A stretch of 64,000 nt of DNA from assembly GCF_022662175.1 (NCBI RefSeq), contig NZ_JAKMCR010000004.1:1-64000 (forward strand), given 5' to 3'. The notes under the pieces were generated by a model. It was not told where the DNA came from. It searched no databases and saw only the letters and a program-made list of their open reading frames with translations. Positions 1 through 64,000 of the stretch are shown piece by piece; the stretch's first letter is position 1, and each line of letters opens with the position of its first letter. The translations under genes were made by a program, and so were the position numbers. This DNA is from Aestuariivivens marinum. Its GTDB lineage: Bacteria > Bacteroidota > Bacteroidia > Flavobacteriales > Flavobacteriaceae.

Positions 1-601
1 AGTTATAAGTTAAAGGGTCTGATGTAGTACCAGTGATTGTTCCGGCACAGGCATCGGTTGTTGTTGGGGCAGTAGCTGTTGCAGAACACTCCCCGGTCAC
101 GTCTGCAAGGGATGGCGTAACGGGATCTTCATTGTCATTAACGGTAACAGTAAAGCTACATGTGTTACCAGTTGCAACATTAGAAGCATCTCTTTCTTCC
201 CATGTTTGGGTTGTGATTCCAACAGGAAAGGCGCTTCCTGATGAATATCCAGTACCATCAATTTGTACCATTGAACCCGAAGGTATATCAGTTGTAGGTA
301 TGCTATAATTTACAAAGGCTGTACAAAGTCCAGAATCATTATTAATGGAAATAGGCCCTGGACACCCATTAATAGTAAAAAAACTATTGCTATTTGTATT
401 AAAATTTAAATTGGCTGATGCACTTTCGTTATTCTCACCAAACACCCTCGCATAATCCGAAATCAAGCCATAATAAGGGGTGTCATTATTTGAAGAAGGA
501 GCAGGACTCCTTTTTAAGTAAAAATTATTTGCTAACAGCGAACTGCAAAATAATAGGCTACTTAAGATATAAAGAAACTTAAAAAAGTATTTTCTCTTCA
601 T
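1..601 (-). CDS. HYR-repeat secreted surface protein, N-terminal part (cut by window edge)
   Basis: The reading frame starts at the ATG complementary to 599-601 and stays open for 200 codons to the left edge, so the C-terminus is missing. The N-terminus (MKRKYFFKFLYIL..., then a hydrophobic run to LLFCSSLLANN) is a Sec signal peptide. From about residue 155 the sequence has the DNEDP and DACAG pattern typical of HYR repeats, which recur in very large flavobacterial surface proteins and adhesins usually exported by the type IX system. A sorting domain would lie outside the window, so T9SS export is inferred. The exact role is unknown; attachment to surfaces or glycans is the usual suggestion for this class. 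Confidence 0.75.
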   Translation of the reverse strand, partial: MKRKYFFKFLYILSSLLFCSSLLANNFYLKRSPAPSSNNDTPYYGLISDYARVFGENNESASANLNFNTNSNSFFTINGCPGPISINNDSGLCTAFVNYSIPTTDIPSGSMVQIDGTGYSSGSAFPVGITTQTWEERDASNVATGNTCSFTVTVNDNEDPVTPSLADVTGECSATATAPTTTDACAGTITGTTSDPLTYN

Positions 602-1155
602 AAATTGTTAATATTTAGGGCATTGCACAAACGTAAACAGGTTCGTTTTCTTACTTTCTTTAAAAAACGAACTAATTATAGGTTTTACGTGCTATTAACC
701 AATTATGAGGGATATGTAAAATTAGAATGTCCTTCGGTATATGTCAAAAATACTCGTTGAAATACCCTTATTTCCTATTAGTAGGAGCATAAAAATTTTA
801 ACATAGATTAATTAATAGTAATCTGTTATAAAACAGTTAATTAGTGTTTTACCTACTTGTTTTAGTAAATATTTTTGATAAATAACTGTTTTATGGACAC
901 GAATATAGAATAAAAAATTCACAAAACATCTATAAAACGCAAAAAAAATCGACGAAATGCATTTATTTTATTAATTTTATGCCATCGATTGCTAATTTAA
1001 GGTGTTGTTAATCAATAAAATATCATGTGTGTTTTTAATGAATTGAACGTGGAGATTAAACGTTGTTAATTTCTTTAGAAATAAGTATCAAGGAATGCCT
1101 AATCTATTTTGTTGCGTTTTCTATAATTAGAATTTTAAATAAGAACTGGTATAAA
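602..1155. other. Intergenic region, no gene seen
   Basis: About 550 bp of A+T-rich sequence lies between the start of the HYR protein and the stop codon of the XRE/cupin regulator. Stops are frequent in all frames. Apart from the candidate promoter at 628-635 I see no RNA gene or strong hairpin. Confidence 0.6.
628..635 (-). promoter_or_regulatory. Candidate -7 element for the HYR protein
   Basis: The minus strand reads TACGTTTG, matching the Bacteroidota -7 consensus TAnnTTTG, 26 bp upstream of the start codon at 601. I see no convincing -33 TTG partner, so this is a candidate only. Confidence 0.35.
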
Positions 1156-1725
1156 TTAAAAAGGGTTTTTCTGTATGAAATACATTTTTAGCAATTGTGC
1201 ATTTTCAGAATACTTATTATGGACAGCATGGGGAACAGAACCATCAAAGAATAGAATATCACCTTCATTTAAAACAATGGATTCTTCATTTATAATGTAA
1301 TCCAGTTTCCCGTTTACAACATAAATTAACTCAACGGCATCTGTTGAAATAGGTTCTCTATAAACGCCTTTATTAACCCTAACAATGTAAGTACGTAGTG
1401 TGCTGTCTGATAATGAATTGGAAAACAGAAAGGTGTATTCTAAGCCCATGGAGTCTTCACGATCCTCTAATTCACCTTCCCCATGTCTTATTAGTACATA
1501 GGGTTCGGTGTTGTTGGACATTAGATTTAATTCGCCTAAATCTATTTGCAGGGCTTGCATGATTTTTAGTAAAACAGGAAGTGATGGTGTGGTCCTAAAA
1601 TTTTCTATTTTTGAAATCAAGCCCGTACTAACATCGCTCATTTCGGCAACCTGCTTTAGGCTCAATTCTTTACTTAAACGCACTCGTTTTAATTGCTTTC
1701 CTAGATTTACTAAAATATCATCCAT
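1156..1725 (-). CDS. XRE-family regulator with C-terminal cupin sensor
   Basis: This 189-residue protein has an N-terminal helix-turn-helix of the XRE/Cro type (about residues 8-62, with LKQVAEMSDVS and GLISKIE as the two helices). A C-terminal cupin follows (about 110-185, with GDILFFDGSVPHAVHN as the second cupin box). Regulators of this layout usually bind a small metabolite in the cupin and control the adjacent catabolic genes. It is the last gene of the leftward phnA-phnY-phnW run and starts 11 bp after phnW ends, so it is very probably co-transcribed and autoregulated. The likely operator is the repeat pair at 5779-5824. The effector (an aminophosphonate or a breakdown product) is inferred from position. 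Confidence 0.85.
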   Translation of the reverse strand: MDDILVNLGKQLKRVRLSKELSLKQVAEMSDVSTGLISKIENFRTTPSLPVLLKIMQALQIDLGELNLMSNNTEPYVLIRHGEGELEDREDSMGLEYTFLFSNSLSDSTLRTYIVRVNKGVYREPISTDAVELIYVVNGKLDYIINEESIVLNEGDILFFDGSVPHAVHNKYSENAQLLKMYFIQKNPF

Positions 1726-1736
1726 GTTTTAGTGGT

Positions 1737-2843
1737 TTATGAGAAATTTATCTTAGCAAGATACGATTTTAATACTTCAAGAAAAGCCTTGATATCGTTG
1801 TGATCGATTTGACCGATATTGGAAATTCTGAAGGTATCGTAATTATTTACTTTTCCGGGATATATGGTAAACCCTCTATCGAAGAAATAGTCATGCATTT
1901 CATCAAAATCGTAAGATTCTGTTTTGGGCTCTATAATAGAGGTAATGATTTTTGAGTGGTATTTCCTATCTATTAAATACTCTAATCCTAAGGCTTCTAT
2001 ACCATCCAACAATGTCTCCCAAGACTTAGAATAACGCTCATAGCGGGCTTCTATGGTTTCTTCCTGTGTTTCAACGATAGCCTGTTTTAAGGCATAAAAT
2101 GTTTGTACAGGAGGCGTAAAACGGGTTTGATGCGTTTTCTCGAAGTAAGCGTATTGCGCATACAGATTTAAGTATAGGCTTCGCATAGGTATGGAAGCTG
2201 TTGCATCTAATGCTTTTTTATTACAGATAGCAAAACCTATACCCGCCATACCTTGTATGTTTTTATTTGAACTTGCAGCCAAGAAGTCAATATTCATGGT
2301 TTTCATATCTACTGGAATGGCGGCAAACCCACTCATAGAGTCTACTATAAAACTAATACCGTGGTTTTTGCAAATGTTACCAACAGCAGCAATGTCATTT
2401 AACAACCCAGTTGTGGTTTCATGGTGGATCATCGCCAAGTGCGTCAATCCATCAGTGTTTTTAATGGTGTCTTCCAAAGCGCTTAAGTCAATTGGTTCAA
2501 TTGAAGACGATTCAAAAACAACAGTGGGGATTTTATAAACACTTGTAATTTGGCACATCCGCTTTCCGTAAGCACCATTATCTATAATTAATACCTTGCC
2601 ACTGTCTGGAATTACAGAATTTAGAATAGCTTCTACTGTTGCTGTGCCCGATCCTCCAAATAATACTGTAGCATACTCCTTTGGGTCTCCAACAAATCTG
2701 GTTATTTCTGTGGAACAAAACTCCATAAGATCACCGAATTCTTTTTCTCTTGGACAAATGTCTGGTACCGCTTGCGCTAATTTTACCGAATCTGTGGTCG
2801 TAGCTGGTCCAGGATTTAATAATACATTTCTTTTAATTTCCAT
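1737..2843 (-). CDS. phnW: 2-aminoethylphosphonate--pyruvate transaminase
   Basis: PhnW moves the amino group of 2-aminoethylphosphonate (AEP) to pyruvate, giving phosphonoacetaldehyde and alanine. The 368-residue length is normal. Diagnostic features are the N-terminal LLNPGPATTT, Asp168 in FIVDSMSG (contacts the PLP ring nitrogen) and Lys194 in SSNKNIQGMAG (Schiff-base lysine); both numbers agree with my recollection of the well-studied Salmonella enzyme. It lies between phnY and the XRE/cupin regulator on the same strand. No phosphonatase (PhnX) is seen beside it, so the aldehyde should go to PhnY and PhnA. A 157-bp gap separates it from phnY, so a separate promoter is possible. Confidence 0.93.
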   Translation of the reverse strand: MEIKRNVLLNPGPATTTDSVKLAQAVPDICPREKEFGDLMEFCSTEITRFVGDPKEYATVLFGGSGTATVEAILNSVIPDSGKVLIIDNGAYGKRMCQITSVYKIPTVVFESSSIEPIDLSALEDTIKNTDGLTHLAMIHHETTTGLLNDIAAVGNICKNHGISFIVDSMSGFAAIPVDMKTMNIDFLAASSNKNIQGMAGIGFAICNKKALDATASIPMRSLYLNLYAQYAYFEKTHQTRFTPPVQTFYALKQAIVETQEETIEARYERYSKSWETLLDGIEALGLEYLIDRKYHSKIITSIIEPKTESYDFDEMHDYFFDRGFTIYPGKVNNYDTFRISNIGQIDHNDIKAFLEVLKSYLAKINFS

Positions 2844-3000
2844 AAGATAGTGTTGGTTTTATGCTTGGTTTAAGTCTTTGTTGTTTTGAAAGACTTAGAA
2901 AAACCATATAATGTTTTTAGTTTAATTTAATTATTGTGTTTTATCTTAACAAACGCTAAAAAAATTTAAAGTTTGTTATGGTTTTAAGTATAGTTTATGG

Positions 3001-4461
3001 TTATGCAATATCCCATGGTAGGGAATAGGTTTTTACATAAGTATAGGCTTTCATGGCCTCAATAACACCTTCTTTGTAGCCTAATCCAGAATCTTTTACA
3101 CCACCAAAAGGAGTCCATTCCAATCGGTAACTAGGCGCTTCGTTTACATTAACGGTTCCAGTATCCAATTCTGTAATAACACGTTGAATGGATGGCCAAT
3201 GATTACTTACTACTCCACCAGACAAACCGTAAGGGGTGTCGTTGGCGATATCTATTGCTTCATCTAATGTAGAGAAACGAATAATCGGGGCTACCGGACC
3301 AAAGGTTTCCTTAGCAACAACTTCGTGATCATTTTTAATATGGTCTAAAACCGTTGGAGCAAATAGTGCACCTTCACGTTTATTGCCTGCCAAACACACG
3401 GCACCATTAGCTATGGCATCTTGTACACGTCTTTCCATTTCAATGGCGGCTTCTTCAGTAATTACGGTTCCCATATCGTTATTTTCATCGTATGGATTAC
3501 CATATTTTAATGCGCTAACGCGTTTGGCCAATCTGGAAGCATATTCGTCTGCAATACTTTCATGCACCAAAATCCTTCTAATAGCTGTACAGCGTTGTGC
3601 AGAATTTTTGAAAGTTCCAGCCATGGTGACTTCAACGGCTTCATCAATATCGGCATCGTCTAATATTAATAAAGCTGAGCTGCCACCTAGTTCTAAAACC
3701 AACTTTTTGTAGCCTGCTTTCGAAGCAATTATTTTTCCAATTTTACTACCTCCAGTAAATGAAACCATGGTAATTTCAGGGTGTACGGTCATCATCTCGG
3801 ATGTGGCTTGAATGTCTTTGCCATTCACGCAGTTAAGCATGTTGGGTGGCAAGCCACAATCCAGTGCCAATTGTGTAAAATAGTAGGCAGAAAGCGGTGT
3901 TCTTTCAGAGGGTTTTAATACCACGGTATTATTGGTTGCAATAGCAGGTGCTATTTTATGGACCACTTGGTTCATAGGATGGTTAAATGGTGTAATGGCA
4001 CTAATTAAACCTAAGGGGACCCGAGTGGTATAAATTCTTCTGGGCTTACCATTTTTAGATACATCACAAGGAAACACTTGTGAATCATCGTCAAGAGCCT
4101 TCATGGCCGAAAAACGCAATACATCGGAAACACGACTGGCTTCATAGCGTGTGTCTTTTAAGCAGAGACCAGTTTCATCGGTAATCATCTGGCTGACTTC
4201 ATCTACACGTCTTTCAAGCGCGTCAGCAATTTTATTTAAAATCTCATAACGTTCATAGCGTGTGAGGTTTATCTTAGTTTTTTTGGTATCTGTTAAAACT
4301 TTGTCCAAGGTATCAGTATTTATTGAAGCAACCCTACCTACTAATTTTTTGGTGTATGGATTGAATACCTCAATCCATTCTCCAGTTTTAACTTGTTTGC
4401 CATTAATTATGGCACCAAATTCTATAATACCATCACTGTTTTTATGACTGTCTTTTTCCAT
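3001..4461 (-). CDS. phnY: Phosphonoacetaldehyde dehydrogenase
   Basis: This 486-residue NAD(P)-dependent aldehyde dehydrogenase is assigned to oxidation of phosphonoacetaldehyde to phosphonoacetate. Visible residues are catalytic Cys291 in NSAQRCTAIRR, general base Glu257 in LELGG, oxyanion Asn160 in the PFNHP motif, and a coenzyme loop FTGGSKIG near 235-242. The arginine just before the nucleophile and the FNHP motif fit the phosphonoacetaldehyde-specific group. The call rests as much on its place between phnA and phnW. The generic alternative is an aldehyde dehydrogenase of unknown substrate. The gene begins 52 bp after phnA ends. Confidence 0.88.
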   Translation of the reverse strand: MEKDSHKNSDGIIEFGAIINGKQVKTGEWIEVFNPYTKKLVGRVASINTDTLDKVLTDTKKTKINLTRYERYEILNKIADALERRVDEVSQMITDETGLCLKDTRYEASRVSDVLRFSAMKALDDDSQVFPCDVSKNGKPRRIYTTRVPLGLISAITPFNHPMNQVVHKIAPAIATNNTVVLKPSERTPLSAYYFTQLALDCGLPPNMLNCVNGKDIQATSEMMTVHPEITMVSFTGGSKIGKIIASKAGYKKLVLELGGSSALLILDDADIDEAVEVTMAGTFKNSAQRCTAIRRILVHESIADEYASRLAKRVSALKYGNPYDENNDMGTVITEEAAIEMERRVQDAIANGAVCLAGNKREGALFAPTVLDHIKNDHEVVAKETFGPVAPIIRFSTLDEAIDIANDTPYGLSGGVVSNHWPSIQRVITELDTGTVNVNEAPSYRLEWTPFGGVKDSGLGYKEGVIEAMKAYTYVKTYSLPWDIA

Positions 4462-4513
4462 TATTCCAACTTGTTATTTTATGACTTTAATAGGTTTTTT
4501 AGGCTTAACTGAT

Positions 4514-5725
4514 TTAAAATCCGTTAGAAAGGAAATGGAATAAATCGAAGTTTCTGCTTTCTCCAGAAGCTAATTTTTCTGCATATTCACTATTCAGTTT
4601 CTTGTTAAAAATCATAGGAACCACTTGGCAGTGTTCACTGCCATGGGAACGCAATCCTTCTTTTACCTTTTCTAGGTCATGCCACTCTGGCGTTCTTCCT
4701 ATGGTTGTTGCAGCATCTGAAAGTATAACTAGATCTCCAATTCTATCGGATGGCAATTCATAAGCTTCAACGGCTTCATCGTTGGTCAACACTTTTTCAA
4801 TACCATCTAAACTTAATAGATAAGCTTTTGCCGCTTCAAGTTGAGATTTATCATCTAGATATAAGGTTCCATAGCCTCCCAAAGCACCATGGTGCACTAC
4901 ATAAGGATCAGTAATTGGTAGGATGACCCTCGTGCTAATACCTTGCTCGTTCAGTAGTTTTTCAATGAACTGTACTTTTGGCGATCCATCTACATTTGTT
5001 TTAGCTTCCATACCATGGTCTGCCGTAACACCTACAATAGCACCCAATTTGTCAAGCTCACCTAACCAGTAGTCAATTTTTGCTAGAAAATCGTTAGCAC
5101 CTTCACTTCCAGGCGCATATTTATGTTGTACAAAATCGGTAGTGGTTAAGTACATCACATCATAATGTTCGCGTTGTAAAAGTTTTGCGCCAGCTTCAAT
5201 ACAGTAAACAGAAATATAAGGATCGTATATGCCTGGTCTTTCTTTACCCATTAATTCACTTTCAACATTTTCAATGCCATTTTCCTCTAAAGTGGCTTGA
5301 TTGGCAAATTCAGCAGAAAAACAGATGCCATTTAAATTATGGGCCAGCATTTTTCTTAGTTTATCTTTAGCAGTAACAACAGCAACTTTACGATCGTTAT
5401 GACTCAGTTCAGATAAAATGGTTGGTACTTTTAGGTATTTCGGGTCGTTCATCATCACTTCTTCTTGTAATTGTGTATCCCAATAAAAATTACCGCATAT
5501 ACCATTTACTTTTGGAGTTACCCCGGTAACAATAGCCATATTGTTTGGGTTTGTAAATGAAGGAATGACACTTTTTACTAAACCAAACGAGCCTTCGTTT
5601 ATAAAACGTTGCAAATTTGGCATAACGTGTTTTGCCTTTTCATAGTATGGGTATGAAGTGCCATCCATACAAATCCCTATTATTGTTTTCTTTTGTCTAG
5701 GGTAATTTCTGTTGTTTATTTCCAT
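4514..5725 (-). CDS. phnA: Phosphonoacetate hydrolase
   Basis: PhnA hydrolyses the C-P bond of phosphonoacetate to acetate and phosphate. It belongs to the alkaline phosphatase superfamily and needs two metal ions. In this 403-residue protein the nucleophile is Thr58 (SFTNPNN). Metal ligands are visible as Asp21 (GICMDGTSYP), Asp197 and His201 (TTDFVQHKY), Asp236-His237 (VTADHGME) and a C-terminal His (LRSHGSEH, about 361). There is no signal peptide, so it acts in the cytosol. It is the first gene of the leftward operon and has a good -7 element just upstream (5762-5769). With PhnW and PhnY it completes the AEP pathway as a phosphorus and carbon source. Confidence 0.92.
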   Translation of the reverse strand: MEINNRNYPRQKKTIIGICMDGTSYPYYEKAKHVMPNLQRFINEGSFGLVKSVIPSFTNPNNMAIVTGVTPKVNGICGNFYWDTQLQEEVMMNDPKYLKVPTILSELSHNDRKVAVVTAKDKLRKMLAHNLNGICFSAEFANQATLEENGIENVESELMGKERPGIYDPYISVYCIEAGAKLLQREHYDVMYLTTTDFVQHKYAPGSEGANDFLAKIDYWLGELDKLGAIVGVTADHGMEAKTNVDGSPKVQFIEKLLNEQGISTRVILPITDPYVVHHGALGGYGTLYLDDKSQLEAAKAYLLSLDGIEKVLTNDEAVEAYELPSDRIGDLVILSDAATTIGRTPEWHDLEKVKEGLRSHGSEHCQVVPMIFNKKLNSEYAEKLASGESRNFDLFHFLSNGF

Positions 5726-5761
5726 TATTTAAGTGACTAAATATTTAAACTAAAATTTTCA

Positions 5762-5769
5762 CAAAAGTA
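5762..5769 (-). promoter_or_regulatory. -7 promoter element for phnA-phnY-phnW-regulator
   Basis: The minus strand reads TACTTTTG, an exact TAnnTTTG match, 36 bp upstream of the phnA start. The place expected for the -33 box, about 19-21 bp further upstream, lies inside the first copy of the direct repeat at 5779-5794. Confidence 0.55.
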
Positions 5770-5778
5770 AAAAAAATA

Positions 5779-5824
5779 TACTAATACTATAATTTTATAA
5801 TTAATATTTACTAATATTATAATT
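5779..5824. promoter_or_regulatory. Paired direct repeat, probable regulator operator
   Basis: TACTAATACTATAATT at 5779-5794 and TACTAATATTATAATT at 5809-5824 differ at one base and are spaced 30 bp start to start, about three helical turns. They lie between phnA and the divergent oxidase gene, next to the phnA -7 box. The XRE/cupin regulator encoded in the phn operon is the natural candidate to bind them. The repeats are seen; the binding is inferred. Confidence 0.5.
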
Positions 5825-5977
5825 ATTTTAGTTCTTTTATTGCTTTTACCTTGAAAACTGTTGACGAAAAAGAGTTGTTTTTTGAGTAATCTATTGAACA
5901 ACCACAGCCTAAGTTTAAATAAAGCACTAATGGATGTTCAAATACATTTTATTGCTATTTTAGATTAAAGATATTTT

Positions 5978-7198
5978 ATGATAAAAAAGGTCGTAGTTAT
6001 TGGTGCAGGTACTATTGGCACTGCAGTAGCCTATTATGTTAGTAAAATGGCTAAAGCTGAAGTTGTATTAGTTGAAAGGAATTTTATTGGTTCTGGTAAC
6101 ACGTCTTTAGCGGCTTCATTAGTGACTTTGGCAAGGTCGAAAAAATCAATAGTTCCGTTGGTCATGCAGACTATGGAAGCTATTACAGAAATAGAAGATT
6201 TGTTGGGTGAGGCTATAGGGGTTATGCGTGTTGGTAGTATTCATGTTGCAGCATCTGATGCTTCAGAGAAAAGTATAAAGGGGTTAATGGAGGTAGCTCT
6301 ATCTTTTGGATTAAAATGTATGTGGCTCGAACCTCAAGACATTAAATTAAGATTGCCATGGCTCAATATTGATAAGGTTAGGGGTGGCGCATTTATGGAG
6401 GAGGACTGTTACATGGAGTCAACTATTTTGGCCACAAATTTTGCAAAAGCTGCAAAACGTTTGGGAGCAGTTATTAAGCAATATACCAATGTTGAAGAAA
6501 TATTAACAGATGAAGGTAAGGTAACAGGAATACAAACTGACAAGGGTATTATTGATTGCGATGTAGTAGTAGATGCTGCAGGAGCTTGGAGTAACCTGTT
6601 GTCAATGCAAGTGGGTGAGGCGGTCCCAATGGCCCCTGTAAGGAGTGTTTATTGGATAACTGGAGAACGTCCAGATTTATTTAATCCTAACCAGCCTATG
6701 GTTATTTTGCCCGATGCATCTGCTTATTGTAGACCGGATGGAACGTCTTTGCTTTTTGGTATAAGGGACAATAAAGGAGTTCATGTAGATCCTAGGCTAT
6801 TGCCGAGTAGCATGAATGGATTTAACCTGATTTCTGAAGCCGAATCGTGGGATATAATAATGGAAAAAGGAGCGGTTTTTCAAGAATTTTTTCCAGAATT
6901 CTATGATATGGAAATAGCCCATTGTGTCTCTGGTTTTTCAACCTATACCCCAGATGCCTCTTTGGTGGTTGGAAGAGCGAAGCATGTTGACGGGTTGTAT
7001 TTGTCAACAGGTTGTTCTGGTGCTGGCGTAGCTACATCGGGCGGGTATGGACGTACTATAGCAGAATTAATATCTGAGGTGCCTTTGTTTACTAATATTG
7101 AATCGTTTGGTGTTGATAGGTTTGGTGAAATAGATCCGTTTAATTCTAGTTTTAGGCAACGTTGTGCAGATGCACGTTCCAATAAAAAAGAAGGTTAA
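5978..7198 (+). CDS. FAD-dependent amine oxidase/dehydrogenase (DAO family)
   Basis: A 406-residue flavoprotein with an N-terminal dinucleotide-binding fold (VVIGAGTIGTAVAYYV, then Glu33 in LVERN) and the C-terminal DAO pattern (LYLSTGCSGAGVATSGGYGRT near 345-365). The family oxidises primary or N-methyl amines such as glycine, sarcosine and related compounds to imines or aldehydes. It is divergent from phnA and shares its control region, and DAO-fold oxidases recur in bacterial AEP degradation loci. Oxidation of AEP or N-methyl-AEP to phosphonoacetaldehyde is therefore the favoured but unproven function. No signal peptide is present. A generic glycine/sarcosine-type oxidase is the alternative. 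Confidence 0.75.
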   Translation: MIKKVVVIGAGTIGTAVAYYVSKMAKAEVVLVERNFIGSGNTSLAASLVTLARSKKSIVPLVMQTMEAITEIEDLLGEAIGVMRVGSIHVAASDASEKSIKGLMEVALSFGLKCMWLEPQDIKLRLPWLNIDKVRGGAFMEEDCYMESTILATNFAKAAKRLGAVIKQYTNVEEILTDEGKVTGIQTDKGIIDCDVVVDAAGAWSNLLSMQVGEAVPMAPVRSVYWITGERPDLFNPNQPMVILPDASAYCRPDGTSLLFGIRDNKGVHVDPRLLPSSMNGFNLISEAESWDIIMEKGAVFQEFFPEFYDMEIAHCVSGFSTYTPDASLVVGRAKHVDGLYLSTGCSGAGVATSGGYGRTIAELISEVPLFTNIESFGVDRFGEIDPFNSSFRQRCADARSNKKEG

Positions 7199-7593
7199 TA
7201 ATAATGAGCATTTTTGTAAAAATATTAATAAAGATAACTTATAAAAGTGATACTTTTTTATAGAAGTTTTATTTGAAAATAAATGAATGATTTTTTTAAG
7301 ATTTGTTTGGAAAAGGTTTTTTAGGGATTGCTACCTTTAAGCATTATTTATTGAATCACTATATTGAATTTACAAAGATTTGTCTGGTAGTGCTTTAACT
7401 TTATTTTGCAATTCTTAAATACTTAAACTTATTTTGCTTAAGGGAATACGAATTTATCATGTAATCTAATTGATGTAAATAATGTTTGTAAGTTCAAAGT
7501 GCTTTTCAATTTAAAAGGAATAGAAATTTAGTGTTTCGTGATATAAAAAACGTATTTGTTATTCACCTTAAATAACAATCAAAATATAATTAA
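7199..7593. other. Intergenic region, no gene seen
   Basis: Nearly 400 bp of very A+T-rich sequence lies between the oxidase and purU. I see no open frame of note, no strong hairpin with a T-run, and no exact TAnnTTTG element. The purU promoter probably lies in its right half. Confidence 0.5.
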
Positions 7594-8451
7594 ATGGAAC
7601 AAAAAACGGTTACGTTGTTGATAAAGTGTCCAGATAGAGAGGGAATTATAGCCACATTAACGGGGTTTTTCTATAAAGAGGGTTTTAATATTATTAGTTT
7701 GCAGCAGTATACCAATGTAAGGGAAAAAAAATTCTTTATGCGTATATGCTTAACTACTAAGCAAAACATAACTATTGATCTAGAGGAAAAGTTTGATAAG
7801 TTATCCAAAAGTTTTGATATTGAATGGAAAATAGATTATGGTGACAAAAAGCAAAAAGTTGCTATAATGGTGTCGCATACCAATCATAATTTATATGATT
7901 TATTATCGAAATACAAAGAGGGCATATTGCCTTGTGAAGTCGTTTTGGTGGTTAGTAACCATGAAAAATTAAGGCCTGTGGCCGAAATGTTTGGTATTCC
8001 TTATTACTATGCACCTGTAAATAAAGAGACTAGAAACCAGCAAGAAGCAGAATTAAAGGATTTATTTGATAAAAATGAAATTGATTTAATAGTAATGGCA
8101 AGGTACATGCAGATACTGACATCAGATTTTATAAGTCATTATCCGTATAGAATCATTAATATTCATCATTCATTTTTGCCTGCATTTCAGGGTGCAAACC
8201 CGTACATGAGGGCTTATGAACGTGGGGTGAAATTAATTGGTGCAACAGCGCATTACGCTACCCAAGATTTAGATGAGGGTCCGATTATTGAACAGGATGT
8301 AGAGCGAGTAACCCATGAGTCTACGGTAAGCACTCTCAAGAGTATTGGTGCCGATATAGAAACAATGGTTTTGTCTAGAGCGGTTAAGTTTCATTTGAAT
8401 AACCAGATAATCGTTGATGGAAATAAAACAATTGTATTTCCTGAAACATAA
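7594..8451 (+). CDS. purU: Formyltetrahydrofolate deformylase
   Basis: PurU hydrolyses 10-formyl-tetrahydrofolate to formate and tetrahydrofolate. The 285-residue protein has the family's two parts: an N-terminal ACT domain (about 1-85, LLIKCPDREGIIATLTGFF) and a formyltransferase-fold catalytic domain. Catalytic motifs are visible as Asn-x-His in RIINIHHSFLPAF, and the aspartate near the C-terminus in the LDEGPIIEQDV segment. It follows the FAD oxidase on the same strand but 395 bp away, so an operon is not certain. purU is often found near N-demethylation systems, where it drains one-carbon units from folate; that would fit an oxidase acting on an N-methyl amine. Confidence 0.92.
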   Translation: MEQKTVTLLIKCPDREGIIATLTGFFYKEGFNIISLQQYTNVREKKFFMRICLTTKQNITIDLEEKFDKLSKSFDIEWKIDYGDKKQKVAIMVSHTNHNLYDLLSKYKEGILPCEVVLVVSNHEKLRPVAEMFGIPYYYAPVNKETRNQQEAELKDLFDKNEIDLIVMARYMQILTSDFISHYPYRIINIHHSFLPAFQGANPYMRAYERGVKLIGATAHYATQDLDEGPIIEQDVERVTHESTVSTLKSIGADIETMVLSRAVKFHLNNQIIVDGNKTIVFPET

Positions 8452-8620
8452 GTTATACTAGATTAAGTGTAAACCATATTTTTATTAGTAGTTGAATAAT
8501 TGCTCTACGCCTTAGTCTTTTCAGTATTACCTTAATGTTAAGGTGATTAATTTGTATTCTAATCAATTAAGCTATAAGTTTATGTTCGAGCACAATAAAT
8601 CAAGAATTAAAATACCCATT

Positions 8621-10252
8621 ATGCGCTATAATGCCTTTTTTGTATTATTTCTAGTTTTATTGTTCAGCAGTTGTGCAGAGAAAAATAGAACTTTTCTACC
8701 TGTAGAAATTAATATTTTACCGAAACCATCAAAGCTTACTTTGGGGGAGTTTTCTTTTGCTTTTAAAGAAGGTGACAAGGTTTCAATCGAATCGGATGAT
8801 CAACAAATTGCCGCAAATCATTTAATAGACTTAATCGGTAATACCACGGGTAAAATACTTGAATTGGAGGAAAAAAACTCGGGTAGGATTATCTTTAGAT
8901 TTGTTGAAAGTATCCCATCTGAGGCGTATCAATTAGACGTTAATCCGAACCAAATTATTATTAGTGCTAGTGAGGCTGCTGGTTATTTTTATGGAGTGCA
9001 ATCATTATATCAACTTTTAACACATGAATCAGTAAGTCATGGTGTTGAATCCAATAAGTGGTTAGTGCCTTGTGTTACCATAGAAGATAGTCCGCGTTTT
9101 AAGTGGCGCGCCTATATGTTAGATGAGTCGCGTTATTTTCACGGTGAAACATTTGTCAAGCAGATACTGGATCAGATGGCTTTATTGAAAATGAATATAT
9201 TTCACTGGCATTTAGTAGATGATGCAGGTTGGCGTGTTGAGATTAAAAAATATCCATTATTGACAAAGGTTGGTGCGTTTAGAACCGATTCAGAAATTGA
9301 ATGGTGGGGCAGTGGTAAAACATCTGGTGAAGCACATGGTGGCTTTTATACTCAAGAGCAAATAAAGGATATTGTAGCGTATGCTGCCGAGCGTAATATT
9401 ACTGTGGTACCAGAGTTTGAAATGCCAGGGCACTCGAGTGCCGCTATTGCAGCTTATACTTGGCTAGGGACGGCTGGTAAAGATATTGATGTTCCTGTTA
9501 AATTTGGTAGACATTACGATAATTACGATGTGACCAAGCCTGAAGTTGAGCAGTTTATTAAGGATGTTCTTCTGGAGTTATTTGAGTTGTTCCCCTCTAA
9601 AGTTATTCATATTGGTGGAGATGAAGTGGGATATAAGGTTTGGGAAGAGTCAAAGCATGTTCAGGAGTACATGAAAGAAAATGGAATTAATACCCCTGCA
9701 GATTTACAAATAGCTTTTACCAATAAAATTTCAAAATTCATAGAGGAGAATGGACGAAGAATGATGGGTTGGAACGAAATTTTAGGCAAAAACATACATC
9801 ATGGTTTTGAAGAAAAGAAAGACGATAAAGAAGCCGAGACAGAGCTAGCTAAAAATGTTGTTGTTCATTTCTGGAAAGGTGATTTGGAATTGGCTACCGA
9901 TGCTGCTAAAAAAGGATATGATATTGTGAATTCACTACACAGTAATACTTATTTAGATTATAATTATAAATCAATTAGTTTACAAAAGGCTTATAGTTTC
10001 AATCCAATTCCAGAAGGATTGGAAGAACAGTACCATGAAAATATTTTAGGTTTTGGCTGCCAGATGTGGAGCGAATGGACACCTACATATAAAGATGTAG
10101 AACGTCAAACATTCCCAAGAATTGCTGCTTATGCAGAAGTAGGTTGGACGACAATAGAAAATAAAGACTTTGATAGCTTTAAAGTGGCTTTAAAAAAAAT
10201 GCAGAGCCGCTGGGACAATTTAGGAATTAACTATGCGAAAGTGTTAGAGTAA
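8621..10252 (+). CDS. GH20 beta-N-acetylhexosaminidase lipoprotein
   Basis: This enzyme should release terminal GlcNAc or GalNAc from glycans by substrate-assisted catalysis. An in-frame ATG exists at 8543, but I chose 8621 because it places a lipoprotein signal directly at the N-terminus (MRYNAFFVLFLVLLFSSC, lipobox FSSC). A GH20b-type domain (about 25-150) precedes the catalytic barrel. The catalytic Asp-Glu pair is in VIHIGGDEVG (Asp334-Glu335 from the chosen start). Other family motifs are NIFHWHLVDDAGW and PEFEMPGHS. It is followed after 28 bp by a sulfatase, suggesting joint action on a sulfated amino-sugar glycan. The lipid anchor places it in the periplasm or on the outer membrane. 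Confidence 0.92.
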   Translation: MRYNAFFVLFLVLLFSSCAEKNRTFLPVEINILPKPSKLTLGEFSFAFKEGDKVSIESDDQQIAANHLIDLIGNTTGKILELEEKNSGRIIFRFVESIPSEAYQLDVNPNQIIISASEAAGYFYGVQSLYQLLTHESVSHGVESNKWLVPCVTIEDSPRFKWRAYMLDESRYFHGETFVKQILDQMALLKMNIFHWHLVDDAGWRVEIKKYPLLTKVGAFRTDSEIEWWGSGKTSGEAHGGFYTQEQIKDIVAYAAERNITVVPEFEMPGHSSAAIAAYTWLGTAGKDIDVPVKFGRHYDNYDVTKPEVEQFIKDVLLELFELFPSKVIHIGGDEVGYKVWEESKHVQEYMKENGINTPADLQIAFTNKISKFIEENGRRMMGWNEILGKNIHHGFEEKKDDKEAETELAKNVVVHFWKGDLELATDAAKKGYDIVNSLHSNTYLDYNYKSISLQKAYSFNPIPEGLEEQYHENILGFGCQMWSEWTPTYKDVERQTFPRIAAYAEVGWTTIENKDFDSFKVALKKMQSRWDNLGINYAKVLE

Positions 10253-10280
10253 TGGAATGTAACTACAAATTATTTAGGTT

Positions 10281-11873
10281 ATGAATAACATATGTAGAGT
10301 AATTGGTGTTTTTGCCATTTGTTTTACCATAATCTCTTGTAAACAGAAAGATGCTAAGGCTGTAGGGCATGGAGATAAGGGGGGTAGTGAGCAACCAAAC
10401 ATTATACTGTTTTTGGTTGACGATATGGGCTGGCAAGATACCTCAGTACCATTTTGGACAGAGAAAACAGCTTTTAATGAGCGCTACAAAACACCAAACA
10501 TGGAACGTCTTGCAAAGGAAGGCATGAAATTTACGCAGGCTTATGCTACGTCTGTATGCTCCCCGACAAGGATTAGTTTAATGACTGGAATGAATGCTGC
10601 GAGGCATAGAGTTACTAATTGGACACTTAAGAAAGATATGCTGCAACCTGTGGAAGTAAACCATAAAAAATTGAAATTTCCAAGATGGAATGTTAATGGT
10701 ATGAGTCCAATACCAGATATTAAAAATGCAGTATATGCTACACCGCTGCCAAATTTATTGCAAGAAGCAGGCTATTACACAATTCATGCTGGTAAAGCGC
10801 ATTTTGGTGCTATTGGAACACCAGCAGAAAACCCTAAGCGTATTGGATTTGATGTTAATATAGCAGGACATGCTGCAGGGGCCCCAGAAAGTTATTTGGG
10901 AACAGAAAATTTTGGAAATGGTGAAAAAGGAAAGGAAATATGGGCGGTGCCAGGTTTGGAAAAATATCATGGTGAAGATATATTTTTAACCGAAGCACTA
11001 ACTAAGGAGGCTATACTGGCTATGGATAGTGCTGTAGTAGTCAAAAAACCTTTCTTTTTGTATATGGCACATTATGCAGTGCACACGCCTTTATACGGGG
11101 ATAATAGGTTTGAAAAAAAATATTTGGATGCAAGGCTAGACCCCAAGGAAGCCAAATATGCCTCTATGGTAGAGGGTATGGACAAGAGTTTGGGTGATTT
11201 AATGAATTATTTAAACGATAAAGGAATTGCCGATAATACCATTATTTTGTTTATGTCCGATAATGGCGGATTGAGTGCAGTGGCCAGAGGAGGCCAACCC
11301 CATACGCATAATAAACCTCTTTCAAGCGGTAAAGGGTCGGCACATGAAGGCGGTATTCGAGAACCAATGATTGTAAAGTGGCCCGGGGTAACTCAAGAAA
11401 ATTCTAGTACAAGTAACTATGTTATTATAGAAGATTTTTTTCCAACCATATTGGAAATGGCAAGGATTGAAAAATATAAAGCTGTTCAAACTATAGATGG
11501 AAAAAGTTTTGTTTCAATTTTGAAATCTAAAGAAGTGAACAACAATGAAAGGCCTTTGTTTTGGCATTATCCCAATAATTGGGGGCAAACGGGCCCGGGT
11601 ATTGGGGCGACCAGCGCCATACGTAAAGGCGATTATAAATTAATCTATTATCATATAGATAGTCATTTTGAATTGTTCAATATTGAAGAAGATATAGGTG
11701 AAACCAATAATTTGGCCAGTACAGAAAAAGAAAAGTTAAAAGCTTTGGCTGTAGAGCTTGGTGATTATTTAAGAGGAGTCAATGCACAAATGCCAACCAG
11801 AACAGACACCAATCAGCAAGTGCCTTGGCCAGATGCTGAAGAAGCTATTGGTCAAATAATAAATAAGACCTAG
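10281..11873 (+). CDS. Formylglycine-dependent sulfatase lipoprotein (family S1)
   Basis: A 530-residue type-I sulfatase. Cys93 in SVCSPTRISLMTG forms the C-x-P-x-R motif, whose cysteine is converted to formylglycine, the catalytic aldehyde. Calcium ligands are visible in LFLVDDMGWQD (Asp-Asp) and in MSDNGG. The N-terminus is a lipoprotein signal (IISCKQK), so the protein is exported. It follows the GH20 gene by 28 bp on the same strand, and together they look like a two-enzyme module that removes sulfate and then HexNAc. The maturase needed for formylglycine is not in the window. The position of the sulfate ester cannot be read from the sequence. Confidence 0.9.
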   Translation: MNNICRVIGVFAICFTIISCKQKDAKAVGHGDKGGSEQPNIILFLVDDMGWQDTSVPFWTEKTAFNERYKTPNMERLAKEGMKFTQAYATSVCSPTRISLMTGMNAARHRVTNWTLKKDMLQPVEVNHKKLKFPRWNVNGMSPIPDIKNAVYATPLPNLLQEAGYYTIHAGKAHFGAIGTPAENPKRIGFDVNIAGHAAGAPESYLGTENFGNGEKGKEIWAVPGLEKYHGEDIFLTEALTKEAILAMDSAVVVKKPFFLYMAHYAVHTPLYGDNRFEKKYLDARLDPKEAKYASMVEGMDKSLGDLMNYLNDKGIADNTIILFMSDNGGLSAVARGGQPHTHNKPLSSGKGSAHEGGIREPMIVKWPGVTQENSSTSNYVIIEDFFPTILEMARIEKYKAVQTIDGKSFVSILKSKEVNNNERPLFWHYPNNWGQTGPGIGATSAIRKGDYKLIYYHIDSHFELFNIEEDIGETNNLASTEKEKLKALAVELGDYLRGVNAQMPTRTDTNQQVPWPDAEEAIGQIINKT

Positions 11874-11951
11874 TTGGGTTTTACGATTTCTATTTTAAAA
11901 GCATTAATTTTAAAGCGGTATTGATAATTTTTTGAAAATAGAATGTAAATA

Positions 11952-13103
11952 ATGCTATCTAAAGAAGAATTAAAGCGCTATTCAAGACACTTGTTGTTGA
12001 GTGAGGTAGGTATTGAAGGGCAACAAAAACTTAAGAATGCATCGGTTTTAGTTGTGGGGCTCGGTGGATTGGGGTCACCTTTAGCCATGTATTTGGCAGC
12101 ATCGGGAGTAGGTACTTTAGGCTTGGTTGATTTTGATGTAGTCGATGCTTCTAATCTTCAGCGGCAAATCATTCATGGGACTTCTGATATAGGTAAATTA
12201 AAACTGGAATCTGCAACAGCCACACTTAAAAATATAAACCCCGACATTAATATTGTTCAGTATAGTGAAGCAATAACTTCAGAAAATGCATTGGACATCA
12301 TCAAGGCATACGATATTGTCGCCGATGGCACCGATAACTTTCAAACCCGCTATTTGGTTAACGATGCCTGTGTGTTATTGGGAAAGCCAAATGTTTATGC
12401 GTCAATTTATAAGTTTGAAGGTCAAGCCAGTATTTTTGGAGCTAAAGGAGGACCTTGCTACAGGTGTTTGTATCCCACGCCCCCAGCGCCTGGTACTGTA
12501 CCTTCTTGTGGCGAAGCTGGGGTGCTAGGCGTATTGCCCGGACTTATGGGAACCATTCAGGCGACAGAAGTGGTAAAGTTGATTTTAAAACAAGGGCAAC
12601 CACTAATTGGGCGTTTGTTGCTTTACAATGCATTGCAAATGCATTTTTCCGAAATAAAATTAAAAAGAAATAATAATTGTTCGGTTTGCGGAGATAAACC
12701 AACTATTACAAAGCTTATTGATTATGATGTGTTTTGTGGTATAATGAAAGAAGGGAAAGGAGTGGAGTCTATGGAAAAGTTACACGGTAATAATGAAATA
12801 ATGCCTAAGAGTCTTTTTGATTTGATTAATAAAAAAAATGTTTTTTTGTTGGATGTCCGTGAACCATATGAATATGAAATCGCGAAAATTAAAGGTTCTG
12901 TCTTGATTCCCCAAGAACAAGTTTCGAATAAACTAGACGTCTTGCCAAAGGATAAAACTATAGTGGTTATGTGTCATCATGGTGGTAGAAGTAAAAAAGT
13001 TGTAGAGTATTTAATTGACAATGGTTTTAACAAAGTTTATAATCTAAAGGGGGGTATAGATAAATATAGCATGGAGGTTGATCGCAGCTTAGATAGGTAT
13101 TAA
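11952..13103 (+). CDS. moeZ: MoeZ/ThiF-type adenylyltransferase-sulfurtransferase
   Basis: A 383-residue E1-like enzyme fused to a rhodanese domain. The N-terminal domain (about 1-245) has the ATP-binding GLGGLGSPLAMY, the adenylation segment DGTDNFQTRY and two zinc-binding Cys pairs (GGPCYRCLYP and NCSVCGDKP), with the CGEAGVLG loop. The C-terminal rhodanese domain (about 275-383) carries the active-site loop MCHHGGRSKK. Such proteins adenylate and thiocarboxylate the C-terminus of small sulfur carriers for molybdopterin, thiamine or other sulfur transfer. The gene stands just before a molybdate-type ABC transporter, which favours a molybdenum-cofactor role, but no moaD or moaE is visible here. 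Confidence 0.85.
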   Translation: MLSKEELKRYSRHLLLSEVGIEGQQKLKNASVLVVGLGGLGSPLAMYLAASGVGTLGLVDFDVVDASNLQRQIIHGTSDIGKLKLESATATLKNINPDINIVQYSEAITSENALDIIKAYDIVADGTDNFQTRYLVNDACVLLGKPNVYASIYKFEGQASIFGAKGGPCYRCLYPTPPAPGTVPSCGEAGVLGVLPGLMGTIQATEVVKLILKQGQPLIGRLLLYNALQMHFSEIKLKRNNNCSVCGDKPTITKLIDYDVFCGIMKEGKGVESMEKLHGNNEIMPKSLFDLINKKNVFLLDVREPYEYEIAKIKGSVLIPQEQVSNKLDVLPKDKTIVVMCHHGGRSKKVVEYLIDNGFNKVYNLKGGIDKYSMEVDRSLDRY

Positions 13104-13187
13104 TTTTAATGTGTTTTTAATATTAATAAACTTGAATATAACTAAAAAAAGTTGCAAGTTTGTAAAATACTACGATTTATATATAGG

Positions 13188-14663
13188 GTGTTCATAAAGC
13201 AAAATTATATTACCACTTTACTTTTACTGCTAATACTTTTTTCATGTAAAAAGAATAATGAAGGAAAATCATTAATGCTCTATTGTGCAGCAGGAATGAA
13301 ACCGGTTGTTGAAGTAGTAGCAAATAATTATTTCAGTGAATATGGTGTGCGTATCAATATTCAATATGGAGGTTCTGGTACCTTACTTTCCAATTTAAGG
13401 GTGGCTCAACAAGGTGATTTATATTTGGCAGCCGATATAAGTTATATAAAGGAAGCCCAAAAGTTTAAACTCGTCAAAGAAACGCAACCTTTATCTTTTT
13501 TAAAACCTATCATAGCAGTACCAAAAGGTAACCCAAAAAGAATCAGGGGCATATCTAGTGTATTTCGTGATACTTTAAGAATTGCCATTGCAAATCCCGA
13601 TGCAGCATCCATTGGACGTCTCACTAAAAAAATGTTTCAGGATTCAAAACTTTGGGATAGTATTCAAAACCATCTAGAAGTACAGATGCTAACAGTTAAC
13701 GAAGTCGCTAATGCTGTTAAATTGGGAACAGTTGATGCAGGTATTATTTGGGATGCTACGGCCAATCAGTATGAGGATATTGATGTTGTCGACGAAAAGG
13801 CATTTAACAAATACATAAAAACAGTAACATTAGGCGTGCTTAAATTTTCCAAAAAACCAACTGAAGCCTTAAAATTTTTACGTTATCTTTCTGCTAAAAA
13901 TAAAGGTTTGGAAACTTTTAGGGTCTTGGGCTATCACCCTATAGAAGGTGATGTTTGGGAAGAAACTCCAGAACTCTTATTCTATAGTGGTGGCGTAAAT
14001 AGGCTGGCAGCAGATGAAACTATCAATGCATTTGAAACTCGTGAAGGTATAAAAGTAATACGCGTGTACAATGGTTGTGGAATATTGGTTTCCCAAATTA
14101 AAGCAGGACAAAACCCAGATGCTTACTTAACATGCGATGTGTCGTTTATGGAACAGGTAAAGGATAGGTTTACCAATATTTTGGATATTTCCAATACAAG
14201 AATTGTTATTGTAACCAAAAAAGAAAATCCAAAACAAATTCTAAGTCTTAGCGATTTAACAAAAAAAAATATAGAACTAGGTGTGTGCAATGATAACCAA
14301 AGCGCATTAGGAGCTCTAACAAAGCAATTGCTTGAGGGGCAAGGGTTGTGGGAAGCGGTTTATAAAAATGTTCGGTCCCAAGCGCCAACGGCAGATTTGT
14401 TGGTGAATCAAATTTTAACAGGCTCATTAGATGCTGTAATAGTATATTATGCTAATGTTGCGAAAGTTAAGGACAGATTAGAGCTAGTGTCAATAGATTT
14501 GGACCAGGCTATTGCACTTCAAAATATTGGGGTTGCTGCTCAATCCAATTACAAATATTTAACAAAACGATTAATAAACGCCTTAACGGAAAATAGTTCT
14601 AAAGATAAATATTTAGAATATGGTTTTGGTTGGGAATATACTAATCCAGATTTAAAACAATGA
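13188..14663 (+). CDS. Tandem ModA-like oxyanion-binding lipoprotein
   Basis: This extracytoplasmic binding protein contains two consecutive ModA/SBP_bac_11-type domains in one chain. The first begins at LMLYCAAGMKPVVEVVA and the second at LLFYSGGVNRLAADETI, each about 220 residues long. I chose GTG at 13188 because it gives a short lipoprotein signal (FIKQNYITTLLLLLILFSC); a TTG at 13152 is the alternative and adds 12 residues. Single-domain relatives bind molybdate, tungstate or similar oxyanions. The gene overlaps the next one by 4 bp (ATGA) and belongs with the permease and ATPase downstream. The duplication is unusual for a ModA, and the ligand is unknown. Confidence 0.78.
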   Translation: MFIKQNYITTLLLLLILFSCKKNNEGKSLMLYCAAGMKPVVEVVANNYFSEYGVRINIQYGGSGTLLSNLRVAQQGDLYLAADISYIKEAQKFKLVKETQPLSFLKPIIAVPKGNPKRIRGISSVFRDTLRIAIANPDAASIGRLTKKMFQDSKLWDSIQNHLEVQMLTVNEVANAVKLGTVDAGIIWDATANQYEDIDVVDEKAFNKYIKTVTLGVLKFSKKPTEALKFLRYLSAKNKGLETFRVLGYHPIEGDVWEETPELLFYSGGVNRLAADETINAFETREGIKVIRVYNGCGILVSQIKAGQNPDAYLTCDVSFMEQVKDRFTNILDISNTRIVIVTKKENPKQILSLSDLTKKNIELGVCNDNQSALGALTKQLLEGQGLWEAVYKNVRSQAPTADLLVNQILTGSLDAVIVYYANVAKVKDRLELVSIDLDQAIALQNIGVAAQSNYKYLTKRLINALTENSSKDKYLEYGFGWEYTNPDLKQ

Positions 14664-15994
14664 AGGAGCTTTTAAAAACAGAAGGAGATATTAACCTTTC
14701 CAAAGAAAGAACGCTATGGCAACAAGAGCAAAAACTTAATCAAAAAACCAAAAAGTTGTTAAGCGAAGATGAGGCCTTATTTTTACATCAGTCTATGTCT
14801 ACACCTTGTCTTGATGTTCTTAGCTCATGTAAGGATGCCAAAATCACAAATTTGGAAGGAAAGGATTATCTTGATTTTCACGGGAATAATGTCCATCAAG
14901 TTGGGTTTTCTAATCCTTATGTCATTGAGCAAATAAAAAAGCAATTAGATGAATTATCTTTTTCTACCCGTCGTTATACTAATGAAGTAGCTATCGATTT
15001 TGCTAAAAGAATAACCTCTTTACTGCCCAAAGGTTTAGATAGAGTATTGTTTGCACCTGGAGGGACGTCGGCAGTAAGTATGGCTTTAAAATTAGCAAGA
15101 GTTGTTACTGGAAGACATAAAGTTATTTCAAATTGGGATTCCTTTCATGGCGCATCTTTAGATGCGATAAGTGCTGGAGGTGAAGCGGTATTTCGGCAGC
15201 ATATGGGGCCAATGATGCCAGGAGTTATACGTATTCCTCCACCGATGAATACAGGGGGTTTTTTTGAAGATGAAATGAAATCTGCAGACTATCTCGAGTA
15301 TGTTATTGAGAAGGAAGGTGAAATAGGGGCTTTTATTGCTGAAACAGTTAGGAATACAGATGTTCAGATCCCTTCTAAAAAATACTGGAAACGTATTCGG
15401 GAAATTTGTACTAAACATAATGTATTGCTTATTTTGGATGAAATACCAATTGCCTTAGGGCGAACAGGAAAAATGTTTGCCTTTGAGAATTTTAATATTG
15501 AGCCTGATATTTTATGTTTGGGAAAAGGACTTGGAGGAGGCGTCATTCCCTTTGCAGCAATGGTATGTAGAGAAGAGTATAATGTAGCTCAGGATATTTC
15601 GTTAGGACATTTTACACATGAGAAGAGTCCCGTTGGATGTGCAGCGGCTAGGGCCGTAATTGATTACATAAATGAGAACGAGGTGTTACAAAAAGTAAAA
15701 GAAGATGCTATTTTCATGAAACAAGCTTTGAACGACTTAAAATGTAAATACCCTATTATTAGTGAGGTAAGAGGGTTAGGGCTTTTGTGGGGAGTTGAAT
15801 TAAGGTGTCCAGAAACCAATCAGCCAAAAGTTATTGAAACAGAGAAAATCATGTACAGTTGCTTAACACAGGGCTTAAGTTTTAAGGTGTCTCAAGGACA
15901 TGTTTTACAATTATCACCAGCGTTGACTATTAAAAGGGAAGAGCTTAAAAATGCTATATCTATTTTAGATAGGGCATTTGAATCTATACTGTAG
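14660..15994 (+). CDS. Class-III PLP enzyme, candidate PbfA-type aminophosphonate ammonia-lyase
   Basis: A 444-residue fold-type I PLP enzyme of the class-III aminotransferase group. Visible motifs are LILDEIPIALGRTGKMFAFE (PLP-binding Asp) and CLGKGLGGGVIPFA (Schiff-base Lys), with YLDFHGNNVHQVGFSNP and FLHQSMSTPCLDVL near the N-terminus. The N-terminal motifs resemble, from memory, the PLP lyases (PbfA) that convert (R)-1-hydroxy-2-aminoethylphosphonate to phosphonoacetaldehyde and ammonia. An aminophosphonate locus lies 7 kb away. An ordinary omega-transaminase is the alternative. The start overlaps the tandem ModA stop, so the two are translationally coupled, which is odd for a catabolic enzyme and a molybdate transporter. 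Confidence 0.65.
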   Translation: MKELLKTEGDINLSKERTLWQQEQKLNQKTKKLLSEDEALFLHQSMSTPCLDVLSSCKDAKITNLEGKDYLDFHGNNVHQVGFSNPYVIEQIKKQLDELSFSTRRYTNEVAIDFAKRITSLLPKGLDRVLFAPGGTSAVSMALKLARVVTGRHKVISNWDSFHGASLDAISAGGEAVFRQHMGPMMPGVIRIPPPMNTGGFFEDEMKSADYLEYVIEKEGEIGAFIAETVRNTDVQIPSKKYWKRIREICTKHNVLLILDEIPIALGRTGKMFAFENFNIEPDILCLGKGLGGGVIPFAAMVCREEYNVAQDISLGHFTHEKSPVGCAAARAVIDYINENEVLQKVKEDAIFMKQALNDLKCKYPIISEVRGLGLLWGVELRCPETNQPKVIETEKIMYSCLTQGLSFKVSQGHVLQLSPALTIKREELKNAISILDRAFESIL

Positions 15995-16087
15995 AGAAGT
16001 AGATAATCTAATAAAAGAAATAGGATTAAAGCGTTACAAGAACATATTAAACCTTTAAAAGTTAAACCCAATACTCCTTTTTATATA

Positions 16088-16846
16088 ATGATGGGTATTG
16101 TTGCTTCTACTTATATCATTTTAATTGTTGCTATGATGGTGGCTGATATGTCCTATACTTCACCAGGACATATATTTGAAGCACTTAAAAGTAAGGAAAT
16201 TCAATATGCAATTAAATTGAGCTTGATCACCTGTACGGTTACTATGATTTTAAGCGTAATGGTTGCTGTTCCATTAGGGTATTTTATGTCACGTTTTGAA
16301 TTTCCGTTTAAAAAAGTAATCGACGCTATTCTTGACATTCCTATAGTACTACCACCATTAGTAATAGGATTGAGTTTGTTGATTTTATTTCAAACCGCTC
16401 CGGGCCGATTTATAGAAAGCCATGTGCGTATTACTTATACGGTATATAGTGTTGTAATTGCTCAGTTTATGGTTGCCTGTGCTTTTGCTGTACGTACCAT
16501 GTATGTAACATTTTCCCAAATTAACAACAGACAGGAACAGGTAGCTCTAACATTGGGGTGCAATCAAAAGCAAGCTTTTTTTAATATCCTATTACCACAA
16601 GCAAAGAATGGCATTTTAACAGCGGCTTCTCTAGCCTGGGCTAGGGCTTTAGGAGAGTTTGGACCTATTCTTATCTTTTCTGGAGCGACTAGAATGCGTA
16701 CTGAGGTTTTACCAACAACGGTATTTTTAGAAATGACCGTAGGTAATATAGAGGCAGCTGTAGCAGTATCATTAATTATGATATTTTCGGGATTTGCAGT
16801 GCTTATGGTAGTTCGGTTATTTGGTGATAAAAAAGTGATTGTTTAG
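16088..16846 (+). CDS. ABC transporter permease, ModB/tungstate type
   Basis: A 252-residue inner-membrane permease with about six hydrophobic segments and the EAA-like coupling loop (QVALTLGCNQKQAFFNILLPQAKNG, described by its ends). The ARALGEFGPILIFSG segment is typical of ModB, CysT and WtpB permeases. It sits between the PLP enzyme and the ATPase and should partner both the tandem binding protein and that ATPase. ATG 16088 is the first standard start, but the same frame is open back to a stop at 16004-16006 and the extra residues look coding (see findings), so the true start may be a rare codon further upstream. Confidence 0.82.
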   Translation: MMGIVASTYIILIVAMMVADMSYTSPGHIFEALKSKEIQYAIKLSLITCTVTMILSVMVAVPLGYFMSRFEFPFKKVIDAILDIPIVLPPLVIGLSLLILFQTAPGRFIESHVRITYTVYSVVIAQFMVACAFAVRTMYVTFSQINNRQEQVALTLGCNQKQAFFNILLPQAKNGILTAASLAWARALGEFGPILIFSGATRMRTEVLPTTVFLEMTVGNIEAAVAVSLIMIFSGFAVLMVVRLFGDKKVIV

Positions 16847-16848
16847 CA

Positions 16849-17499
16849 ATGATAAGAGGTATTAACTTAAGCATTCATCAAGGGGATTTTAAATTATCCA
16901 ACCTTAACTTTACCATTGAGGCAAAGGAATATGTTGTACTTATGGGAAAAACAGGTTGTGGTAAAACAACCCTGTTGGAAACTATATGTGGACTAAGAAA
17001 GTTGTCATCTGGTGAAATTTGGATAAACGACAAAAATGTGTCCAATGAAGTCCCAGCTAAACGTGAAATAGGATACGTGCCTCAAGATGCTGCACTTTTT
17101 AATACTATGACCGTAAAAAAGAATATTGGATTTGCCTTAAAAATACGCAAGTGTAACAAACAAAAAATAGAAGAAAGAACAAACGAATTGGCAGAGCTTA
17201 TGGGTATAGACCATTTGTTGGAACGACGTATAGATGGTCTAAGTGGCGGTGAGAAACAGCGTGTTGCATTGGCTAGGGCCCTGAGTTTTTATCCTCAAAT
17301 ATTGTGTTTAGATGAGCCGTTAAGTGCTTTGGATGAGGATACTAAGGGCGATATGATAGAGCTATTGGTTAAATTAAAGCAGAATTTGGATATAACAGTG
17401 GTACATGTTACGCACTCTAATTTTGAAGCTTCAAAACTTGCCAATAAGGTTTTGTATTTTGAAGCTGGAACCATAACACATCAAAAGAAATTCAGATAG
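16849..17499 (+). CDS. ABC transporter ATP-binding protein, ModC type
   Basis: A 216-residue ATPase that energises the oxyanion transporter. It shows Walker A (MGKTGCGKTT, about 35-44), the Q-loop (GYVPQDAALF), the ABC signature (LSGGEKQRVALARAL), Walker B (ILCLDEPLSALDE) and the switch histidine (VVHVTHS). It is shorter than a standard ModC of about 350 residues because the C-terminal regulatory TOBE/MOP domain is absent, so molybdate feedback through that domain is not expected. It begins 2 bp after the permease stop codon. Confidence 0.88.
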   Translation: MIRGINLSIHQGDFKLSNLNFTIEAKEYVVLMGKTGCGKTTLLETICGLRKLSSGEIWINDKNVSNEVPAKREIGYVPQDAALFNTMTVKKNIGFALKIRKCNKQKIEERTNELAELMGIDHLLERRIDGLSGGEKQRVALARALSFYPQILCLDEPLSALDEDTKGDMIELLVKLKQNLDITVVHVTHSNFEASKLANKVLYFEAGTITHQKKFR

Positions 17500-17587
17500 C
17501 CCAAGTGGGTCTTGTGTCTTGACTTCGAACAATGAGACGTATTTATAATGTTAATCCAACTTAAGTAGAAGATTTACTGATCTATAT

Positions 17588-17595
17588 TATATTTG
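17588..17595 (+). promoter_or_regulatory. Candidate -7 element for the EEP hydrolase gene
   Basis: TATATTTG matches TAnnTTTG, 85 bp upstream of the start codon at 17681. No clear -33 partner is seen. Confidence 0.3.
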
Positions 17596-17680
17596 TTGGT
17601 AGTTAGCATTATAGTCTATATTTTTTAAAAAATTGAAATGGCCTACATAAACTTTACTTAAGAAAAATAAAAGCATTCCA

Positions 17681-18475
17681 ATGAATCGAATAAAAATTAT
17701 TTTTAAACTCCTATTTATTCTCAGTATAAGCATACATGCCCAAACCCAAATAGATTCATCTAAAGTAGTCAGGGTGTTAACGTTCAATATATATCATGGT
17801 GAAACGGTAAATGCCGAAAAACAATTTGATTTTGATTTATTGGCCAAAGTTATAAACGATGAACAACCAGATTTAGTAGCATTACAGGAGGTTGATTTTA
17901 AAACTAATCGTGTTCTGGGTGTCGATTTGGTCACCGAGTTAGGCTTACGCGCCAAGATGCAGGCCATTTTTGGTAAGGCTATGGCTTTTGATGGTGGTGA
18001 GTATGGTGAAGGTATTTTGTCAAAGTATTCATTTCTGTCAACTAAAAACCATGTCTTACCTGCTAGGGAGGGCAAGGAGCCTAGGGCTGCTTTAGAAGTA
18101 AATGTTGTCATTAAAAGTGGCGATACCATTAAGTTTGTGGGAACGCACCTAGACCATACTAAAGATGAAACCGATAGAATAAACCAAGCAAATACAATTA
18201 ACAAATTATTTGCAAAAGAGAATGTACCTATGATTATGGCAGGCGATTTAAATGCGAGGCCAGAGAGTGAAACCATGAAGATTCTTTTTAGTATCTGGAA
18301 ACCTTCATTGCCCGATTTTCAACCAACTATGCCTTCTGATACCCCAAGTGTAAAAATAGACTATGTGTTATATAAACCTGCGAATGCTTGGCGGGTTTTG
18401 GATACCAAAATTATCTGTAATGATAAAGCAACAGACCATTGTGCCGTTTTGAGCGTGCTGGAACTTCTAAATTAG
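17681..18475 (+). CDS. Secreted endonuclease/exonuclease/phosphatase-family hydrolase
   Basis: A 264-residue metal-dependent phosphodiesterase or phosphatase of the EEP (DNase I-like) fold with a signal peptide (MNRIKIIFKLLFILSISIHAQ). Catalytic motifs are in family order: VLTFNIYHG (Asn), LVALQEVD (metal-binding Glu), FVGTHLDH (His), MAGDLNARPES (Asp-x-Asn) and TDHCAVLSVLE (Asp-His). The family includes nucleases, sphingomyelinases and sugar or inositol phosphatases, so the substrate cannot be assigned. It is followed 6 bp later by a NUDIX gene. Export suggests scavenging of phosphoesters or extracellular DNA. Confidence 0.85.
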   Translation: MNRIKIIFKLLFILSISIHAQTQIDSSKVVRVLTFNIYHGETVNAEKQFDFDLLAKVINDEQPDLVALQEVDFKTNRVLGVDLVTELGLRAKMQAIFGKAMAFDGGEYGEGILSKYSFLSTKNHVLPAREGKEPRAALEVNVVIKSGDTIKFVGTHLDHTKDETDRINQANTINKLFAKENVPMIMAGDLNARPESETMKILFSIWKPSLPDFQPTMPSDTPSVKIDYVLYKPANAWRVLDTKIICNDKATDHCAVLSVLELLN

Positions 18476-18481
18476 TATGTT

Positions 18482-19033
18482 TTGGATGAATTAGTTGATA
18501 TACTTGATAGAGAGGGAAAAGCAACGGGAAAAACCTGTATGAAGTCTGAAGCACATGCCAAAGGCTATTGGCATGCGTGTATTAATGTTTGGCTTTATAC
18601 CAAACAAGGTGAGGTTGTAATACAAAAGCGGGCGGCTACCAAGAAGGAGTTTCCCAATACTTGGGATGTATCTGTAGCAGGCCATATTGGAGCGGGAGAA
18701 GATGTGTTAATAGCTGCCCAACGTGAAGTAGGAGAAGAGGTCGGTTTCCATATAACATCCAGTGATTTAACGTTTATAGGAAATTATGCCACAGATTTTA
18801 GACATCATAAAGATTATATAGATAGGGAATACCATTATATGTATTTGGCAGAGTTGACGGTTCCTATTGAAAAATTACAAATTCAGGTCGAAGAAGTTGC
18901 AGGAATCCAATTGATATTTATTTCAGAATTAATTAAAAAATTAGAATCTAAAACCGATTCATTTAGATTTGTTCCTTATGGTTTAGATTATTTTAAGCAA
19001 GTTTTTGCTTCAATTAATAAAAAAATGCAATAG
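18482..19033 (+). CDS. NUDIX hydrolase, isopentenyl-diphosphate-isomerase-like
   Basis: A 183-residue NUDIX-fold protein starting at TTG 18482, since the only nearby ATG is out of frame. The NUDIX box is AGHIGAGEDVLIAAQREVGEEVGF (described by ends; REVGEEVG is the metal-binding core). The N-terminus (MDELVDILDREGKATG) and the TWDVSVAGHI segment resemble the YfcD/Idi-like branch, whose members are often annotated as isopentenyl-diphosphate isomerase but usually lack proof of that activity. No signal peptide is seen. It lies 6 bp after the EEP gene and is probably co-transcribed with it. Confidence 0.82.
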   Translation: MDELVDILDREGKATGKTCMKSEAHAKGYWHACINVWLYTKQGEVVIQKRAATKKEFPNTWDVSVAGHIGAGEDVLIAAQREVGEEVGFHITSSDLTFIGNYATDFRHHKDYIDREYHYMYLAELTVPIEKLQIQVEEVAGIQLIFISELIKKLESKTDSFRFVPYGLDYFKQVFASINKKMQ

Positions 19034-19042
19034 TTGTTGATT

Positions 19043-19417
19043 TTATTTTCCAAGAATCATTTTAATGCCTACTAGAATAATAAAGACCCCAAAAATCTTT
19101 TTAAGAAAAGCTTGGTCTATTCTAAGTGCTAATTTTGAACCAAAATAACCACTAATCATAAATAAAACAGAAACAATTAAAGCCATTTTCCAATCTATTG
19201 CACCTGCTTTGTGATAATTTAAAACAGCTAAAAATGTAACAGGGGGAAGCATTACCGCTAGGCTAAGACCTTGTGCCATGTGTTGTGAAAATCCTAAAAA
19301 AAATACAAACATGGGAATCATAATCAGTCCGCCACCCACTCCTAGTAAGCCACTAAAAACACCAGTTAGAATACCTATAAGAATTAAAATAAGAACAGTT
19401 GTAAGCGTCATTTTCAT
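19043..19417 (-). CDS. TSUP-family permease (TauE/SafE), short form
   Basis: A membrane protein of about 124 residues with roughly four hydrophobic segments and the TSUP signature LTGVFSGLLGVGGGLIMIP. TSUP proteins move sulfite, sulfoacetate or other organosulfur anions. I prefer the start at 19417 (MKMTLTTVLIL) over an in-frame ATG at 19483, because it puts the first membrane segment at the N-terminus. At half the usual TSUP length it presumably works as a dimer. It converges with the NUDIX gene. The substrate is unknown. Confidence 0.8.
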   Translation of the reverse strand: MKMTLTTVLILILIGILTGVFSGLLGVGGGLIMIPMFVFFLGFSQHMAQGLSLAVMLPPVTFLAVLNYHKAGAIDWKMALIVSVLFMISGYFGSKLALRIDQAFLKKIFGVFIILVGIKMILGK

Positions 19418-19742
19418 GTGTTTTATTTTGATAGGCTTCAATTTATAAAAAATGATGTAATCTGTTATTAATAAAATGACCAAATATTAATTCATAAGGC
19501 TTTCTGAATGAATTGAGAAAAATAAGGTATTTATATGTTCATTTACTTGTAATGGTTTTATTCTAATCTAACCTTATTTTAACTATTATAAAGTTCAAAT
19601 AAGCACCCCTTAACCTCTTTTTTGTTACAGGCTATTAAGGTAACTATTCCAAGTTTTGTAATAAATATGTTATGAACATTATAGGTTTATCTTTTTATAA
19701 AGGCTTGAATAGCTGTTTTAATTGATTTCTATGTGCAAACAG
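19418..19742. other. Intergenic region, no gene seen
   Basis: About 325 bp between the TSUP permease and the small lipoprotein, both read leftward. There is no open frame, RNA gene or convincing promoter element that I can see. Confidence 0.45.
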
Positions 19743-20213
19743 TTATTCTATTCGTTTGTAGTTTTCAGCAAACATAGGGTTCCCTTGTTCATCCAGACTA
19801 ATTTGAGAAAATTTGTTTTCTTCTAAGATGAGTTTAAATGTAAACTCTTTATTTTCTTTTATAATATTATTCATGGCTTTCGAGCCATAATCTAGAACTT
19901 CGGTTAAAACACTATCATTTGCAGTGTAATCACCATATCCAAACCAATCTAAAGAATCTGAAACACGTAATCTGGACCACATGACTTTTGTAGGAGAGTA
20001 CATTTTAATTTGTTTAAGTGTATTTGAAGATTTAATTGTATCAATAGAGCCATCACTTCTGTAATTAAAGTAGCTAATCAACTCCCATGCGCCTTGCATG
20101 GAAAGGGTCTTTTCATTGGATATTTCAGAGTTATCATTTGTGGATTCTGTATTTGAATTCTCCTTACATGAAAACAGTAGCAAAATGAAGAGGATAAGAA
20201 AAAAATTTTTCAT
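19743..20213 (-). CDS. Small lipoprotein of unknown function
   Basis: A 156-residue protein with a clear lipoprotein signal (MKNFFLILFILLLFSCKEN) and a Ser/Asn/Glu-rich linker (20-35). A compact domain follows, beginning QGAWELISYFNY and ending GNPMFAENYKRIE. The W-E-L opening and alternating beta pattern resemble lipocalin-like or DUF4488-type small flavobacterial lipoproteins, but I do not recognise the family with confidence. It stands alone, divergent from trxB. Confidence 0.7.
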   Translation of the reverse strand: MKNFFLILFILLLFSCKENSNTESTNDNSEISNEKTLSMQGAWELISYFNYRSDGSIDTIKSSNTLKQIKMYSPTKVMWSRLRVSDSLDWFGYGDYTANDSVLTEVLDYGSKAMNNIIKENKEFTFKLILEENKFSQISLDEQGNPMFAENYKRIE

Positions 20214-20355
20214 AGTTGGTAAGATTAGAAGATATGTAGTTAGTACATCTACAAGTTACAAAAAATAACCCATAAATCTTAGAAGCCAATAAGAAACTAC
20301 TATAAGCAGATAAAAACTGTTGATAACTTATAAGTAAAGTTAAGGCCAAAAACTA

Positions 20356-20363
20356 TACTTTTG
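20356..20363 (+). promoter_or_regulatory. -7 promoter element for trxB
   Basis: TACTTTTG matches TAnnTTTG exactly, 22 bp before the trxB start codon. It is identical to the element found for phnA. Confidence 0.5.
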
Positions 20364-20385
20364 CTCAAATTAAATAAATTGAATT

Positions 20386-21366
20386 ATGGCTGATACAATA
20401 GAAAAGGTAAAATGTTTAATTATAGGTTCAGGGCCAGCAGGTTATACGGCAGCTATCTATGCTGCAAGGGCCAATATGAACCCTGTTTTATACCAAGGCA
20501 CACAACCAGGAGGGCAGTTGACAACGACCAATGAAGTAGAAAATTTTCCAGGGTATCCAGAGGGAGTAACAGGCCCGGAAATGATGATGCAACTACAGGC
20601 TCAGGCACAACGTTTTGAAACCGATATTCGTGATGGCTGGGTGACTAAAGTTGATTTTTCAGGAGGGGTCCATAAAGTGTGGGTGAATGACACAAAAGAA
20701 ATTCATTGTGATACGGTCATTATATCAACAGGGGCTTCAGCCAAGTATTTAGGATTGGAATCAGAACAGAAGTATCTAAAATTAGGAGGCGGTGTTTCGG
20801 CATGTGCGGTTTGTGATGGATTCTTTTATAGGAATCAGGAGGTCGTTATAGTTGGTGCTGGTGATAGTGCCTGTGAAGAAGCTCACTATTTATCCAAGTT
20901 ATGTACTAAAGTAACCATGTTGGTAAGACGTGATGAATTTAGGGCATCTAAAATTATGGCAGCCAGAGTTAAGAATACGCCAAACATAAATATATTGTTT
21001 AATACTGAGACCGATGAGGTATTGGGCGACGGGCAAGTGGTTACAGGTGTTAGGGTGTTCAATAATAAGACCAATGAAAAGCAAGAGATTCCGGCAACAG
21101 GATTCTTTGTAGCTATTGGACATAAGCCCAATACAGATATTTTTAAGGATTATTTGGAGTTGGATGACACGGGATATATCATCAACAAACCGGGAACCTC
21201 TAAAACGAACATAGAGGGCGTATTTGTATCGGGCGATGCAGCAGACCACGTTTACAGACAGGCTGTTACGGCTGCAGGAACTGGTTGTATGGCTGCTTTA
21301 GATGCAGAACGTTGGTTGGCGGCAAAGGATGCTTCATTTGAAGTTTCAACATCAACATATAACTAA
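20386..21366 (+). CDS. trxB: Thioredoxin reductase
   Basis: TrxB uses NADPH to reduce thioredoxin and so supplies electrons for disulfide reduction in the cytosol. The 326-residue protein has the FAD-binding GSGPAGYTAAIYAARA, the redox-active ACAVCDGFFY (C-x-x-C), the NADPH-binding VGAGDSACEEAHYLS with downstream VRRDEFRAS, and the C-terminal FAD motif GVFVSGDAADHVYRQAVTAAG. Length and motif order are standard. It stands alone, with its own promoter and a strong terminator. Confidence 0.97.
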   Translation: MADTIEKVKCLIIGSGPAGYTAAIYAARANMNPVLYQGTQPGGQLTTTNEVENFPGYPEGVTGPEMMMQLQAQAQRFETDIRDGWVTKVDFSGGVHKVWVNDTKEIHCDTVIISTGASAKYLGLESEQKYLKLGGGVSACAVCDGFFYRNQEVVIVGAGDSACEEAHYLSKLCTKVTMLVRRDEFRASKIMAARVKNTPNINILFNTETDEVLGDGQVVTGVRVFNNKTNEKQEIPATGFFVAIGHKPNTDIFKDYLELDDTGYIINKPGTSKTNIEGVFVSGDAADHVYRQAVTAAGTGCMAALDAERWLAAKDASFEVSTSTYN

Positions 21367-21392
21367 AAGCATTTTGATTTTTTATATATGGA

Positions 21393-21420
21393 CCAAAGCA
21401 TGAAAATGCTTTGGTTTTTT
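21393..21420 (+). terminator. Intrinsic terminator after trxB
   Basis: CCAAAGCAT, loop GAAA, ATGCTTTGG forms a perfect 9-bp stem followed by TTTTTT. It lies 26 bp after the trxB stop codon. Confidence 0.9.
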
Positions 21421-21469
21421 GTTTTGTAATTATATCAAAAAGTGTTTTCTTTGAAGCCCATAATTAAAT

Positions 21470-21548
<79 letters not shown>

Positions 21549-21698
21549 TTAAGGTTTTAAATAAAACCAAAAACACACAAAAAATAGCCAAACACTATAT
21601 AAATAAAAGGATTGGCTGTGTTTGATAAACAAACTCGTTTAGAACAAAAGTGAGTTAATAGGTGAGTGATTCGGTGAGCTCACCAAAACATAAGAATT

Positions 21699-21759
21699 TT
21701 TTGAAAGTGATTTGATTTTCGTGTTACGAGTCTATCGTTCGACCAAAACACTTTCAAAA
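21699..21759. repeat. Inverted repeat in front of the integrase remnant
   Basis: TTTTGAAAGTG at 21699-21709 and CACTTTCAAAA at 21749-21759 are perfect 11-bp inverted copies, 39 bp apart, with the right arm ending on the first base of the integrase start codon. It could be an integrase arm-binding or operator site. A long-loop RNA stem is also possible. Confidence 0.5.
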
Positions 21760-22196
21760 TGAAAACAAATTCCACCTTTGGCGTAATATTCTTTACGCGT
21801 CTCAATTCCAAAAAGACCGACCAAGCCCTAATCTTTGTTCGTATTACTGTTAATGGCAAGCGTTCCGAAATCAGTTTAAAAAGAAACGTATCCCAAAAGC
21901 TTTGGGATAAAAACAAGGGCAAGGTTAAAGGGAATTCTCATGAAGCACGTGCTTTAAACAATTACATTCAGCAAGTACAGAATAAGCTTTACGATAGTTA
22001 CGTGAAACTTCAAAATGAAGGCAAGCTAATTACGGTTTTTACGTTAAAATCACGTTATCTGGGTATGGATGAACAACACAAAACCCTTTTGCAATTAGTA
22101 AGTTATCATAACAAGACTATGAAAACGATACTTAAACCGGGAACACTCAAAATTTGCCAAAACTTAATTGCTTTAAAAACTCTGACTCGCTATTGA
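21759..22196 (+). pseudogene. Truncated tyrosine recombinase (N-terminal part only)
   Basis: The 145 residues match the start of Bacteroidota phage/ICE tyrosine recombinases: an arm-type DNA-binding domain (FGVIFFTRLNSKKTDQALIF to KRNVSQKLWDKNKGKVKG) and the beginning of the core-binding domain (LNNYIQQVQNKLYDSYVKL). The frame then ends at LKTLTRY. The whole catalytic domain, with its Arg-His-Arg-Tyr residues, is missing; full proteins have about 400 residues. It cannot be an active integrase. Its place just after tRNA-Pro marks the entry point of a former integrative element, and hipBA follows where the catalytic half should be. Confidence 0.85.
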
Positions 22197-22217
22197 ATGA
22201 AATAGTTTTAATTACAA

Positions 22218-22239
22218 AATGTTGTATATTATCAACATT
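22218..22239. promoter_or_regulatory. hipBA operator 1
   Basis: AATGTTG, 8-bp spacer, CAACATT is a perfect inverted repeat centred 43 bp before the hipB start. It shares the core TGTTG-N8-CAACA with operator 2. Confidence 0.65.
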
Positions 22240-22250
22240 AAACGTATTTT

Positions 22251-22268
22251 TGTTGAAAATAAGCAACA
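22251..22268. promoter_or_regulatory. hipBA operator 2
   Basis: TGTTG, 8-bp spacer, CAACA repeats the core of operator 1. The centres are 31 bp apart, three helical turns, and the site ends 3 bp before the hipB ATG. The E. coli HipB operator likewise consists of 5-bp inverted arms around an 8-bp spacer. Confidence 0.65.
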
Positions 22269-22271
22269 ATT

Positions 22272-22559
22272 ATGAAGACAAAGAAAAACATAATATTCCC
22301 GAAGCATATGGAAATTATGGAGCGCTTGGGTGAAAATATCAAGTTGGCACGCAAAAGAAGGAAATTGACAACTGTTCAAGTTTCAGAACGTGCAGATATA
22401 GATAGAACGACCTTGTATAAAATTGAAAAAGGTAACTCAAGTGTAACTATTGGGGCTTATTTCAATGTTTTACGTGTACTTGGGTTGCAAGATGATTTTC
22501 TAAAATTAGCAGCGGATGATGAATTTGGTAGAAAACTTCAAGATTTAGATCTAATTTAA
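22272..22559 (+). CDS. hipB: HipB-type antitoxin and repressor
   Basis: A 95-residue XRE-type helix-turn-helix protein (LGENIKLARKRRKLTTVQVS, then DRTTLYKIEKG as recognition region). It directly precedes hipA with 1 bp between stop and start. In known HipBA modules the antitoxin dimer binds operators upstream of its own gene and sequesters the HipA kinase. The two matched inverted repeats just upstream fit that role. It is carried in the remnant element beside tRNA-Pro. Confidence 0.9.
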   Translation: MKTKKNIIFPKHMEIMERLGENIKLARKRRKLTTVQVSERADIDRTTLYKIEKGNSSVTIGAYFNVLRVLGLQDDFLKLAADDEFGRKLQDLDLI

Positions 22560-22560
22560 A

Positions 22561-23811
22561 ATGGCAACTGGTAAACAAGACATATACATTTTTGCACATT
22601 GGAAAGGTTTGGAAGAACCGCAATTAATGGGAGTGCTTTCTGCATTGTATGCAAAAGGAAAGAAAGCATTCAGTTTTGAATATGATAAAGATTGGTTGAA
22701 ATCTAAAGAACAAATGCTATTGGATCCGGATATTCAATTCTATAGTGGCCCACAATACCCAAACAATAAAGAAAATTTTGGTGTTTTCTTGGATAGTATG
22801 CCTGATACTTGGGGACGCACACTTATGAAGCGTAGGGCGTCACAACAAGCAGCTGTAAATAATGAAAAGGCAAAAACACTATACGAAATTGATTATTTAT
22901 TAGGAGTTTATGACGAAAGTCGAATGGGAGCTTTGCGTTTTAAACTAGACCCAGAAGGACCATTTTTAGATGATAATGAACTAAATCCAACACCACCGTG
23001 GTCATCCATTAGAGAGTTGCAAGAAGCAGCAAAAAATTTTGAAATTGAAGAGGACAATGATGAAGTAAGAAAATGGTTAGCTGTTTTAATGGCACCGGGA
23101 TCCTCTTTGGGAGGGGCAAGACCGAAAGCTAATATATTAGATGAAAATAAGGAGTTATGGATTGCAAAGTTTCCTTCAAAAAACGATACCGTAGACAAAG
23201 CCGCGTGGGAATATCTGGCATATCAATTAGCAATAAAGGCAGGAATCCATATGGCGCCATCAAAAATTGAAAAGATTAGTGGTAGTTTCAATACATTTTT
23301 TACCAAAAGGTTTGATCGTGAAGAAGGATGTAGACTTCATTTTGCATCAGCCATGACTATGACAGGAAATAATGAAGATACCATAAGAGATAATCCAGTA
23401 AGTTATTTGGAGTTAGCTGAATTCATTCAAAACCATGGGGCTATGATTAACGATAATTTAGAGCAGTTGTGGCGTAGAATAGTATTCAATATAGCTATTT
23501 CAAATACTGACGACCATTTAAGAAACCATGGATTTATTTTAACCAATCAAGGTTGGGTATTATCGCCAGCCTATGATTTGAATCCATCCATAGATAAAGA
23601 TGGTTTGGCACTTAATATTGATATGGATAATAATGCACTTGACTATGATTTAGTAAAAAGTGTAGGTGAGTTTTTCCGTTTGGATGACAAGCAAATGGAT
23701 AAAATTATTCAAGAAGTATTGACTGTAGTAGCAACCTGGAAAGAGGTGGCAAAAGAAATTGGTATATCTAATAAAGAAAAGACTTTTATGTCAAAAGCAT
23801 TTAATGTTTAA
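22561..23811 (+). CDS. hipA: HipA-type serine/threonine kinase toxin
   Basis: A 416-residue HipA protein. The best-known members phosphorylate glutamyl-tRNA synthetase and stop translation, causing dormancy; targets differ among homologues. Visible parts are an N-terminal HipA_N-like region (to about 110), a glycine-rich nucleotide loop (APGSSLGGARPKA, about 178-190), the catalytic loop SNTDDHLRNHGF (Asp317, Asn322) and the metal-binding segment LSPAYDLNPS. All kinase motifs look intact, so the toxin is probably active although the surrounding element has decayed. Selection to keep hipB would then explain why the module survives. Confidence 0.9.
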   Translation: MATGKQDIYIFAHWKGLEEPQLMGVLSALYAKGKKAFSFEYDKDWLKSKEQMLLDPDIQFYSGPQYPNNKENFGVFLDSMPDTWGRTLMKRRASQQAAVNNEKAKTLYEIDYLLGVYDESRMGALRFKLDPEGPFLDDNELNPTPPWSSIRELQEAAKNFEIEEDNDEVRKWLAVLMAPGSSLGGARPKANILDENKELWIAKFPSKNDTVDKAAWEYLAYQLAIKAGIHMAPSKIEKISGSFNTFFTKRFDREEGCRLHFASAMTMTGNNEDTIRDNPVSYLELAEFIQNHGAMINDNLEQLWRRIVFNIAISNTDDHLRNHGFILTNQGWVLSPAYDLNPSIDKDGLALNIDMDNNALDYDLVKSVGEFFRLDDKQMDKIIQEVLTVVATWKEVAKEIGISNKEKTFMSKAFNV

Positions 23812-24066
23812 TGATGAAATGTAAAAGTAATCAAGTAAGATTTTAAACTAAAAGCAACCCTATTATGTTTGAAAATACATGGAGTATTAGTTAAGATAAT
23901 TCCCTACAAACCAAAACACAGTTTGTTGGAAAAGAAAAAATCCGTAACCTGTATTGAGAGAAGTTGAAATATCTTTTGGTTTGCAGAGTTTATCCCGTGC
24001 GAAGCTGATAAGCGTGTCAGCGCTCTTGTATTTTTTGGCTGCATACCTCACACAGCACATTGCATG

Positions 24067-24107
24067 TTTTGCTTAAAGATTTATTTTCAAAATTAGGTTA
24101 AGCAAAA
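24067..24107. repeat. Perfect 10-bp inverted repeat
   Basis: TTTTGCTTAA at 24067-24076 and TTAAGCAAAA at 24098-24107 are separated by 21 bp of A+T-rich sequence. It could form a stem-loop on either strand. The trailing A-run gives it terminator character on the minus strand only weakly, because of the long loop. Confidence 0.5.
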
Positions 24108-24140
24108 AATCAAAGAGCTATTTCTAACCCTCACACCAAA

Positions 24141-24175
24141 AACTACCCAAAGCTATGTTTACATAACGGGTAGTT
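24141..24175. repeat. Perfect 8-bp inverted repeat
   Basis: AACTACCC at 24141-24148 and GGGTAGTT at 24168-24175, 19-bp spacer. The G+C-rich arms stand out from local composition. Possible RNA hairpin or protein-binding site. Confidence 0.45.
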
Positions 24176-24426
24176 ATAGTAGCATTCATTTAGTTTCTGT
24201 ACTATAACGCCATTATGTAAAATATCCGCTCACCAGCCGCAAATTACGAACCGACATTGAAGTTTAGAACACACAAGATTGCCACTTTTCCCCACCACCC
24301 ATTTCAACTGTGTAGGTTACAGCAATTCTTAATATTTGCCTTGTGTCTGCGGTAGGATGCATTACATTCGCTCAATCCCTTGTCAGGGTATCGCTCTTTT
24401 CATTTACCCACCTCAACACCCGCTCA

Positions 24427-24456
24427 TAAAAAAAGAGCATTTTTTAGAAAATGCCC
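24427..24456 (-). terminator. Intrinsic terminator of the small membrane-protein genes
   Basis: On the minus strand GGGCATTTT, short loop, AAAATGCTC forms a stem with one G-T pair, followed by a run of seven T. It lies about 35 bp after the stop codon of the 62-residue gene. Confidence 0.7.
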
Positions 24457-24490
24457 TTTATTTATCTTTCCAATCACTTAACATTAATAA

Positions 24491-24679
24491 TTACTTCCAC
24501 CTACGAAACTTTGCCCCAAGAAAAGTGATTGTCTTTTTTAGGAGTAAGGAAACGAAGAAACTTACGATAGCACCAACCATGGCCAAAATTACGGTAGTAA
24601 TTAAATCCTCAACACCAATATTCATTATTGTTGAAAAGAAAGTACCACCAATAATGGCAGATTTGGTGTTATAGTCCAT
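24491..24679 (-). CDS. Small membrane protein of unknown function
   Basis: The chosen start (24679) gives 62 residues beginning MDYNTKSAIIGG. A longer frame exists to 24721, but this ATG overlaps the stop of the upstream gene by 11 bp, a normal coupled arrangement. One long hydrophobic stretch (LITTVILAMVGAIVSFFVSLLL) is followed by a basic tail (KKTITFLGAKFRRWK), so a single membrane pass with a charged C-terminus is predicted. A terminator follows, which supports a real gene. I do not recognise the family; small coupled membrane proteins of this kind are common in phages and mobile elements. Confidence 0.55.
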   Translation of the reverse strand: MDYNTKSAIIGGTFFSTIMNIGVEDLITTVILAMVGAIVSFFVSLLLKKTITFLGAKFRRWK

Positions 24680-24880
24680 CGTCAATCTCATCAGTTTCTG
24701 TGTTTTCATCATCAGCAACAACCGCTTGACTTACTGCATTGGCCACAGTTCCTGCAACGGTCATATAAGTAGCAATGGTTACCACAATGGCAGGCATCGA
24801 AATAGGTGCAGTTATGATAGTACCGCCTGCAGTAGCCAATGCAATACCAATATTTCGTAAAGTTTTGAAAAATTTTGATA
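24669..24880 (-). pseudogene. 5'-truncated gene for a hydrophobic small protein
   Basis: A frame without a standard start reads KFFKTLRNIGIALATAGG, then a long Ala/Thr/Val-rich stretch, and ends in an acidic tail (ADDENTETDEIDDGL). It closes with a stop at 24669-24671, overlapping the start of the 62-residue gene. The in-frame stop just upstream lies across the last codons of the GH141-GH29 gene. The 5' end with its start codon appears to have been lost exactly where the polysaccharide locus begins. A very short protein using a rare start codon cannot be excluded. Confidence 0.5.
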
Positions 24881-24885
24881 CTCTC

Positions 24886-27800
24886 TTATAGCTTCTTTAT
24901 TTCAACTTTAATCACTTGGTATGTATCAAAATCAAGTTTGCTTTTTTTAAGAGAAAAGCTATAGCCATTTTTTGCTTTTTCTGTGTTAATTTTTTTACCT
25001 GATGATATATTCGTTACTCTACCAATTTTCCCGTTGTAAAATAATGAAACCTTATCATCTAATCTGTTCGGTAATAAGTGTAAATATAGGGCATGCCTAT
25101 CTTTAGTAATGGGAACATTAGCCCATTCTTTAGGGGCAGGGAGCAGTTCTTTTCCAAATAAGGCCTCTTTATTTGGAACTATCCATTCGGCCAATTTTGC
25201 CATATGTTTGTAAAAATCTTTTGGTGGGACACCGTTGCCAGAGGGTCCGATGTTAAGAAGGAAATTACCTCCTAAGCTTCTGGCTAAAATCAATTTATCC
25301 AAGGCTTCTTTTGCACCGAAGCGTAAAGGGGAGTAGCCCCATGAACCACACCATGAAGTAGTAAATTCCCACCACTTATTTATACCTTCTTCCGGCTCCT
25401 TCCATTCAACCGTGGCAAAATCGCCTTTACCTATTTCTTCTTCCTTTGCATCGGGACTACGCATTTTGTACCACCTGTCATTTACAACGATACTAGGCTG
25501 TAAGGTTCTTATCCAATTAAATAGACCATCAGTATAAGCTTCCTTTTCTTTTCCCGGCCAGTAAAAGCCATCAAACCATAACACATCTATTTGTCCATAA
25601 TTCGTCAATAATTCTTTTAACTGTCCAATAGTATATGCCCACCAATTTTTATACCTCATCGAGTCAATTTCAGAATCCACTAAGGGAAATTTATTTCGAG
25701 TTCTAAAATTAAAATTCTGGTCTCCCAAAGGATAGTTTGGAAAATGCCAGTCGCGTTGAGAAAAATAGAATCCCACTTTTAAACCGTATTTACGACATGC
25801 CTCTACATAGGGTTTTAACAAATCAGCATCGGGAACATAGGTGCTAATGTTATAATTTCCGTAAGTAGAGGGCCACAATGCAAAACCATCATGGTGTTTG
25901 GCTCCTAGTACTACGTAGGTCATTCCAGCTTCTTTAGCCGCTTTGCAAATCTTGTCTGGATCCCAATCGGTTGGATGGAAGTTTTCTGCCAGGGCAAAGT
26001 AGTCTTCAGGATTGGCATACTTTTCTTCATAACCATGCGGATAATTTTTAATCATTGCCCAAGAAGGTTGTGAACCTTGTGTACTATGTGGACCCCAGTG
26101 CATAAACAAGCCAAAATGGCCTTCACCAAACCACTGGGCTCCTGTATTGGGATTTGGAAAAACAACCGCTTTACTATCTTCGGAAATGGTCTTTAAAATG
26201 TTATTAATTATTGGGTCTTTTACTTGGTAAGCCAATTGTCTTTCTTGTATTTTTTGCCACTCATGAATGTTGTTTTCATTTACACTAACCCTTAACCCAT
26301 TTCTCTTTCTAATACTTTTTATGCTTTTGGTTTCATAAAGCCCTATTTTATGGAATGGTATTTCTTTAAAATCGGGTAATTTTTTGTAAACTTCTGAATT
26401 TGAACCCAGATTAAAATTTTGAATATCCCAATCTGCAAAAGCAATATTTTGGTCTGTAGGCCAATTATTGTCTTTGTAGTCGAGCCATTCTTTTTTTCCA
26501 TCTAATAACTGTTCGACATTTACAAAAACATTGTTTTCTACTAAATTTCGTTGAGGAAGTTCAGGGTTTTTAAAATAAGTAACAATTTCGGGATACCTAT
26601 CGCTGTAGGGAGGGGCTTTAAAGTTAACGGCCTTTAATCGTTGTTCAAATAATCCGTCTTTATCCAATAAAGCCTTGGACCAGTTTTGCAGGCGGTTGTC
26701 CACATGTATGCCAATCTTATTGCCAATAAAAATATTGTTACTGTAGACATTATCGGATCCGCCACCTATGAGCGCGTTCCATTTACCTGCTTTATAAAAA
26801 ACATTGCCGAATACGGTCATGCCACAGGCACCGTCATCGTGATAAACGGCACAGGTGTTGTAATGGTCCGGGATGTTTTCAAAATAGTTATATCGCACTG
26901 TATTACCACGTTCGGCAGGGTTACGCCCGTAATAAATAGCACCTTGGTCCTCTACTTCAAGGCATACATCATGAATGTAATTGTACTCAATTATATTGTC
27001 GTTTCCAAACATAAGGTATATGGCCATACTTGGGGTGTTGTATATTTCGCAATGCCTTACTGTGTTACCCACACCGGTTAAGTGGACAGCAGGGCGATAC
27101 GATTTTTCTATGCGGTTTAAATCATGGAATACACAGTTTTCAATACTATTATTGCCTTTTTCCAGTGTTTTTAAGTTACCGCCGCCAAGTATAACGCCTC
27201 CAGCGCCTAGGTCGTAAAATTCACACCCTATGATCTTATTATTTTTACCACATTCACGGTACTGGGTTGGATTGGCGTAAAGGTGTTGTTGCAAACTGCC
27301 AACAATACCGGATTTTACTTTTCCCGTCCCCTCATGTCTGTACTTATTAAATGGCTCTACGCCCTTGCCTACCAAAATGCCTATACTGCCAAGATTTCTA
27401 AAAACACAGTCCTTAATGGTTGCATTGTGGGTATTGTCCATAGTAATGCCCAATCCTCGGGAGCATTCAAATTGAATACCTTCAATCAGTATATGCATGG
27501 TGTTCTGAATAGTAAAAAATGGGGCTTCGAGTATTGAAAACTCCAGCGACTCTATGTCATCGTCCTCTAAAATAAACTGGAGTACTCCTTCTTTACGGTC
27601 AAGATAATACTCTTCGGGGGCATCTAGTTCCGCTAGTATGTTAACGCCGTACCATTGTCGCCATGGTTTATTGTCGCCATAGCCATACAAAGTAGCTGAT
27701 GCTGTTTTAAGGGTTTTTACTTTAGTGTCGATGGATGCTATTTTTACCATATCATCGGCATATCCCCACATAAAATATCCAGACATCCATGCATCTGTTT

Positions 27801-28434
27801 CGTTGGCCCATTTATTAATTCGGGCATCACTGTACTTAATAATCCCACCCCGATTTGAGAAATCGTCGTTTCTTGGCACCGAGCCTTTATCCAATACCTC
27901 TCCCATGGGAACCATACCTTGGTTTGGCCAGCGGGAAAGATGTAGAGGCTTTTTGTTAACAAAGGGTTCACCCCAAGCCGGACCGTAAGGACGGGCAAAT
28001 CCGACATGGCGTAAAGTACCGTAGTTTTTAATACCTACATGTTTTAAATTGACACTGTAGTGATTATTAAAAGTACTTTTATTCTTTTTTTTAATGAATT
28101 TTGAAGGAATTTCAATACCGCCCGAAAATATGACCTGCTCGGACTGATAGGGTTGAATATGTATATTGGAAAGGGTTTCATTGATTTTTACTGTATTTTG
28201 AAAATAGTAGATACCACCCCTAAAATAAACTTTGGCTATAGAAGAGTTACCTTTTTGCCTATCATCTTGTATTTGTTTCAACGCGCGTTCCAACGTGGCA
28301 AAAGGGGCTGCTTTTGTGCCGCTGTATAAATCGTTTCCAGATGTGGAAACAAAATAGTGCACCTCTTCCGTTTTAAAGGAAGATAGTGAAATAATGAGTA
28401 TTGCTAATGCATATAGTTTTAAAATCCGCTTCAT
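24886..28434 (-). CDS. GH141-like parallel beta-helix fused to GH29 alpha-L-fucosidase
   Basis: A 1182-residue exported enzyme with a signal peptide (MKRILKLYALAILIISLSS). Residues about 25-700 form a right-handed beta-helix (opening VHYFVSTSGNDLYSGTKAAP; many N-x-I/V repeats, e.g. NSIENCVFHDLN) of the kind found in GH141, a family with alpha-L-fucosidase and xylanase activity. Residues about 760-1110 are a complete GH29 domain: FGLFMHWGPHS, LGAKHHDGFALW and nucleophile Asp near residue 953 in VLWFDGFYW. Two catalytic modules in one chain would remove neighbouring fucose residues or different linkages. The gene starts 10 bp after the HTCS regulator and is probably in its operon. The GH141 assignment is from fold and context; GH29 is firm. 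Confidence 0.85.
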   Translation of the reverse strand: MKRILKLYALAILIISLSSFKTEEVHYFVSTSGNDLYSGTKAAPFATLERALKQIQDDRQKGNSSIAKVYFRGGIYYFQNTVKINETLSNIHIQPYQSEQVIFSGGIEIPSKFIKKKNKSTFNNHYSVNLKHVGIKNYGTLRHVGFARPYGPAWGEPFVNKKPLHLSRWPNQGMVPMGEVLDKGSVPRNDDFSNRGGIIKYSDARINKWANETDAWMSGYFMWGYADDMVKIASIDTKVKTLKTASATLYGYGDNKPWRQWYGVNILAELDAPEEYYLDRKEGVLQFILEDDDIESLEFSILEAPFFTIQNTMHILIEGIQFECSRGLGITMDNTHNATIKDCVFRNLGSIGILVGKGVEPFNKYRHEGTGKVKSGIVGSLQQHLYANPTQYRECGKNNKIIGCEFYDLGAGGVILGGGNLKTLEKGNNSIENCVFHDLNRIEKSYRPAVHLTGVGNTVRHCEIYNTPSMAIYLMFGNDNIIEYNYIHDVCLEVEDQGAIYYGRNPAERGNTVRYNYFENIPDHYNTCAVYHDDGACGMTVFGNVFYKAGKWNALIGGGSDNVYSNNIFIGNKIGIHVDNRLQNWSKALLDKDGLFEQRLKAVNFKAPPYSDRYPEIVTYFKNPELPQRNLVENNVFVNVEQLLDGKKEWLDYKDNNWPTDQNIAFADWDIQNFNLGSNSEVYKKLPDFKEIPFHKIGLYETKSIKSIRKRNGLRVSVNENNIHEWQKIQERQLAYQVKDPIINNILKTISEDSKAVVFPNPNTGAQWFGEGHFGLFMHWGPHSTQGSQPSWAMIKNYPHGYEEKYANPEDYFALAENFHPTDWDPDKICKAAKEAGMTYVVLGAKHHDGFALWPSTYGNYNISTYVPDADLLKPYVEACRKYGLKVGFYFSQRDWHFPNYPLGDQNFNFRTRNKFPLVDSEIDSMRYKNWWAYTIGQLKELLTNYGQIDVLWFDGFYWPGKEKEAYTDGLFNWIRTLQPSIVVNDRWYKMRSPDAKEEEIGKGDFATVEWKEPEEGINKWWEFTTSWCGSWGYSPLRFGAKEALDKLILARSLGGNFLLNIGPSGNGVPPKDFYKHMAKLAEWIVPNKEALFGKELLPAPKEWANVPITKDRHALYLHLLPNRLDDKVSLFYNGKIGRVTNISSGKKINTEKAKNGYSFSLKKSKLDFDTYQVIKVEIKKL

Positions 28435-28444
28435 AAATCCTTAA

Positions 28445-31400
28445 TTAATTCTGGTTAACATTTTTTTTTTCGTTGATATAATCACTTGGGGACATGCCAA
28501 ATTCAGCCTTAAAGCATTTGGTAAAATAAGAGGGATTGTTAAATCCAACTTTGTAAACCACTTCACTTATAGAATGTCTGCCCTCTGCAATAAGCTTTGC
28601 AGCTTTGTTCAACCTCACTTTTCTTATAAAATGGTTAATGGAAAGTCCAGAGAGTGCTTTAATTTTTCTATAGAGTTGGTCTTGGCTCATGTTAACGATA
28701 TCGATTAGGCTCTGTACCGAGAAATCAGACTCTGAGATATGCTTTTCAATTTGTGCCACAATGTTGTCTAAAATTTCCTTATCAATAGATGATGGCATAG
28801 CATCTCCAGAGAAACTATCTGAAATCAAAAATTTCTTTTTGAGCTTTTCCCTTGATAGTATAATCTTTTCAATACGAATCAATAGTAGGTTCCTGTTAAA
28901 GGGTTTTTCGATATAGGCATCTGCGCCTTTTTCAAACCCTTCAATTCTTGATTCTGGTGAGTTTTTTGCTGTTAAAAGTATGATGGGTATATGGGAAGTT
29001 GTAATATGGCTCTTTAATTGACCACATAGTTCAAAGCCATCCATATTATCCATCATCACATCACTTATAATAAGATCAGGAATTTTCTTAATGGCTATAT
29101 CCAAGCCTAATACCCCATTATCTGCCGTTAGCACATTGTAGTTTTTCTTTAAAATATCCTTGAGGTAATTTAGTATTTCAGGATTGTCGTCTATTACGAG
29201 GATGGAGCTCTTTTTCTCTAGTGTTGATGTACTGTTTATTAATTTGGGCGCATCTGTTTGCAAATCTATTATAGGATGATTAACGTGTTCTTCATAGAAT
29301 GAAGTATCCAAAACGGGAAGGGACACTATAAATTTTGTTCCAGAATCAAGGTTGCTGGTTACCTGGATACTGCCATTGTGTGCCTCTATATAACTTTTCA
29401 CTAAAGCCATGCCTATGCCGGTTCCCGATGAAAAATTATTAAGTTTAGAGGTATAAAATCTAGTAAAAATATGATTAATTTCATCTGGATGGATTCCTAT
29501 ACCAGAATCTTGAATGACAATAATGATTTTTTCTTTTTGTTTAAAAGATTCTATAAGAATGTGTCCATATTTGGGAGTGAACTTAATGGCGTTGGAAATT
29601 AAGTTAAAGAGAATGGATTCCAATTTTACGGGATCGGCAACCAAGGTCAATTCGTCTTCCTGTAAGTTCAGTTCAAAATCAATAGACTTATTATCGGCCT
29701 GTTCATTAAATTGATAATAGGTGTTCTGTAAAAAATGGTTAAGATTTATTTGTTTTTTGTTAATGTTTAAGTTTTTGGTTTCTACCTTTCTAAAATCTAG
29801 AATTTGGTTTACTAGGTTTAAAAGCATTCTGGAGTTTTTTAAAACACGTTGTAACTTTGTATATACCTCATGGTCAATTTTTGGATTTGACACAACCTCT
29901 TCAATAGGACCAATAATTAAGGTTAAGGGCGTTCTAATATCATGGGAAACATTTGTGAAAAACGAAATTTTTTGATCGTGTAGATTGTTTTCCTGTTCGT
30001 GCTTGATTTTTTCAATTTTAAGTTCCTGTTTAATCCTAATACGTTCTCTAATGAATTTGAAAACAATATAACCGCTACTTATCAAAAAAATGGAATATAT
30101 CAGTTTTGCCCAAAAGTTAAACCACCAAGGTTCTTGTTTTATAATAACAAGTTCTCTAATTTTCGAATTCCATGCTTTGTTTTCGGTTGTGGCTTGGGCT
30201 TGAAATATGTAGTTCCCCGATGGCAGGTTCGAGTAGGAAACGTTGGCCGATTTATTGTTGGTTTCGTTCCAAAGTGCATCAAAGTTTTTTATCCTATATC
30301 GAATTTTACTTTGTTGGTTTTTATTATAGGAAATATTACTTATGTTAAAGGAGAATGTTTGTGCAAAATAGGGTAGTGTTATTGTATCTGAGTAATTGAG
30401 ACGTTCGGTTAAAATAGTAGTTTTCCATACAGGTTTATTTGGTAGAATATCTTGATCCAATACTTTTAAATTATTAAAAAAAATACTTGAAGCAGATTTT
30501 GGTGTTTGGTTAATTTGTGGGTTGGCTATAAGTAGTCCATCATCTGATGCTGCTAAAACCAAATTTTCTTTTTCAATAAAAAGGAGGTCATAAAAACTAT
30601 GCCCTTTTATAATTGGTTCTACTGTTAAACTTTCTTTGTTGATTTTAAATATACCTTCGTAGGTGCTTACCCAAAAATTTCCTTGCTTGTCTTTGCACAA
30701 GGCTGTTGCCACTTTTTCTTGTAGTTGTGGTAACCTTTTAGCCTTTCCGTTATTAGTTATCATACCAAGCCCATTACGACAAAGTAACCAGAGATTTGAG
30801 TCTTCTCCCATATACATACTTTCGGGACTTATTTTTTCATTATTGTCGGTAAAGTGCTCTAAGTGTTTCCGATTTGTTATCTCTCCATTCCCATCAAGCG
30901 TGAGTTCGAAAACGCCTTTTTTTAGCGAACCTACATAAAGCCTGTCGTTTGCCGTATCTGTATATAGGCATCTAACATCAATTTTATCTTGGGAACTGTT
31001 TGAGAGGGTTATTGGTTTCGGTTTTTTCTCTTTGGGCAAAAGGACCATAAGGCCGTTGTTATAGCTTCCTATCCATAAGTTGCCCCTTGGGCCTTTGGTA
31101 ATGGCGTAAATCCTATCGTTTTTAAGTAATTCAAAATCATACCTATCGGTTACAAGTTTATGGGTATTGGTATTATATGTCCAAATGCCATTTCCCCAGG
31201 TCCCTATAAATAATATGCCAGAATTCGAATCAAAGTAAATTGTACTAATAGAATTTATGGATGTTGTTTTCAGAATTGATTCAAATGATTTTTCTTTGCT
31301 ATTGTAGACCGCCAAACCGTTACCATGTGTTCCTATGTAAATTTCATCATTAAGCGTTTTTTCCAAAGACCATAATACATTTGAAAACAGGTTATTTTCA

Positions 31401-32443
31401 TTTTTTTTATCGTAGACAAATCTGAATTTAGATTCATTAAGGTCCAGCATGTTTAATCCTCCCAACCAAGTGCCTATCCACAAATGGTTGGACTTATCTA
31501 CAAGCGTTTTGAGTATATAATTTGAGTTTATACTACTACGTTTATTTTCAGAATATGTAAAATTACTAAGTATGTTTCCGTTCGGGCTAAGCTTAAAAAG
31601 GCCGTTGCCTTCTGTGCCCGCCCATATAATATTTTTATGGACAGAAAGGGAACGGATAATATTTTGGGGTAATACCCAAGGTCTAATATGGTTGTTGTTT
31701 GATTGATATTCCAAAAAACGATCTATTTTAAAAAGCCCATTGTCGGTTCCAATTAATAAAGTGCTATCAACATGCTTTACCTGGTATATTTTGGTAGCAT
31801 TTTCTAAATAAATATGGGGAAGTAGAATAATTTTTTCATTTCTGTTTTTAATATGGATTAATTCTGGAGCATTTGAAGCTATTAGAATTTCGTTATCGAA
31901 TGAATAAATATCATTAATTTGGAAAGGCAATTCAGCCACCTCTGTTACTTCTATTTTTGAGTTGTTGACTTGATTGGGTTTTATTTGGTCAATTTTTACT
32001 GTAAAAACACTGCCATCACTACATCCAACCCAAACAACACCTTTGTTGTCTAAAGTGAGAGCAGTTAGAGACAATGGTTCGTGAACATCATGGTTTAGGT
32101 TTAATCGATTTAGGGTTTCGTTATATTTATTATACAAAAACAGGCCTTTTTGAGCAATGCCAACTAGTATATATCCTTTTTTTAAAAAAAGTAAAGAAGT
32201 AATATGGTTTCTAACTTCTTTAGATTCAAGGGGTTTTATGGGTTTAAAATCATTACCATATAAAACATCTAGGCTTTCATTTGTCCCCGCATAAATAAGA
32301 CCTTCATCATCTGTTATTAAGTGGTCAACGCTTTTAAATGATAAGCCTTCTTTAATACCATAATTTATGAACTGTGCATTTATTAATGATACGTTAATTG
32401 TAAAAACCAATATTAATAAAACACGGATCGGATAGCGTGACAT
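28445..32443 (-). CDS. Hybrid two-component sensor/regulator (HTCS)
   Basis: A 1332-residue one-protein signalling system. In order: signal peptide; about 700 residues of two-component propeller repeats (e.g. WIGTWLGGLN); a Y_Y_Y domain; a membrane segment near 775-795 (LIYSIFLISSGYIVF); a histidine kinase with the H-box FFTNVSHDIRTPLTLI (His near 833) and ATPase motif GTGIGMALVKSYI; a receiver domain (Asp in ISDVMMDNMDGFEL, about 1126); and an AraC-type HTH at the C-terminus (about 1235-1332). HTCS proteins sense oligosaccharides in the periplasm and activate the polysaccharide locus. Here it is divergent from susC and upstream of the fusion fucosidase. Confidence 0.95.
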   Translation of the reverse strand: MSRYPIRVLLILVFTINVSLINAQFINYGIKEGLSFKSVDHLITDDEGLIYAGTNESLDVLYGNDFKPIKPLESKEVRNHITSLLFLKKGYILVGIAQKGLFLYNKYNETLNRLNLNHDVHEPLSLTALTLDNKGVVWVGCSDGSVFTVKIDQIKPNQVNNSKIEVTEVAELPFQINDIYSFDNEILIASNAPELIHIKNRNEKIILLPHIYLENATKIYQVKHVDSTLLIGTDNGLFKIDRFLEYQSNNNHIRPWVLPQNIIRSLSVHKNIIWAGTEGNGLFKLSPNGNILSNFTYSENKRSSINSNYILKTLVDKSNHLWIGTWLGGLNMLDLNESKFRFVYDKKNENNLFSNVLWSLEKTLNDEIYIGTHGNGLAVYNSKEKSFESILKTTSINSISTIYFDSNSGILFIGTWGNGIWTYNTNTHKLVTDRYDFELLKNDRIYAITKGPRGNLWIGSYNNGLMVLLPKEKKPKPITLSNSSQDKIDVRCLYTDTANDRLYVGSLKKGVFELTLDGNGEITNRKHLEHFTDNNEKISPESMYMGEDSNLWLLCRNGLGMITNNGKAKRLPQLQEKVATALCKDKQGNFWVSTYEGIFKINKESLTVEPIIKGHSFYDLLFIEKENLVLAASDDGLLIANPQINQTPKSASSIFFNNLKVLDQDILPNKPVWKTTILTERLNYSDTITLPYFAQTFSFNISNISYNKNQQSKIRYRIKNFDALWNETNNKSANVSYSNLPSGNYIFQAQATTENKAWNSKIRELVIIKQEPWWFNFWAKLIYSIFLISSGYIVFKFIRERIRIKQELKIEKIKHEQENNLHDQKISFFTNVSHDIRTPLTLIIGPIEEVVSNPKIDHEVYTKLQRVLKNSRMLLNLVNQILDFRKVETKNLNINKKQINLNHFLQNTYYQFNEQADNKSIDFELNLQEDELTLVADPVKLESILFNLISNAIKFTPKYGHILIESFKQKEKIIIVIQDSGIGIHPDEINHIFTRFYTSKLNNFSSGTGIGMALVKSYIEAHNGSIQVTSNLDSGTKFIVSLPVLDTSFYEEHVNHPIIDLQTDAPKLINSTSTLEKKSSILVIDDNPEILNYLKDILKKNYNVLTADNGVLGLDIAIKKIPDLIISDVMMDNMDGFELCGQLKSHITTSHIPIILLTAKNSPESRIEGFEKGADAYIEKPFNRNLLLIRIEKIILSREKLKKKFLISDSFSGDAMPSSIDKEILDNIVAQIEKHISESDFSVQSLIDIVNMSQDQLYRKIKALSGLSINHFIRKVRLNKAAKLIAEGRHSISEVVYKVGFNNPSYFTKCFKAEFGMSPSDYINEKKNVNQN

Positions 32444-32570
32444 ACAATGTATTTAAGTCTAAAATTACATTATTATAAGCTATTATTTAATAAAATCAGA
32501 AAATATGCTATTAAATCCTGAATTTGTTGTAGTGCTATGAACCTGTGCTAGACAATCAAGAATTTGTTTT

Positions 32571-32599
32571 AATGTTAGCATTAAGAAAACCTTAACATT
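32571..32599. promoter_or_regulatory. Inverted repeat upstream of susC, candidate regulator site
   Basis: AATGTTA at 32571-32577 and TAACATT at 32593-32599 are perfect inverted copies 15 bp apart, 44 bp before the susC start, in the divergent region with the HTCS gene. AraC-type regulators more often use direct repeats, so the link to the HTCS is a guess. Confidence 0.3.
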
Positions 32600-32642
32600 G
32601 TATTTGACAATAAAAATAACTAACAATCAAATTTATGGAATT

Positions 32643-35600
32643 ATGAAAAAAACCTTTACTTTTTTATTCTTGATTTTGTCATGTTACTGGACTTTTGCGC
32701 AAACAATCTCTATAGATGTGTCTGGTAAGGTAACTGATGAATCGGGTCTTCCTCTTGCTGGGGTAAACATTTTGGAAAAAGGTACCTCAAATGGTACACT
32801 TACGGATTTTGATGGAAACTATACAATTGCGGTTAGCCAAGGGAGCATTTTGGTGTTTTCTTATGTTGGTATGAAGACCATAGAAGTGGTTGGAGACCAA
32901 GCAACAGTAGACGTGATTATGCAAGAGGATGCGGCTAAATTGGATGAAGTAGTGGTTATAGGTTATGGAACCGCCACTCGAAAGGACATTACTGGTTCTG
33001 TTGCCAGTATTAAGATTGAAGACTCGCCAATAGCCTTACAGCCAACTACAAATGTATTACAAACCTTGCAGGGTACAGTTCCTGGCGTAAGCATAGGTGC
33101 GGTAGCAAGTGCAGGGGGAACTCCAGGCTTACTTATACGAGGGCAAAATTCAATTAGCGGTGGTAACGGACCTTTGATTGTATTGGATGGTGTTATTTTC
33201 GATGGGGGATTAAATGAGGTTCCTAGTGATGATATTGCTTCAATAGATGTATTAAAGGATGCCAGTTCGGCAGCTATTTATGGGTCACGGGCAGCCAATG
33301 GGGTAATTCTTATCACTACAAAAAGAGGTAAGACCGGTAAACCAACAATTAATTTAAATCACTATGTTGGTGTACAGGAATGGAGTCGCATACCTGATAT
33401 GATGTTGGGAGAAGAGTTTTTGGACTGGCGAACATATAATTTAAGTCTTACAGGACAACAAGATTTAAGTATTCAAAATATTTTGGATCCTAAAGAATAT
33501 CAAGCTTATCAAAATGGTCAGCAGTTAGAATGGTTTGATGAGATTTCTCAGTATGCACCAATTCAAAATTATCAGTTGAGTGTATCAGGTAGTAACGATA
33601 AAACCAATTATTACCTGTCAGGTAGTTTTTTAGATCAAAAAGGGGTATTGGCCAACGATAGTTTTAAGAAACCCAGTGTTACAGCTAAGTTAGAAACAAA
33701 AATTGACGATTGGCTTAAAGTGGGGGCAAATATTTACTATAACTCTATGGATTTTACAGGTATTTCACCAGACATATATATAGCGACCTATTATACGCCT
33801 TATAGTAATAAATGGCTAGATGGCCGCGAAGGAGAAGTCTTGGATCGTTTTCCTACAAATAATTTTCTTTACAATCCATTTTGGGGTAATCCCAATTCAG
33901 GAGGTTCCGGTATGTATGATGATGATATGGATAAGCAATGGGGTATTAGAGGTACTGGATATGTTGAGGTGGATATTCCAAAGATTGAAGGTTTGACCTT
34001 CCGTTTCGACTACACAGGGCGAAGAAATGTATCGCGTTTGGCCCGATTTGCACATGAGTTCAAATTTGTTGACCCTGATGTTCCTGATCAATTGAATGAT
34101 CCTTCGAGATTTTTAGGTAATGCTGGAGGTTTTCTTCGAACCAATACCTCTCAAGGATGGGTAATGAATAATTTATTGACCTATAAAAAAACATTCGGAG
34201 ATCATAGGGTTGATGCGGTTTTAGGTTACACAAGAGATTACACGAGACAAGAAACAGTTCAATTTAGTGGTGCTGATTTTGGAAGTGCAGGAAGTACTGT
34301 CTTAGGTTTTTACGGGCTTGAATTAGCAAATCCAGAGAAAAAAAGTGGAGTATCTAACTACACCGACTTCTCAAATGTAGGCTATTTGGCAAGGCTGAAT
34401 TATTCCTATAAAGGACGTTATCACTTAACAGGTAGTTATAGAAGAGATGGATATTCAGCTTTTGCTCCTGGATTTAAGTTTGGAAATTTTTCCGGGGCAT
34501 CTATTGCTTGGACTGCAAGTGAAGAATCTTTTATAAAGGATAATATACCATCAATTGACTTTTTAAAGTTTAGGATGTCCTATGGAGAGAATGGAAACCA
34601 AGCTATTTCGCCCTATTCAACTTTAGCAAATGTAGGGGGCGGATCAACCGTTTTTGGATCACAAACGTTCAATACCTCATTTCCTTCAAGTTTGGCCAAT
34701 AAATCGTTAACATGGGAGACCACCAAATCATTTAATTTTGGTGTAAACTTTTCATTGTTCAACAACAGATTGTCAGGAGATATAGACATTTATAAAAGTG
34801 AAACAACAGATCAGCTACAAAACCTTCAGCTTCCTGTTTTTACTGGTTTTGGCAGTGTAATAACAAACATTGGTCAGGTGGATAATAAAGGAGTTGAAGT
34901 ATCTTTAAATACGATTAACATTAAGAACAGCAATTTTGAATGGAAAACGGGTATAGTATTTTCATTAAATAGGAATAAATTGGTTAGTCTAACAGGATTA
35001 GATGCCGATGGTGATGGCGTTGAAGATGATGATATTGGTAACCGTTGGTTTATAGGTAAGTCATTAGGAGCGATTTACGATTATACAGTAGATGGTATCG
35101 TACAAACTGAAGATACAGATTATATCAATACGTTTGGCGTGTCACCTGGAGACTTGAAAATAAGAGATATAGATGGTTTTGATGATGATGGAAACTTAAC
35201 GGGTCAACCAGATGGACAAATTAATGGAGCCGATAGGTCGGTTATTGGTTATAGCGTACCAAACTATAGGGCTAATATTTCAAATACCCTTACCTATAAT
35301 AACTTTCAACTATATTTTGATATTAATATTATAGCAGGTGGAGGTAAGGACAATTATTATCTAGCAGGTAATAGAACTGCATTTCTTCCTATTGTGCCAA
35401 CAGTTGGCAGATGGATTGCGGGGCGTGAATATTGGAGACCAGATCGTCAAAGTAATGTAGTGCCAAGACCTAATTACGGAAATCCTTTTGGCTATGGTTT
35501 TTGGCAAGATAGGGCATTTGCAAGATTGCAGAATATAACATTGTCATATAACTTTAATTCTAAGTTAAAGGATTATTTAGGCGTTAAAGACCTTAAGATT

Positions 35601-35729
35601 TTCGTTACAGGAAAAAATTTATTTACAGAAACAGATTGGGTTGGTTTAGACCCCGAAAATGCAGGTCAAGTTGGTGGTTCCAGTCCTGTTCTTAAAACCT
35701 TTACAGCTGGACTTAACCTAAGCTTTTAA
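32643..35729 (+). CDS. susC: SusC-like TonB-dependent outer-membrane transporter
   Basis: This TonB-dependent receptor imports oligosaccharides across the outer membrane together with its SusD partner. ATG 32643 was chosen over 32598 because it begins the signal peptide (MKKTFTFLFLILSCYWTFAQ). A carboxypeptidase-like beta-sandwich follows (VSGKVTDESGLPLAGVNI). Then come the TonB-box/plug region (VVVIGYGTATRKDITGSV; GAAVYGSRAANG-type SusC motif as SAAIYGSRAANGVILITTK) and a large barrel ending in NLSF. The length of 1028 residues is normal. Transcription is probably driven by the HTCS encoded divergently. Confidence 0.96.
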   Translation: MKKTFTFLFLILSCYWTFAQTISIDVSGKVTDESGLPLAGVNILEKGTSNGTLTDFDGNYTIAVSQGSILVFSYVGMKTIEVVGDQATVDVIMQEDAAKLDEVVVIGYGTATRKDITGSVASIKIEDSPIALQPTTNVLQTLQGTVPGVSIGAVASAGGTPGLLIRGQNSISGGNGPLIVLDGVIFDGGLNEVPSDDIASIDVLKDASSAAIYGSRAANGVILITTKRGKTGKPTINLNHYVGVQEWSRIPDMMLGEEFLDWRTYNLSLTGQQDLSIQNILDPKEYQAYQNGQQLEWFDEISQYAPIQNYQLSVSGSNDKTNYYLSGSFLDQKGVLANDSFKKPSVTAKLETKIDDWLKVGANIYYNSMDFTGISPDIYIATYYTPYSNKWLDGREGEVLDRFPTNNFLYNPFWGNPNSGGSGMYDDDMDKQWGIRGTGYVEVDIPKIEGLTFRFDYTGRRNVSRLARFAHEFKFVDPDVPDQLNDPSRFLGNAGGFLRTNTSQGWVMNNLLTYKKTFGDHRVDAVLGYTRDYTRQETVQFSGADFGSAGSTVLGFYGLELANPEKKSGVSNYTDFSNVGYLARLNYSYKGRYHLTGSYRRDGYSAFAPGFKFGNFSGASIAWTASEESFIKDNIPSIDFLKFRMSYGENGNQAISPYSTLANVGGGSTVFGSQTFNTSFPSSLANKSLTWETTKSFNFGVNFSLFNNRLSGDIDIYKSETTDQLQNLQLPVFTGFGSVITNIGQVDNKGVEVSLNTINIKNSNFEWKTGIVFSLNRNKLVSLTGLDADGDGVEDDDIGNRWFIGKSLGAIYDYTVDGIVQTEDTDYINTFGVSPGDLKIRDIDGFDDDGNLTGQPDGQINGADRSVIGYSVPNYRANISNTLTYNNFQLYFDINIIAGGGKDNYYLAGNRTAFLPIVPTVGRWIAGREYWRPDRQSNVVPRPNYGNPFGYGFWQDRAFARLQNITLSYNFNSKLKDYLGVKDLKIFVTGKNLFTETDWVGLDPENAGQVGGSSPVLKTFTAGLNLSF

Positions 35730-35781
35730 AAGAATTGAAATAAAGAATAAAAAATAATATTAAATTATAAAAATTTGATAA

Positions 35782-37410
35782 ATGAAAAACTTAACATATA
35801 ACAAAATCTGGATAGTGCTTATCGGATTATTACTAACACTATCGTGTTCCGATGAAGACTTTTTGAAAGAAGAGCGCCGTGATGGGCTTAATACAGAAAA
35901 TGCGTTTAGAAATAAAGCACAATTTGAAACATTATTGGGTAATGTTTACAGACAAATACGGGAGTTTTATAACTCTGGAGATGGAGATAGCGATGCATGG
36001 ATAAAGGGATTGGGTACTGATGTATTTTTTTGGACTAGGGACGATTCTAGAGTATATAACGATTGGGCTAAGCTTAATCCTTTTGAAGGATATTCGAGTA
36101 GATGGTTTAATTGGCAATTTATAATTATAAGGGATGCCAATACAGCTATTGATGCTGCTCAAAAAGAAGATGTAATTTGGAATAGTGATGCAGAACGCGA
36201 TGCTATTATAGCTGAGGGTCGCTTTTTTAGAGCTTTTGCATATAGAAATTTAGCAAATTTATATGGGGGCGTTCCAATTATTGATGGTCCAGTAACAGAG
36301 CCTAAGGTAGATTTTGAAAGAGCTACTAGAGAGGAAACATGGCAGTTTATAAAAGCCGATTTAGAATTTGCTCGAACATATTTGCCATTGGAACCAGAGT
36401 TTCCTGGTAAAGTAGTAAGAGCAGCTGCCGATCACCTTTTGGCAGAAGTGAACATATCATTAAAAAACTATGACGAAGCCATAGCTGCTGCCACACGTGT
36501 TATTAATGGTACCCACGGAGATTACCAACTTATGGATGGGCGTTTTGGGGCTCGTGCAGATGAGCCAAATAAAAATGTGTATTGGGATCTCTTTCGAATG
36601 GGAAATCAAAATAGAGAAGAAAGTGGTAATAAAGAAGGTATCTGGGTAGCACAAATGGAGTATAATGTTCCTGGTGGTACAATAAGATTTGGTCGACCGA
36701 CAACAGAGCGTATGTTCCAAAATTTTCACTGGGGGTTCCAAAAAGCAGGTTATACGGGACCAGCACAAGATTCAACAGGTCGAGGGGTAGCATTTATAAG
36801 AGGGGGTAACCATGTAAATTATACAATTTGGCGAGGTGCCGGAAACGATTTAAGAAATACTGAGGCAGCGATTAAACGTAAATTTTACTTTGCCGACGAT
36901 GTAGCTCCATATAGTAAAGGCGATGTAATACCTAAATCTTTCTTAACAGTTGCTGAAGACTCAATGCTCCATATTTTTCCTAACTGGCAAAAGTTTGGAA
37001 CAGATAAACACTTAGATGGAAGACCAGATAATGGCTATGTGCGCGACTTTTATGTGATGCGTTTATCCGAAACTTATTTGTTACGGGCAGAGGCTTATTT
37101 AGGTAAAGGACAAAACGATATGGCAGCAGACGATATTAATGCTATTCGTACAAGAGCACAAGCTCCTTTAGTTGATGCAGGTGATGTAGATATTGATTAT
37201 ATACTAGATGAAAGAATCCGTGAATTGTATGGTGAAGAATATAGGATGCTTACTTTAGGGAGGTTAGGATTAATATATGATCGTACCAAACGTTTTGGGT
37301 ATGAACCTGCACGAAATTCCATTCAAGAATATAATAACCTCTTTCCTATACCCCAGTCTGTTATCGATAGAAATGGAGGAGCAGTTCTGGGTCAAAATCC
37401 AGGATATTAG
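35782..37410 (+). CDS. susD: SusD-like surface glycan-binding lipoprotein
   Basis: A 542-residue SusD/RagB lipoprotein (signal ending LLLTLSCSDEDF) that caps the SusC barrel and delivers glycans to it. Characteristic features are the N-terminal TPR-like helices (RFFRAFAYRNLANLYGGVPI), the DEERIRELYGEE-type motif present as LDERIRELYGEEYRML, and the C-terminal NNLFPIPQSVIDRN. It follows susC by 52 bp. A terminator lies just after it, so the downstream glycosidase genes may need their own promoter. Confidence 0.96.
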   Translation: MKNLTYNKIWIVLIGLLLTLSCSDEDFLKEERRDGLNTENAFRNKAQFETLLGNVYRQIREFYNSGDGDSDAWIKGLGTDVFFWTRDDSRVYNDWAKLNPFEGYSSRWFNWQFIIIRDANTAIDAAQKEDVIWNSDAERDAIIAEGRFFRAFAYRNLANLYGGVPIIDGPVTEPKVDFERATREETWQFIKADLEFARTYLPLEPEFPGKVVRAAADHLLAEVNISLKNYDEAIAAATRVINGTHGDYQLMDGRFGARADEPNKNVYWDLFRMGNQNREESGNKEGIWVAQMEYNVPGGTIRFGRPTTERMFQNFHWGFQKAGYTGPAQDSTGRGVAFIRGGNHVNYTIWRGAGNDLRNTEAAIKRKFYFADDVAPYSKGDVIPKSFLTVAEDSMLHIFPNWQKFGTDKHLDGRPDNGYVRDFYVMRLSETYLLRAEAYLGKGQNDMAADDINAIRTRAQAPLVDAGDVDIDYILDERIRELYGEEYRMLTLGRLGLIYDRTKRFGYEPARNSIQEYNNLFPIPQSVIDRNGGAVLGQNPGY

Positions 37411-37811
37411 TTTTGTTTAATTTAGTTTGTATATTGCGAAAAAGATGCTGTTTAAGTAGTAAATAGCATCTTTTTTAAAGTAAAACCTGTTTAATTTAAT
37501 TAAATAAAAATGTAATTACATTTCGTATTCAGCTTGATTTTGGATTTATTGTTAATTAAATAATGTAGTAGACTCAGGTGCACATTTAAAAATTACTAAA
37601 ATCAGATTGATTAGTCTTTATGGATTATTTATTCATGAAATGGCAATGGTTTATCCATATGCTGCATTAGGTTTTATTGCGATACTTTGTAAAGTACTTT
37701 AAAAAGTGAAAACAGTATTTGTGGTTTGAATGCCCAAAAATCTAAAGAGTTTTATGAAAAACTCTAATAATTAAATTAGGTTAATACCAAATAGGTTAGG
37801 TTATTGATAAC
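37411..37811. other. Intergenic region with terminator, otherwise empty
   Basis: About 400 bp between susD and the GH2 gene. It holds the terminator at 37441-37476. I see no further gene; the promoter for the GH2-to-uxuA operon probably lies near the right end, but no exact TAnnTTTG match stands out. Confidence 0.5.
37441..37476 (+). terminator. Intrinsic terminator after susD
   Basis: AAAGATGCT at 37441-37449 pairs with AGCATCTTT at 37465-37473 and runs into further T residues. It lies 30 bp after the susD stop and ends the susCD transcript at least partly. Confidence 0.75.
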
Positions 37812-40800
37812 ATGAAAAAATACAAGATCATATTTCTGTCTGTAGTAGTTTGCTTGGTAATTACAGTCGATTCCTATACACAAGAGAAAATGGATCATTT
37901 TGCCAAAATAGGTAATATGGTATCCGGCACACGATTACATTTATTAGAGCAAAAGGTACCAAAACCTTTACCAGAAGAATATTTACCTGTAACAAACAAC
38001 CTATCTGCTGCATTCAAGCCAATCCAAAGTATGGATACTGCTGATGAGCTTCACGAAGAGTTGCTTAAGTTCAGGAAAGAGTTTGTCCCTTTTATGGATA
38101 ACAAAGCCCCCGAATTAAAAACTACCAGAATAAAAATTCCTTTAACTGAATTTAATTGGAGAAAAGAAACGAGTCAAGATGTCTCTAATTTCACAGAAAC
38201 CCTTAAAGGCAAGGGACAATGGGAAAAGGTACAAATTCCCCATTTTGGACCACCGCGTGGTCGTGCGATAACTTATTATTTCAAAACTTTTGTTTTAACT
38301 CAAGAAATGTTGGATAAGGGCAGCTTGTTCGCATGTTTCAAAGCTGTAGATTATAAGGCTTCTGTTTTTGTAAATGGGGCTTTACAGGGAACGCACGAAG
38401 GCATGTTTGCCCCGTTCGAGTTCAATTTTACCAAACATGCTAAACTTGGAGAAAACACCATACTTGTTAAGGTAGAAAGCGATTATAATATGACAGGAAG
38501 TAATGACCTAAATGGTGTTCGGGTGTATGGCGACAAAATTTTTACCGGAACAGGTGTAGGGTATGATGACCCTGAAATTGGATGGCACATAGCCGATGGT
38601 ATGGGTATTTATCAGGACTGCTACATTGAAGCTAGGGAAAAACTGCATATCAACGATGTATTTGTCCGTCCTTTACTGGAAAAACAACAAGCCGAAATTT
38701 GGTTAGAGGTCAATAATATTTTTGAAGATTATAGGGAAATAACAGCCAAAATAGCCGTTTATGGTCAAAATTTTAAAACAATAGTTATACCCGAGTTTGA
38801 ATATAAACCTAGCACAAAGTTTATTCAAGGTGTTGGAGACTTAGATAAACCTAACGATGGTAAGCAAAAGTTTCTAAAAATGGGTCATGGAAAAAATTAT
38901 TTAAAATTAAAGGTAGATATTGAAAATCCCAAAATATGGGATAATAAAACCCCTTGGTTATATCAATTACAAGTAAAATTATTCGATGGAGATAAGAAAT
39001 TGACTGATACCAAAAAACAACAATTTGGTATGCGCTCATTTACTATGGATACGATAAGTATACCTAAAGGGAGTATGTATTTAAATGGAAATAGGATTCG
39101 TTTACGAGGGGCAAATACCATGGGATTTTTACAAGTTGATGTAAAAAACAAAGATTGGAATCAATTAATAGACGATATTTTGCTTGCAAAAATTTGCAAC
39201 ATGAATTTTTTACGTTTAACACAACGCCCAGTACAACCTGAAATTTATGAATATTGCGACAAATTAGGCTTAATGACTCAAACAGATCTTCCCTTATTTG
39301 GAGGTGTTCGGCCCAATAAATGGGCAGAAATAGTAAAACAGGCAGGAGAAATGGAACGATTGGTACGTAATCACCCCAGCAATATTATGGTTACCTATAT
39401 GAATGAGCGTTTTCCAAACGGAGAAGGATTTCCCCAACGTCAAATAGGAGATGCCGAAGGCTATATGAAATTATACAAAGCTTGCGATCAAGCTGTACTA
39501 ACAGCAAATCCAGATCGAGTAATTAAATCTAGTGATGGTGATTACGACCCACCTTCGCCAGGATTACCCGATAGCCATTGCTACAATGGCTGGTATAATG
39601 GGCACGGATTAGGTTTGGGAGAACTACACAAGGGCTATTGGCAATATATTAAACCTGGTTGGTTATATGGTTGTGGCGAGTTTGGCTCAGAAGGACTGGA
39701 TAATTACAGTGTCATGGAAAAATATTATCCAACATCATGGTTACCACAAAGTAAATCTGAAGAAAAAACGTGGAACGCCAATCGTATTTCAAAAGCACAA
39801 ACCCATCGTTTTCATTACATGTGGTTCAACACGCAGGACAATGTAAAAGATTGGATAGAAGCAAGTCAAACACATCAAGCTTGGGTAACAAAACTAACTA
39901 CGGAGTCATTTAGACGCAATCCAGACATGGTTTCATTTGCCATCCACTTATTTATAGATGCTTGGCCAGCAGGTTGGATGAAAACCATTATGGATGTAGA
40001 TAGACAGCCCAAAAAAGCATTTTTCACTTATAGAAATGCTCTAAAGCCTTTAATGGCAAGCTTAAGGACGGACAGGTATCATTTTAATTCAGGCGAAAAA
40101 TTAAAAGTAGAAGCTTGGTTATGTAATGATTTAAACGAAATTCCAGAAAATTATACTTTAAAGTACCAACTGGAAAAAGGAAAACGCATTTTATTTTCAA
40201 ATGAAATAAATGCAAAATTTACTGAAAACTCCTCACAATTTCAAGGATATATTAATAGAAAATTACCAGAAGTAAACGAGAGAACTTCCTTTTTATTAAG
40301 ACTGGGATTGTTTGATGAAAACGGTAGAGGAATTAGTGAATCTACGATAGATTTAGAAGTGTTTCCAAATATAACAACATCGCCTACAAAAGTTTATGCT
40401 GCCAAAACAAAACAAAATAAAGCATTACCATTACTGGATGAATTAAATGTAGATCCTAAAAAAAATTATACCAGTTCCAATACGGTTATTATAGATGATT
40501 TTGATTGGTACCAGCAGCATAAGAGTGAAATAGACGATTTGGTGAAAAATGGTAAAAAAGTCGTTTTTATGGAGCTGGGACAAGGCGAGTATTCTATTGG
40601 AGAAAGCAATATAAAAGTAGAAAATACGGCTATGGGAAGCTATTATTTTGTATCACCCAAAACAGGACACCCTATAGTTAAGGACAATAAGCCCAATGAT
40701 TTTAAATTTTGGTACGACGAATCCAAAGATTTAGTATCACCATTTTTAAGTGCTATAATGCTTTTAAATAAAGATTGGGAGCCAATTCTTTTAAGCGGGA

Positions 40801-40955
40801 ATACCAATTGGGTAGGAGATAAAGGAGGAGCCTTTGCAGTTGCCGAAATGAAATACGGTAAAGGAAAATTTATAGTTTGCCAATTGCAGTTAAACCATAG
40901 GCTAAATACAAATCCTGTTGCTAAATCTTTTGTAGAGAGACTATTAAAACAGTAA
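37812..40955 (+). CDS. GH2-family glycoside hydrolase
   Basis: A 1047-residue exported enzyme (signal MKKYKIIFLSVVVCLVITV). The order is that of GH2: a jelly-roll sugar-binding domain (RAITYYFKTFVL to HEGMFAPFEFNFT), an immunoglobulin-like domain (about 275-410, ending KKQQFGMRSFTM) and a TIM barrel (from LNGNRIRLRGANTMGFLQ). Candidate catalytic residues are Glu in VTYMNERFPNG (acid/base) and Glu in YGCGEFGSEGLDN (nucleophile). GH2 members act on beta-galactosides, beta-glucuronides, beta-mannosides and alpha-L-arabinosides; the substrate cannot be fixed. The glucuronate genes in the same operon make a beta-glucuronidase or beta-galactosidase role attractive. The next gene starts 2 bp later. 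Confidence 0.82.
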   Translation: MKKYKIIFLSVVVCLVITVDSYTQEKMDHFAKIGNMVSGTRLHLLEQKVPKPLPEEYLPVTNNLSAAFKPIQSMDTADELHEELLKFRKEFVPFMDNKAPELKTTRIKIPLTEFNWRKETSQDVSNFTETLKGKGQWEKVQIPHFGPPRGRAITYYFKTFVLTQEMLDKGSLFACFKAVDYKASVFVNGALQGTHEGMFAPFEFNFTKHAKLGENTILVKVESDYNMTGSNDLNGVRVYGDKIFTGTGVGYDDPEIGWHIADGMGIYQDCYIEAREKLHINDVFVRPLLEKQQAEIWLEVNNIFEDYREITAKIAVYGQNFKTIVIPEFEYKPSTKFIQGVGDLDKPNDGKQKFLKMGHGKNYLKLKVDIENPKIWDNKTPWLYQLQVKLFDGDKKLTDTKKQQFGMRSFTMDTISIPKGSMYLNGNRIRLRGANTMGFLQVDVKNKDWNQLIDDILLAKICNMNFLRLTQRPVQPEIYEYCDKLGLMTQTDLPLFGGVRPNKWAEIVKQAGEMERLVRNHPSNIMVTYMNERFPNGEGFPQRQIGDAEGYMKLYKACDQAVLTANPDRVIKSSDGDYDPPSPGLPDSHCYNGWYNGHGLGLGELHKGYWQYIKPGWLYGCGEFGSEGLDNYSVMEKYYPTSWLPQSKSEEKTWNANRISKAQTHRFHYMWFNTQDNVKDWIEASQTHQAWVTKLTTESFRRNPDMVSFAIHLFIDAWPAGWMKTIMDVDRQPKKAFFTYRNALKPLMASLRTDRYHFNSGEKLKVEAWLCNDLNEIPENYTLKYQLEKGKRILFSNEINAKFTENSSQFQGYINRKLPEVNERTSFLLRLGLFDENGRGISESTIDLEVFPNITTSPTKVYAAKTKQNKALPLLDELNVDPKKNYTSSNTVIIDDFDWYQQHKSEIDDLVKNGKKVVFMELGQGEYSIGESNIKVENTAMGSYYFVSPKTGHPIVKDNKPNDFKFWYDESKDLVSPFLSAIMLLNKDWEPILLSGNTNWVGDKGGAFAVAEMKYGKGKFIVCQLQLNHRLNTNPVAKSFVERLLKQ

Positions 40956-40957
40956 TT

Positions 40958-43321
40958 ATGGTTACTAAAATTAAATATTTCATCAAAAGAATTTTATGTA
41001 CGGTATTTATATTACTTCTATTCACATGTAAAAAAGGAACCAACATACCATATTCGGTTTTAGCAACTAACTTCCCTGGAACTCCAAAAGCTGAAATGGA
41101 TGGGAACATAATCATTCTAAAAAATGAAGCTATCGAAGCTGTTTGGAGTATAGCAAACAGTACTATAGAACTTGAAAGAGTATCCAATAACTATGACCAT
41201 ACTGAAGTGAATTTTAAAGATATTACCCTTTTTAATATAGAATTCGAAAATGGTGAAAATTTAAACAATAAAGATTTTAACCTTCAAGAGACTTTAAGTT
41301 TAAAAAACTTAAAACCTACAGATAGTTTACCAAATAACACCTTGTCTTTTTCAGGGAAGGAAATTTCAGGTAATTTTATTTCAGGAGACAAAAATATTGC
41401 AATCCATTGGGCTGCCCAATTAAGGGAGGGATCCAATTACATAAAACAAAATATTAGTATCAAAGCAAACCATACACCTGTAAAGATTAAGAAAATAACT
41501 TTCTTTGATGGGACACTACAAGGAGCATGGTATGATGGATCGGTATTGGGATCTCCTATAATATATAAGAACTTCTTTTTTGGAATGGAACATCCCATAG
41601 CCCAAAGCAAGGCCTTGTTGGTTAGAACCATAGGAGATGTTAGTGTACCTCAAGTAGATATATCTAATATAATAGATGCTACAGGGGAGTATGTGGTTTC
41701 CTATGAACATGCAGGTGGTCCTGACCAGTTCAATATCAATTCAATAGCCCTTCTTGAAAATGGTGAATTAGTAACGGAGGATATGCATGTGTTGAATGGT
41801 ACTGGCGGAAGCAATCTTTATAAATTGGAATTGAAATCCTATACAAAAGATGCTATATATGAGATGAAAGCTAGTATAAATCAACCGGAAAACGCTACAG
41901 GAACATTTCATATCTACAAAAAGACTCCTAATATTTTAAATTTTTATGTAAAAAGAGAAGATGAGTTAAAGCCTTCTGAAAATATTTCAGAATGGGCTGT
42001 AATGGGTGTGTTTCCAAAAAATCAAAAGAGGAGATTTTTTAGTGACTATATAAAAAGGGAAAGAGCACGACCTTACAAACAGTTCTTGCACTACAACTGT
42101 TGGTGGGATATTACCGATGATGGCGCGTCCAGTTTTACCTCAGAACAGCTGATAGAGCGTATGCATGCCTGGAACGAAAAATTTATAGAACCCTATAATA
42201 TTAAACTAGATGCATTTGTTTTTGATGATGGTTGGGATGATTTGGATAAGGTGTGGTATTTTGATCCAATAAAGTTCCCAAACGGATTTGAGAGCCAAGC
42301 CAAACTTTGCAAGGTGTATAATTCAGGAATTGGAGTTTGGATGTCGCCATTTGGAGGCTATTTAGAAAATAAAGACAGAAGGGTTGCATCTGCAAAAAGA
42401 GAAGGGTTAGAAACAAATGATAAAGGTTTAAGTCTTGCCGGCAAAAATTATTACAATCGCTTTTTGGAACGGGCAACAGATATGTTGGTAAATTACAAAG
42501 TAAACTATTTTAAGTTTGATGGTTTTGGAGGTTCAGAACCAAAATATCTTCCAGATATGGAAGCAGGAGTGAAACTCATTTCCAATTTAAGAAAAACAAA
42601 CCCAGAAGTCTATATCAATATTACCGTAGGCACATGGCCTTCACCTTTCTGGTTAAAATATGCCGATTGTATATGGCGAGGGGCAGGCGATTTACATCAA
42701 GCGGGCGTAGGTAGTACTACGCAAAAAATGATTACCTATAGAGATGGGACACTCCATAATAATATTGTAAACAGAGCACCCCTATATCCTCTCAATTCAA
42801 TAATGACAGTAGGCATAGCCTATGCCAATTTAGGACATCCATCAAAGTATGTCAATGATGATTTGGACGATTTTAAAGATATGGTATATTCTTCTTTTGC
42901 AGCTGGATCTAGCTTGCAGGAATTATATATTAGTTACAATAAGATGAAACCTGAGTTTTGGGCTGTAGTCGCAGAGGGTGCTAATTGGGCGAAAGCCAAT
43001 GAATCTATTTTGGAAGACACGCATTGGATTGGTGGCAGCCCTATTAATTTAGAAACATATGGTTTTGCTTCATGGACTACAGAAAAAGGGATTATTTCCC
43101 TTAGAAACCCAAGTGATAAAAAAGTAAAATTTAAATTAAACCTAGCAGAAGTCTTTGAACTTCCAAAAGAAATACATTCCGATTTTGAATTTAAAAGCCC
43201 TTGGAATGAGGACAAGGAAAAAGAAAATATCATTATAAATGCCAATGAAACCAAAGAGATTGAATTAGAGCCTTTTGAAGTACGCATTTTAGAAGGCTAT
43301 TTAATAAATAACTTAAAGTAA
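40958..43321 (+). CDS. Clan GH-D glycoside hydrolase, alpha-galactosidase (GH36)-like lipoprotein
   Basis: A 787-residue lipoprotein (signal ending LLLFTCKKG). The N-terminal half is a beta-sandwich; the barrel begins near FLHYNCWWDITDDG. Motifs fit the GH36/GH27/GH31 clan: FVFDDGWDDLDKVW, VNYFKFDGFGG (candidate nucleophile Asp) and YADCIWRGAGD (candidate acid/base Asp). It is less standard than a typical GH36, so alpha-galactosidase is a best guess; alpha-N-acetylgalactosaminidase or another clan D activity is possible. It is translated 2 bp after GH2 and heads the glucuronate genes, suggesting it removes galactose-type side groups from the same polymer. Confidence 0.72.
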   Translation: MVTKIKYFIKRILCTVFILLLFTCKKGTNIPYSVLATNFPGTPKAEMDGNIIILKNEAIEAVWSIANSTIELERVSNNYDHTEVNFKDITLFNIEFENGENLNNKDFNLQETLSLKNLKPTDSLPNNTLSFSGKEISGNFISGDKNIAIHWAAQLREGSNYIKQNISIKANHTPVKIKKITFFDGTLQGAWYDGSVLGSPIIYKNFFFGMEHPIAQSKALLVRTIGDVSVPQVDISNIIDATGEYVVSYEHAGGPDQFNINSIALLENGELVTEDMHVLNGTGGSNLYKLELKSYTKDAIYEMKASINQPENATGTFHIYKKTPNILNFYVKREDELKPSENISEWAVMGVFPKNQKRRFFSDYIKRERARPYKQFLHYNCWWDITDDGASSFTSEQLIERMHAWNEKFIEPYNIKLDAFVFDDGWDDLDKVWYFDPIKFPNGFESQAKLCKVYNSGIGVWMSPFGGYLENKDRRVASAKREGLETNDKGLSLAGKNYYNRFLERATDMLVNYKVNYFKFDGFGGSEPKYLPDMEAGVKLISNLRKTNPEVYINITVGTWPSPFWLKYADCIWRGAGDLHQAGVGSTTQKMITYRDGTLHNNIVNRAPLYPLNSIMTVGIAYANLGHPSKYVNDDLDDFKDMVYSSFAAGSSLQELYISYNKMKPEFWAVVAEGANWAKANESILEDTHWIGGSPINLETYGFASWTTEKGIISLRNPSDKKVKFKLNLAEVFELPKEIHSDFEFKSPWNEDKEKENIIINANETKEIELEPFEVRILEGYLINNLK

Positions 43322-43399
43322 TTATTTATAAAGATGTTAAGTACAAAGTGTTGGTGAGGACCAGATCCTTTCAAGAAATTTGGAATAAAGTAAAGATAA

Positions 43400-44806
43400 A
43401 TGAAAAATCCAATTGTACATGAGAATTTCCTGTTGCAAACCAATACGGCACAAAAACTATATCATGATTTCGCATGCAAAATGCCTATCATAGACTACCA
43501 TTGTCACTTATCACCTAGAGAAATTGCAGAGAATAGAATTTTTGAAAATCTATCCCAAATTTGGTTGGAAGAAGACCATTATAAATGGCGTGCTATGCGA
43601 GCCAATGGAATTCAGGAAGAATATGTGTCTGGAAAGGCAACAGACTGGGAAAAATTCCAAAAATGGGCAATAACAGTTCCCTATACCATGCGAAACCCTC
43701 TGTACCATTGGACACATTTAGAACTGAAAAAACCATTTGGAATTGACGACATTCTAAATAAGAATTCTGCTAAAGATATTTATAATACGGCATCTCAAAA
43801 ACTAAGTAGTGGAGAGCTGTCTGTTGAAAATATTTTAAAATGTTTTAATGTTCAAAAGATTTGTACAACAAATGATCCAGTAGATTCACTAAAGTGGCAT
43901 CAGCAAATTGTTCAAAGCAAAATGGAATTGCAAGTATCTATGGCGTGGCGTCCAGACAAAGCAATGGATGTAAGAGATCCAAAAGAGTTTAATAGCTATA
44001 TTGACCGTTTAGAAGAAGTTAGTTCAAGTACTATTAGTACATATTCCGATTATTTGGAGGCACTTAAGTCTAGGCATGATTATTTTCATGAAAGAGGCTG
44101 TAGGCTTGCAGATCATGGATTGGAATTTCCTTTTCCAGTTGAAGTTTACACCCAAAAAGAGGTCGCCTCAATATTTTTAAAAATCCGATTGGGGAAAGAA
44201 TTGACATCCAATGATCGGCAAAAACTCATGAGTTCCTTTTTATACGAATTTGCTATTTGGAATTTTGAAAAGGGATGGGTACAACAGTACCATATAGGAG
44301 CCTTTCGAGATGTAAACAAAAGGGGGGTAAGCAATGTAGGACAAGGATGTGGTTACGACTCCATTTCAGATTTTCCCTATGCCGTTTCTATGGGTGAGTT
44401 TTTCAACCGATTGGAAGAAAAAGAAAAGTTGACTAAAACAATTGTTTATAATCTCAATCCTAAGGACAACGAAATGGTGGCTACTATGATGGGGAATTTT
44501 CAAGACGGATCGGTACCTGGCAAGATGCAGTATGGAGCTGGATGGTGGTTCTTGGACCAAAAAGATGGTATTGAGAAACACATAAATACACTGTCCAATC
44601 AGGGCCTATTAAGTAGGTTTATTGGTATGCTTACAGATTCTCGCAGTTTTTTGTCTTACTCAAGACATGAATATTTTAGAAGAATATTATGTAATATAAT
44701 AGGTAATGATGTTGAGAATGGTGAACTTCCAAACGATATTGAATTTCTGGGGCGTATGGTTCAGGATATTTCTTATAATAATGCCAATGAATATTTCGAT
44801 TTTTGA
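43400..44806 (+). CDS. uxaC: Glucuronate isomerase
   Basis: UxaC interconverts D-glucuronate and D-fructuronate (and D-galacturonate and D-tagaturonate), the first step of uronate catabolism in the cytosol. The 468-residue protein has the N-terminal metal-site motif PIIDYHCHLSPREIAENR, the conserved YHIGAFRDVNKRG segment and the C-terminal SRSFLSYSRHEYFRRIL, all typical of the family. It is followed by an SDR, a transporter and uxuA on the same strand, which completes the branch to 2-keto-3-deoxygluconate. Confidence 0.95.
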   Translation: MKNPIVHENFLLQTNTAQKLYHDFACKMPIIDYHCHLSPREIAENRIFENLSQIWLEEDHYKWRAMRANGIQEEYVSGKATDWEKFQKWAITVPYTMRNPLYHWTHLELKKPFGIDDILNKNSAKDIYNTASQKLSSGELSVENILKCFNVQKICTTNDPVDSLKWHQQIVQSKMELQVSMAWRPDKAMDVRDPKEFNSYIDRLEEVSSSTISTYSDYLEALKSRHDYFHERGCRLADHGLEFPFPVEVYTQKEVASIFLKIRLGKELTSNDRQKLMSSFLYEFAIWNFEKGWVQQYHIGAFRDVNKRGVSNVGQGCGYDSISDFPYAVSMGEFFNRLEEKEKLTKTIVYNLNPKDNEMVATMMGNFQDGSVPGKMQYGAGWWFLDQKDGIEKHINTLSNQGLLSRFIGMLTDSRSFLSYSRHEYFRRILCNIIGNDVENGELPNDIEFLGRMVQDISYNNANEYFDF

Positions 44807-44824
44807 AATACAATTTAAACTATA

Positions 44825-45592
44825 ATGAATACAATAGAAAACATAGTCAATTTAACCGATAGGGTTGCCTTGATAACCGGAGGTGGTTCTGGTATTGGCC
44901 TTGGAATTGCAAAACAGTTTATAGACTTAGGAGCTAAGGTAGTTATTACTGGGCGTGACCTAAAAAAATTAGAGGAAGCAAAGGCAAAATTAGGTGCAAA
45001 TTGTTTTTACTTTGCTAACGACGTTACCAAAAAGGAAGAACATGAAAATCTGGTAAAGTCCATAGAGGAAAAAATTGGGCCAATCCAAATTCTGGTCAAT
45101 AATGCGGGGCGCCATTCCAAAAAACCATCTTTGGAAGCTACCGATGGGGAATTTCAAGAAATAATGGATACCAATGTAAATAGTATTTTTGCGCTTACAA
45201 GAACGGTGCTTAAGTATATGATTGCCAGGAAAAAAGGTTCAGTAATCAACATAAGTTCCATGACCGCACTTTATGGGATTCCATTAGTTGTTGCTTACAG
45301 TAGTTCTAAAACGGCCCTTCTTGGAATGACGAGAACTTTGGCTTCAGAGTATTCGCATACAGGGGTACGGTTTAATGCCATAGCACCTGGTTTTATAGAA
45401 TCCAAAATGTTTCGTAATGCCATGTCACAAGATCCTGAGCGCGAAAGGAAAATCCTTTCCAGAACTCCCGCCCAACGTTTTGGTTTGCCCTCAGATATTG
45501 CAAAAGCTGCAGCGTTTCTCGCTTCCGATGCTTCAGAATTTATAACTGGTATATGCTTACCAGTAGATGGTGGAAACTCTATTGGGTTTTAA
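44825..45592 (+). CDS. SDR-family oxidoreductase, probable fructuronate reductase
   Basis: A 255-residue short-chain dehydrogenase with the cofactor motif ITGGGSGIGLGIA, NNAGRHS, catalytic Ser in INISSMTALYG and Tyr-x-x-x-Lys in VAYSSSKTALL. It lies 18 bp after uxaC and upstream of uxuA, where a D-mannonate oxidoreductase is required to reduce fructuronate to mannonate. The classic enzyme UxuB belongs to a different family and is not in the window, so this SDR is inferred to replace it. Gluconate 5-dehydrogenase-like activity is the common annotation for close relatives. Confidence 0.8.
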   Translation: MNTIENIVNLTDRVALITGGGSGIGLGIAKQFIDLGAKVVITGRDLKKLEEAKAKLGANCFYFANDVTKKEEHENLVKSIEEKIGPIQILVNNAGRHSKKPSLEATDGEFQEIMDTNVNSIFALTRTVLKYMIARKKGSVINISSMTALYGIPLVVAYSSSKTALLGMTRTLASEYSHTGVRFNAIAPGFIESKMFRNAMSQDPERERKILSRTPAQRFGLPSDIAKAAAFLASDASEFITGICLPVDGGNSIGF

Positions 45593-45615
45593 TAAATTAT
45601 TTTAAAAGGTAAGCA

Positions 45616-46863
45616 ATGTCAAAATTAAAACAACTTATAGCCAGTATATTGCCTGGGATTTTCCTGATTGGATACAATGTAGGTACAGGAAGTGTTACCT
45701 CTATGTCCAAGGCAGGAGCTAATTTTGGCTTAGATCTTTTATGGACCGTGCTTATTAGTTGTTTAATAACCTACTACCTTATTGTGTTATTTAGTAAATA
45801 TACTATGGTTACAGGAGAAACCATTATTCAAGGTATAAAAAAGCATATTCATCCTAGTATAACCATCATTTTAATAGCAGCTCTATCTATAATTATATTA
45901 AGTGCATTAATGGGCCTAGTAGGTGTTCTGGCAGATGTGTTGGCAGTTTGGTCTAAAAGTATATTGGTTATTGGTATTACACCTTTAGTGTGGGCAATAA
46001 TTATAGCTATAAGTATTTATATACTGCTATGGATAGGGAATTATGTTTTTTTTGAAAAAGTACTGGCAGTATTTGTAGCTATTATGGGTATAGCATTCAT
46101 TGCAACGATGTTCATCAATTTCCCTTCTATAAAAGAATTGGCTAAAGGTTTATTACCCTCACTCCCAGAAACCGCTGAGGGAAGTGATAACAGTGCTCTA
46201 ATTATTATATCGGGAATGGTAGGAACAACAGTTTCTGTATTCGCATTTATTATTCGTTCTCAAATAGTAAAAGAAGTAGGATGGAAAATAAAAGATAATA
46301 AAATACAGAGGCGGGATGCCTTGGTTAGTGCCTCCATGATGTTTTTTATAAGTGCAGCAGTCATGATAACGGCCGCTACAACTTTACATGTACAAGGATT
46401 AACTATGAACAATGTAGCAGAAATGGTCCCTTTACTGGAACCCATTGCAGGGAAAGAAGCATTGAGTGTGTTTGTTATTGGTATTGTTGCTGCAGGGTTA
46501 TCATCTCATTTACCAAATTTATTGGTAATTCCGTGGTTAATTATAGATTATAAAAATGAAGAAAGAAATACACAAACAAAAAAATACAGAATTATTTTAT
46601 TTTTCTTATCAGTTATAAGTGTTTTTGGTGTTGTTTTTGGCTTTAAGCCTGTGTTTGTACTAATATTATCTCAGGCATGTATAACAATAATACTTCCGGT
46701 TACCATAGCTTGTATATTTTACCTCACCTCCAAAAAAGTATTGATGGGTAATCATGTAAATTGCATTTATGACTATGTTTTATTGAGCATAATTTTATTG
46801 TTCTCAGTTTATGTAAGTACATTGGGAATTAAAGGATTAATTACAGATTTGTCAACAATTTAA
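45616..46863 (+). CDS. Nramp-fold transporter lacking the metal-binding motifs
   Basis: A 415-residue integral membrane protein with about 11 hydrophobic segments. The first segment (LPGIFLIGYNVGTGSVTSMS) aligns with Nramp TM1, but the metal-binding D-P-G-N is replaced by V-G-T-G. The TM6 M-P-H motif is also absent: the corresponding stretch reads GTTVSVFAFIIRSQIV. Both sites bind the metal ion in Nramp proteins, so transport of Mn or Fe is doubtful. Lying between the uronate reductase and uxuA, it may carry a uronate or other substrate. Annotation pipelines would probably call it a divalent metal transporter; that name should be treated with care. Confidence 0.72.
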   Translation: MSKLKQLIASILPGIFLIGYNVGTGSVTSMSKAGANFGLDLLWTVLISCLITYYLIVLFSKYTMVTGETIIQGIKKHIHPSITIILIAALSIIILSALMGLVGVLADVLAVWSKSILVIGITPLVWAIIIAISIYILLWIGNYVFFEKVLAVFVAIMGIAFIATMFINFPSIKELAKGLLPSLPETAEGSDNSALIIISGMVGTTVSVFAFIIRSQIVKEVGWKIKDNKIQRRDALVSASMMFFISAAVMITAATTLHVQGLTMNNVAEMVPLLEPIAGKEALSVFVIGIVAAGLSSHLPNLLVIPWLIIDYKNEERNTQTKKYRIILFFLSVISVFGVVFGFKPVFVLILSQACITIILPVTIACIFYLTSKKVLMGNHVNCIYDYVLLSIILLFSVYVSTLGIKGLITDLSTI

Positions 46864-46876
46864 AAGTTAGTAACAA

Positions 46877-47944
46877 ATGAAATTAGGATTTGGATTATAT
46901 AAGCACATGCTTAATGATACCCATTACCGTTTTGCTAAACAATGTGGGGCAACACATATAATTATACATCTTGTAGATTATTTTAGACATGAAAAAAACA
47001 ATAAAGAAAATGCAAATCAACCCATTGGTCAAAAAGAAGGATGGGGTATAGCAGGTGATGGAAAATTATGGAGTTTAGAGTATTTATTGAAAATTAAAAG
47101 TGAAATTAATAGTTATGGTCTAGAATTGGAAGGGATTGAAAATTTTGATCCTGCCATGTGGCATGATGTTTTATTGGATGGACCTAAAAAAGAAGCTCAA
47201 ATAGAGCTTATAAAAGAACAAATTAGAATAGTTGGACAAGCTGGGATTCCAGTATTTGGATATAATTTTTCGTTAGCAGGAGTTTCAAGTAGAACTGTAG
47301 GGGCTTATGCAAGAGGAGGTGCTGTTTCTGTCGGAATGGAAGGAAAAGTTGATGAAACCCCAATACCAAACGGAATGGTTTGGAACATGGTATATGATGA
47401 AAATGCGATTGAAGGCGTAATTCCAAAAATTACACATGAAGAGTTATGGAGTCGTTTACAATACTTTTTAAATAATATAATTCCAGTAGCAGAAGAATCT
47501 GGGGTTAAAATGGCAGCCCACCCAGACGATCCTCCAATGCCATATGTTAGAAACACACCAAGACTCGTTTATCAACCCCAGCTATATCAGAAGCTTATTG
47601 ATATAGAATCAAGTAAAAACAACCAACTTGAGTTTTGTTTAGGTTCCATTGCAGAAATGACTGATGGGGATGTATACAAAGCAACCGAACAGTATAGCAG
47701 TCAAAATAAAATAGCCTATATCCACTTTAGAAACGTTGTAGGTAAGGTGCCTAATTATAAAGAAGTATTTGTGGATGAAGGTGATATTGATATGGTGCAA
47801 ATTATAAGAATTCTTAAAAAGAACAATTTTAAAGGTGTGCTGATTCCAGACCACACACCACAAATGTTGTGTGATGGCTCATGGTATGCAGGTATGGCAT
47901 TTGCTATGGGGTATATGAAAGCGGCATTAACTATTGTTAATTAA
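46877..47944 (+). CDS. uxuA: Mannonate dehydratase
   Basis: UxuA removes water from D-mannonate to give 2-keto-3-deoxy-D-gluconate. The 355-residue protein fits the xylose-isomerase-like TIM-barrel family: MKLGFGLYKHMLN start, MAAHPDDPPMP (metal-binding His), EFCLGSIAEM, and the C-terminal GVLIPDHTPQM (His). Length is close to the usual 350-395. It is the last gene of the rightward operon, 13 bp after the transporter. Kinase and aldolase for the product (KdgK, KdgA) are not in the window and must be elsewhere. Confidence 0.93.
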   Translation: MKLGFGLYKHMLNDTHYRFAKQCGATHIIIHLVDYFRHEKNNKENANQPIGQKEGWGIAGDGKLWSLEYLLKIKSEINSYGLELEGIENFDPAMWHDVLLDGPKKEAQIELIKEQIRIVGQAGIPVFGYNFSLAGVSSRTVGAYARGGAVSVGMEGKVDETPIPNGMVWNMVYDENAIEGVIPKITHEELWSRLQYFLNNIIPVAEESGVKMAAHPDDPPMPYVRNTPRLVYQPQLYQKLIDIESSKNNQLEFCLGSIAEMTDGDVYKATEQYSSQNKIAYIHFRNVVGKVPNYKEVFVDEGDIDMVQIIRILKKNNFKGVLIPDHTPQMLCDGSWYAGMAFAMGYMKAALTIVN

Positions 47945-47957
47945 GAATAGAATAGTG

Positions 47958-48070
47958 CTAAATTTTTAATGATTAGTCTACCACAAATTCGAGGAGATGG
48001 ATATGGGTTTTTCCAACTTGGGGGTGTATCATTTTCTTTTGCACCTCCATGGTGTTTTTGGTTGGCAATG
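47958..48070 (-). pseudogene. Internal fragment of a GH95-like gene paralogue
   Basis: About 113 bp between uxuA and the GH95-like gene matches positions 49915-50027 inside that gene without gaps; by eye I count roughly 15 mismatches. It encodes the equivalent of residues 98-135 (HHGGAKENDTPPSWKNPYPS and following) in the same orientation, then ends. It abuts the stop codon of the GH95-like gene, so it is a leftover of a second, diverged copy that was otherwise deleted. Confidence 0.8.
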
Positions 48071-48073
48071 TTT

Positions 48074-50320
48074 CTATAAAGTTTTGGGTGAATATACAGG
48101 CTTGAACGAATATAAGTAATTGGGAGCTGTAGGGATTGTAATAATCTCATCTTTTTCCAGATCAATTATTTCTGAGGTTCCAGAATATTCGCAAACGATT
48201 TTTGTTTGTCCCCATGGATTCAATAATTGTAATTTACCCCAAACTGTCGATACAACTTCAATATGCTCTATTTGTGAGTCGCTTTGCTTTGATGAAACAA
48301 GGAAACCACCCTGTGCCCTTAGGTTTTTAAATGTTCCGTTTTTGTGTAATGGCCACGCAGGGAAAACACGAATAATATCATCAACGCTTTGTAGTAAAAG
48401 CTCTGATATGGCTCCAGATGCCGAAAAAGTTTCAGTGTAAATTCCAAAACTGTTAAACTGATGATCTCCCGGCATAAGCGTTAATATGCCATTGCGTCTT
48501 CGTCTGGATAGAAATTCTGATTTCATCCATTCCCATGTACCTTCCAAGCTTAAACGGGCTTTGGCAACAGCCATGGTAACGGTTGAATTCACTCCGGTAC
48601 AGTTAATATTTGTTACGGTGTTTTTTAAAATTTCTTTTTCGTCCGATTCTGAAAACCACGAATATATTTCTGCAGGAAATACGGAGGCCACAGTCGTTGG
48701 AATGTTATGGTTTCGTTCTGGGTCATCTCCCGGCCAATCAACCACTACGGACGTATCACCATTAGAGATGGGCAAGTCTGGGATGAGAAGCACATTTTCT
48801 TTTATCCTATGTTCCAGATCAGTATCAAGCTCCAATAGTGCTATAGCTTCCAATGTTGATTTGAATGTCGATCTAATAAAGGCAATATCAAATGCAGAGT
48901 TGAATGTCCCAAAATCTCCATGTTCTGGACTATAACTAGGCCCTAGTATGGCTTTACCATGCTCATCTAATTTACATTGTGCAATTAGATTACAATAGAA
49001 TAGGGATATCTCTTTCAGAATAGGGTATGCAACATGTTCTAGGTAGGTTTCATTCGGGTAGTATTTGTACCGTAACCATATGTTCCGGGCAACATAACCC
49101 GAAACGCCCAAGGCATAGGACCAGGGAACATAGGCCATCATTCTTTTATTAATACTTTTGCAGTCTGCTGGATTAGGTTCATGCGCAAATATGTTGACAG
49201 GGAAACATGCACCTTCCAATCCATATGTTTCCTTGGCAAACCATTTGGCTCTGGGCATATAATCTGAAATTAATTTTGTGTAAGGTTCAGACAGCTCTCC
49301 ATGGTTTGAACTGTAGGGTCCCCAAAACGCTTGTTCCACATTATAGTCAAGTGTGTAACTACCATGCCATAAGGCATTTTCGTTCGCAGCACCGGCATAA
49401 AGGCCAATAGGGTATACGTTTGGTTTACTAACGCAACGCATAAAATATAGATTTTGATACCAAATATTGGTTAACGCTTTATCCTCCAGGTCAATGCCAC
49501 TTTTTGCCCAAAATTGATTCCAAATCGTTTCGTGGTTCGCAATCAATTCCGTTGTATTTGTACTCAGTACGTCTTTTGCTAATGCAATGGCTTCTTTTTT
49601 AGGTTGCTCAGATTCTAAAGAGCTTACAATGGCGACTACTGTTTTGCCGTTCTTTTGAGCAAGTGCAACGGCAAAACTCATGCCTTTCCAGTCTTTGTCC
49701 CCTGGAAGTTCTTGGAAAATCCATTGCACATTGTTGTCATTACCTTTTTTTGCCTGCGGAAGATGGTCAACCACAATAGACTCTAGTTCAACCTTTTCAT
49801 TTGTATCGATTAAAAATACATTTTGCTGTGCTAAAGCCCTTATGGTTAAATCTTTGTTATTCTGTTTTATTGTAGCCTTAGCATGATGGATGTTTAATTC
49901 TGAATGGAACGATCCTAAATTTTTAATAATGAGTCTGCCACAAATTCTGGGAGATGGATATGGGTTTTTCCAACTTGGAGGGGTGTCGTGTTCTTTAGCC
50001 CCTCCATGGTATTTTTGGTTGGCAACATCTATTTTCATCAGGGGAGGGTCATTTTCTGTATCTAACCTTGCATCCCAAACATCATTTTTTGATAAATGCA
50101 CCACCAAATCGTTCCCTTTCGAAAAAACCATGCCGTTGATATCTCCATTTCCCAAGAAAACAGAATTTTCGATGGGGTTGGCATGGTTCTTTTGTGCAAT
50201 AAGAGCTCCATTCAATGCTTCAGGGAACGGAATCTCTAAAGATGATTCTTCGTGTTTTTTACATGAACATAGTGTTGCTAACACCAATAAAACATGAAAT
50301 AATATCTTTGTTTTAAACAT
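48074..50320 (-). CDS. GH95-like glycoside hydrolase lipoprotein
   Basis: A 748-residue lipoprotein (signal ending LVLATLCSCKKH). It shows the layout of GH95 and clan GH-L: an N-terminal beta-sandwich (VFLGNGDINGMVFSKGNDL), an (alpha/alpha)6 barrel and a C-terminal beta domain (HLLPALP-like region as RVFPAWPLHKNGTFKNLRAQGG). Segments such as TLDYNVEQAFWGPYSSNHGE and GPSYSPEHGDFGTFNSAFD match GH95 active-site blocks but differ from the canonical enzyme at 53661-56078. It could be an alpha-L-fucosidase or alpha-L-galactosidase, or belong to a sister group. Its start overlaps the upstream GH29 stop by one base. It is the last gene of the leftward operon. Confidence 0.75.
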   Translation of the reverse strand: MFKTKILFHVLLVLATLCSCKKHEESSLEIPFPEALNGALIAQKNHANPIENSVFLGNGDINGMVFSKGNDLVVHLSKNDVWDARLDTENDPPLMKIDVANQKYHGGAKEHDTPPSWKNPYPSPRICGRLIIKNLGSFHSELNIHHAKATIKQNNKDLTIRALAQQNVFLIDTNEKVELESIVVDHLPQAKKGNDNNVQWIFQELPGDKDWKGMSFAVALAQKNGKTVVAIVSSLESEQPKKEAIALAKDVLSTNTTELIANHETIWNQFWAKSGIDLEDKALTNIWYQNLYFMRCVSKPNVYPIGLYAGAANENALWHGSYTLDYNVEQAFWGPYSSNHGELSEPYTKLISDYMPRAKWFAKETYGLEGACFPVNIFAHEPNPADCKSINKRMMAYVPWSYALGVSGYVARNIWLRYKYYPNETYLEHVAYPILKEISLFYCNLIAQCKLDEHGKAILGPSYSPEHGDFGTFNSAFDIAFIRSTFKSTLEAIALLELDTDLEHRIKENVLLIPDLPISNGDTSVVVDWPGDDPERNHNIPTTVASVFPAEIYSWFSESDEKEILKNTVTNINCTGVNSTVTMAVAKARLSLEGTWEWMKSEFLSRRRRNGILTLMPGDHQFNSFGIYTETFSASGAISELLLQSVDDIIRVFPAWPLHKNGTFKNLRAQGGFLVSSKQSDSQIEHIEVVSTVWGKLQLLNPWGQTKIVCEYSGTSEIIDLEKDEIITIPTAPNYLYSFKPVYSPKTL

Positions 50321-52092
50321 TATTTATAAACTACCTTTCTAAGGTAAACCTTTTCACTTGAAATGTTATCAGCAAGATCGAATTCAACCATAATAGAATT
50401 TTCTTCCATAGTAGGATGTGCAGTAATATTCAATTCAATTCTACTAAAAACCCGATCGACCTTGCTAAAACCAGGGGTTTCTACGCCTTGCAGAAATAAG
50501 GAAACATTAGAGGGTTTGTTTGGATTTTTGTCTTCATCATTTGATACAAACAATTCGTATAAACCAGGACGGTCTATATGGCTTGATAAATCAATTTTAA
50601 ATCGTTGCTTTTCACCTTCAAAATGAAATTGTTCTATTGTTCCAATCTCTTTCAAATCCAAGTATTCTTTAGAAACTCCTGTGCTGTAATCCCGTCCGTA
50701 ATCATCTTTTGTACTATTGAACCTGTTATAGTCTTTAGGATCGTTTACAAAGTACACGGCTAGCTTACGTATAATGGGTTCGGCAGCTTGTTCTAAGCTC
50801 CTGAATCTGATTTTCGTAACATGTACCGGGTCGAACTTATCGATACGTTTGTGGCCAATTGAAATACCTTCAACAATTTTAAACCAGTTTTTACCGTCAG
50901 TCGTTCCATCTATAGCATAGCGTCTTACCCGCTCTCCGTATGTAATGTCTTCCATGGTAATGACATGATCAATTTGGGTTTCTTTGCCCAAGTCTAGCTC
51001 AACTAGCCATCCTTTACCTGAAGTTTCTTTAATGCTCTTAGAAAAACGCTTTCTTATTTCATCTCCAAGTTGCTTGTATAGCTTCATGTCGGCTTGAGGG
51101 ATAAGTCCTGTGGTATCTGGGGCTGAGTTTAATAGAAACAATCCACCACGTCCAACAGATTTATAATAGCATTCCATTAAGTTATCCATAGATTTTAGTT
51201 TGCCTTCGTTTTCGGGCGACCAAAACCAATAATGGTCTTTTAATGTAGTGTTTACTTCCAAGGGCATCCATAAATCACCATTGGGGTCACCATGCGCAGC
51301 GGTAGCCATTCCTGTTGCCCCGTCTTCTTTCTTTACGCTATTCCATGCTGGGTATGGAGCGATACCTCTTTCGTTACCTACCCATCTAATATTCGCCATG
51401 GAACTTCCAAATACGATGGCATTGGGGGCATATTTTTCTTTGATGTCTTCTAATGGTATAATGCAATTGCCATCAAACCATATTTCAGTAGCTTCACCAT
51501 ATCGCGATAAAACTTCTTCCCACTGCTGTCTGTAAACCTTATTATAGGCTTCCTGCATATTAGGATCCTTGGTGCGCCCAGCACCACCTAAATAGGCACC
51601 ATAGGTTAAGTCTCCTGGATAAACATAAATACCAAGTTTCATACCTCTTGCTTTGCAGGCGTCGGAAAGTTCTTTTAACACATCGCCTTGACCATCTTTG
51701 TATGCCGTATTTTTTACGCTGTACTCAGATGTATCGGTTTGCCACCAACAAAAGCCACTGGAATGTTTAGCTACAAATAGAACCATTTTAGCTCCAAAGG
51801 CCTCAGCGGCATCAATCCATTGGTTGACATCTAGTTTGCTAGGATTCATTTTCTCAATAGGGTAGGTGTGGTTTCCTTGTTCTACACCTTCCCAAGTACA
51901 AGGGTCAAGACAGATAAACATGGTTTGTTCCATATCCTGCCAATCCATTTGAGCTTGAGAGGGTAGTGCTAAATTACTTTTAATGGTTTTGGGTTCTTCT
52001 GCTGTAACCCAATCCAAATTTGGATTGGTGTTGTTTTTGCAACTCTGAAAAATAATCATAAAAATTGCAGCGATAAAAAATATTCGTTTCAT
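50320..52092 (-). CDS. GH29-family enzyme lipoprotein with altered active-site histidine
   Basis: A 590-residue lipoprotein (signal ending IIFQSCKN, Cys18). The GH29 barrel spans about 40-350; the candidate nucleophile is Asp207 in EIWFDGNC, and [14 protein letters not shown] and GIYVYPGD are family blocks. At residues 58-66 the protein reads MFICLDPCT where GH29 enzymes, including the paralogue at 57925-59604, have His (MFIHFAPTT); that His normally contacts fucose. C-terminal beta-sandwich domains follow (about 370-590). The change may alter specificity or activity. It lies between a sulfatase (5 bp) and the GH95-like gene (1-bp overlap). Confidence 0.82.
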   Translation of the reverse strand: MKRIFFIAAIFMIIFQSCKNNTNPNLDWVTAEEPKTIKSNLALPSQAQMDWQDMEQTMFICLDPCTWEGVEQGNHTYPIEKMNPSKLDVNQWIDAAEAFGAKMVLFVAKHSSGFCWWQTDTSEYSVKNTAYKDGQGDVLKELSDACKARGMKLGIYVYPGDLTYGAYLGGAGRTKDPNMQEAYNKVYRQQWEEVLSRYGEATEIWFDGNCIIPLEDIKEKYAPNAIVFGSSMANIRWVGNERGIAPYPAWNSVKKEDGATGMATAAHGDPNGDLWMPLEVNTTLKDHYWFWSPENEGKLKSMDNLMECYYKSVGRGGLFLLNSAPDTTGLIPQADMKLYKQLGDEIRKRFSKSIKETSGKGWLVELDLGKETQIDHVITMEDITYGERVRRYAIDGTTDGKNWFKIVEGISIGHKRIDKFDPVHVTKIRFRSLEQAAEPIIRKLAVYFVNDPKDYNRFNSTKDDYGRDYSTGVSKEYLDLKEIGTIEQFHFEGEKQRFKIDLSSHIDRPGLYELFVSNDEDKNPNKPSNVSLFLQGVETPGFSKVDRVFSRIELNITAHPTMEENSIMVEFDLADNISSEKVYLRKVVYK

Positions 52093-52097
52093 GTGTA

Positions 52098-53657
52098 TTA
52101 ATTTAAAGTGGGTAAATGCATGTCTGTATTATGCCATTTATAATATTTATTTTTAAGGCGTTTGACCGTTTCGGGTAATGATTTTGATAAATCGTTGGAT
52201 TCTTCAATGTCATTTTTGAGATTAAATAGTTTAAGCTCTTTGGTTCTTCCAAAATATCTAAGCTTATAGTCATTATCTCTTATGGCCCATCCAGAATCAT
52301 CGCCTCCAACCGAATGGTAACTTTTGGCTTCTGTAGATTCCATATCTTCGAACTTAGGGATACTTCCAGAGAGTGAAAGGCCGGTCCAATACAGGGTTTC
52401 ATGTGGAACGGCTGTATCTTCGCCATTAAGGAAGGGCACTAGGTTTTTACCATCAAAATGTGATGACGTAAATTCAGTAATGTCATTGCAAAGTCCCATA
52501 ATGGTTGGGAAAATATCCATGGAACTTACAGCCTTGTTGTATACTGATCCTGATTGTAATTTACTAGGGAAACCAATCATGAAAGGTACTCGTAAACCGC
52601 CCTCTTCCAATAGGTATTTTCCTCCAGATAGGGGTGTGTTTTTCCCTGCTGTTCTGTCGGTTGCCCCGTTATCAGAAATGAATACAATAATAGTATTGTC
52701 CATTAGCTTTTCTTCTTCAAGTGTATTAATTATTTTTCCAACACTACTATCCAATTGGGAAAGATGCCATAATAACCGTGTTCTTCCATTCTCCATATAT
52801 TGACCTAGTCCGTCTCTAACGACCCATTCAAGAGCCTTTTCCTTCTTGGGATCCCAATTTTCGATTTTGTTGATTCCTAAACGCACCAATGCCGTATCGG
52901 GGATTTGATGGGTCCATGCGTGTACCTCGGTATAGCCCATGGTTAAAAAGAAGGGCGCTTTCTTGTTGTCTTGGATGAATTGGGTTGCCTCATCCGTTAA
53001 AATATCGGTGGTGTATCCCTCTACTTCTTTTACACTATCGTTAAAGTACCATGGACCAAATCCCCAAAAGACGTTAAGCGGTTTAGGGTATTTCGCTTGG
53101 TCTTCAAAGGTATGTGTTAAAAAATCGATCATACCACCAGTTCTTCCTACAAAATATTCATAGCCGTGGCGTCTGGGAAACTCACGTTCCATAATGCCTT
53201 CTGCTTGCCCTACATGAGATTTTCCAAATAAAGCGGTTTTGTAACCTTTACTTTTTAAATATTCGGCAAGTGTTGTCTCATCATTAGGCAAATTAGCATT
53301 TGTATAGGTGTGTGTACCCCAACGCTGATGATATCTCCCAGTTAAAATTCCCAATCTAGAAGGGGAACATATAGGAGAGGTCACATACCCTTGGGTAAAC
53401 AAGACACTACGCTGGGCAAGTTTCTCGATATTGGGTGTCTTGGCATCTGGTTCATGATTAGGATAGGCGCTGCAATCGCCATAGCCCAAATCATCTGCTA
53501 TAAGTAGTAGTATATTTGGCCTATTAACATCTGTGTTTTCTGACGCCTTTTGGCTTAATTGATTAGGGATTGAATCTACATTGATTTTGAAGGCTATCAA
53601 AAAGCAAATTATTACAGACAATGCGATAATTTTAAAAAAACGGAACTTCTTATACAT
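52098..53657 (-). CDS. Formylglycine-dependent sulfatase (family S1)
   Basis: A 519-residue type-I sulfatase with an N-terminal hydrophobic export signal (FFKIIALSVIICFLIAF). Cys97 in SPICSPSRLGILTGRYH forms the C-x-P-S-R motif for formylglycine. Metal ligands are visible in LLIADDLGYGD and FISDNGAT. It lies between two fucosidase-type genes, 3 bp after GH95 and 5 bp before GH29, so it should remove sulfate esters that block the fucosidases. Its target position on the sugar cannot be read from sequence. Confidence 0.92.
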   Translation of the reverse strand: MYKKFRFFKIIALSVIICFLIAFKINVDSIPNQLSQKASENTDVNRPNILLLIADDLGYGDCSAYPNHEPDAKTPNIEKLAQRSVLFTQGYVTSPICSPSRLGILTGRYHQRWGTHTYTNANLPNDETTLAEYLKSKGYKTALFGKSHVGQAEGIMEREFPRRHGYEYFVGRTGGMIDFLTHTFEDQAKYPKPLNVFWGFGPWYFNDSVKEVEGYTTDILTDEATQFIQDNKKAPFFLTMGYTEVHAWTHQIPDTALVRLGINKIENWDPKKEKALEWVVRDGLGQYMENGRTRLLWHLSQLDSSVGKIINTLEEEKLMDNTIIVFISDNGATDRTAGKNTPLSGGKYLLEEGGLRVPFMIGFPSKLQSGSVYNKAVSSMDIFPTIMGLCNDITEFTSSHFDGKNLVPFLNGEDTAVPHETLYWTGLSLSGSIPKFEDMESTEAKSYHSVGGDDSGWAIRDNDYKLRYFGRTKELKLFNLKNDIEESNDLSKSLPETVKRLKNKYYKWHNTDMHLPTLN

Positions 53658-53660
53658 AAA

Positions 53661-56078
53661 TCACTCTTTATTAAAATCTGAAGGAGATAATGTTGTAACA
53701 GCTCCTTGCTCTAATTCTATATTGATTCTACTGCCATTATACATTACCGAGCAGGGTTTTCCTTTTAGTGAATGAATAGTGGCCTTTTCTAAGTTGTTGT
53801 TTTTCCATGAAACATCTATTATAAAACCACCACGGGCTTTTAAACCTTTAACATGGCCTGTTTTATTTGCTGATGGTAATGCTGGTAAAAGATGAATTAT
53901 ATTGTCGTGACTTTGCAATAATTGTTCACCAATGGTCGCTGTAATGCCTAGATTACCATCAATCATCCAATATTTTGTAAAAAAATGAGAAGTGAAGTTT
54001 GGCAGCACCGCATTTTTAATATGCCTGTCCACTACATTTTGGGATTTATTACCATGACCTAATCTTGCATAGAACATGGCAGGAAAACTTCCTGTCCAAC
54101 TTCCAGAGTTATAGGATTCACCTGGTTGTCTGTATTCCAATGTTTGCTCAAAGGCTTTGGCCAAATCGGGTGAGTGGTAAGGCGATATCTGGTTGTCTGC
54201 AACTAAACCCCAACCATGTGCTACTTGACCATTTTTTGGAGCAGAGGGTTCCCAATCGTCATACCATTCTTGAAGCCTTCCTGTATTAGGGTTAATTTTC
54301 ATTGGAGGAAGTTTATCTAATCTTTCTTTTAAGGTTACGGCGAAATCACTGTCTGTATTTAGAATTTGTGATGCACTTATACAATTTTCAAACAAATCCC
54401 TAATAATCTGAATATCTTGCGTAGGTCCTTCACAAGCCCAGCCCACAGTGCGATCGGATTTTTTAAAGGTATTTTCAAAAGATACAGCTGGAGAGGTAAC
54501 AAAATAACCGTCTTTGTTTTGCTGCATACTTTCTACATAGAAAAGGGCAGCGTTTTTCATGTAAGGGTATACAGACGAAAGATAAGCTTCATCCAAATTA
54601 AATTCATAATGTTCCCAGAGGTGGTGGCATAACCAAGCGCTTCCTATTTGGTAAATGGCCCAGAGCCCCGAACCACCAACTGGAGATGTTGTTCGCCAAA
54701 TGTCTGCATTATGATGGGCTACCCAACCATTAACGCCATAAAGGTTTTTGGCTGTTTTACTACCATCGATACTTAAATCTTTAGTTAACTCAATAAGTGG
54801 TATATGGCATTCAGACAGATTCCCTGTTTCTACTGGCCAATAATTAATTTGGGCGTTACAGTTTAAGGTCCAGTTGCAGCTCCAGGCAGGTTGCATTAGT
54901 CGGCTCCAAATACCTTGAAGGTTTGCCGGTTGCGCAAAATCACCGGGTCTGGAACTGGACATAAGCAAATACCTGCCAAATTGATAATATAGTGCTATTA
55001 ATTGAGGGTCATTTCCGGGAGTGTATGCTTCTACTCTTTTATTTATGGGGATGTGATTACGGTTCTCGCCTTCAAAATCTAAGCTTACTCTATGGAACAG
55101 GGATTGATAATCTTTTAAATGATTGTTGTGTAAATCGGAATATGACTTGGTTTTAATTTTAGATAAAATGGCATTGCAAATGGCATTTTCGTCTTTTCCT
55201 GATACAGATGGGCTTTTTTCAAAACCATTAAAGCTGGTCGCTGCCGTTAAAATGAGTGTTGCATAAGAGGCATTATTTATTTGTATCCCATCGTTAGATG
55301 TGGTAATATCTCCATCGCTTTCTAATACTGAAAGCCTAATTTGAAATCGCATGCCTTTACCATCTTCATAAATGACTTCCTTAGGGCCTTCATAATGAGG
55401 GAAGGCATGTAATGGTGCTTGACCTTTTAAGATTAAATCGCCACTGTCACCAGTTGTTTCGCTTTGTATTAAGCTGTAAAGTTCGGCAGTAAAGTTTACA
55501 GAATTTTCCTTGTCTCCTGTTATTTTTACTATAATAGCATCATCTGGCTTTGAGGCAAAGACCTCTTTTTTGTAATTGACTCCACTAATATTATAGGTTG
55601 TTTTTACTAAGCCACTATTTAAATCTAGTATCCTTTTGTAGTCTGTTGTGGTCGAGCTGTTAATACCATTATGCGTTAAAATTAAATCACCCATGGGTAA
55701 ATACGACTGGTTATTAGGACCAAGCATTACAGAATCGATTAACTTTTGTGCTTCCAAGGTTTTCTTATCGGCCAACAATTGTCTTATTTCTGGGAGGTCT
55801 TTTAAGCCATGTTTGTTTTGAATATCCCTAGGCTCTCCAGACCAAAGCGTTTCTTCATTAAGTTTTATAGTGTCTACTTCGGTTCCGCCATATACCATGC
55901 CTCCTAAACGACCATTGCCTATAGGGGTGGCTTCATACCAGCTCGCTGCCTGCTGGTCCAGCCAAATACCTTTTAGGCTTTCTTGGGCTTGTTTTATATT
56001 AGTGTCTTTTTTTGGTTTTTGGTTGCAAGCATTTAGTACTAAAAAAGAAAGGATTGCAACAAATTTTAATAGTTTCAT
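53661..56078 (-). CDS. GH95 alpha-L-fucosidase lipoprotein
   Basis: An 805-residue canonical GH95 enzyme, an inverting exo-alpha-1,2-L-fucosidase family that also includes L-galactosidases. Lipoprotein signal: LVLNACNQK. Family blocks are ATPIGNGRLGGMVYGG, LNEETLWSGEP, NCNAQINYWPVETGNLSECH, the HLWEHYEF segment, SPAVSFENTFK (Glu) and GPTQDIQIIRDLF (Asp), ending in the HLLPALPSANKTGHVKGLKA domain. All expected catalytic blocks are intact. It lies 21 bp after the SDR gene and 3 bp before a sulfatase within the operon. Confidence 0.92.
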   Translation of the reverse strand: MKLLKFVAILSFLVLNACNQKPKKDTNIKQAQESLKGIWLDQQAASWYEATPIGNGRLGGMVYGGTEVDTIKLNEETLWSGEPRDIQNKHGLKDLPEIRQLLADKKTLEAQKLIDSVMLGPNNQSYLPMGDLILTHNGINSSTTTDYKRILDLNSGLVKTTYNISGVNYKKEVFASKPDDAIIVKITGDKENSVNFTAELYSLIQSETTGDSGDLILKGQAPLHAFPHYEGPKEVIYEDGKGMRFQIRLSVLESDGDITTSNDGIQINNASYATLILTAATSFNGFEKSPSVSGKDENAICNAILSKIKTKSYSDLHNNHLKDYQSLFHRVSLDFEGENRNHIPINKRVEAYTPGNDPQLIALYYQFGRYLLMSSSRPGDFAQPANLQGIWSRLMQPAWSCNWTLNCNAQINYWPVETGNLSECHIPLIELTKDLSIDGSKTAKNLYGVNGWVAHHNADIWRTTSPVGGSGLWAIYQIGSAWLCHHLWEHYEFNLDEAYLSSVYPYMKNAALFYVESMQQNKDGYFVTSPAVSFENTFKKSDRTVGWACEGPTQDIQIIRDLFENCISASQILNTDSDFAVTLKERLDKLPPMKINPNTGRLQEWYDDWEPSAPKNGQVAHGWGLVADNQISPYHSPDLAKAFEQTLEYRQPGESYNSGSWTGSFPAMFYARLGHGNKSQNVVDRHIKNAVLPNFTSHFFTKYWMIDGNLGITATIGEQLLQSHDNIIHLLPALPSANKTGHVKGLKARGGFIIDVSWKNNNLEKATIHSLKGKPCSVMYNGSRINIELEQGAVTTLSPSDFNKE

Positions 56079-56099
56079 ACAATTGTTTTTTTTAATAAT

Positions 56100-56870
56100 T
56101 TATCTACCCATCCAACCACCGTCAACCAAGACGATGGATCCATTCATGTATTGAGAAGCATCAGAAGCCAAAAACACAATAGGTCCTGCAAAATCTTCGG
56201 GAGTACCCCATCGTCCTGCGGGTATTCGTTCTAAAATGGCTTTATTCCTATCAGGATTGTTTCTTAAAGCCTCTGTATTGTCCGTAGCGATATAGCCAGG
56301 AGCTATGGCATTTACATTTACACCTTTGCCCGCCCATTCGTTGGCGAAAGCCATGGTCATTTGGCCGATGGCACCTTTACTGGCGGCATAGCCTGGAACC
56401 GTAATGCCGCCTTGGAAGGTTAAAAGCGAAGCTGTAAACACTATTTTCCCATGTCCTCTGGCAACCATATCTTTTCCGAACTCACGTGTTAATATGAATT
56501 GGGCGTTTTGGTTGACTTCAATCACCTTGTCCCAATACTCATCTGGATGCTCTACAGCTGGAGCTCTTAAAATGGTTCCGGCATTGTTTATTAGAATATC
56601 TATTTGCGGGTGGTTGGCTTTTACCTTTTCAATAAAAGCATAAACCGCTTTTCTATCTGAAAAATCGCATTGATAGGCAGTGAAGTTTCTTCCTGTGGCT
56701 TGAACTTCTTTTTCAATAGCGCTTCCACTTAATGCTAATGAAGCGGACACACCTATAATATCTGCACCAGCTTCGGCTAACGCTACTGCCATTCCTTTAC
56801 CAATGCCTCGTTTACAACCCGTTACTAATGCTGTTTTCCCTGCTAAACTAAATTTGTTTAATATACTCAT
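56100..56870 (-). CDS. KduD-like SDR dehydrogenase
   Basis: A 256-residue short-chain dehydrogenase closely resembling KduD (2-dehydro-3-deoxy-D-gluconate 5-dehydrogenase): ALVTGCKRGIGKGMAVALAE, LINNAGTILRAPAVE, FQGGITVPGYAASKGAIG (catalytic Tyr and Lys) and the C-terminal ERIPAGRWGTPEDFAGP with VDGGWMGR. KduD acts on uronate-derived keto-deoxy acids. In a fucosidase operon the related 2-keto-3-deoxy-L-fuconate dehydrogenation is an equally good guess. It is cytosolic and lies 18 bp after the MDR dehydrogenase, with which it probably forms an oxidation branch. Confidence 0.82.
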   Translation of the reverse strand: MSILNKFSLAGKTALVTGCKRGIGKGMAVALAEAGADIIGVSASLALSGSAIEKEVQATGRNFTAYQCDFSDRKAVYAFIEKVKANHPQIDILINNAGTILRAPAVEHPDEYWDKVIEVNQNAQFILTREFGKDMVARGHGKIVFTASLLTFQGGITVPGYAASKGAIGQMTMAFANEWAGKGVNVNAIAPGYIATDNTEALRNNPDRNKAILERIPAGRWGTPEDFAGPIVFLASDASQYMNGSIVLVDGGWMGR

Positions 56871-56888
56871 TATTAATTTTTTATATCA

Positions 56889-57905
56889 TTATAAGCTACA
56901 ATCCATTAAAACTTTCATACCATCAGGATTTTGATCAATACGTTCAAAAACCTGTTGAATATCTGATAATGGTTGAACATCTGTTATCATATCTTCAAAC
57001 GGAAGTTCGTTTGCACTGATTAATGCAATTGACTTTTCGTAATCTTCTTTTTCATAGACCCGAGCACCAATCAGCTTTAATTCCTTCCAAAAGAATTTAA
57101 AAAGATTGACTGGTTTAGGCTGACCATGGATGGCGACCATGACTATGCGGCCTCGAATACCCGCTATTTCGGTCATGATATCCAGTGCTGGTTGTACACC
57201 TGCAACTTCAAAAACCACGTCGGCCAATCGACCTTCTGTTTTTTCTCTTACGTATGTAACGAGATCAATTTTTGTGGGGTTTACAGCTTCAATGCCCATG
57301 GATTGTGCCTTGGCAATACGCTTTTCGTTCACTTCGGAAACAATCACCTGCGCACCGGTTTCCTTAGCCACCAATGCAACGAGTAATCCAATGGGACCGC
57401 CACCTAGAACCACTGCCGTTTCGTCTTTGGTCAATCCACTAAGCCGAACATCGTGAGTTGCTACTGAAAGCGGCTCGATTAATGCTGCCAGTTTTAAATC
57501 GGTGTTTTCATTTAGTTTGTGCAATGTGAAGGCAGGAACATTCCAATATTCTTGCATAGCGCCTGGACTATCAATACCTATAAATTTTAAATCTTCGCAA
57601 ATATGATTGAAGCCTTTATCTGAAGGTTTTACCAAGCGATCATCTAAAGGGCGAACGACAACTTTATCACCAACTGAAAACCCTGAAACACCTTCACCAA
57701 CGGCATCGATTACTCCAGACATTTCATGTCCTATGGTTTCCGGAATATTTACACGTTGGTCCATCATGCCATGGTAGATGTGCACATCAGTACCGCAAAC
57801 ACCCACATAGGCCACTTTTATTCTGACTTCTCCTGTTTTAGGAGATTCTACTTCTTTTTCTAAAACACTAAAGGTTTTATTTCCTGTATAAACAGTAGCT
57901 TTCAT
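56889..57905 (-). CDS. Zinc-type medium-chain dehydrogenase, structural zinc loop lost
   Basis: A 338-residue MDR-family sugar or alcohol dehydrogenase. The catalytic zinc site is visible (GVCGTDVHIYHG, GHEMSG) and the NAD(P) fold has LGGGPIGLLVALV. The lobe that usually holds four structural Cys has only one (in NHICEDLKF); the preceding part reads RPLDDRLVKPSD, so the second zinc is lost. It resembles threonine and polyol dehydrogenases of the family. In this operon L-fucose, fuconate or another released sugar is the likely substrate, inferred from position. Confidence 0.82.
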   Translation of the reverse strand: MKATVYTGNKTFSVLEKEVESPKTGEVRIKVAYVGVCGTDVHIYHGMMDQRVNIPETIGHEMSGVIDAVGEGVSGFSVGDKVVVRPLDDRLVKPSDKGFNHICEDLKFIGIDSPGAMQEYWNVPAFTLHKLNENTDLKLAALIEPLSVATHDVRLSGLTKDETAVVLGGGPIGLLVALVAKETGAQVIVSEVNEKRIAKAQSMGIEAVNPTKIDLVTYVREKTEGRLADVVFEVAGVQPALDIMTEIAGIRGRIVMVAIHGQPKPVNLFKFFWKELKLIGARVYEKEDYEKSIALISANELPFEDMITDVQPLSDIQQVFERIDQNPDGMKVLMDCSL

Positions 57906-57924
57906 TGATATGCTATCTTTTATG

Positions 57925-59604
57925 TTAATGTATTATGTTTGGCTTGAATGTAATTTCACCACTGCAGGGCGAATCAAATTTTAGTTTAAGGACGACATAT
58001 AAATTGCTGTGGTCCGTAATCTGTGCCGTTTGGTTTACGTACAATTGGTTGCTCTTAATTTGGATAAATTCATCCAAGGCTTTGTTTTCATTGTAGTACA
58101 TGGCAGCATGTTCTATTTGTACTTTTTTCCCGTCATTGGGCTTTATCTCCAAAATGTATTGTCCGGGGATATTGATTTTATCCTTTAAGTTTATTTTTAG
58201 TTCCAGATGCGTACCGTCCAAATCGGTTGTATTCCAGGAATGGACTATTTGTGGTCTTGCATAGACGTGCATTTTACGTTGTTTTGGAGGGGTGAAATCA
58301 TTGACGTAATATGCTGAAAACGATCTGATGATGGGGTCTGCTGCAGATTTGGTTATACTGAGTTTTAATTCGGTAACTTCAGTATCTTCAAAATAATCAA
58401 TTTTTTTGCGTCCTACGGAAATACCATTGACGATTTCAACCCATGTATTGTTCACTAATCCTTCTATGGTGTAGGCCCTTATGCGTTCACCATGCCGATA
58501 ATCCTCCATAGTAATGGCATGGTTAATCTTGGTGGGTTCGTTAAATTTAATGGTTACTGAGTTGCCCTTTATGTTTTTGACCTCTACCAACGGCTTTTCA
58601 AATCGGCGTTTTATTTCCTTTCCAAAATCCTGATAAAGTTTTATATCCCCTTGAGGAATCAAACCCGTGGTGTCTGGGCTGGCATTTAATAGAAAAACAC
58701 TACCATAGCCAACAGATTTATAGTAGTTTTCCATTAAATCGTCAAGGGATTTTCTACGCAGTACTTTCTTTGGCGACCAAAACCAATAGTGGTCGTATAA
58801 GGTCGTATTGGTTTCCAAAGGTGCCCAAGCATCACCATTTGGTGTGCCGTGTATTTGGGTAGAAACCCCGGTTTTTAAGTCTTCGGTTTTTACCGAATTC
58901 CATGCAGGATAAGCTAAGTTTCCAGATTCTGTTCCCGGCCACCTCAGGTTAGCATGAGGTCCCTGAAAAACAACCGCATTCTTTGCGTATTTTTCCATGA
59001 TATCGGCAATGTCTATAACACAGCTGCCATCAAACCAAACTTCGGTCATTTCACCATAGTTTGCCAAAACTTCGGTTAATTGGGTTCTAAAAATTTTGTT
59101 ATAGGCTTCTTGTTTATTTGGGTCTTGTGTTTTACCGCCACCACCAAGCATGGCGCCCCAAGTTTTGTCGCCAGGATATATATAAACACCTAAGTTTAAT
59201 CCATATTTTTTACAGGATTCTGATATTTCCTTTAATACGTCCCCTTTACCATTTTTATAGGGTGTATTTTTTATGCCGTAATTACTTGTGTCGGTTTGCC
59301 ACCAACAGAAGCCACCAGAATGTTTGGCAACAAAAATAATCTGTTTGGCACCCCAGGCCAATGCGGCCTCACACCATTGATCGGTATCTAATTTTGTTGG
59401 GTTTATGCGTTCTAAGGGTACCGAATGATCGTTTTGTTCTACCTCAGACCAGGTTGTTGGTGCAAAATGGATAAACATAATACGCTCTTGTTCGTGCCAG
59501 TTGTATTGTGCTTCAGTGGGTGTTGCCAATTTCTGGCCATGTCCCGTAATACATGCTAAAAAGAAAAGTGTATAAAATAATATAATATCGCGAAAATTTA
59601 TCAT
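57925..59604 (-). CDS. GH29 alpha-L-fucosidase
   Basis: A 559-residue exported GH29 enzyme (signal [18 protein letters not shown]). The barrel contains [16 protein letters not shown] (conserved fucose-contacting His), [22 protein letters not shown] and the nucleophile Asp192 in EVWFDGSC; beta-sandwich domains follow. It is a close paralogue of the GH29 at 50320-52092 but keeps the active-site His. Its start overlaps the MaoC stop by 4 bp (ATGA), tying glycan hydrolysis and the CoA-type genes into one transcript. Confidence 0.9.
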
Positions 59605-60059
59605 TGCTGTGTATTGTCTGTTTTTCTGTTTACCAAAAGGATGTGATCACAAACCATGACGATATCGTTATTTTGATTAAACACTTCAACGTGCTCTGTA
59701 ACTTGTCCTAAATGTGGTTTTTTGGAATCACTTTTGTCACTAATGGTTACTACGACTCGTATAGTGTCTCCAATGTAGACCGGTTTAATAAAACGCAATC
59801 TATCATAGCCTTTAGAGAAAGCTTCTGGATTTATTTCAGTGGCAGTCATGCCTATGCCAATACTAAAAGTAAGTGTGCCATGAGCAATTCTTTTTTTAAA
59901 AGATTGGGTCTTGCACCATTCGGCATCCATATGATGTGGGAAAAAATCACCGGTTTGGCCCGCATGCATCACAATATCGGTTTCGGTAATGGTTCTACCT
60001 AGAGTTTCCCTGTGGTGGCCAATTTGGTAATCTTCAAAAAATTGGGTTTTGAAATTCAT
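59601..60059 (-). CDS. MaoC-type hotdog-fold hydratase
   Basis: A 152-residue single-hotdog protein of the MaoC/(R)-specific enoyl-CoA hydratase group. The catalytic Asp-His arrangement is visible in [14 protein letters not shown], followed by [15 protein letters not shown] and [13 protein letters not shown], both typical. Family members hydrate enoyl-CoA thioesters or dehydrate hydroxyacyl-CoA. It stands between a Gfo/Idh oxidoreductase (16 bp) and a GH29 gene (4-bp overlap), and two CoA-transferases lie upstream in the same operon, so it probably acts on a CoA ester made by them. The substrate is unknown. Confidence 0.85.
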
Positions 60060-60075
60060 GTTTTTTTTGATAATT

Positions 60076-61152
60076 TTATGTGTTGTCCATTAACGTTTTT
60101 TTTCCCGAATCGCTCGATTGATAGGCCATCTCCACAATTTCCATGGTTTTTATAGCATCTTCAACTGAAGAAGTCAATACGTCTTGAGACCCTTCTACAA
60201 ATCGCATTAAATTGGACATAGTGCCAATGAATGCATCTGGAAACCAGCTGCCTTCAATGGTTTCCACATGCCATTCAGGATTTCCCTGATCATCTAAAAC
60301 ACAATATTCAAATGCATCTGGAACGCCATGGGGGTAATCCAATAGTAGTCCCATTTTGGCAATGATAACGCCTTTGGTGCCTTCCCATTTTATAAAACTT
60401 TCCTGGTGTTCCTTTCCAAAGTTATGATCGTGGTTTGTATTAATTGAGGCACTTAATTCGTCTCCATAATCGAATAGAATACTGCTTCTTGTTGAGGCCA
60501 CTCTAGAACTTGGATGTTTAACGGTTTTTGCCATAATGCCTTTTGGATCTCCCAAAAAAGAACGTATAACGTCAATATAATGGATGCTATGGTATAAAAT
60601 TTCAACACGTGAAATTTTGGCTAAAAAATCCCATAGATGCCAAGGCGTGTAAGTGCATAATTTTACCTTCATATCATAAACCTCACCAATAGCACCAGAA
60701 TTGATTATAGATCTAGCAGCGTTTACAAAAGGAGCAAAACGCAACTGGAAGTTAATAGCGGCAGTTAGGTTTTTAGAGTTGCAAATAGATAAAATATGCT
60801 CAGCATTTTGGAGGTTCTCTCCCATAGGTTTTTGTATTAAAACCGAAGAATTATTAGGTAATTTAGGGAGTATATTTGTGATTTCGGATGCTGGGACAGC
60901 CAAATCGAAAATAGCATGGTTTTCTTTTCCTAATTCAACCAAGGATTCAATAGTATGGCATACCGTTTTAATATTGAATTGCTCACTTAATGATTTTGAA
61001 TTATCTGGATTGAGGTCGTATATACCAATAACTTGGAAACCTGCTTTTTTATAGGCAGGTAAATGGGCATCTTTTACAATGCCTCCAGCTCCAATGATTA
61101 CAATGGGTATTTTGGTTTTAGGTAATTTAGGTTTTGATATTATAGGTATCAT
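60076..61152 (-). CDS. Gfo/Idh/MocA-family oxidoreductase
   Basis: A 358-residue NAD(P)-dependent sugar or polyol oxidoreductase. The N-terminal Rossmann fold has [21 protein letters not shown], followed by the nicotinamide-side [12 protein letters not shown] (an E-K-P motif variant with Gln). The C-terminal half is the usual beta-sheet substrate domain, with [26 protein letters not shown] giving candidate catalytic His residues. It is cytosolic, overlaps the solute-binding-protein gene by 4 bp and precedes maoC by 16 bp. The substrate is unknown; oxidation of a released sugar or sugar acid is likely. Confidence 0.85.
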
Positions 61153-62384
61153 GGGCTTTCTATGGTGTCAATTTTTTGTTGTGCTTCACTAACTAGTTGA
61201 GCTACTTTTTTATCGGTGCTAAAGAGCTCAGTAACCATAACATCTATGACTTCAGAAATTTTACTCCAGTTCATTTTTCGGGGCAAGGTTTTGGCATTGC
61301 TGTGCAACATGTCCAATTTATGATAATACGGCACGGTTTGGTTTACTTCTTGGTCTGTCCAAGTCGATTTTCTACAACCTATACCACCTTCTAGGGTGAG
61401 TAATTTATCATTTTCGGGGTTTACGGCATACTTTATAAAATCGTAGGCAATATCTTTATTTTTACTGCCTTTAGCAATGGTGTAAAGCCAATAGACGTTT
61501 AAGGAAACACCCTGTCCATTTTTACCAGCGGGCACATGGGTGATATCTACACATCCTTTTACTTTGGAGTCTGGATATACTTCGCACATCGATGCAAAAC
61601 CAAACCAGTTAACCATCATAGCTATTTCGCCATTGGCAAAGGCCATACCAGATTTCACGGAATCGAAATCATTGCATTTTGGGTGCATGGCATTAGTGTC
61701 TTTAATAATGCTTCTATAAAACTCCAATCCTTCAATAGCTTCGTTGGTGTTAATATTGATTTCCCCGTTTTTATCTAATAAATTCCCGCCTCTTGTCCAT
61801 AATTGTAAACAAAAGTCAAATACCGTGTTATGTCCATCAGGATATAAAGCAAACACAGAACCATATAAATTTTTATCTGGTCGGTTAAAAAAACGTGCAA
61901 TCTCATGAAACTCATCCCATGTGGTGGGTGGTTTTAAGTCTCTATTGTGTTGTGCTTTAAAATCTTGTTGTTCTTTAGGGTCTTCAAACAGGTCCTTTCT
62001 GTATATTAAACATTCTGGGCCATCATGAAAAGGAAGGCCAAGTACCATACTCTCAAAACGTTGCATATGTAGTAACGAATCGGACCAGCCATTAGGATAA
62101 TTTTGTGGAGCACTTGATGTAATATATGGTGTTAAATCCTCTAAGGCATTTTTGTGTTGCGCTTCTGTAATCCAATCGGTATTGATATGAGCTATATCCC
62201 AATCGCCATTTACTAAGCCATTCTCTTTACCAAGCGTGGCATCATAAAGCGGGTGTAAATCCATGGGAACTGCTTCTAGTTCCATAGTGCAATGATGTGT
62301 TTTACAAAATGCATCCCAAGTTTTCTGTAAGGCAGTTTCAAAGGGTCCAAATTTCCGAACGGCAATTCTAATTTTATTACTCAT
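61149..62384 (-). CDS. Family-1 solute-binding protein without a signal peptide
   Basis: A 411-residue protein with the full two-lobe fold of ABC sugar-binding proteins (MSNKIRIAVRKFGPFETAL start; GDWDIAHINTDWI; GLPFHDGPECLIYRKDLF; FANGEIAMMVNWFGF). The first residues are already the first beta-strand of the mature fold. Upstream in frame only three codons separate the ATG from a stop, so no export signal can be added. No permease or ATPase gene is nearby. It therefore appears to stay in the cytosol, linked by overlap or short spacing to a CoA-transferase (5 bp) and a Gfo/Idh gene (4-bp overlap). It may have become an enzyme, a chaperone of an intermediate, or a sensor. Confidence 0.8.
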   Translation of the reverse strand: MSNKIRIAVRKFGPFETALQKTWDAFCKTHHCTMELEAVPMDLHPLYDATLGKENGLVNGDWDIAHINTDWITEAQHKNALEDLTPYITSSAPQNYPNGWSDSLLHMQRFESMVLGLPFHDGPECLIYRKDLFEDPKEQQDFKAQHNRDLKPPTTWDEFHEIARFFNRPDKNLYGSVFALYPDGHNTVFDFCLQLWTRGGNLLDKNGEININTNEAIEGLEFYRSIIKDTNAMHPKCNDFDSVKSGMAFANGEIAMMVNWFGFASMCEVYPDSKVKGCVDITHVPAGKNGQGVSLNVYWLYTIAKGSKNKDIAYDFIKYAVNPENDKLLTLEGGIGCRKSTWTDQEVNQTVPYYHKLDMLHSNAKTLPRKMNWSKISEVIDVMVTELFSTDKKVAQLVSEAQQKIDTIESP

Positions 62385-62389
62385 GACTA

Positions 62390-63532
62390 CTATAAATTAA
62401 ATTCTAATTCAATATTTTTAGTGTGTTCTCCTAAACCAGGTGTACCTTTTGAAGATAATAATATTTCACCATCTATCCTAATGGGACACCGCGTTGTTTT
62501 AAATTTAAAACCATCTCCCATTTTTACTTCTTGTTCCATATTTAGCACTTGGTAGGCCTCCGTCTTCATTAATCGTTCCCAATCCATCACATCTGCACAC
62601 CATATATCGGCAGGTTCTAGGATGGATAGCCATTTTTGGCTGGTGTCTGTAGCCAAATACTCGGACAGCACCTCTTTTATTTCGTTCCTTTGATCAAACC
62701 AAGAGTTAATGTCTTGATATGTTGTTAGTTGTTCACAACCCAAAAGTTCGCCCAACACGGGGATTTGCCCCATGGCCAAAGCTAAATATCCGTCTTTTGT
62801 TTTATAAATGCCGTAGGGTGCGCCCAGATAGGCATGGGCATTATTGCTATTGGTCCTTACTGTGGGCTGTCCGCCATCAGCATAATACGTCGTGATGGTT
62901 TCAAATTGAAAGTCCAATATGGATTCCAGCATGCTTACTGCTACTTTGGCGCCTTTGCCCGTAATGCTTTTACGTACTAACGCGGCTAAAATACCTTGAA
63001 CCAAATGGGCACCTGAAATAATATCGACAATCGCCAACCCCATGGGTACTGGACCATCATGTTCGTTACCGCTAAGCCAGGTTAGACCGGAAAGGGATTG
63101 GAGCAAAAGGTCTTGCCCTGGTTTGTCTTTCCAAGGCCCTTCTGGACCATAACCAGATATTTCACCATAAACTATTTTTGGGTTTAGTTTAGAAACGGTT
63201 TTATAATCCAACCCTAAGCGATCAATAACGCCAGGCCTGAAGTTGTGAATAACCACATCGGCTTTTTCAATAAGCTTTTTTATTCTGGAGCAGTCCTCTT
63301 CATCTTTTAAATTAGCAACAAAACTTTCTTTGTTTCTATTGATAGCATGAAAAACGGTTGAGTCATCATTCATTTTAACATTAGACACATAAAGTGTTCT
63401 GCATATGTCGCCTATTTCTGGACGTTCAATTTTAATAACACGCGCTCCCAAATCTGCGAGTTTTAAACTTGCTGAAGGCCCTGATAAAAACTGACTTAAA
63501 TCTACAACCAATATGTCTTCAAGGGGCTTCAT
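62390..63532 (-). CDS. CaiB/BaiF-type (class III) CoA-transferase
   Basis: A 380-residue family III CoA-transferase. Opening [28 protein letters not shown], the [13 protein letters not shown] segment and catalytic Asp in [14 protein letters not shown] are diagnostic; the middle reads [24 protein letters not shown]. Family members move CoA between carboxylic acids such as carnitine, oxalate or 2-hydroxy acids. It overlaps the upstream paralogue by 4 bp and lies 5 bp before the solute-binding-protein gene. With MaoC downstream it implies that a sugar-derived acid is handled as a CoA ester. Confidence 0.9.
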
Positions 63533-64000
63533 AAATTGAATTCTTTAATTATTTTATCAGTGTCCTCGCCAACTTTTGGGGCTGCTTTTTCATTATAATA
63601 GCGTTCATCATCAATTCTGATGGGGCAGCGTGTTGTGCGTATAACTTGACCATCAGAATTTTTAATTAACTGATCCATGCGCAACACTTTGTAAGCGTCA
63701 TGTTCCAATATATCTTTATAGGTGTACACATTGGAACACCAAACATCTGCAGCTTCTAAAATGGTTAGCCATGCTTCGGTGTCTTTGGTTATAAAAATAG
63801 AGCGTAATATATCCATGATGTCATCACGCTTTTCAAACCAGCTTTCTGTAGATTTATAGGCTTCGGGTAATTCAAGGTTTAATAGAGGTACTAAGGTTGT
63901 TAATGGCGTCATGGCCATGGAAATATAGCCGTTTTTTGTTTTGTAAATACCATAAGGTGCACTTAAATAGGCATGGGCATTCCCTTCTTTAGCACGTTTG
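63529..64000 (-). CDS. Second CaiB/BaiF CoA-transferase, C-terminal part (cut by window edge)
   Basis: The frame is open to the right edge; the visible 156 residues begin [20 protein letters not shown] and correspond to the C-terminal part of the neighbouring CoA-transferase ([20 protein letters not shown]). The internal ATG at 63918 is not the start. The two are paralogues in tandem, overlapping by 4 bp (ATGA). Together they may form a heteromeric transferase or act on two acids. The catalytic Asp lies outside the window. Confidence 0.85.

Follow-up and report, generated by a model that had tools for sequence, protein, structure and literature searches.

Two solute-binding-fold proteins without export signals flank a CaiB-type CoA-transferase pair and point to a role outside transport

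Results

A sugar-catabolic operon with two solute-binding-fold proteins

The stretch of Aestuariivivens marinum DNA that we analysed (64,000 nucleotides; hereafter the window) ends inside an operon carried on the minus strand. It includes the gene for SBP1 (61149..62384), a signal-less protein of 411 amino acids with the SBP_bac_1 fold. It is preceded, at a distance of 5 bp, by the gene for CaiB1 (62390..63532), a class III CoA-transferase of 380 amino acids with a conserved Asp170 (Pfam CoA_transf_3, 7e-98), and by that for CaiB2, a second CoA-transferase of 380 amino acids that is cut by the window end (63529..64000; complete at C8:63529-64671). On its other side, SBP1 overlaps by 4 bp with the gene for a Gfo/Idh/MocA-type oxidoreductase of 358 amino acids (60076..61152; Pfam GFO_IDH_MocA, 1.7e-9, and C3, 8.1e-10). 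Both this overlap and the 5-bp spacing had been given correctly in an earlier note on this DNA.

The genes that follow, again on the minus strand, encode a MaoC hydratase/dehydratase of 152 amino acids (59601..60059; Pfam MaoC_dehydratas, 2.8e-25; C-terminal part of NCBIfam PaaZ, 3.7e-25, under cut-off), a GH29-type alpha-L-fucosidase whose gene overlaps that of MaoC by 4 bp (57925..59604; Pfam Alpha_L_fucos, 4.9e-29), a Tdh/IolM-like zinc alcohol dehydrogenase (56889..57905; Pfam ADH_zinc_N, 8e-26; NCBIfam tdh, 1.3e-55, under cut-off), a KduD-like short-chain dehydrogenase (56100..56870; NCBIfam kduD, 333.6 bits against a cut-off of 338.85), a GH95 protein of the alpha-L-fucosidase family (53661..56078; Pfam Glyco_hydro_95_cat, 4.9e-134) and a sulfatase (52098..53657; Pfam Sulfatase, 3e-53). 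The fucosidase, the GH95 protein and the sulfatase have signal-like N-termini. A second GH29-like gene (50320-52092) and a second GH95-like gene (48074-50320), together spanning 48074..52092, complete this closely spaced run.

Just beyond the window edge, and missed by the earlier note, a second signal-less SBP-fold protein, SBP2, is encoded on the minus strand (C8:64682-65830), 10 bp from CaiB2. A RhaT-type symporter (C8:65858-66922, minus strand) heads the operon at a distance of 27 bp from SBP2, and an IclR regulator (C8:67043-67822, plus strand) is divergently oriented. The claim that SBP1 has no transporter is therefore right only in part, and the statement that no permease or ATPase lies near is right for ABC parts and fails for the RhaT-type permease, which is found upstream of a window that ends within CaiB2.

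Both proteins have a complete sugar-binding fold and lack an export signal

SBP1 matches Pfam SBP_bac_1 (PF01547) with 93.3 bits (3.6e-26) against a cut-off of 26, which places it in this fold family; it likewise matches the SBP_bac_8 profile (1.7e-24). Its AlphaFold2 model (pLDDT 94.0, pTM 0.89) shows a full-length SBP_bac_1 fold with 6dtq as the best Foldseek match (TM 0.85) and 5iai at a TM of 0.86. SBP2 scores 44.7 bits against the same Pfam profile and cut-off and belongs to the same fold family; it was matched by Foldseek to 1eu8 with a TM of 0.86. Both proteins are confidently modeled, and the models predict closed-like sugar-binding folds.

The first strand of the SBP1 model is formed by residues 4-10 and consequently leaves no space for a signal peptide. 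An in-frame stop does exclude such a peptide further upstream, as previously claimed; this TAA is the fifth codon upstream, not the third, and the four sense codons in between contain no ATG, GTG or TTG. For SBP2, the in-frame stop lies ten codons upstream, again with no start codon in between. A mis-called start concealing a signal peptide is thereby ruled out for both proteins. When the highest 12-residue hydropathy value was recorded in the first 45 residues, SBP1 peaked at 0.59, as compared to 2.57-3.38 in five glycosidase and sulfatase proteins of the same window that have signal-like N-termini; controls from six neighboring gene clusters, four of them identified, were scanned over 60 residues instead of 45. 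With this hydropathy scan, the signal-like N-terminus expected of an importer's binding protein was found in 0/80 SBP1 and 0/72 SBP2 homologues. Open reading frames in the homologues were called from the first start codon, which adds extra N-terminal residues in a few of them (e.g., L062, L063, L069, L073, L074); these additions contain no hydrophobic stretch. SBP1 hence appears to be a cytosolic protein. Coordinates, Pfam match, hydropathy and modeled first strand all agree with the earlier description of a full-length, signal-less sugar-binding fold, and the signal peptides that would have spoken against it were sought by hydropathy and found in none of the 80 homologues.

Recurrence and gene order

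We assembled the homologue set from the best 80 of 139 relatives found, the other 59 remaining outside all counts, and inspected a locus of up to 10 kb on each side of each SBP1 homologue. Judged by record titles, the homologues are spread over four phyla, a recurrence that rules out chance or artefact as the source of our observation, and their genes recur in the order SBP2-CaiB2-CaiB1-SBP1-Gfo/Idh-MaoC. CaiB proteins are encoded in 76/80 loci, two of them in 68 (a fused protein being counted as two) and one in eight; a Gfo/Idh cluster is represented in 70/80, and a MaoC protein with more than 50% identity in 68/80. The expectation that homologues always adjoin CaiB and MaoC genes is thus nearly, if not fully, borne out, and the linkage of a signal-less SBP fold to CaiB-type CoA-transferases and MaoC within a catabolic operon is upheld.

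SBP2 occupies its own conserved place in 72/80 loci. For seven of the eight loci without it, SBP2 is encoded elsewhere in the genome; in G536 it is absent from both the locus and the rest of the genome. Seven single-CaiB loci retain both SBPs (L008, L066, L073, L074, L077, L079, L080), and the genome of L008 possesses an additional full cluster (L029). In the four loci without CaiB, SBP1 adjoins a second type of MaoC in three cases; in the fourth, it adjoins a lyase and lies near a fuconolactonase-like protein. In L007, L009, L010, L019, L023 and L024, a gene for this second MaoC type or for a glycosidase is inserted between CaiB2 and CaiB1.

The family is sporadic. It was found in 5/149 relatives (E 1e-30) and in at least 13/395 genomes of a phylum sample (E 1e-60), this genome included in both counts, and in at least 1/294 genomes of a sample around a planctomycete (E 1e-60), namely the centre genome itself; the latter two numbers are lower bounds because first-look candidates were scored in part in some genomes. 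Among the 61/80 loci having all five families, mean pairwise identity amounts to 0.58 for SBP1, 0.62 for SBP2 and 0.66 for CaiB, and the distances of the five families correlate with r values of 0.52-0.85, which speaks for joint inheritance and is no proof of contact.

Transport genes in this genome and around the homologues

No parts of an ABC importer, neither a cognate permease pair nor an ATPase, are encoded in this operon. The genome has three PF00528 permease matches, two of them Opp-type; the third is most likely the permease at 16088-16846 that adjoins a ModA-like protein. PF02653 permeases had no match in this genome. In the relative G009, five SBP_bac_1 proteins co-exist with 0 PF00528 and 0 PF02653 matches. 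G020, G022 and G064 have just two SBP_bac_1 matches each, SBP1 and a protein at the SBP2 position.

Other types of transporters are frequent: RhaT was found in at least 29/80 loci by clustering (the RhaT of L069 falls outside the cluster), and an MFS cluster, whose sole scanned member is FucP-like, in 36/80. The permeases at the loci were screened with a small home-made query set that is blind to ribose-type permeases and that included an SBP and other open reading frames, so that SBP1 itself matched. L084 carries two ABC permeases adjoining an exported SBP of their own. On the opposite strand, L045 contains a whole importer of the ribose type, made up of a PF02653 permease, an ATPase and a binding protein of its own (Peripla_BP_4); L050 and L057 have genes of equal size that fall into the same clusters. 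ABC-ATPase-like open reading frames occur in seven loci (L016, L042, L045, L050, L057, L058, L070); in four loci other than L084, L045, L050 and L057, an ABC ATPase is at least 5 kb distant. The importers of L084 and L045 are not co-conserved with SBP1.

Conserved residues in SBP1 and in the CaiB pair

Nine SBP1 residues (R10, D70, H120, C125, D183, H185, W260, C337, R338) are identical in 81/81 sequences, and W299 is kept in 79/81. Pocket positions were taken from a sequence alignment, in which W260 and W299 coincide with the two positions that stack against the sugar in TMBP. A transporter-free fold with conserved reactive residues is the pattern of an SBP-fold enzyme; its presence in SBP1 is suggestive of catalysis, although strong conservation by itself does not prove it.

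CaiB1 and CaiB2 are adjacent paralogues with 54% identity. They are fused in 5 loci and hence probably function as a pair. Their CoA_transf_3 match and catalytic-type Asp assign both to the class III CoA-transferases: Asp170 of CaiB1 aligns with an Asp of 9br6, the residue is D in 146/146 aligned CaiB domains (proteins >340 amino acids), and we presume its catalytic role from the correspondence to Frc Asp169.

Discussion

SBP1 and SBP2 share the two-lobed fold of sugar-type transport SBPs such as MalE3 of T. maritima (6dtq), Arad_9887 (5iai), TMBP of T. litoralis (1eu8) and SmoF (7ofy/7yzs), and SBP1 retains both sugar-stacking Trp positions of TMBP. Identity to these proteins is about 22% for SBP1 and 14-18% for SBP2. 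Unlike them, SBP1 and SBP2 possess neither a signal peptide nor an ABC permease/ATPase partner and are sited in a CoA-transferase operon; SBP1 moreover has His, Cys, Asp and Arg residues that are invariant among its homologues. Among the 50 Foldseek matches listed for each protein there was no SBP enzyme; the SBP1 list shows transport SBPs, and that of SBP2 contains fusions with an MBP tag in addition. MqnA/MqnD and Thi5 are SBP-fold enzymes, and several enzymes with such a fold catalyze dehydratase- or lyase-type reactions. Together with cyclohexadienyl dehydratase they sit in other branches of the fold than SBP_bac_1; we know of no enzyme in this sugar branch. PMC7683729 describes the evolution of cyclohexadienyl dehydratase from an SBP and the compactness of its catalytic states, and thus an SBP fold made into an enzyme, as we infer for SBP1 and SBP2.

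For the CaiB pair, parallels are provided by benzylsuccinate CoA-transferase, a two-subunit enzyme (chains A and B of 9fn0) that recalls the adjacent CaiB1 and CaiB2, and by succinate-HMG CoA-transferase (9br6), with which the catalytic-type Asp is shared. With two CaiB proteins in 68/80 loci and fusions in 5, the pair may form a single heteromeric enzyme of the BbsEF/SmtAB type. In contrast to the 9fn0 and 9br6 enzymes, the pair studied here is flanked by two SBP-fold proteins and accompanied by Gfo/Idh and MaoC. We found no description of this arrangement among the titles and abstract openings listed by our searches of an open-access library, subscription papers and preprints lying largely outside its scope.

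Genes of known sugar pathways, among them a FucP-like MFS, RhaT and a fuconolactonase-like gene (205 bits, below the cut-off of 400), occur near other members of the SBP1 family. Six loci (L032, L041, L042, L049, L056, L064) have an OiaX-like and an OiaK-like gene directly 3' of the one for MFS; those of L032 score 503.4 and 480.9 bits against a cut-off of 700, and such genes were seen in relatives only. With such scores, and in some loci only, the apionate pathway was not adopted as the function of the SBP1 operon. To our knowledge, the published 3-oxo-isoapionate and L-fucose/L-fuconate pathways contain neither a CaiB nor an SBP step.

A non-transport role of SBP1 and SBP2 is well supported. 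A protein without export signal, a second SBP and a gene set for CoA compounds together make chemistry or substrate hand-over probable. In the pathway that we envisage, exported GH29, GH95 and sulfatase enzymes would release a sugar that RhaT, or in relatives a FucP-like MFS, would import; Gfo/Idh, the zinc alcohol dehydrogenase and the KduD-like dehydrogenase would carry out redox steps; the CaiB2/CaiB1 pair would place CoA onto the resulting acid via an Asp-CoA intermediate; and MaoC would hydrate or dehydrate the CoA ester. For SBP1 and SBP2 themselves we consider an enzymatic role most likely, in a step of the dehydratase, lyase or isomerase type; closure of their domains would bury the substrate between Arg, His, Asp, Cys and Trp side chains that are invariant. 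What we infer is that both proteins are catalytic, which type of reaction they perform, on which substrate, and in which order the steps proceed. That these transport-derived folds work in the cytosol, most likely as enzymes, in a pathway that runs through CoA esters of a monosaccharide-derived acid, be it of the deoxy-hexose or the branched type, is a reading that we put at slightly under an even chance.

The earlier note had left open whether SBP1 channels, senses or converts an intermediate. We favor conversion, and its main rival is presentation to CaiB: as non-catalytic subunits of a CaiB2/CaiB1 complex, the SBPs would each bind the acid in the cytosol, either free or as its CoA ester, and pass it to a CaiB active site. 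The position of both SBP genes, which flank the CaiB pair at 10 bp and 5 bp, fits such a complex, as does a CaiB gene directly 5' of SBP1 in 68/80 loci; the 5 fusions point to a CaiB pair, and a pure binder would be expected to keep W260 and W299 as well. Nevertheless, we regard presentation as somewhat unlikely, since the class III CoA-transferases known to us work without a binding subunit, and SBP1 without CaiB in 4/80 loci, along with both SBPs in seven single-CaiB loci (in the case of L008 in a genome with a second full cluster), speaks more for an enzyme that acts on its own than for a subunit of CaiB. It is a rather improbable alternative that the SBPs are cytosolic sensors or buffers that report a sugar or acid to the operon, for instance with IclR, or shield an unstable intermediate. 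According to PMC9602780, cytosolic proteins and sensor domains can carry SBP signatures, too, and an IclR of one cluster is represented in 30/80 loci; however, this cluster is missing in the other 50, no window protein has a fused output domain, the SBP genes lie within the enzyme run and away from the regulator, and two different sensors that almost always occur together would be odd.

A last reading would have SBP1 and SBP2 exported along an unrecognized route to serve a conventional ABC importer whose other genes lie elsewhere; the Pfam names, the sugar-binding fold and the ABC parts seen at some loci would agree with it. We reject this very improbable reading, as export signals are lacking throughout by hydropathy, no fitting ABC permease was found in the genomes searched (G009 having none of either PF00528 or PF02653), the L084 and L045 importers have their own binding proteins, and this operon already contains RhaT as an importer.

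The Pfam label "extracellular solute-binding protein" consequently misleads for proteins that some carrier genomes cannot use as importer parts, and it has concealed a conserved multi-gene pathway. More tentatively still than catalysis as such, SBP1 and SBP2 may be the first SBP_bac_1-fold enzymes; together with two CaiB proteins and MaoC they would make up a so far undescribed route over CoA thioesters, through which bacteria of sea and soil degrade a deoxy or branched sugar acid that is set free from polysaccharides of algae or plants. Should the two proteins be enzymes, a very widespread binding fold would acquire a catalytic branch with its origin in a linked pair, and degradation of a sugar acid as its CoA ester would be shown; if they are presenters, they would represent a new mode of feeding a CoA-transferase.

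Genomic context and N-terminus of SBP1

The gene for SBP1 (61149-62384, minus strand), the protein with the fold of a solute-binding protein (SBP) on which this analysis centers, is an intact ORF encoding 411 aa that matches the SBP_bac_1 (3.6e-26) and SBP_bac_8 (1.7e-24) models in a Pfam profile search. An SBP-fold ORF devoid of a signal peptide, as proposed in the earlier note, is borne out by an in-frame stop five codons upstream without another start codon in between, by an AlphaFold2 model in which the first strand (residues 4-10) begins almost at the N-terminus, and by the hydropathy of the first 45 residues, 0.59 versus 2.57-3.38 in five window-encoded glycosidases/sulfatase whose N-termini are signal-like. 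Only low scores are informative in this metric, as the Gfo/Idh protein encoded downstream (60076-61152, minus strand) reaches 2.49 owing to its very hydrophobic Rossmann strand.

Contig C8 is 232,298 bases long, of which the window takes up the first 64000, and the class III CoA-transferase gene cut at its edge, CaiB2 (C8:63529-64671, minus strand), is complete on the contig. It is followed on the same strand by the gene for SBP2 (C8:64682-65830, or 1683-2831 of the source locus L087), a second signal-less SBP-fold protein (382 aa; SBP_bac_1 2.3e-11), and by that for a homologue of the RhaT-type L-rhamnose:H+ symporter (C8:65858-66922; 1.6e-57). A divergent IclR regulator gene (C8:67043-67822, plus strand) adjoins the RhaT end of this run. 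As the 14 genes from RhaT through the second GH95 are spaced by only -4 to 27 bp, they likely form one operon. The lack of a transporter originally claimed for this region holds for ABC components only.

Elsewhere in the window, UxaC, SDR, NRAMP-family metal transporter and UxuA genes lie consecutively (43400-47944, plus strand) and make up a hexuronate cluster with a metal transporter among its genes. An ORF of 787 aa (40958-43321, plus strand) without a Pfam match at 0.001 is flanked by UxaC and a GH2-like gene.

Structure and conservation of the two binding-protein folds

Both SBP1 (pLDDT 94.0, pTM 0.89) and SBP2 (94.8, 0.91) are predicted by AlphaFold2 to adopt full sugar-type SBP folds. 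The models represent the closed form, since they fit ligand-bound MalE3 (SBP1: TM 0.85, 2.7 Å; SBP2: 0.82) better than apo MalE3 (0.76, 4.3 Å and 0.75, respectively). The two proteins are only remotely related (hhalign 96%, 16% identity).

Residues R10, D63, D70, H120, C125, R129, D183, H185, W260, C337 and R338 are invariant in all 81 aligned SBP1 proteins; W299 is kept in 79 of them, and D121 is replaced by N in eight. In an HMM alignment, W260 and W299 fall on the sugar-stacking tryptophans of TMBP. Among 73 SBP2 proteins, W12, H14, R16, R42, D65, D117, R126 and others are invariant. Judged by mean pairwise identity over 61 of the 80 loci, the conservation of SBP1 (0.58) and SBP2 (0.62) nearly equals that of CaiB (0.66) and Gfo (0.68) and lies below that of MaoC (0.78).

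Distribution of the family and its gene neighborhood

A scan of 84,980 species genomes yielded 139 SBP1 relatives; the locus counts cover the best 80 of these, with up to 10 kb on each side. By record title, the family is found mostly in Bacteroidota, furthermore in Acidobacteriota, one planctomycete and one Chloroflexota MAG, and it is sporadic (5/149 relatives and at least 13/395 in a phylum sample, both including the source genome). The hydropathy scan extends the absence of signal peptides to the homologues: none of the 80 SBP1 and none of the 72 neighboring SBP2 proteins has a signal-like N-terminus (maximum 1.57 and 0.98). As a rough control, six neighbor clusters whose proteins should be exported (GH106, GH29-type, sulfatase, SusD and two others), scanned over 60 residues versus 45 for the SBPs, have medians of 2.4-2.7; their single lowest values (0.78-2.15) overlap those of the SBPs, perhaps through mis-called starts.

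The expectation that signal-less homologues always neighbor CaiB and MaoC proved too strict: CaiB is present in 76/80 loci, as two copies in 68 and one in eight, and none in four, and MaoC (>50% identity; 59601-60059, minus strand, in the window) in 68/80. SBP2 occurs in 72/80 loci, Gfo/Idh in 70/80, an MFS cluster in 36/80 (the only member scanned resembles FucP, with 370 bits against a cut-off of 280), IclR in 30/80, the RhaT cluster in 29/80 and a second MaoC type in 15/80. Directly 5' of SBP1 lies CaiB (68/80), MaoC type 2 (4/80) or none of this set (8/80); directly 3' lies Gfo (63/80), MaoC type 2 (3/80), MaoC (2/80) or none of them (12/80). For seven of the eight loci without SBP2, it is encoded elsewhere in the genome; it was not found in the genome of the Anaerolineae MAG G536.

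Three loci (L036, L038 and L046, about 8500-13300) carry an SBP1 paralogue without CaiB, then the second MaoC type, and an adjoining GH29-like gene; L046 also has a URO-D/MtaA-like methyltransferase gene and L036 a radical SAM gene. This gene content suggests a related but different pathway. The Chloroflexota homologue in L084 (6922-11197) adjoins a cycloisomerase/ADSL-type lyase, near a fuconolactonase-like amidohydrolase (below cut-off); no CaiB was found in this locus and no SBP2 in its genome.

CaiB1 (62390-63532, minus strand) and CaiB2 resemble SUGCT, formyl-CoA and benzylsuccinate CoA-transferases, and the CaiB Asp is kept in all 146 aligned domains. Five Hymenobacter loci (L047, L051, L055, L062 and L063, about 7540-9990) encode a CaiB2-CaiB1 fusion of 793-815 aa, a sign that the two may act as a pair; its N half is nearer to CaiB2 and its C half to CaiB1. 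MaoC matches the hydratase part of PaaZ. The gene content of the loci (GH29, GH95, GH106, RhaT, FucP-like MFS) points to glycans of the L-fucose/L-rhamnose type, and OiaX/OiaK-like genes in six loci, whose scores fall short of the curated cut-offs in the single locus scanned, point to a branched sugar acid. The order of pathway steps is one that we infer.

ABC importers in SBP1-containing genomes

The source genome has three matches to the permease family PF00528, two of them Opp-type and the third most likely the window permease (16088-16846, plus strand), and no match to the ribose-type family PF02653. Its three SBP_bac_1 matches are SBP1, SBP2 and the ModA-like protein of the window. The latter (13152-14663, plus strand; 503 aa) has two stretches, perhaps tandem domains, that match the ModA and SBP_bac_11 models; it is followed by an aminotransferase, the PF00528 permease and an ABC ATPase (16849-17499, plus strand), an order unusual for a molybdate-type importer.

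Genome G009 (99% complete) has five SBP_bac_1 matches (two SBP1, two at SBP2 places, one other) and neither a PF00528 nor a PF02653 match. SBP_bac_1 matches are limited to two in each of G020, G022 and G064 (SBP1 and a protein whose place and size agree with SBP2); these genomes have three PF00528 matches apiece and none to PF02653. Other SBP1 genomes are richer in ABC importers, with up to 121 PF00528 matches (G536) and PF02653 matches in G299 and G168, so that the argument against an importer role rests on the permease-lacking genomes and on gene order. Among the 80 loci, MalFG-type permease matches occur only in L084, beside their own exported SBP; L045 has a ribose-type importer with its own Peripla_BP_4 protein on the opposite strand, genes of equal size from the same clusters occur in L050 and L057, and in four further loci an ABC ATPase gene lies some way off. 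No ABC component is conserved with SBP1 in these loci. Permease-lacking genomes and gene order make it highly improbable that SBP1 and SBP2 are hidden parts of an ABC importer.

Possible functions of SBP1 and SBP2

MqnA and MqnD are enzymes built on the SBP fold. A further SBP has evolved into a dehydratase, as described in PMC7683729, and this precedent is one reason why we tentatively favor SBP1 and SBP2 as SBP-fold enzymes. Their reactive residues are kept without exception, SBP1 persists in four loci that have no CaiB close by, and in seven loci (six acidobacterial by title) both SBPs persist alongside just one CaiB. The close flanking of the CaiB pair by SBP1 and SBP2 and the preserved sugar-stacking tryptophans would also suit subunits that present a substrate to CaiB, a role that we consider rather unlikely when set against the loci just named; a function as sensors is more doubtful still.

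PMC9602780, which surveyed SBPs across 49 model strains, points out that cytosolic proteins are among those retrieved by Pfam SBP profiles and make up about 1% of the automatic retrievals. With an E-value limit of 1e-4, hits to the 81 SBP1 proteins come from just three NCBIfam models, all for transporter-type SBPs; the strongest hit, to MalE, has an E-value of 1.5e-10. No description of the SBP-CaiB arrangement emerged from searches of an open-access library. SBP1 and SBP2 combine a known fold with a new cellular place and partnership, and there is a fair chance that they represent a new enzyme class.
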